In this document: piece by piece, positions 1 through 28,228 of the stretch
Layout: each line of letters begins with the position of its first letter
Position numbering within the stretch: position 1 is the first letter of the stretch
Source: Saccoglossus kowalevskii
Taxonomy: Eukaryota; Hemichordata; Enteropneusta; Harrimaniidae
Reading direction: 5' to 3'
NCBI RefSeq assembly: GCF_000003605.2
Contig: NW_003123407.1
Coordinates: 16,032 to 44,259, forward strand
DNA length: 28,228 nt
The notes under the pieces: model-generated
Databases searched by the model: none
The model's input: only the letters and a program-made list of their open reading frames with translations
Told to the model about the DNA's origin: nothing
Position numbers and translations under genes: made by a program

Positions 1-423
1 GGGTTTTCCACTCAACGGTGCCCTCCAGAATAACAGCATTCCTCTGCAAGCAAGACCCCTGTATTCTTGCCATTGTGTTGCAGAAGCCATTGACTGTCAT
101 CAATTTCCACACCCTGGAACTGTGAGTTATCACCAGTGCACACTTCCCTAAGCAATCCCCTGTTTTAGTGAATTTATTTATTATATTTGTCTGTTCTTTG
201 TTTCTTGTAATTATTTTGAGACGTATTAAAGCCAAGAGCTTTAACTTGATATTTTTATGTATGTGTATTTCATTTCCAGTACTATTGTCTTGTGCTGTGA
301 CAATCGTATTACAAACTTTTTCCGGAAATGGTTTACATTGGGCAAGTTTCTTAGCCATTTTCAAGTCATCCATTCACTGATATCACTTTAGATAACATTA
401 CAAAAATCGTTTATTTACGAAGT
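1..423. other. Unassigned left edge, no supported gene
   Basis: The first ~150 bases are less AT-rich than the rest and stay open in one plus frame (stop TAA at 148-150) and in two minus frames, so they could be the edge of an exon or of a repeat that continues outside the window. Two cysteine-containing stretches appear in the plus frame, but I recognise no family. A small hydrophobic plus-strand reading frame at 168-380 starts in AT-rich sequence and has no support beyond being open. I call no gene here. Confidence 0.3.
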
Positions 424-1153
424 ATGTTGAAAGACAAAGCCGCGAGAACTGTCGGTGGTTTGACGCTGACGGACGATAACCTCTCACATGCGATCGCGCT
501 ACTAGAGGAAGTGTATAGACAAAGGCATCAAATTATTGACGTCCATATGACAGCGTTATGAAATTGAGGTAAGTAAACCCGTGGATGACGCGAACAGTTT
601 GAACTTCTATGACTCACTCAAGATTCACGTCAGAGAACTACAATCATTGAGGAAGGAGGCATTTTCCTATGGCAGAGATCATGGTAGTGCCGCCTGGACT
701 TTAACTGACCTCCGCATAGCATGACTATGTAAAATAGACACACTGCAAGCCCATAGACGGGATATTTACGATGAGCAATACATTGCAACCATAGTTAACC
801 CGGCGTTTCACACAACAGTACAGTCGACAAAAACAAGATACTCGTGTCGCGCTTCCAAGAAGCGCCATCATAGCGCTCTACACTACAACGCAAACAAGCC
901 TGAACGCTTATCTGTTCCTGAAATCACTTGACCTTGACCAAAGTTCCTTTGTAAGAATACCGTAATCGGACCCGTGTTGTTGCCGATATCAGTCGGGAAC
1001 TTAAGTCATATACACGCTGTTGTTCTTTTCGATGAAGGGGCATTCACAACAGAGAAATTAGTTCTCGAGCTGTCAGCGAAAACGACACTCCAGGCACTAT
1101 CAACATTCGGCGATAAAACGTCAATGTACACGCCATGGCACTTACGGTGTTAA
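424..1153 (+). mobile_element. BEL/Pao LTR retrotransposon relic (gag and protease pieces)
   Basis: Three open blocks on the plus strand are separated by stops and frame changes. Block 1 (424-561) reads as a helical gag segment. Block 2 (about 581-720) carries a Y-D-S-L-K-I-H-V-R-E-L pattern typical of the DUF1759 gag domain of BEL/Pao elements. Block 3 (968-1153) reads as the retropepsin-like protease region, with the active-site-like motif LFDEGA near 1028-1045 and a downstream LSTFG typical of this family. Stops at 559, 720 and 1151 and at least two frame changes show the element is dead. I find no reverse transcriptase, integrase or LTR around it, so only an internal fragment is left. The family assignment rests on motif memory, not on a search. 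Confidence 0.6.
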
Positions 1154-2556
1154 CCGAGAACAGTATTGTAACGAGAAATGGCCGAGAAAATTTTGATACC
1201 GTAGATACCTGGGGGAATTGTTCTACAAATATCCGATGACGCAAACTCTAAAATGTGTGGGGCTTGAAACTACATGTAATTGGAATTATAGAAAGTCCTG
1301 AACTGGCAAACGTATAAACTACGAATCGTATTGAGACACGATTCTGAGAGTCGACCAAAAGAAAAATACGACGATCGGTAAGCAATTAGGTGCACAAGTT
1401 TGGCATGTTGAATGTTTACGCCTGAGTCTGCTACTAGTCGCGGACTTTGAATTATCACTCCTAAATATCCGTACACATTGAGGTATGATTGATGAATGTA
1501 CAATCCAGTTTAAGCCGGTCATACTGAATCGCATGGTTAGATATTCTATCGTTGAATTCTTTAGTGAAACAGCTATCACATACGTAAACTGCAGACAAAT
1601 ATACTTTGCTATAAACACGGGCGCGTTTCCGTATACATCAAATTCATTGTTCTATTACCATGTGCTCTAAATAGGAAGATAGAAACGTTTAAATAGAAAC
1701 CGAAAATTATTCTATGATTCTGGTAATTGTGATCAACACCTTGTAGTGACTATAAACAAACAATACATCAAGTTAATCCTCATTGTCTATTTTTTTGTCG
1801 TTGCCATGGATATACAGTTCGGTGATAGATCATAATGTGAATAACGATTTTTCCCTGTGGCATATTCTATAAATAGATGCCAATTGGAAGAAAGCCAAGT
1901 ATATTTTAATATTTCCAATATTCTACTTCCCTTTTCGCTTGGGAAGTAAGTAACCCTGAGTACGATTTCACTGTTTCAAAATTGAATAAGGGTGTTAAGA
2001 TAATTTGAAAATAGTTATAGCATCAATATCATTCAGTTTTGAAACTCTGTAAGGACGTTTTAGGGACTGAAGTGTTCCTGATATATTTCAGATAACAAAG
2101 TGGTAACTACATTCGAGGCCGCTTTTGAATAAAAGCCAAATATAAGCTTGCACAGAACTACTGACAAAATTAGCTAGGAAAATGGTAACCTAAGAAATAA
2201 CGATGGTTCTTACCTCGGTCATCTAGTCTCATTACAGCCTATTAATATAATTTCTAATTAAAGACGGAAATTAAGTTCAGACCTTCGAGATTTATAAAAA
2301 AAAATGATTGATAAAAAACACTATGTAACACACCCTAAAATCAGTTTGTATCCGGATCAAATAGCAGATTTCGAATTTAAAGTGTTTCATGAAAATCAGG
2401 TGATGACAGTGAACAATTTTTTTGAAAAAAAAATGTGGAATATTGAATAAATAAATTGAATGATTGACCGATGTTAAACTGAAATAATTAATAATATTTA
2501 CATTATATACATGTGGCTGCATGTTGAAATATTAAATTCGACGCTGAATAAAATCG
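1154..2556. other. AT-rich intergenic and 3' flank of TNFSF gene A
   Basis: This stretch is AT-rich. The only reading frames are short and overlapping (1319-1618 minus, 1485-1670 plus, 2292-2522 minus), with no recognisable domain and with homopolymer-rich composition. The part next to 2556 must hold the 3' UTR of TNFSF gene A (minus strand). I see no canonical AATAAA on the minus strand close to the stop, so the polyadenylation site is not placed. Confidence 0.5.
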
Positions 2557-5500
2557 TCAAAGTTCATTGACTAAAAACATTCCCATGAATGTGGACTCTT
2601 GACGAAAATCCAGTGTTATTCCACTGCTTGGTAGATATGCTTTCATAAATATCTTGTCTCCTTTTCTGAGTTCAAATACACCGCCATGATAACTGCTGTA
2701 GTAGAGATCTGGTGTCTTCTCGATTCCTTCTGCCCGACCACTTTTCATTAAAGTGATGGGATCAGGATAAGCACCGGTTTCTGGTAATTATAAATATATA
2801 CACACTTTTTTGAACAAGAGTAACACAGGTGATTGATTGTTCATTTCAATAACGATTCCCATTTAGCGATCGTATATCAATATATGCATTTAATTATTCG
2901 TATGTAAGTAAATCTTTCCGATAGGTTAATTTTGTGGATGGGGTTTATAGTGAGCGAAACATGTTATTAGGAAACGTTTTGTAGAAATTCGAAAATCGTA
3001 CGAATCGGAAATCAGGATAAAATAGAACAACGTGACATAAAGACAATTTCTTCGAGTGCATATACATACCGAGTACAGTATAATGCAAATATTCGTTCCA
3101 ATTTGAATACTCCCGATCTTCTCGTTCATCCTGGAAATATGCCTGCAGAAATATTTCAAAAGTGTGCATTTATGAGTACTTAGTTAAGCACGAATAATTC
3201 ATCAGTCTACCAATCTTATATCAGTAACTCACCTGGCTGTAGATATGATAGATTCCATGTTTTGGTGCTACCATGCACATCCCAATATCATGCGTGGTGA
3301 TCCCCGATTTTAGTGCGATTCCACTTTTTACTTGCCACGGTCCAACTATGGTCATTCCTGTATTCGTTTTTCCTTCAAACACTTTATCTATTTTAGAAGA
3401 CATGACATTAATACGTAATAAAACATAATAGAAAATCAATACACTTAGAATGTAACTTCCATGCATAACATGGCTAATCAACTAATCCGACCAAAGATGT
3501 GGATTTGGTATTGGCACTGAGTGGAGTTGAAAGGAGCACATAAATATGATATTCAGTGCGTTGTTGAGAGTATATTGAGTACGTTATGGGTATGAATACC
3601 AGTACGAGTGGTTCCATACCCTGCTTGGCCAACTTCTCTTATCAAAAATTCCAACCGTGACATCCGGCTAAGCTCAAAGTTCAGAAATACCTGTCATTAA
3701 ATATCAACAAATATTCCCCGTATAAAACAACTGTGAAGCTTACATATCCACAAAGAGACAACAGACAATGTGTGGAAATGTACACACAGCAAGAACAATG
3801 AGTCACTTGATCAAAAATCAAGATCATCTAAAAAGATAAATTCTGACTTTAATATCAAATTGATATATCGATGATGTGTTTTTCCTGAAAAATTTTAAAT
3901 GTTGCGATTATATACAATTCCAACTGAAAATGAAATCAAGAAAATGGCAAAATCATTATTCGACTTCAAATTAGCTTGCTTCAAATGGAATGTCACGGAT
4001 GCGAAGACATCAAATAGCAGAACACACAGAGAAATAGCATAGCGGAATTGCATGTCTAGGTATTCCATATGGTGGAATGACATATCGTTTTGCGAAATTG
4101 CGATACAAATAATCGAATCTGCCATTGTAGAATGACATGGCATATTCTAATTTTGGCAGGAATACCATGCCATATACAACCTATAGATCACCTAAAAACT
4201 TAGAGGCGTACCAATGTTTGTCTAAGACATTACTTGGCAGCCATCTTCGTCCTTGACAAAATCGACTATTAAAACATCGTTTTAACAGCTTCGGTCGTAC
4301 GAATGTCCCGATAATTGCACGGGACGTTCGTAACGCTATTGGCAAGAAGACGCAGGTTTCTTGCATATTGTCACAAAAAACTACTTAAAACAACTCTAGA
4401 GTTAATGTGGAGCCGGAAACCTCGCAAAGCATGAAATATTTACTGGCTATTTATTACCATAGTTGTATAAAAATATATGATTAAGTTAAAGAAATGTACT
4501 TAGTACCCCCATGAATCAAATCTCACTTACTGGAATAGAATCTTCCATAACCACTTGTTAGATGAATTGCAGCGGTTCTCGTACGAGCTGTTCCATGAGA
4601 TTCACTAATATTACTCAAATTTGAACGTGGCATTAGTGCTGTTAGCTCGTCTATTTCCAGACGTATATCTGTAATTTGAGAAACACTATCGTCTTATTAA
4701 ATGAGCCGGTTAATTTTAAAACAATGACTGTATGGTGTTAAACATCTACAGTTACATCTACAGTGTAGTCACTTAGGAAAATCATAGAAAACTATCAAGA
4801 CCAATCGATTAGCGGGACAGGTTACATTATTTCGGTCTCTTACCAGCCATTTGGTTACTAATTTCAATGTACCCCAGTGCTTTCATGGCATTTTCAATAA
4901 TCTGTGGAGAAAAACAATTATTATATATAAACTTACATATTTTGGTGTTGCACGTATTCCTCGAAACACGATAAAATTGGTTGAACGATTAGTTTACATA
5001 AATAATACGCATCTATTGTACGACTTGTAATTTCTTCATGAGTAATTCAATGTATACCACGTGATAATGGAATGATCATTCTCTTGACTGTATTTGCCGA
5101 AAAACAACCATCGGGCTCAACAATAGCACAATCGTTAAGGGTTCCAACTGTTGTAGTTAATGTTTTCAACATTCAAGGACGAGGTCTTTCTCCTCGCAAT
5201 ATAGACGTAACGAAACTGAAGCTGTACAGTGCTAGGTACAAGATAGTATTTCCAATAACGGTTTACATGTGATGTAGCTAAAACAATGCTTATGAATACA
5301 ACTGGGGTGATGTACACCCTGCAAGTCAATGCAAGTGTGGCTGGTTTACACTCAACATTACAAATGGTTTACCAACGATGGTACAAAAGTAACATACATG
5401 AAGAAAGACAATTCCCTCAGACCAGATATGTAAATCAACACCCACATTTCACAATCCTTACTTTCGTAGAGAATAAAAATAGTAGTATTTACCATATGCA

Positions 5501-5744
5501 ATAAGTTCTGGTCCACATCACAGCATTCACGCTCAATCTTGATAACTTCTTCAAGTGCAGAATTGTTATTTTCGTGATTTAACTGTGCAATTTCCCTCTC
5601 AATAATTGATATTTGTTGATTCAACTTAACAACATAGATCGTAATACCGAATGGATATATAACCAAAATGAGCACGTACGCATACAGTATCAGAACTGCG
5701 TAACTACAAGTAATTCGTCCGTTTGTATTATTCGTATCACTCAT
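2557..5744 (-). CDS. TNF superfamily ligand, gene A (six coding exons)
   Basis: Predicted type II membrane ligand of the TNF superfamily. Exons on the minus strand: 5744-5493, 4901-4844, 4668-4531, 3387-3233, 3142-3070, 2780-2557 (stop). All introns are GT-AG with phases 0,1,1,0,1; the total of 900 bases encodes 299 aa. Residues ~1-14 are the cytoplasmic tail, ~15-38 the membrane segment (contains VIYPFGITIYVV), ~39-70 a heptad-like stalk with C74-C75 after it. N120-L-S and N123-I-S are glycosylation sequons just before the TNF homology domain (~135-299). Domain hallmarks: AAIHLTSG, IVGPWQ, GIYHIYSQ, YPDPITLMKSG, and GGVFELRKGDKIF then TFMGMFLV at the C terminus. Family knowledge predicts a homotrimer binding a TNF-receptor-family protein. 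I start at the Met coded at 5742-5744 because it aligns with gene B; an in-frame upstream Met at 5790-5792 would add 16 residues. The specific TNFSF subfamily is not assignable by eye. Confidence 0.9.
3388..4530 (-). other. Intron 3 of TNFSF gene A
   Basis: This 1143-bp intron lies between the exon ending in GYGRFYS and the exon starting with KVFEGK. The splice sites are clean: donor GTAAGTGAGA next to 4531 and an acceptor ending in AAATAG next to 3387. It holds no convincing coding sequence. Its one notable structure is the hairpin at 4296-4335, listed separately. Confidence 0.75.
4296..4335. repeat. Strong hairpin in intron 3 of gene A
   Basis: The arms ACGAATGTCCCG (ending at 4310) and CGGGACGTTCGT (from 4320) pair over 13 positions with one G-T wobble around a 9-base loop. 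Two more pairs follow after a one-base bulge. It could be a transposon-end remnant or a structured RNA element; nothing in the sequence decides. Confidence 0.5.
4902..5492 (-). other. Intron 1 of TNFSF gene A
   Basis: This 591-bp phase-0 intron follows the exon that encodes the cytoplasmic tail, membrane segment and stalk. Donor ATG|GTAAATAC ends exon 1 at 5493; acceptor CTCCACAG precedes exon 2 at 4901. Plus-strand reading frames inside it (5072-5272, 5286-5504) are unrelated to the gene and show no domain. Confidence 0.7.
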
Positions 5745-6105
5745 AATGCTCTTGCTATATATGGGAAACAGCTTTAGGTAAAGGTGTACCACACAGACTG
5801 GTGGATTTACTATCTTTGTTTCCCGTTTATATTAGCCCAATGAAAAAAATCTGCATAGCATGGCTTCAAAGATTAATTTAGCTATTTTAGCTAGATTCGA
5901 AACCAAGATAAGAAATACAATGGTATTTAAGTGCTGACCTATTGGACTTTGGACATGTATGTTTAAGAAGAAGTAATGTTGTACAGTGGTGCGTGACTTA
6001 GCTATGTGGAACGTCTTGTGACGTAGCTCTGCCCTCGAGTATACACTTAACGTGACAGGTATATCTTAGCAGTACCATATTGAATCTCATACTCACTACT
6101 ACTCA
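5745..6105 (-). promoter_or_regulatory. Probable promoter and 5' flank of TNFSF gene A
   Basis: On the minus strand a TATA-like ATATAAA lies at 5826-5832, about 82 bases upstream of the chosen start codon. It would place transcription start near 5800 and give a 5' leader of about 55 bases. An ATTGG (reverse CCAAT) sits just upstream of it. No NF-kB-like decamer was obvious. The rest of the stretch to 6105 shows no gene. This is inference from position and motif only. Confidence 0.35.
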
Positions 6106-7680
6106 GTCCCCATCTAGTCCGTCTGGCGCTTGTGGCGAAACAAGAATTTCCATCTGGCTCTGCCAGCTGCTATCCTGGGGGCAGTTTCAAGGGACAGTCT
6201 CTTACTTCTGACCTCTTTTTTCTATTGTTTTTCTTCAGGTTTCTCTTGACCGACCTCGGTTTCTCCTCCCTTGAGGCATCTAATATAATGGTTTTCTTTG
6301 GAGAGAAGATGATGGCATGCGGCACACATGTCCCAGCCATCTCCATTGTCGGATTTGGATAGTTTCTTTAATTCATGTTGTTGCTGTTCTTTCACAGAGG
6401 TTTTCATTTGTGATGCTTTTGGCCAGAATATCCTAAAGAATGCTATGTAGGCACTTATTTCGGAACACTTCTAACTTTCTTTCGAAGGAGGAAGTGGTTT
6501 TCCAACACTCTGAACATACTCCGTTGCAGTGTTGTTCCTCAGGACCTTCGTCTTCTTTTCCTTGACTGTTAGGCCGACAGTACTGGTTATCTGGCTGAGG
6601 CTGTCATTCTTTTGCTGTGCATCTTGGTATCGGTGTGAAAGTAATGCTTTATCACCAACGTAATCCAAGTCTTCCATGACTGGGGTGGGGGTTCAATGCA
6701 TTCCTCTACACTTTCCTTTAGTGCTATGTCGCATCACCCAGTCAATTGCTAGGGAGAACAGTAGAGGCGATAGACTGCATCCTTGTTTAACTCCGGTTTC
6801 TACCCTGGAAGATTTGGACAGCTCATTGTTGTGAATGACACAGCATTCAAAGTTCTTGTATCATGGATCATGTTGACCAGCTTCTTTGTAATACCATAGT
6901 GTCTCAAGATCAGCTAGAGAGAGTTGCGATGAAGTCTGTCAAATGCCTGCTTGAAATCTATGAATGTAATGTAGAGTGAGCTGTTCCATTCACTTGATTG
7001 CTCCAGTATTTGGCGCAGAACAAAGATGTGATTTATGCAGGACCTTCCTTTCCTGGAACCTGCTTGCTCTTCTCGTAGTATGGTGTCTACTGCTGCCTTA
7101 ATACTTAATGACGTGGCAGAGAATTGTGCTTGTGAGCGAAAGTAGGGTGATGCCTTTCCAATTGTTGCAGTCCCCAAGGTTTCCTTTCTTGGGTAGTTTA
7201 ATGATGATACCTGTTTTCGAGTCATCTGGTGCTGCTCACTGTTCCATATGTTCTGAAGGATGGAGGATGTGAGGTGTATCTTTAACTTTCACCTCCAGCA
7301 TTTCTGGACATATGACATCCTATCCTGGGGCCTTTCCCTTCTTTAGTTTTTGGATGGCCTCTTCGACTTCCCCCCCACTGTTATTTTTCTTCCATGTTTA
7401 TATCTAGGTCCTATTCTGCTTCATTGATATCAGCAGTAGCAAATGGATCTGGCTGGTTAAAGATTTCTTGAAAGAGCTTTCCAGCTTGTCCGCTCTGATG
7501 TGGTCATAGTTCCATCTCTAGCTTTCACTGGAACATCCTGGGAGTGACCTTGAACCTTTTTGATGTGCAGCAAACTCTGGACAGCTTCTCTCCTTTTGCC
7601 AGGTAGATGTATATTTTTTGTTGTCGTTTCTGTAGCGTAGAAGGTTTTACGGGGTGGGGTTGCTAACCCCACGCCCAACC
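6106..7680 (-). mobile_element. Dead non-LTR retrotransposon (LINE) reverse transcriptase
   Basis: Read on the minus strand, fragments appear in family order. About 7500-7600 reads VKARDGTMTTSE; 7290-7380 reads AIQKLKKGKAPG; 7030-7090 reads EEQAGSRKGRSC; 6945-6980 reads FIDFKQAFD, with the first catalytic Asp block kept. At 6729-6800 is GVKQGCSLSPLLFSL, and at 6620-6677 LDYVGDKALLSH. The last replaces the usual FADD box: the first Asp of the pair is Gly (codon 6654-6656), so the polymerase centre is broken. The frame changes at least five times. A loose tail match (RWKFLFRHKR) near 6120-6160 suggests the 3' end. The endonuclease half is missing, as expected of a 5'-truncated copy. It resembles endonuclease-reverse-transcriptase LINEs common in marine invertebrates; the clade is not certain. 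Confidence 0.8.
7651..7676. repeat. GC-rich hairpin at the 5' end of the LINE relic
   Basis: GTGGGGTT (7654-7661) pairs perfectly with AACCCCAC (7665-7672) around a GCT triloop. After a one-base bulge, GGG (7651-7653) pairs with CCC (7674-7676). It sits where the LINE-like reading ends on its 5' side, so it may belong to the element's own 5' region. Confidence 0.5.
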
Positions 7681-8261
7681 CTCCTCCTTTCTAATCCTGG
7701 CTTGGGACCGACCATGGTCCAAGTGGAATAGACAATATAAATGTACTTACAACTGAAACAAGACAAGTGGAAGAGTTTAGATGATATCTCCATCGAGTTC
7801 TCCTGTAATGCTGTTATAATACTCCATATAGAAAATGATTTACTAAATAATGCTCTATTTGTAAGAAGCGCCATCTAGAGAGTATACTCACTTCATTCCC
7901 ATTTGTATTTGAAGTAATCTTGTGATAATAGTAGCATATTCTAATAGAATATATCTGTATTATATGTTATGGCTTATGAACAGCAATACTCCCCCACAAT
8001 TAATGATAGAGTTATTTAGACAATAAACTAAGCGATGTGGCAACTTATCAAACACTTACCAATCAATAAACCAAGATTTTCTGCTTTGGTGCACATCTGC
8101 CATAATAGTACATTATGCCACTACAACGGATGCGTTATATCCTCTACCAGATACCCACGCTTGCCGTTTATAACCTCTATATGTTAGATTCATTATGTAT
8201 TAATACCTTATATTAAAATATGTTTGGATATTTAGAGTAATAAGAAATTGACACTCCCGGT
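7681..8261. other. Intergenic, no gene seen
   Basis: AT-rich sequence with no domain-bearing frame. A minus-strand reading frame at 7647-7874 only overlaps the LINE edge. One CTCF-like core (GCGCCATCTAGAG, minus orientation) lies at 7866-7881. Confidence 0.5.
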
Positions 8262-8425
8262 TCGGTTAGACTTAAAATACACCACGAATATTTACTTTAA
8301 GATATAATTGTTGGTATGTGTTGGTTCTTGGATATTTCATCTTCGTCGTCCTGGACTTCGTGCAGTAATTCGAACCTCCCAGACATCGAAAATGCCTTTG
8401 CTTCATTATTTGCTTAGGTATGTGC
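8262..8425 (+). repeat. Dispersed repeat family R1, copy 1
   Basis: About 160 bases match 10633-10800 in the same orientation, including GGTATGTGTTGGTTCTTG and an AGTAATTCGAAC block, with scattered substitutions and small indels. The pair brackets the ~305-bp tandem array at 9740-10565, so the two copies may be parts of one larger disrupted element. No transposase is visible between them. Confidence 0.65.
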
Positions 8426-8465
8426 TCTGTAACTTACTGCACATGAATCTAAAAACGTTAGCTAA

Positions 8466-8831
8466 TCAAACAAAAAGTACGTTCAATGTCTGCATATTTT
8501 CGTAGCATAAAAACGATTTATTCTCTTGCTTACTGTGGCACTCACAAACCAACTGATTTCCATTCCCCTCAAGAGTCAAAATGGTATGTGCCTCCATTTT
8601 ACGCCACGACACGAAAAGTCTTTTTTGCTTGACGTGTTCATTTGCCTTCAATTGCGTTTCAGTGGCTGTCACAGTCGTATTCTGAGTCTTGTCAATAACA
8701 TTTTGGTACAAATTCACGTAGATATCGCTGAGAAATCTCAAATTTTCTACTAAAGCTAATTTGCATAACACTGTTTTTGTCCTTGGTCGCCATATTGGAC
8801 ACCGCTTATAACTAGGGAAATTCACTCGCAT
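8466..8831 (-). CDS. Unassigned 121-codon reading frame, doubtful
   Basis: This is the longest uninterrupted frame outside the recognised genes (121 codons, ATG to stop). It contains a Thr/Gln-rich middle and a late CECHSKQ segment, but no signal peptide, membrane segment or domain that I recognise. It borders repeat R1 and is opposed by a plus-strand frame of 75 codons, so it may be a transposon fragment or chance. I list it only because of its length. Confidence 0.15.
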   Translation of the reverse strand: MRVNFPSYKRCPIWRPRTKTVLCKLALVENLRFLSDIYVNLYQNVIDKTQNTTVTATETQLKANEHVKQKRLFVSWRKMEAHTILTLEGNGNQLVCECHSKQENKSFLCYENMQTLNVLFV

Positions 8832-9739
8832 TGAATTGCGTTCTGCACTTTCTCATACATAAAGACGGTTTTTATCCTCGATTATTGAAATCAAAATATA
8901 ATTGAGGTAGCTATTTTTCGCTTGGAAAGGTATTCACGCTAAATTTTGGATTTGGCAAATAGTCTCTCACCCTTTGGTTATTACACAGGTACTGTAGTTA
9001 TTACAGGTATCATTGATTTTTCGCCGACGGAATGATTCACTTTCCAAATGTTGACCTTGACCTTTTTTCGCTCGAAAGGCAAAGGCGATAAGACTAGATT
9101 CTCAATGACGCAGGTCGTTTGGATCGGACAATTTATTTTGTTTCGAATTCGTTGTACGCTTAGAAACATGGCAGTTGTTTTCTGGTAATATATAACATGT
9201 TCTGTTCCAATAAAGGATGTTGATATACATACAAATTCCTTACTAAAACATTTCCTGTACTCTCTAAAATTTGACAATGCCACTAGCCCAAGATAGACCT
9301 CCTGTTCGACACGTTGTTGAATGTTCGCGTCACTGTACGTAAAAACACACTCTCGGACTTGACACTTTTAAAGTTCAGACCATTAAGCAAAAAACTATTT
9401 ACTATTATTTTTTTTTACTATTCTGACGTGTTCTGGGCTGTATATAACAGTCAGACACTGACAAGTAAGTAAGTACTAGTAAACAGACCGGGGAATACTC
9501 AATACAAGTCGGTAGGCTGGTTGGCGATCCGCTCCGCTCAATGTTCGCAAAAATCATTCAGTCTTTAGAAGTCACTTAATTTATAATATTACTAGGACGT
9601 ATTCTGCTGTCACATTTATTATTTCCAATCATTTCGCGAAAGTATTTTCTAAAATGATAGGCAGCATTTACAGTTCATACAAAGTTGCATTGGGATTAGG
9701 TTGATACAGTGTAACAGTGTCGGCGCCAATGCGCAAAGT
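8832..9739. other. Intergenic, no gene seen
   Basis: Only short overlapping frames occur (for example 8981-9283 minus, 100 codons), with no recognisable motif. No RNA gene or clear repeat boundary was found. Confidence 0.45.
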
Positions 9740-10565
9740 AGCCAAAATAAAAAGCATGATCATTTGAACAATGCTAATACAAAACTGGTAGGTGGTAATA
9801 AATTTGGGGCGAAAGTATTCAAAAATCAGTTTTTGGCTGTTGCAATAGCAGTGGTGGGCAGGATTGTTTTCCAATCAGTGACAGTACGACCTACATGTCA
9901 AGTATGAACAATATCAGCCAAGCCAAAAAATCACAGGAGTTAAATAAAAGCCGTTGCTGGTGTAAAGTTACCCAAATGTTGGAGTAAATTTTCTCGGTAA
10001 TGAAAATAAACATAAAAAAACAAGATTTTTTGCCCACATTCAAGCTGAGTAGAATGAGTTACGTCCGTGCTTTTTAATGCTAGAAATGTAGGGTGTGATA
10101 CATTTGGCGCGAAGGTATTCAAAAAATCAGTTTTTGGCTGTTACCATGAAAACGGTGGGCCAGAATTTTTTTTCAGATTTAACAACCTAACTAGAGTGAA
10201 GGTGTTACTTGCTTCAAATCGGGCGGAAAAAAAATCACAGAAGAGTTCAAAAGCCATTCCTGGTGAATGGTTACCCCAACTTTGGGGTCAAATTTTTCAG
10301 TAATGAAAAAAGATGACAAAAATTCAAATAGTTTGTGCCCACACTCAAGCTGAGTAGAAAGAGCTATGTCTAAGGTATGTTATCCTAAATTTGTAGGAGG
10401 AGATACATTTGGTGCGAAGCTATCCGAAAATCAGTTTTTTGGCTGTTGCTATGGCAACGGTTGGCCAACATTTTTTTTTTAGATTTTTTCTAATAGGTGT
10501 AACCTACATGCCAAGTGTGAGCGAAACCGGCCAAGCCAAATAAATTACACAAGAACTAATACGTG
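9740..10565 (+). repeat. Tandem array, ~305-bp unit, three imperfect copies
   Basis: Copies start near 9740, 10041 and 10346; the last is truncated. Each contains, in order, a CAAGCTGAGTAGA block (degenerate in copy 1), a GATACATTTGGCGCGAAG-like block, ATCAGTTTTTTGGCTGTTG, then GGCCAA plus a T-run. The first two also carry a late block with AAAAATCACAG. At the same place in each copy sits an imperfect 14-base palindrome; in copy 3 (10445-10458) it is GTTGCTATGGCAAC, a near-perfect RFX X-box. Copies 1 (9839-9852) and 2 (10140-10153) are degraded versions. Short frames within it are by-products of the repeat. Confidence 0.8.
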
Positions 10566-10632
10566 AAAACACTGGAAATCTCACACACAGACACACACAA
10601 ACCTACAAATGTGATTTTAAGAGCAATCCTAG

Positions 10633-10800
10633 CGGTTCTAATGGACTTTAAAATACATCACAAATATTCACTTTTGAGATATGATTTTTGGTATGTGTTG
10701 GTTCTTGAATATTTCAGCTTCGTCGCCCTGTACTTCATTTAGTAATTCGAACTTCCCTAATTTCGACATCAAAAATGCCTTGGCTTAATTGTTTGCTGAG
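10633..10800 (+). repeat. Dispersed repeat family R1, copy 2
   Basis: Same-orientation partner of 8262-8425. Shared blocks include AAAATACATCACAAATATT-like sequence, GGTATGTGTTGGTTCTTG, AATATTTCAGCTTCGTCG and AGTAATTCGAAC. It follows the tandem array after a short CA-rich run (about 10584-10601). Confidence 0.65.
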
Positions 10801-11869
10801 GAACGGTCGTACATTTTCTGTATAAAAATATTGATTGCTTTTGTGCAGGTTATATAATAAAATAATTAATATTTATTTATTTTTAATTTTATTTATTAAA
10901 CCATGTACTTTCACACTTGAAAATACCAATTGTTTTCACAAATAAAAAAAAAGAACTGCAGACCTCACTTCTTTATATTTTTGAGTGGGCCAGCCAAGTT
11001 TCCACATACAAAAATACACATAATATTTCTATTTAATTTATTTTATTTTATAATATAATATAATATTGTCATTGAATTCTTTAAAATAAATTTACCATTT
11101 GCAAATTAATGTGTTGAACACTATATAATCGTAATATTTTACAATCCATATCCTTATATTTGAATCTGTTTCAAGACATTGGAAAACAATATTTTAGAAG
11201 CATAACAATACAACGACTAGATTTGGTGTTTCAGTTTACTCCCAAATCATACTGGAATATTGCCAGCAATAATTAATAAAGCTTGTTCAGAATACCATTT
11301 ATTCCCGACATCATATTCAATGGATAGTTCTCAGGATCTACAACAGTAAATAAATAAACAGAAATCACTTTGAAGCCATGTTTTTTAAACGACACCGCCA
11401 TATAGCACAGATATTCAACACCGCCATATCGAATTTGGATTTGGACCATACCAATTCAAGCTGCAGGGTGTCTAAACAATGACTCAACAAACAATAAACA
11501 CATCTTCCACCCACCACACAAATTTTAGCTATAATTGAACAACCAAGAAAGCAACAAATATCAGGCTGCATCTTGAAAACAACGAGATACCGCATTACAA
11601 CCAGTCATTACAAACATGAAATCCTCCACCCCTCCCAGTACACCCTACAGCATTAATGGTTCCTATACTCATTTGCATCTATGTACAACAAGCTTAGCCA
11701 ACAGATGCACCTGACTCGTCAACTTTTTGACCAACCACTCATTCTAAATATTGTTGAGTGAGTGCGCTATTTACTAATGAGAGGAATCTTTTATAAAAAT
11801 TAATAAGGATGGTATTCCCAGAATAGTGCAGGTTGTTAAAGAAACATAAAACTTTAATTCTCAACAACG
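10801..11869. other. Very AT-rich intergenic stretch
   Basis: Long A/T runs dominate 10850-11110 (repeated ATTTATTTTTA-like words). A minus-strand frame at 11365-11595 (76 codons) has several cysteines but no known pattern and lies over two short GACACCGCCATAT / AACACCGCCATAT repeats. No gene is called. Confidence 0.5.
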
Positions 11870-12500
11870 ATGAAAGGACCAGTTACTGTGACAAAGCCCT
11901 ATCCCCCGCGAGACCCACCCAATACGAAACCCACTTACCGCGTAAGCCACTTACAACGAAGCTACTAGTTGAATAAGAAAAAAAAATGTTCATCAGTATA
12001 AGTTATCCCTTTTAAGCTGCAGTAATATTCCGCAGTATTCGATTCACGCCACTGGACATATACTATACCCCCGGCGGTGACTTCCAGACAAAACTGGTAC
12101 TCATCAGCGTTCCTATATTCTCGGAGAAAGGGGGTTATTTTTGTTGAATATCACGATCCGGGAAATCGTAAAAAAGGGCTACTTTTAAAAAAATAATGGG
12201 GGGAAATGTGGCGTTCAACGATCCCCGGCAACGCAATGCGTACGTACCCGGCGCCCGGACCCGGCTTATGTACTAAGAAGAACTCCACGGTTTATTTAAC
12301 AGCGTGAGCTTCGTAATCGGGAGGGGTTATAGTATCGTTCATGCCAGGAAAATGTTCGACAGTCGCGTACGTCGTGGCAGATGCAAAAATTGTGAGACAT
12401 GCAGTGAGTTTGTGAATGAAAACAAGCCAAAAAGCCTGCGATGTGGTTATTGTGGTTGTGTTCCAGAGGGTTCATGTGGTGAGCTGTACAACACATAACA
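11870..12500 (+). pseudogene. Coding-like block ending in a cysteine cluster, unassigned
   Basis: The block is GC-richer than its surroundings. One plus frame starts at ATG 11870, runs proline-rich to a stop at 11966, and is open again from 12026 to 12307 with only one stop (12194-12196); it contains residues such as TSRQNWYSSAFLYSRRKG. A second frame is open from 12196 to 12498 with one stop at 12274. It ends in a cluster of seven cysteines: CKNCETC, then CGYCGC, then one more Cys, which looks like a zinc-binding module. A TTTAACAG acceptor-like site precedes it at 12302, and AATAAA lies at 12661-12666. It is either a decayed gene or transposon ORF that changes frame near 12.2-12.3 kb, or exons of a gene I cannot assemble. 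I do not recognise the family. Confidence 0.35.
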
Positions 12501-12746
12501 CTGGTAGACATGATTCTTTCACCCCGTCATTCACGTAATATCAAAATCAGGGATTAGAAGGTCGCTATATTCTGTCAGTGGAGCAACATCTACAGCACAG
12601 TCCAGAAGGATAAGAAGTTATTCTTTATGGCTCCTAAAATGTGCACACGTGGTTTAGGTAAATAAATATATGCTCCCAGATTTTGGGAAAAAATGTGTAT
12701 TTTTTACTTTAAATTTCTCATAGATTTATTATAAATAGGGGCTGTT

Positions 12747-13010
12747 TCATGAGAAATTATCAGAGAAAAAGGGATATACCGCATGAATGCCACCGCCGGG
12801 AATGTACAACCAATGTAGTATCCATGACGTACATACCCATAGCGAGGCTGGTGGGTAGGCCATCATTCCACATATCAGATTGGAGGAGTTCGTTATCACC
12901 GAACCGTAATACCCTTCTGACCCTGGAGCTCTGACGACATACTCATATAGTGGGTAGCAATGGAAGCGTAAGATGGTCGTGAAAACTAAACCTGTGGACA
13001 GAAACCCCAT
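12747..13010 (-). CDS. Hydrophobic 87-codon frame, doubtful exon
   Basis: The minus frame is rich in aromatic and hydrophobic residues (LVFTTILRFHCYPLY early; SLWVCTSWILHWLYI late), suggesting one or two membrane segments. A good 3' splice site (TTTCTGTCCACAG) lies inside it near 12990, so it could be an internal or terminal exon of a membrane protein. No partner exons or family could be identified, and the opposite strand is also open over 61 codons. Confidence 0.15.
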   Translation of the reverse strand: MGFLSTGLVFTTILRFHCYPLYEYVVRAPGSEGYYGSVITNSSNLICGMMAYPPASLWVCTSWILHWLYIPGGGIHAVYPFFSDNFS

Positions 13011-14605
13011 GGAAATATAAAATCTAAGGTTGTATGGGAAACCAAATTGGCCGCCATTGGCAGGGACTGTTTCAACTGGGTAAACATTGTCCTACACGTC
13101 TGTCACTATTTTATAACAATTTTTCTGTATTTGTTTGTATCGGACCATTGTGTGAGAGCTAAAAACTACCGAGCTAAAATAAATTACACTAAACTGAAAG
13201 CACTTAACTCCGGTTTAGATGGGTCGAGGTGTAATGTTAAATAAACAATGTTGCATAGTAACATTGGCATGTATATAGTATGTTATGTATATGTGCATGT
13301 ATGTCACATGACCTGTGAACATTCAACTGACCATTGCCAGACCAAATATACGCATAGTCGTATTCACACACACACATGTGACAAATAATACTTCAAGCAG
13401 TTGTATTTACGAGCCGCTGTGAAAAGTTACAATCCTCGACTTACCAGGCAATACTTAAAGGTCTTCGAAAGGTATGGAGTTTTGATGAGAGCCAATTTAC
13501 CTCGTACTGATTCGTTTTTTAAAGCTTGTGTCAAGCACCGTTGTGCTCATATACTTTGAATACGATTCTGTTTAATTCTGTTTTAACTGCTTAAATTTCC
13601 CGTGAATGACAAATGTTTCTGTGTGGTATGCAGTAAATTTCTTTGAGATACACGGGGAAGTCACATAAAATACACAAACTAGTGTATAAAATATCTGTTA
13701 AAAAACGTGTTCACTGTCGGAGCGTGGACGAAGCGTAATCAGAGTATAATTAAATACACAGATATATGTGGACGTAGACAAGTCGGGGAAAGGGGGACAA
13801 ACAAATAACATGTCTGACCTTATCTTTACAACGCATTCAATAGATTAATTACGAAGTTGGGCAATTTATAGCCATGTACCTTAAGTAGGCCAGTTAGTCA
13901 CCGTGGAGCATTCTGGGATACTGTTACATGGTCATGTTTCTCTTTAGTTTTATTGACTATAAAGTGTAGTTAACAAGAACCAGTATATTAGTGATAAAAT
14001 GATGAATGATGTTACTTGTTTCACATTCATTTGGCTGTGTTTCTCATCTACTAAAACTACAAATCAAGGATTACTATGACATTATATTTAACAAACAGAC
14101 TTTGTCGCCAAATATATATGATTACTTTTATATTCATATAAGCTAGATATAGATCTCAAGCAGAATTGATAAATGACGCTATAAATGACCAGGACTGTAA
14201 TTCATACTAGACAGTTACAACAGTATATTTTACAACGATGTGAATTGTTTCCACGTCAGTAAGATAGGCGTTCGTACTATGCGATACTATGCCTAAAATA
14301 TCCATTATTTCGTTGTTTTCTTTCGTTTTTTTCTATATGTAATCTGTGGTTGTAAAAAATGATAAAAATGAAATGCCGATTAATAATTTTGATATAAAAT
14401 CTTTCATAACCTAGAAATATTTCAATAAAATAGTTTTGCACCACACGATGGAATATTTAAAAAATATTCATTAAACATTGCCAAGCTCATTTTAAGTCCC
14501 ATAAGTGTATGGGAAAGTTTCACATATTTTGTAGCAATCACATCGATGTCAACTGGTTGATTACGTTTCTTCTATAATCAGTACAAAACAATCCTCGGAT
14601 ATTTG
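13011..14605. other. Intergenic and 3' flank of TNFSF gene B, no gene seen
   Basis: A 65-codon plus frame at 13047-13244 has a hydrophobic core but no other support. A CA-repeat lies at about 13365-13376. Sequence from 13980 on is AT-rich and must include the 3' UTR of gene B (minus strand) just below 14606; no canonical polyadenylation signal was placed. Confidence 0.5.
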
Positions 14606-17600
14606 CTACCTATCTACATTACTGATCAGATACATTCCCATGTACGTCGCTTCTTGGCGGGAATCCAAAGTAATTGCGTCATTTGGTAGATACACTTTCA
14701 TAAATATCTTATCCCCCTTTCTGAGCTCAAAGACGCCTGCATGGTAGCTACTGTAATAGTAGTCTGATGAACCACTGATTCTTTCTGCACGTCCACTCTT
14801 TAATAAAGTGATAGGCTCGGGATAGGCATCACTCTCTGTTGGTTAGATAAGTATGAATAAATAGAACTTCATAAACTACATTCGTTTCGTTCAATTGCAA
14901 ATGGTGAACCAGTTTGGCAGGAATCTTTCTAATACACAAGTTTCTTTCTAATACACAAGTTGTAGTGTACTGCACAGTCTCAGTACAAATCTAAATATTA
15001 CTACTGATGATGAACTCATTTTGAAAAGAATAATTACCGAGTACAGTGTAGTGGAGGTACTCATTCCAGTTTGGAAGTTTCCGATCTGCATATTCCCGTT
15101 CATCTTGAAAATATGCCTGAATAAAAAAATCAAATGAAAATTATCTTCTATACACATTCCCCATTATGGGATGTGTTTTCGCATCAACGTCCTTGTCTCA
15201 GTTGAACTCCAACACTCACCTGGCTATAAATGTGATATATGGCATGGCAGGGTGCAATCATGTACATTCCATTCAGTGTAGTAATTCCAGATTTCAGTGT
15301 AATACCTGTCTGTCCTTGCCATGGGCCGACTATCACCTTGCCGATTTCCCCTTTTTCATTCACTGGTCTATCTGAGTGAATATTATACATTTTCAGGAGA
15401 AATCGTCATTAAAAGGCGTGTTGTTTGTCCATGACAAAATTGCCCCGACAAATGATATGAAGAGGGTCGGCAAGGGATATTTTCGTAAGCTGTAATCAAT
15501 TGTTTTTATTTTGGTAATAATGTAATTTAAATAAATAAAAAGCGTGAATTCGTAGACATGGGCAAGGTGTAAAATGTAATCAGCTATTTCATTCGTCCGT
15601 AATTTGTACAAATATATTATTTTTTGGAAGCGTATAAAGCATTTTTCAAATTAAATGTCGTAATTCATACGCAATTTCCAATTTTGATTTTTAAACACAA
15701 ATTATCAAAAATATTATAAAAATAAAAAATGTAATTAGGAATTTGCTTTATCTGTAAAGTGTAAAAACCTATTTTTTACTCTAAATGGAATTTTCATTTT
15801 ATTTCCTGTAAAAACGTAAATGCCGTTTTTATTTCCTGTAACCTGTACCAGCTATCCCCCCTTGCCTCCATTCTATGAATATAAGATTTGTTGACCATTC
15901 TGTTTTAAATTTTCAGCATCTAACTATATACGTCAAAAAACAAGTGTATTTGAAAAAGAATATGAACTTACTTGAAACGAAACCTAGGTAACCACTTGTT
16001 ACGTGGATCGCAGCTTTTATATGCGTTTTTGACTTTTTAGGCAGTGTCTGTGGCGTACTGTCAGTGTGCGTGTCCATTCGCTCAAGTGCATCTCTAATGT
16101 TTTCATTGACTGTTTGGCGAATTTCTGTAATTTGATTAAAAAAAAACAGTCATTCTGTCATAAAATCAATGAGACATTAATAATACATGGCATTACTGTG
16201 ATTGTATAATGATGTAATTACATTTATACATTGCTATAGCAACCGAGTTGCCATAGTAGACAATAGAAATTTTACGAAACGTTCTTTGACAGTATGAACG
16301 GTTGAATTCAAAATTATGGCGTTCTCATTGACAAGCTTTAATTGCGATAACACCAATTTTTGTCCGACTTGGTTATGTAGCCGAAGTTTCTGATTTCCGG
16401 CGATATATGTAAAAATCAATCACGTAATCATTAATATGATTATTTTCGTGGCAGTATTAACTGTGAAATATTAGATCAATCGGCACAATTGTGATTAGTG
16501 GTAAAATATATTTGCGTACATTTCCCCTAGTACCGCACCTGTGTGCAGTGAATTTTTTTTTTTTTTGGGATAAGAAAATGACGTCCAGTCTCCGTGAGCC
16601 AATGTTAGACAGGCAAAGTCGGGACTTCTTTTTTGTTTTACAAAAAGAAATAATTAATTGTTGTTTTAGTCCTTTTAGCGTGATCGCGAAAGCTAACCTG
16701 ACCGCTGAAAGAAATCCCGACTGGACGCATCTGCGGGCATTTGACTGATATTAATTATTCATGATGTCATTGAGTATTCATGAGTGGGTGTGTGAAAGTA
16801 AACGCGACCTTTTAAAAATAATTCGATTCGATCGCAGAGAGGAATACTTCAACTATTTTAAGGGCAACGGCGATACTTTCATCAATGTTTACTGAAAACA
16901 AGTCGATTTAAATGTCCAATGTATATAAGTAGTCTTTCAAAATCGCCGGGACCTCAGAAGTGAAAGGTCACGCACATTAACAAAGATAAGAGATGACATA
17001 TACAGCTGCACTTTGATTCGTTGTCAATGCTTGTCAATATCTTTTAATTAGCATAATCACCGGAGTGATTCTGCTCCAGTTTTCACTCCAACGCAGGGGG
17101 CCACCTGCAGATGCGTCCAGTCGGGATTTCTTTCGCAGTCATGCTAGTTTTTGCGATCACGTTAAAAAGGCTAAATTGACAATTAATTAAATTTTTTTTT
17201 GTCAAACAAAAAATAAGTCTCGACTTTGCCAGTCTAGGCCAATGTGTGTAACATAGCCTGAAAAACATCACAGTACAATTTAAAGCTGCTACTGGATGTC
17301 TACAAATAAATGCAATATTGACATCGCATAGGTGTCGATATTCTTGAGTTAAGATTTGTTGTCATAGTTATGGTAGTTTGTGAAGAGAGCTTGAAAACAT
17401 ACTTGGATATTTGAGTAGCGACACACATACTGTCAATGGAGTGATTGGCCTTTGTTCATTCATTCTATTGTTTTCGGTGAGTTTGAACTGAATATAAAAG
17501 TTTACATGTTTTGTCTATTGGCGTGGATAAGAGTAAAACGTAGGGTGCTTACAAATTCCTTATAACGTAATATACATGTGCTTACCGTCCATGCGTTCTT

Positions 17601-19133
17601 CGATGTACAGTGTGTCAATTACTCCAATGGCGTTGTTGATAAACTGCAAGAATTATAAAATAAGAATTATAAAATAAACAAACATAATTTAACGACCGCA
17701 GGAATCATGGGTGAATCTCTAAAATATATAGAATTATTGTGTACATTTTGTTTATTTATTTAAGGTGGAAGCCTGCGCATGAACGAAAATTGTAGGTATT
17801 GTATAAGTATGTTTGTTTATCGGAACAAATACCATTATACTCATTGCTAATAATACTGTTCTAGTGTCTTGATTATGATGTGCGTGAAGTCATATTGAAC
17901 CATTCTGATATGTTTGGCGTAAGTATAACAGACTTCCAGGCATAGGTTTAACAGACTTGGTGAAATTGGTAGATTTCCGCTGAGAACCGTTAGTATGTCT
18001 CGTATTGTTAAATGTTGTTATAAATGCCAATTTGAAAAAAGATTACAAGTGCTGGGCATGTAATGTGAAGAAACTGTTGTTGAGTTTTTGTTTCGGTGTG
18101 GCAAGGGGTTGGCAATGTAAATATGTTTGTATCCGCCTTTGAACAAATATCTCTAATATTGCTACACAGCAATGGTCAATACGTCTGCAATCATTTTCAA
18201 AGCTTGACACCTATCCTCTCTATAAATATAATCTGGTTTTAGAGAAATATCTGTTCTTTATTGATAATGGTTTTCTTAGGTGTTCCCCATCCCATGCAGA
18301 TTACTTGTTTCTAGTCACAGATTGCGCATCGAAATTGGTAGGGCGGGAATATTCCCAGAGAAAGAAGAATCTGCACTTTAGGTGCTTTACAGAAAGTGGA
18401 AGATGTCCCTCATACAAACATTTGAGAGAACATTTTTCCCTCCTTACTCTTACAAATACTCATCAAAAATAAAATGTATTTCACTTTTAAATTCTCCTAA
18501 CCCGTTTGTACTTCTGTCTTTATCAATGTATATATTCCATGGTTTCAAATTAAAAGACAATATTATTTCCAATGTTGATGAAGAAGGTATGAGCATTCCT
18601 TTGCTTTTGTGAATATTTTGGTGTGTATAAGGCCAACGGTCTACAATACTGTAATACAAACAAAATAACAGACTGTCGTACTCTTCTGTCGTACTTACAG
18701 TGATATAAAATCCTTTAACTTACCATTAAGCAGTAAGTATATTTGATTGTTATCGAAATTTCTGGTTAATAGTGTGGTAAATATATTCCATAAAATATTA
18801 TGTAGGTTTTTGGTTTGAATGACGATGATGCCAGTGAATTAATTTGATACCGTTATTGTTTATAATAAAATAAATTACAATTAATATAGTTACCATTTGC
18901 ATAGTGTCTTCTTCTATGGTACAAGCTTGGCAAATGTATGTCTCAGTTTGTTCCTCTTTGATCTCTGTCGAGTTTACGTTATCATAATTTTTTCGATGAG
19001 TTTCCCTCTCCAAAACAGAAATCCTGTGGTTTACTTTCATGACGAAAATGGTTGTACCCAATGGATATACAATAAATATGACTATAAGCAGAAATAGGTT
19101 TAAAAATAATAAAATGTCATGCCGTTTTTCCAT
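14606..19133 (-). CDS. TNF superfamily ligand, gene B (six coding exons)
   Basis: Tandem paralogue of gene A. Exons on the minus strand: 19133-18894, 17643-17586, 16124-15972, 15371-15220, 15116-15038, 14835-14606 (stop). All introns are GT-AG with phases 0,1,1,0,1, identical to gene A; 912 bases encode 303 aa. Residues 1-6 (MEKRHD) are the cytoplasmic tail, ~7-32 the membrane segment (contains FIVYPLGTTIFVMKV), then a stalk with HRISVLERE, sequon N54-S-T and cysteines C68 and C71. A basic linker PKKSK (128-132) precedes the TNF homology domain (~136-303). Domain hallmarks: AAIHVTSG, IVGPWQ, IYHIYSQ, YPEPITLLKSGRAE, AGVFELRKGDKIF and TYMGMYLI. The final exon matches gene A at about 50 of 69 aligned residues (hand count). 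Predicted role: trimeric cell-surface or shed ligand for a TNF-receptor-family protein. Subfamily is not assignable by eye. Confidence 0.9.
14925..14962. repeat. 19-bp tandem duplication in intron 5 of gene B
   Basis: CTTTCTAATACACAAGTTT at 14925-14943 is followed directly by the same 19 bases with one change at the last position (14944-14962). The near-identity suggests a recent slippage event. It lies within the 202-bp intron 5, well away from both splice sites. Confidence 0.85.
15372..15971 (-). other. Intron 3 of TNFSF gene B
   Basis: A 600-bp phase-1 intron with donor GTAAGTTCATA next to 15972 and an acceptor ending TTCACTCAG next to 15371. It is very AT-rich between 15480 and 15850, with two near copies of ATTTCCTGTAAAAACGTAAATG / TTATTTCCTGTAACCTGT words at about 15799-15845. 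No coding sequence is seen. Confidence 0.75.
16125..17585 (-). other. Intron 2 of TNFSF gene B
   Basis: A 1461-bp phase-1 intron, much longer than the 175-bp counterpart in gene A. The difference is largely explained by the inverted-repeat structure at 16597-17240. It also holds two X-box-like palindromes around 16231-16258 and a run of 14 T (16553-16566). Reading frames 16491-16748 (plus) and 17083-17271 (minus) are the two arms of that inverted repeat read in opposite directions, not genes. Confidence 0.75.
16597..17240. repeat. Long inverted repeat inside gene B
   Basis: The left arm 16597-16737 and right arm 17104-17240 are inverted copies, separated by about 366 bases. Shared blocks include GGCAAAGTCGGGACTT (left) against GGCAAAGTCGAGACTT (right, reversed), TAATTAATTG, CGTGATCGC and GAAATCCCGACTGGACGCAT with no mismatch in that last block. 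Arms are about 137-141 bases with several small indels. This could be a MITE or foldback element with long terminal inverted repeats, or two copies of one repeat inserted head to head. Confidence 0.8.
17648..17677. repeat. Tandem duplication at the 3' splice site of intron 1, gene B
   Basis: The word AAGAATTATAAAATA occurs twice in a row just upstream (in transcription sense) of the acceptor of exon 2. On the minus strand this doubles the ATTTTATAATTCTT tract that leads into the CAG acceptor at 17646-17644. Confidence 0.8.
17930..18570 (+). mobile_element. LINE relic, region downstream of the reverse transcriptase domain
   Basis: Plus-strand pieces in shifting frames follow the order of the conserved C-terminal region of CR1/Daphne-like LINE polyproteins. 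They read LGEIGRFPL (about 17960), VWQGVGN (18098 on), then QQWSIRLQSFSKLDTYPLY through LEKYLFFIDN (about 18168-18270), SHRLRIEIGR (18315-18345), RICTLGALQKVED in a third frame, and CPSYKHLREHF (about 18402-18436). Several frame changes and stops show it is dead. The order of motifs, rather than any single one, supports the call; the clade is uncertain. It sits antisense in intron 1 of gene B and so is transcribed as part of the pre-mRNA. Confidence 0.6.
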
Positions 19134-19205
19134 GATATAAACAAAAATATTGTCGGACTAGACTAACTGAGGTGCGATCAATTGAGTGGTTGGTATATAA
19201 ATACG
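19134..19205 (-). promoter_or_regulatory. Probable core promoter of TNFSF gene B
   Basis: On the minus strand a TATA-like TATTTATATACC lies at 19192-19203, about 60 bases upstream of the start codon. It predicts transcription start near 19165 and a very short leader of about 30 bases. This is positional inference only. Confidence 0.35.
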
Positions 19206-20764
19206 GTAATTTAACGTAAATACTTTTGTTTCATTTTCGGTTGGGTTCAATATTCGTACTAATATAACATATCATTCTTAGAAGACATTAACAACGTTTA
19301 TTTTAAACCATGAGTAACTTCGTCAATAATTAGTCTGAAAACACGTGACTGCAACCCAGTTTCAAACATTGAGCTTTAGCTATGTACAAAATGAGAAACA
19401 ATCGAAAGTAACGCAGGTGTTAATATATATTTAAACAGTAGCATGGATACAGGCCAAACAATTACACGAGAATCTTAGATGTAACACCCACCTAACCACA
19501 CTATAGTTAGGTGAATTTAATCAACCCTGGGATTCGATTGGTATTGACAGTAGTGGCGAAGTATCATATTACATTAGAGGCAAGAAGTCGTTATCGCCTA
19601 CAACGTGAACGATAGTTTGACGATTAGAAAGCTTTTTTAGAGATATCGCAGCACTATTTTAGTTTTTTTTATAAAGCTAAAGCCATAATATGCCGCATAG
19701 TCCTATGCCATGTTCATCGATCATAAATTTTACCTTAAAATATAAAAGATGTGTCATGTTTCTGCATAAAAGAAAACTAAAAGAAAAATAAGTAGAAGGC
19801 ATATCTTCACCAATACCTCTATCCTAATGTATGCATAGGCTTCTAATTTTCTTTTGAAAGACTAAAAAATCTGACAACTACTTCATCTTGCAATGGTGAA
19901 AAAAAATTAGCACTACATCTTCATGGCAAGTAGAACCTCATTTCTCTTAGAATATAATTTCTTGGTTTATTACCACGACCAAAAATGAATTACACTGTAG
20001 TGTTATTAATGTTTTAGTTATCTAGCGATAAATAGTCATTCAACACATTTATGTTTCCATTGTAATGAAATCAAAATCTCAACCAATCGATTTTTATTTC
20101 AATTATAACTATTTATTCATTATCATTCATCATTCAGTCATCCAGTTCCATAATTCTACCAGAGTCTAATCTATTGTTTCTGTGAGAAATCCCTCTGGTA
20201 TTTGGTAGCGGATATAATACCTCTATGGGTAAAATTCACATATTTGGCGGAAGATAGTAGCCGAGCATAAGCTGATTATAATAATGCTAATTTTACCAAC
20301 ATGAATAATCTAGCGGATAAGCACATACAAATGTCAATATTGTGCACTTGGGTATAGATGCATGAAATTTGGCACTCATACACATACACGATGAGTCAAT
20401 TAATATACTATACAGTGCCGACCGACTAGCGCCATCTATCAGCAACTGGCGCCCTCTGTACTTGTCTGGACTAATCAACATTGAATGTTTGAGTTAGAAG
20501 GATGAAAGACGGTGATCATTCTCTGAGATAGTGTCAAATATTTAGCGCTCAAAAGTGTCCAGTAACGCCTTCAAATTGTTTAAATCCGTTCATTGTGATG
20601 TATTGTTTATAATCATAACTTCCACCACATGCAATAAAAGATGATATGTGATCACGTGTTTAGTTCGTTAATGGTAATAACAGAGGCTAAGTTTAGGTAT
20701 TTACATCTATTGAATTTTATCGCGGTGCATGAAGGGATAGCCTGTGTGAAAGAGAAAAGAAAGT
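19206..20764. other. Intergenic upstream of gene B, no gene seen
   Basis: AT-rich with no supported coding frame. It contains a perfect 8-bp stem hairpin (CACCTAAC at 19489-19496 with GTTAGGTG at 19506-19513, 9-base loop). It also contains two adjacent CTCF-like cores at 20427-20462. As the 5' flank of gene B it may hold regulatory sequence. Confidence 0.5.
20427..20462 (-). promoter_or_regulatory. Two adjacent CTCF-like motifs
   Basis: Read on the minus strand the two sites are CTGATAGATGGCGCTA (20427-20442) and AGTACAGAGGGCGCCA (20447-20462). Both match the core A-G-(A/G)-(G/T)-G-G-C-G-C of the CTCF consensus and have the same orientation, 4 bases apart. The core is known from established CTCF binding data in bilaterians; binding here is inference, and similar words occur by chance or in transposons. 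Confidence 0.3.
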
Positions 20765-20960
20765 TCAACTAGAATTCAGATATGATGTTATCGGTATCAA
20801 AACCAGTCGTATCTATAAGCCACCGTTAGCACGTGATAAGAAATGCGTATTGGGCTATATTGTGTTCACGTCCATCGTAAATATAAAGCAACGTTGAATT
20901 GCTGTAGAGTTATTTTAGATCGGTTGATCAATATGCCATGAATCTTAAGACTGCATTACA
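20765..20960 (+). repeat. Dispersed repeat family R2, copy 1
   Basis: Matches 25143-25365 in the same orientation: AGAATTCAGATATGATGTT against GGAATTCAAATATGATGTC, ATCGGTATCAAAACCAGT against ATCGATATCGAAACCAAT, and GGGCTATA in both. The end also aligns (ATGAATCTTAAGACTG against ATGGATCGTAAGACTG) after a length difference. No coding content is recognised. Confidence 0.6.
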
Positions 20961-21550
20961 TAATCGTTAAAAGACTTAAAAGAAATAAAGATAAATAGAA
21001 AATAAAATGTGTATATGCTTGATATGAACGCTCCTGGGTATCTTATTAAGCAGCATTCGCACTGACTTCATTGAAATTTTGGTGCTGGAGTTCTTGGAAA
21101 AGACATGGTCCCTATTTATTCGGGGGACATTTAGATAACCAGAAGAATTCCCGGTACTGCAAAGAATACTCAAACAGAGTAAACTGATTATATTGACTTG
21201 TACGCATTTTTGTGGTAATCTTATTATTGTACATTTGGGTGATGTCACGGCTAAAGAATATTCGTAATTTAGTCACTGACTTTCAGGGCCCCATTGCACA
21301 GAATATTGCATCGGAAAATGGCTTCTGGCTGTGTATGACTTTAAGTCGTTCTTTTCCCTGCATGAATCAATCAAATTTGTATGTGACTTTTGTATGTGAC
21401 CCCCCCCCCCCCATCAATGTAATACGGTGATTAGAAGATGGTAATCCCCATTCTTTTATTTCAGTCATTATTTTCATGCATATTATTCGTGTGATGGCCA
21501 ACACTTCTGGCTTCCCTAATGGCCCGCTATGTCACGGGTTTCGGCAACTT
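20961..21550. other. Intergenic, poly-C tract, no gene seen
   Basis: A 13-base C run lies at 21400-21412, right after a tandem doubling of TTTTGTATGTGAC. Short frames on both strands (20976-21248 minus, 21212-21430 plus) show no domain. The CAGGGCCCCATTG word at 21286 recurs at 25335, next to R2 copy 2. Confidence 0.5.
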
Positions 21551-22028
21551 GGAACATGCTGTTTTATTAATTTCACTAAAGACGACTTCAACTCCCTGGG
21601 CCTAATGTTACGGGCAGCGACTTCTTAACCAGGAAAAGTCGTGAATTATTTACTGGTCAAATGTGTCATAACCTTTTTTTATTTAGTGTTGCAAAATTTT
21701 CTGAAAGGACAAATTGTGTATTTGTATAATCGTTACTTATCATATTTTGATAAATAACGAACCTGGTTCATCTCATTCAATGTAGTACGTTGCTAATTGA
21801 TCGAATAGTTGTTGACCTGTTCTGGTGTTGAATAGCCCTCGTTTCACTTTGATATTCGGCGAAATGAGCCAAAGGGCTTCCCGGTTAATCACTTAAAACG
21901 TAGAACATAGTAGTACTTGAGACATACTGTTTTATTTGAAGGACTATTTTCTCACTAAAGACGACCTCCACACCCTGGGCCTAATTGTTACGGGCAGCGA
22001 TTTCTTAACCAGGAAAATTCGTGAATTG
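21551..22028 (+). repeat. Repeat mosaic B-A-B' (family R3)
   Basis: Module B (21551-21648) recurs as B' (21923-22028): CACTAAAGACGAC, CCTGGGCCTAAT, TTACGGGCAGCGA and TTCTTAACCAGGAAAA are shared. Module A (21722-21917) lies between them and recurs alone at 22931-23121. The spacing between B and B' is about 375-380 bases, as in a partial tandem duplication. Confidence 0.75.
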
Positions 22029-22930
22029 TGCGTTAACAGTAATTATCCTATGCTTAGATAATATTTATAGCGCTGTTCTCTAATCTGTATTGCACGTGCT
22101 ATGAGTCAGGCGCTGTTCATATTTTGTTTATATAATTCATTATAAATATCTCAAGTGAGTATTATGTTCAGATTGTATTACTTATTTTTTTTATAAAATT
22201 CAAAGTTAGTTTTATATATTGGTAATGCAACCAGATGGCGATAAATTTGGGGAAATTAACTAGTAGGCTGGGGGGCCTCAGCCTGATACCGGCGAATAAA
22301 TACAATGTTATTGGAATTCATTATAATTATCTCAAAGTATGTCAAGGCTGTATTATTCAGTATGAAATTTAGTGTCGAGTATGAATATGATATTGATTCA
22401 AATTTTAAATACATTTGCATATCGAACACCGCTTTGGCTTCACCGCTTGCATGTAATGAATATTGTTGAAAAATGAATGCCAATCGATTGTTGGTCATTT
22501 TCCATATTGCATTTTCAGGTTGTGTATATAACGTTCGCCAACCTAATCGTACTACCTGGAACAGACAAGCTGGGTGAAACAAGGGTTAAAAAATCGCCAT
22601 GGAACACTAAGCATCCACCCCCCCGAGAAACCACGTGATACATGTTTACGTCACAACTAAACTAATCATTACCCTAGAGTTCATGCCTGCCCAGGACGTG
22701 TTATCCACGTGTTCTGTCGCTCTGTGTTTTATTCCTTTTATTTCTAAATTCTGGCTGTAATTTGTAAATTACAGTTCTATACATCTTCTTGACTTGTGAA
22801 CAGTAGCACTTTTAATCAGAAGGGGAACATTTTCGGAAAGGAAAAAATGGTGTTATTTGTGTTTTCTACTTCGTGCAAAGGTCAGTACAACGTGTCAATG
22901 ACGTCACTCATTTCCATACCGTATTTCTTT
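22029..22930. other. Intergenic, no supported gene
   Basis: A 108-codon minus frame (22256-22582) has no recognisable domain and lies over AT-rich sequence. A weak ~60-base internal repeat (AATTCATTATAA, ATCTCAA, TTGTATTA words) occurs at about 22133-22185 and 22315-22360. A CTCF-like core in plus orientation (ACCAGATGGCGAT) lies at 22228-22243. Confidence 0.45.
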
Positions 22931-23121
22931 TCATATAATCGTTTCTTATAATATTTTAATAAAAAAACGAACCTGATTCATCTCATTCAATGTACGTTGA
23001 TCGAATAAATGTTAACGTGTTCTCGGGTTGAATGATTCTTGTTTCACTTTGATATTCGGCGAAATTAGCCCGAGGGCTTCCCAGAAAATCACTCAAAACT
23101 CCGTAGAACATCGTAGTACCG
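22931..23121 (+). repeat. Family R3, second copy of module A
   Basis: Same-orientation match to 21722-21917. Shared blocks include CGAACCTG, TTCATCTCATTCAATGTA, TTTCACTTTGATATTCGGCG, GAGGGCTTCCC-like sequence and GTAGTAC at the end, with small indels. It lacks an adjacent module B. Confidence 0.75.
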
Positions 23122-25142
23122 TGGCGGTCGTCGATCGGCAGTAGTTGGGACAAATCATGTACGAGTCTGATTACTAAAAATAAGTTAGTAGTTTACATGT
23201 GAGTGTCTCAAAGACTGAAATAGACAGACATATGACCCCGGCATATGACCCACAATTATAACATACGTGAAGAAGCATTAATACCTTCATGAGCGTGTAT
23301 TTGACGAGACCTTGTCAATTCAGGAGGTGTTTCACACTTGCTAAAGCTTATAACAGGTGTGAAGAAATCATTACTTTATGTTCAGGCCTGTATTTGACAG
23401 GACCTTTTATTATATTATAATAGACAGACATAATACAATATATGTATCGTAAAATGCACGTATTCTCCAATCCTTTCAAATGTCAATTTCAAAAATAAAC
23501 GTCCGTCGGTTTATATACTAGCGCTTCGGGAGATGAATGTGGGGATTCCTCGAGAATATAAAGTCGATGCAGCAGGAAGAGTACTGATAATGCTCATCTG
23601 GGCTTCTTAACATCAACTCTGTCGCTGAGACTATAATATAAAGGTCACAGGACATGGAATGAGACCACGATACTTTATCTGATCATATCAGTAGACATAG
23701 TAGCAACAGAGGTCAGATCACAATACAGGACGGTCAGGTTATAACAGCAAATCATTTTGATTGGTCGATAATCACCGGGTAGACTGCATTTGTCCGACCC
23801 TTCACCCCATCTACACGGTTGCAATGTATGCAACGTAAGCTATGTTATTGTATCGGAATGAGGAAAATGGTACTCGAGAGTTCTTTTAAAATGTATATAT
23901 TGTGCTGTTATGTTTCAGTACCGTAGAATAAATTCCTATTTTAAAGACATATTTCGTAGTAGTGGCCATTTCTCTGAAATCGATCATATAATTAACGTAG
24001 CACACATATTTGACATTCCGCCTAGAGCCCCTGATAGCCCCAGGGATCGCTTGACAAAACTAGGTTTCTATCAGGGGGAAAATCTTCTCCACAGGGTTCT
24101 CCACACGTGTCAGGGGGAAACTCGTCTCGTCTCTCTATCTCGTCCCCTTGAGGTACGGGATCGGGAATGTCACTTAAGCTTTACAGTCAAATAAGACACA
24201 CACAACGAAATACGTTTCAGCTCTCGTCTTAGTCGGTCTGTTGGAGCACTCTATAAGACACAGCGCCCTGGGGAAAAGTCCCCAAGACTTTCACAAGGCT
24301 GAACCAAGACTCGCCCAAGACTGGACTGCCTCAAGGCTCGCCCCAGGACTCGACTCTCCAGGACTGCACTCTCCCTACTGCGTCTATCGTGCTGTGCTCC
24401 CCAAGACCAACTCAAACTCTCTTTATTCATTTTCAAAACTCTAACCAATTACAAAGCAGTAAAAAGACTCTAAGGCGTAACCTTCAATCATAAAGCCAAT
24501 CACACTAAGTACTGAATACGTCATATCTTTTGATTAATCGTTCACTACATTAATAACTACGGATATAAACTGTCAAAATGAGTAGCCTAAAAAGCGGCGG
24601 TTATCTGGTAATTAGTTCCAAATCACTGAGCCAAGTTCCGTCCAAAACTTCAAATAGACCTAAACGATGACGGACATAACACAGCAATTCGCTCGTAATC
24701 AACTAATTAAGTCGGTTAACAGATACGCAAAAACAAATTCATGACATTTCAATAGATGACGCCCTCTGGAGACATGGGCCATCTATATCCACTTGCAAGT
24801 GATTTTAATGTACGACGTCGGTATACCATCACAAATTAACACTAATGAAACAGAAATAAAATCAGAGAAAACAGATCAATAGTTAAAACTACTGCCGCTT
24901 TAAAAAACGCTCCTTATATTTATGGCTTGCAGACTTTAGTACGCTATACCTGAATACGTGTGAACACGAGTCATGGACGTTTGAAACGGTATTGTCGTTA
25001 TTGTTATAAAATTTGAATATTGAAATTGTGGAAGGTAAACACTAAACTCAAAGATGGATAATAATTGTTTTTTTGGTCTAAACATGGTTTATCCAGAAAG
25101 CTAGTGATTGAGACTGAGGTCATGTAAAGCATGTGTGACCCA
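23122..25142. other. Intergenic, low-complexity patches, no supported gene
   Basis: A 94-codon plus frame (23910-24194) has no recognised domain and runs into a patch where TATCAGGGGGAAAATCTTCTC-like and TGTCAGGGGGAAACTCGTCTC-like words are repeated (about 24069-24130). Sequence at 24270-24420 is a degenerate CAAGACT / GGACT-rich repeat, so the frames there (24241-24444 plus, 24251-24448 minus) mirror composition. A TATA-like ATAATATAAAGG at 23634 has no gene after it. A CTCF-like core (minus) lies at 24754-24772. Confidence 0.45.
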
Positions 25143-25365
25143 AAGTATGGTCAACTGGAATTCAAATATGATGTCTTCGATATCGAAACCAATTCGACCT
25201 GTCCTGTGATAATAGCCATATATAGGGCTATAGTTGTTTTGCTACATGCTACATACCACCAACATGTGATTATATTGTATCGTCATTATATCGATAATGT
25301 AGAAAGAGTCGATTTTCTAAACTGTTAATTTAGGCAGGGCCCCATTGATGGATCGTAAGACTGGG
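25143..25365 (+). repeat. Dispersed repeat family R2, copy 2
   Basis: Partner of 20765-20960, in the same orientation and somewhat longer. It ends near a CAGGGCCCCATTG word also seen at 21286. The 65-codon frame at 25131-25328 is part of this repeat. Confidence 0.6.
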
Positions 25366-27329
25366 AGTGGGTTCAATCATGATCGCACGCCCGCAATTTA
25401 CATTATTTGTATATTTATACAATAACTGTGAATACAGCTTGTTCTTTTGAGGAAAAATAAGAGTAAATAAAAAATCGCGTATGATTTATGCGAGTCTGTC
25501 TCCCAAGTTTAGCGTCTGGGGTCGAGGTTTATTTGTATCTTCTTACACCGTCAACGGGCGTACCAGCGTTGATGAAATTATAGAACTCAAGGCTTTGAGA
25601 ACACGTCGTCCCCATTTATTGGTTGATTCATTTGGCTTGCATTTAGACGGTCTCACTCGAATCCCCGTTACAATGTGTTATACAGTAAATAATGCACGAA
25701 GACAGTACGGCGATTGTATCGTCAACCGCATACTCTTAGTATGACTATTAAGGGGGAGGGGTAGTTTTGTTCTACTGGAATGTATTAGGACAAGATGGAG
25801 ATTTATTAGTATCAGCGACTCCGATAAGACGATAGGTAATCAAATAGCGTAGCACTGACATGCTTTATAGTGTATTGATATCGGGTACATAAACGAGAAA
25901 ATGATTCTCAATTCCTAGAATAGCGTAATTACATCCTTTTCTTTGAATTTGATAAGCTATTTATACATTCTATAAACACACACACATAAATAGAGTGCAT
26001 CACACAACGTTTTGGTAATTTTACCACATTTTATATGTATGTATAATGTGATCGTACATATTCTATATGTTTGAATGTCACTTTCGAAAATTCATTAAAT
26101 GATCACCAGTTTTAGCCATGTGACTTACAATCAAAAGTTATTAAACTTGTAACAACTTTAAGTTTAAAATCATAAAAGTGCCGATTTCTCGGTGTTCGAT
26201 TTCTGGCAATTGCCGTTGACCTAATTTTAAATGGCGTTTCAGTGAGTAGGGCTACGATGTCGCCGTTTGGCTTTTCGTACTCTCGAATATGTTGGCTTCG
26301 TATCCGTATTTACATTTTTGCGAAATTCTATCGCGTAGTTTCACAAACCTCGCGCAAACCACCGGTATACACTAACTTCAACACCAAAAAACGTGCTTGA
26401 AATTTTCCATTTTCGGAGAGGAAAAAAAACTTAATTTAAAAAATAGAAATACGGATTTAAACTTCATGACCCTTGCTTCAAAACAGTGTAAATTTTTCAT
26501 GCCAAAAAACTATCTCGCTACCTTAAACATAGGAGTCAATTTTTCTCCTAGATCCCGCTTTATGCGTGAAATCGAGCGTAAAATAGGAGAAATCAAGATC
26601 AAAGCGTTGTAGTGGCGTCAAATTATCGCGTGGAATTCGACAAACGCAAACCTTATTATTCTATGATATATAAATATTTGATGAAGTAAGGGTATTCCAA
26701 TACTGGGATTGGCATTTCGATATTGAGAAACAATTAAAATTCAAGTTTAAAATCAAATCGATTTTCGCGGCAGACTTTCGAACAGCATCTTTCAGGCATT
26801 ACGGATTTATCCTGGTTTATTATAGACACATTGGTATCGGGATGGAAAAGGCTTCAACGAATGCCAAAACCAATTAACGTTATTAAAAATATATATACAA
26901 GACAAATACGACCTTCTATTTGTTTGTTTAATTAAAGCGAACCTAAATGCGGCCTTAATTTATAGTTGTGTATATTCTAAACTGTATTCGAAATAATATT
27001 GCAGTGGTTTAATTTTGTTTTAATTATAACTGTAGCTTGGATAGGCATTTGAAGTGCTTGCAATTTAACACATGGAGGCCATTCATGGAGGGGAATAAAT
27101 AACGAACGAACATATTAAACATCCGGGTACTTTTCAAAGCTATGACGTTTTAGTATCTGATCGCATTCGTATACGCCATTGTACATAGCCGTTCATGCTG
27201 CCAAGCATTGTGTACTACTAGTATAAACTCAACTTTTATATGCGCAATGTCCTTTTTAAAACTTGGGTTAGAGCCTTATGCGTTTGAACCACAGTATTCT
27301 GAGAGTGGAAGCCCGATTGCGTTAAAGTA
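25366..27329. other. Intergenic, no supported gene
   Basis: An 87-codon plus frame at 25481-25744 is GC-richer than its surroundings and reads like protein (balanced composition, several Arg and Val), but I recognise no family. Two related ~28-base words, with a shared ATCGCGT core and ACAAAC end, occur at 26321-26348 and 26617-26646. Between them lies a hairpin with a perfect 9-bp stem (TTTCTCCTA 26542-26550 with TAGGAGAAA 26584-26592). The rest is AT-rich and featureless. Confidence 0.45.
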
Positions 27330-28127
27330 CCGTACTTCCCCGATCGTAAGTCTCTCTCGAGTATGAAGCCCATCACTATATTTTTACTAGGTATTTATCG
27401 AGTTTATAAGCTCAGAGTGTTTTTACTGGTTTTTACTGGTTTACCCACGGTTACTATTAACCGTCGTTTATATTTCGAGAACTGCGAATCGCCAGTTTTT
27501 AGGGAAAAAAAAATCATCGTTTTTTCGTTGCAAACAGTGCTACAGATCGCAGTTTAACATTGCAGTAATTCACTTCCGCATTGCGATAAAAAATCACCGT
27601 CAATAATCGGAAAATTTCATCATTTTGATTGGTTAATGAAAGACATGACCTGTTAGGTCAAAGGAAGTTGTTCCAGGTCAAATCGTGCTGAAAAACCTCA
27701 TTGTGGAAAATTGCTTTGCGTCGAGAGTTTGCGTACGATCGAAAACATACCAAAACGAAGATAATGATAAATGCCTTCGTCCACTGTTTCCTCGCAGACC
27801 CTACCCATTATTTCACCGTAAATTCAGACGGTATGTAAATCGTATGTAATAAAATGTGTGTGTTTTTATGAACATGTTTGTTTCTTCATTGTAAGTGTTG
27901 TGGAAATCAATGACGCATTTTTTTTTTCAAAAAGAAGTATTATTTTCCCGAGCCCGGCGTGGTGAACGAATAATTTTTTTTGGATAATTTTTCGTTGTTA
28001 GCAAGATGGTTACAGTGTTTAACCCCAAAACAAAATCATCTTTCTGAGTTGGTCCTCGAGTATAAGCTCATCCCTTACTTTTTCCTTACGTGTTCATGCC
28101 TCCGGGCTTATGATCAGGGAAGTACGG
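27330..28127. mobile_element. Non-autonomous DNA transposon-like element with TA flanks
   Basis: The ends are inverted copies: CCGTACTTCCC then GATC and TAAG on the left (27330-27352) match the reverse complement of 28105-28127 at 20 of 23 positions. Both ends abut TA (27328-27329 and 28128-28129), as in Tc1/mariner-superfamily target duplications. Inside the ends are further related words: CTCGAGTATGAAGCCCATC near 27355 and CTCGAGTATAAGCTCATCC near 28054, in direct orientation. The 798-bp interior has no transposase (only a 64-codon frame), so it would need a helper in trans. Superfamily is inferred from the TA flank only. Confidence 0.7.
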
Positions 28128-28228
28128 TATACTGTGAAGATTCAGATCAGTCCAGTGTGAGTGATGAGAGTATATCGTCGACGATGCCCCTTGTTCGGAT
28201 GATAGTTTTATTTCAAGTTACACGGAAG

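Follow-up and report, generated by a model that had tools for sequence, protein, structure and literature searches.

Two neighbouring TRAIL-like TNF ligand genes of Saccoglossus kowalevskii, probably old duplicates retained under purifying selection

The stretch of S. kowalevskii DNA analysed here (28,228 nucleotides, referred to as the window) carries two genes, designated A and B, that are very probably working TRAIL-like ligand genes of the TNF superfamily, old duplicates that purifying selection has kept. Their gene structure, family membership, intactness, paralogues and pattern of divergence were observed directly.

Splicing of the window in silico gave complete coding sequences for both genes, each composed of six exons on the minus strand (Table 1). 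Gene A (5744-2557) encodes 299 aa and gene B (19133-14606) encodes 303 aa, and the spliced sequence of each contains 0 internal stops. The models consist of coding exons read from the DNA alone, with UTRs and transcription starts lying outside them. Between the ATG of A and the stop of B lie 8.9 kb. Position 2557 is the last base of the stop codon of A and 19133 is the first base of the ATG of B, so the original prediction of two complete six-exon genes on one strand, about 9 kb apart, was exact at both limits. It was equally right that the introns after exons 1-5 have phases 0,1,1,0,1 in A and B alike, that both genes have a 58-base exon 2, that the splice sites are good (GT-AG borders at 10/10 introns), and that the TNF domain is divided among four exons, spread over the end of exon 3 and exons 4-6, with the Pfam match starting in exon 4. 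Its count of "eleven-plus" junctions was wrong, as A and B together have 10.

Table 1. Coding exons of genes A and B, in positions of the window.
Exon	Content	Position	Strand	Length (bases)	Phase at end	Evidence
A exon 1	start codon, short cytoplasmic tail, transmembrane helix (~residues 13-39), stalk start	5493..5744	-	252	0	splicing; best 19-residue hydropathy 2.45
A exon 2	stalk	4844..4901	-	58	1	splicing
A exon 3	stalk and first TNF-domain strand (AAIHLTSGY)	4531..4668	-	138	1	splicing
A exon 4	TNF domain to ..YHIYSQ	3233..3387	-	155	0	splicing; Pfam
A exon 5	TNF domain AYFQDE..YTVL	3070..3142	-	73	1	splicing
A exon 6	second half of TNF domain and stop codon	2557..2780	-	224		splicing; PF00229 match
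B exon 1	start codon, short cytoplasmic tail, transmembrane helix (~residues 7-32), stalk start	18894..19133	-	240	0	splicing; best 19-residue hydropathy 2.89
B exon 2	stalk	17586..17643	-	58	1	splicing
B exon 3	stalk and first TNF-domain strand (AAIHVTSGY)	15972..16124	-	153	1	splicing
B exon 4	TNF domain to ..YHIYSQ	15220..15371	-	152	0	splicing; Pfam
B exon 5	TNF domain AYFQDE..YTVL	15038..15116	-	79	1	splicing
B exon 6	second half of TNF domain and stop codon	14606..14835	-	230		splicing; PF00229 match

Both proteins matched the Pfam TNF family (PF00229) above its curated cut-off of 23 bits (A, E 5.8e-17, 62.3 bits; B, E 2.4e-14, 53.8 bits), confirming their assignment as TNF superfamily ligands. 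The hydropathy maxima listed in Table 1 begin at residue 11 in A and residue 7 in B, and the two proteins resemble TNF ligands of the type II membrane kind, with an N-terminal helix, a stalk and a C-terminal domain. TRAIL has a type II membrane plan according to PMC9950482. Among chains of solved structures, to which this comparison was confined, TRAIL was closest to A (1.1e-16), followed by FasL (4.1e-7) and RANKL (3.1e-6), and was also closest to B (1.9e-15), followed by RANKL (1e-10). In alignments with vertebrate TRAIL (TNFSF10), A and B share the IYSQ core, a YP[DE]PI stretch whose Tyr is that of YPDPI in TRAIL, and the KSxR strand. They differ from it in that their domains are only 29-33% identical to the vertebrate one, 3 extra residues precede the GITLD/AITLD strand, and the stretch aligned with Cys230, described as the zinc site at the trimer axis in PMC9950482, contains no Cys. 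This zinc cysteine is absent from 5/5 TRAIL-like genes of the genome, including the three paralogues described below; the single domain Cys lies elsewhere, at 187 in A and 192 in B. Because the zinc cysteine is missing, A and B are termed TRAIL-like rather than TNFSF10 orthologues.

Comparison of the two proteins revealed 148/291 identical residues overall, 113/163 (69%) in the TNF domain and 35/128 before it. The domain value bore out both the proposed close paralogy of A and B and the strong conservation of the TNF homology domain. Within the domain, pS was 0.74 and pN 0.18. The dN/dS comparison that had been suggested as a check gave an NG86 ratio of ~0.07 for the domain (interval 0 to 0.17 over 300 resamples, with saturated dS giving the zeros), which is a rough guide only because dS is saturated. 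Saturation at synonymous sites combined with a small number of replacement changes indicates that the duplication is old and that both copies have been kept by selection. The same pattern argues that both copies are probably in use, as had been proposed.

A genome-wide search with protein B returned at least 14 exon matches on four contigs. At least 10 fell on the contig that carries A and B (C1595) and corresponded to all six B exons and four A exons. The remaining contigs, C3982 (at least two matches), C2594 (at least one) and C3460 (at least one), each carry one further TRAIL-like gene, as indicated by these exon matches, and the S. kowalevskii genome thus contains at least five TRAIL-like genes. 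The C2594 and C3460 paralogues share 46-49% domain identity with A and B, and the C3982 paralogue 40-44%. No third tandem copy was found within 9.9 kb on either side of A and B; weak matches outside the named exons were treated as chance. An alternative last exon or third copy near the pair was rejected, since these flanks gave no match and the matches on C1595 comprised only known exons. Elsewhere in the genome, contig C3324 carries an EDA-like ligand gene whose last exon is present in three complete versions that look like alternatives, each of which might join to an exon ending YYIYSQ.

The C2594 and C3460 paralogues have domain introns at the same places as A and B, in phases 1,0,1, and the C3982 paralogue has the YSQ break ahead of a short exon 5. 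The donor of exon 5 in the C2594 gene is weak (GTTAGT). Since C2594 and C3460 also have them, the domain introns that A and B share cannot serve as evidence of their duplication. The identical phases that had been put forward as a mark of the pair are thus real as a full series, but their 1,0,1 portion is common to these two dispersed genes. A recent duplication, as might be read from the identical phases, was rejected on the ground that dispersed paralogues share the domain introns and synonymous sites are saturated. A 58-base candidate for exon 2 also fits in C2594, yet it was picked by its length from 14 open in-frame candidates of 52-64 bases, two of which have 58 bases, and so a 58-base exon 2 in that gene is no more than a candidate.

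Phylogenetic trees of 9, 10 and 7 rows were built, with two TRAIL chains as the only rows from other animals; other ligand classes, FasL and RANKL among them, did not enter the trees, nor did the third of the EDA-like last exons. When C3982 was omitted, A and B grouped with support of 100/99. When it was included, A, B and C3982 formed a group (100/99 with 10 rows, 99/99 with 7 rows), and on this support A, B and the fast-evolving C3982 gene are best taken as one group within the TRAIL-like family. None of these trees, which hold few outside rows, assigned the two genes to separate ancient TNFSF clades. The division between TRAIL-like and EDA-like rows received 92/90 and 94/94, values that lie below the tree program's starred level, with a long-branch warning for the tree that omitted C3982.

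The order of branching within this group bears on an alternative in which the duplication goes further back and was not one plain tandem step. On that view the nearest relative of A (or B) would be the C3982 gene, now dispersed, and the two neighbours would be what is left of an ancient three-gene cluster from which one member moved away. The best seven-row tree joined A with C3982 at 70/70, once C3982 was present A and B were sole sisters in 15% of bootstrap trees with one row set and 16% with the other, and C3982 shares 64/146 identical domain residues with A and 59/147 with B. However, identity between A and B is much higher, their pairing was not rejected (AU p 0.24), and the placement of C3982 is unsure because its branch is long (1.37 and 2.3); together with the firm pairing obtained when C3982 was omitted, this leaves the three-gene cluster unlikely, although with an appreciable chance of being correct.

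An affinity with RANKL (TNFSF11), or a position outside TRAIL and RANKL together, was also considered in place of the TRAIL-like assignment. RANKL is the second-best structure for B, and PMC12843592 assigns TNFSF10 and TNFSF11 to a common ancestral set, V12. Against this, TRAIL led the next class by ~9 orders of magnitude in E for A (over FasL), ~5 for B (over RANKL) and ~6 for the C2594 paralogue (over TL1A), and we regard such an affinity as improbable. That one copy has instead recently become a pseudogene, or is an allele of the other that the assembly kept apart, is highly improbable, and no observation speaks for it: the frames and 10/10 introns are intact, on which ground a pseudogene in either A or B was rejected, the saturated synonymous sites are far above allelic divergence, and pN in the domain is far below pS.

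With A and B taken as retained TRAIL-like duplicates, each protein would cross the membrane once by a helix, with a short tail inside the cell, and would carry a stalk of ~100 residues followed by the C-terminal TNF domain, which is predicted from sequence to form a homotrimer. The trimers would be expected to bind proteins of the TNF-receptor family, putatively death-receptor-like, on neighbouring cells, and A and B may contribute to immunity or cell death. The pair probably originated by an old duplication inside a TRAIL-like family that has at least five members and shares domain introns. A and B would then have stayed adjacent, both kept by purifying selection that held the receptor-binding domain most tightly as tails and stalks grew apart.

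A tandem pair as such is ordinary for the TNF superfamily. PMC12843592 describes frequent independent tandem duplications of TNF ligands in tunicates, where a species can have as many as 14 genes; A and B are therefore a new example of a familiar pattern. The same paper infers that tunicates lost the TNFSF10/11-type gene, whereas in S. kowalevskii that type is expanded. It also describes lancelet 'TRAIL-like' ligands (Huang et al.) near TNFSF10/11; these are likewise ligands of an invertebrate deuterostome, and the likeness is by description only. The four-gene model of TNF ligands presented there is based on tunicates and vertebrates, with lancelet support cited. A literature search on TNF ligands, covering titles and abstract openings, found no paper on hemichordate TNF ligands, which is not proof of absence.

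The present data document a TRAIL-like family of at least five genes with shared domain introns in a hemichordate, a phylum outside the chordates, and such a family helps to date the split of the TNF ligand classes. Taken together, and tentatively, the observations could mean that the TRAIL branch was present and had expanded before the hemichordate/chordate split, with the exon plan of A and B but no zinc site, and that the vertebrate lineage acquired this site later. The pair would then be long-kept ligands with divided tasks, in which a similar receptor surface combined with different stalks and tails leads to different display or shedding, perhaps with mixed trimers. This combined reading is possible but somewhat doubtful.

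Separately, COX1 was confirmed by PF00115 on the mitochondrial contig of the same assembly, C4830 (17,037 bases). Its frames, read by eye, placed COX1 on the opposite strand, ND2 before ND1, and ND5 adjoining CYTB, and translation under table 5 gave M at positions where I was expected (also by eye). The gene order fits the one reported for S. kowalevskii: PMC3121625 describes a COX1 inversion and a transposed ND1 or ND2, together with AUA=Ile.

Splicing of the minus strand of the window yielded two complete coding sequences, those of genes A and B, whose introns fall alike in phases 0,1,1,0,1 and are all bounded by GT and AG (10/10). The original prediction of a tandem pair of TNF superfamily ligand genes was correct in its limits, strand, phases and 58-base exon; the junctions, which it had put at eleven or more, number ten. 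Intron 2 of gene B houses a fold-back element (window 16606-17236) with three pairs of inverted arms spaced 366-539 bases apart, including arms of 31 nt (97% complementary) and 46 nt (89%).

Features located in the window and on other contigs of the assembly (L009 and L010 are regions cut from contig C3324, and L037 from C3982; L009 and L010 coordinates are local to the region)
Feature	Location	Strand	Basis
Gene A, 299 residues	window 5744-5493, 4901-4844, 4668-4531, 3387-3233, 3142-3070, 2780-2557	-	splicing
Gene B, 303 residues	window 19133-18894, 17643-17586, 16124-15972, 15371-15220, 15116-15038, 14835-14606	-	splicing
Fifth TRAIL-like gene, fast-evolving	G000:C3982:13763-14700 (L037)		genome search with protein B; groups with A and B in tree
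EDA-like gene, first-half exon frame	L009 (G000:C3324:157000-166500) 4717-4950	+	
EDA-like gene, three complete last exons	L009 5884-6120, 7048-7284, 7466-7708	+	
Second TNF domain, nearest 4zch (TNFSF13-type) and EDA	L010 (G000:C3324:199000-208500) ~5990-6380	+	
Two reverse transcriptase (RVT_1) frames	window 6693-6860, 6914-7288	-	E 7.6e-6, 1.8e-5
DUF1759 frame	window 355-561	+	E 3.4e-11
Diverged direct repeat, 152 nt twice, spacing 305, 76%	window 10022-10478		
Diverged direct repeat, 103 nt twice, spacing 1200, 83%	window 21797-23099		
Diverged direct repeat, 94 nt twice, spacing 2377, 84%	window 8296-10766		
Small frame rich in CxxC pairs	window 12277-12498	+	weak zf-CXXC match, E 0.098

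Both proteins passed the Pfam cut-off for the TNF domain (PF00229; A 62.3 and B 53.8 bits, cut-off 23). The nearest solved structure was TRAIL for both A (1.1e-16, followed by FasL, 4.1e-7, and RANKL, 3.1e-6) and B (1.9e-15, followed by RANKL, 1e-10, and TL1A, 1.2e-6). In each, a strong hydrophobic stretch close to the N-terminus is followed by a stalk of about 100 residues and the TNF domain, an anatomy that predicts type II membrane ligands. Alignments indicated that A and B retain the IYSQ core of TRAIL and the tyrosine of its YPDPI stretch, a residue we take to matter in receptor binding. TRAIL itself carries Cys230, a zinc ligand that stabilises its trimer according to an excerpt of PMC9950482, whereas the aligned stretch was without cysteine in all five TRAIL-like genes of the genome (A, B and those on contigs C2594, C3460 and C3982).

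These paralogues emerged from searches of the 572 Mb assembly. Protein B gave at least 14 exon matches over four contigs, with at least 10 on its own contig (the six exons of B and four of A), at least two on C3982 and at least one each on C2594 and C3460. PF00229 itself was matched seven times, twice each on the window's own contig, C3460 and C3324, and once on C2594. The model of the C2594 gene has exons of 330, 58, 150, 143, 79 and 221 bases, with phases 0,1,1,0,1, and its exon 1 encodes a hydrophobic stretch. Exons 1 and 3-6 were placed by similarity and frame, but exon 2 was chosen by length among 14 candidates, so a shared 58-base exon 2 is unproven there. The C3460 gene was readable only in exons 4-6 because of a long run of N upstream, and its introns 3-5 have phases 1,0,1; on C3982, exons 4 and 6, a probable exon 5 and a possible exon 1 were read. 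The phases of A and B are identical, as predicted, but the structures on C2594 and C3460 indicate that the introns within the domain are a trait of the family and not of the pair.

In a nine-row tree that omitted the C3982 gene, A and B were sisters (100/99). With that gene added, it formed one group with A and B (100/99 for the ten-row set and 99/99 for the seven-row set), and A and B alone were joined in just 15% and 16% of bootstrap trees from the two sets. The best seven-row tree paired A with the C3982 gene (70/70). The alternatives A+B (p-AU 0.24) and B+C3982 (p-AU 0.23) were not rejected; we are unsure of the placement of the C3982 gene, a long branch. The five TRAIL-like genes grouped against TRAIL at 86/86 (unstarred, ten rows), and the split between TRAIL-like and EDA-like rows received 92/90 with nine rows and 94/94 with ten, both unstarred. 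Among these own paralogues, TRAIL and EDA-like rows, A and B fell in one group; their separation into ancient clades, the outcome named as contrary to the original prediction, was absent from the nine-, ten- and seven-row trees. Separate clades were therefore not found, yet a simple duplication between A and B is not proven.

A and B share 148/291 residues overall, 113/163 in the TNF domain and 35/128 N-terminal to it. In the domain pS was 0.74 and pN 0.18, and dN/dS was near 0.07 (interval 0 to 0.17 over 300 resamples), a rough ratio because dS (3.15) is saturated. Replacement changes in the domain have clearly been held back. The duplication is old, with both domains kept and the tails and stalks diverged.

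TNF ligands sit in the membrane as trimers, may be shed from it, and start NF-kB, JNK or caspase pathways by clustering the receptors of neighbouring cells. By analogy, A and B most likely act as trimers clustering receptors on adjacent cells; their receptor and the outcome of signalling we can only infer. Tandem duplications of TNF ligand genes are frequent in tunicates, and lancelet TRAIL-like genes of Huang et al. are cited (both in excerpts of PMC12843592), so the hemichordate pair is another case of a known type. Its value lies in dating the TNF ligand classes.

The two TNF genes on C3324 differ in class from the TRAIL-like genes, with best matches to EDA and to 4zch, which is named as TNFSF13 linked to another TNF ligand and is presumably an APRIL-BAFF fusion. 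The first-half domain exon of the EDA-like gene ends in GLYYIYSQ before a GTAAGT donor, and the three last exons that follow share one phase, each with a CAG acceptor and a stop codon of its own. It looks as if alternative last exons could give this gene a choice of second halves for its TNF domain. AATAAA or ATTAAA lies downstream of each (L009 6216; 7420; 8144 to 8274), although such hexamers are common in the region generally. Pairwise identities among the last exons were 46%, 30% and 34% (pS 0.92, 0.86 and 0.77; pN 0.39, 0.49 and 0.48), and they might instead be partly decayed duplicates. Alternatively, they may belong with unread 5' exons; the first-half exon occurred only once in the 29.1 kb examined, which is partly N. 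Some 43 kb separate the L010 domain from the EDA-like gene; the two make up a second neighbourhood of TNF ligands on C3324.

Between genes A and B lie the two RVT_1 frames, both under the curated cut-off, which are probably retroelement remains. DUF1759 we take to be typical of Pao/Bel-type retroelement polyproteins. The CxxC-rich frame could be due to chance.

Contig C4830 (17,037 bases) is the mitochondrial genome, with COX1 present (PF00115, E 8.1e-142). Frames read by eye showed that COX1 lies on the opposite strand, that ND2 precedes ND1, and that ND5-CYTB and ND4L-ND4 are adjacent. Translation of COX1 with table 5 gave methionine at several sites where isoleucine was expected, which suggests that ATA encodes isoleucine. 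The reading matches an excerpt of PMC3121625, which gives the S. kowalevskii mitochondrion an inverted COX1, a transposed ND1 or ND2 and AUA as isoleucine. We accordingly assign the assembly to S. kowalevskii or a close relative. According to PMC2697986, ATA as isoleucine is common to echinoderms and hemichordates, and ND5 adjoins COB in both hemichordates compared.
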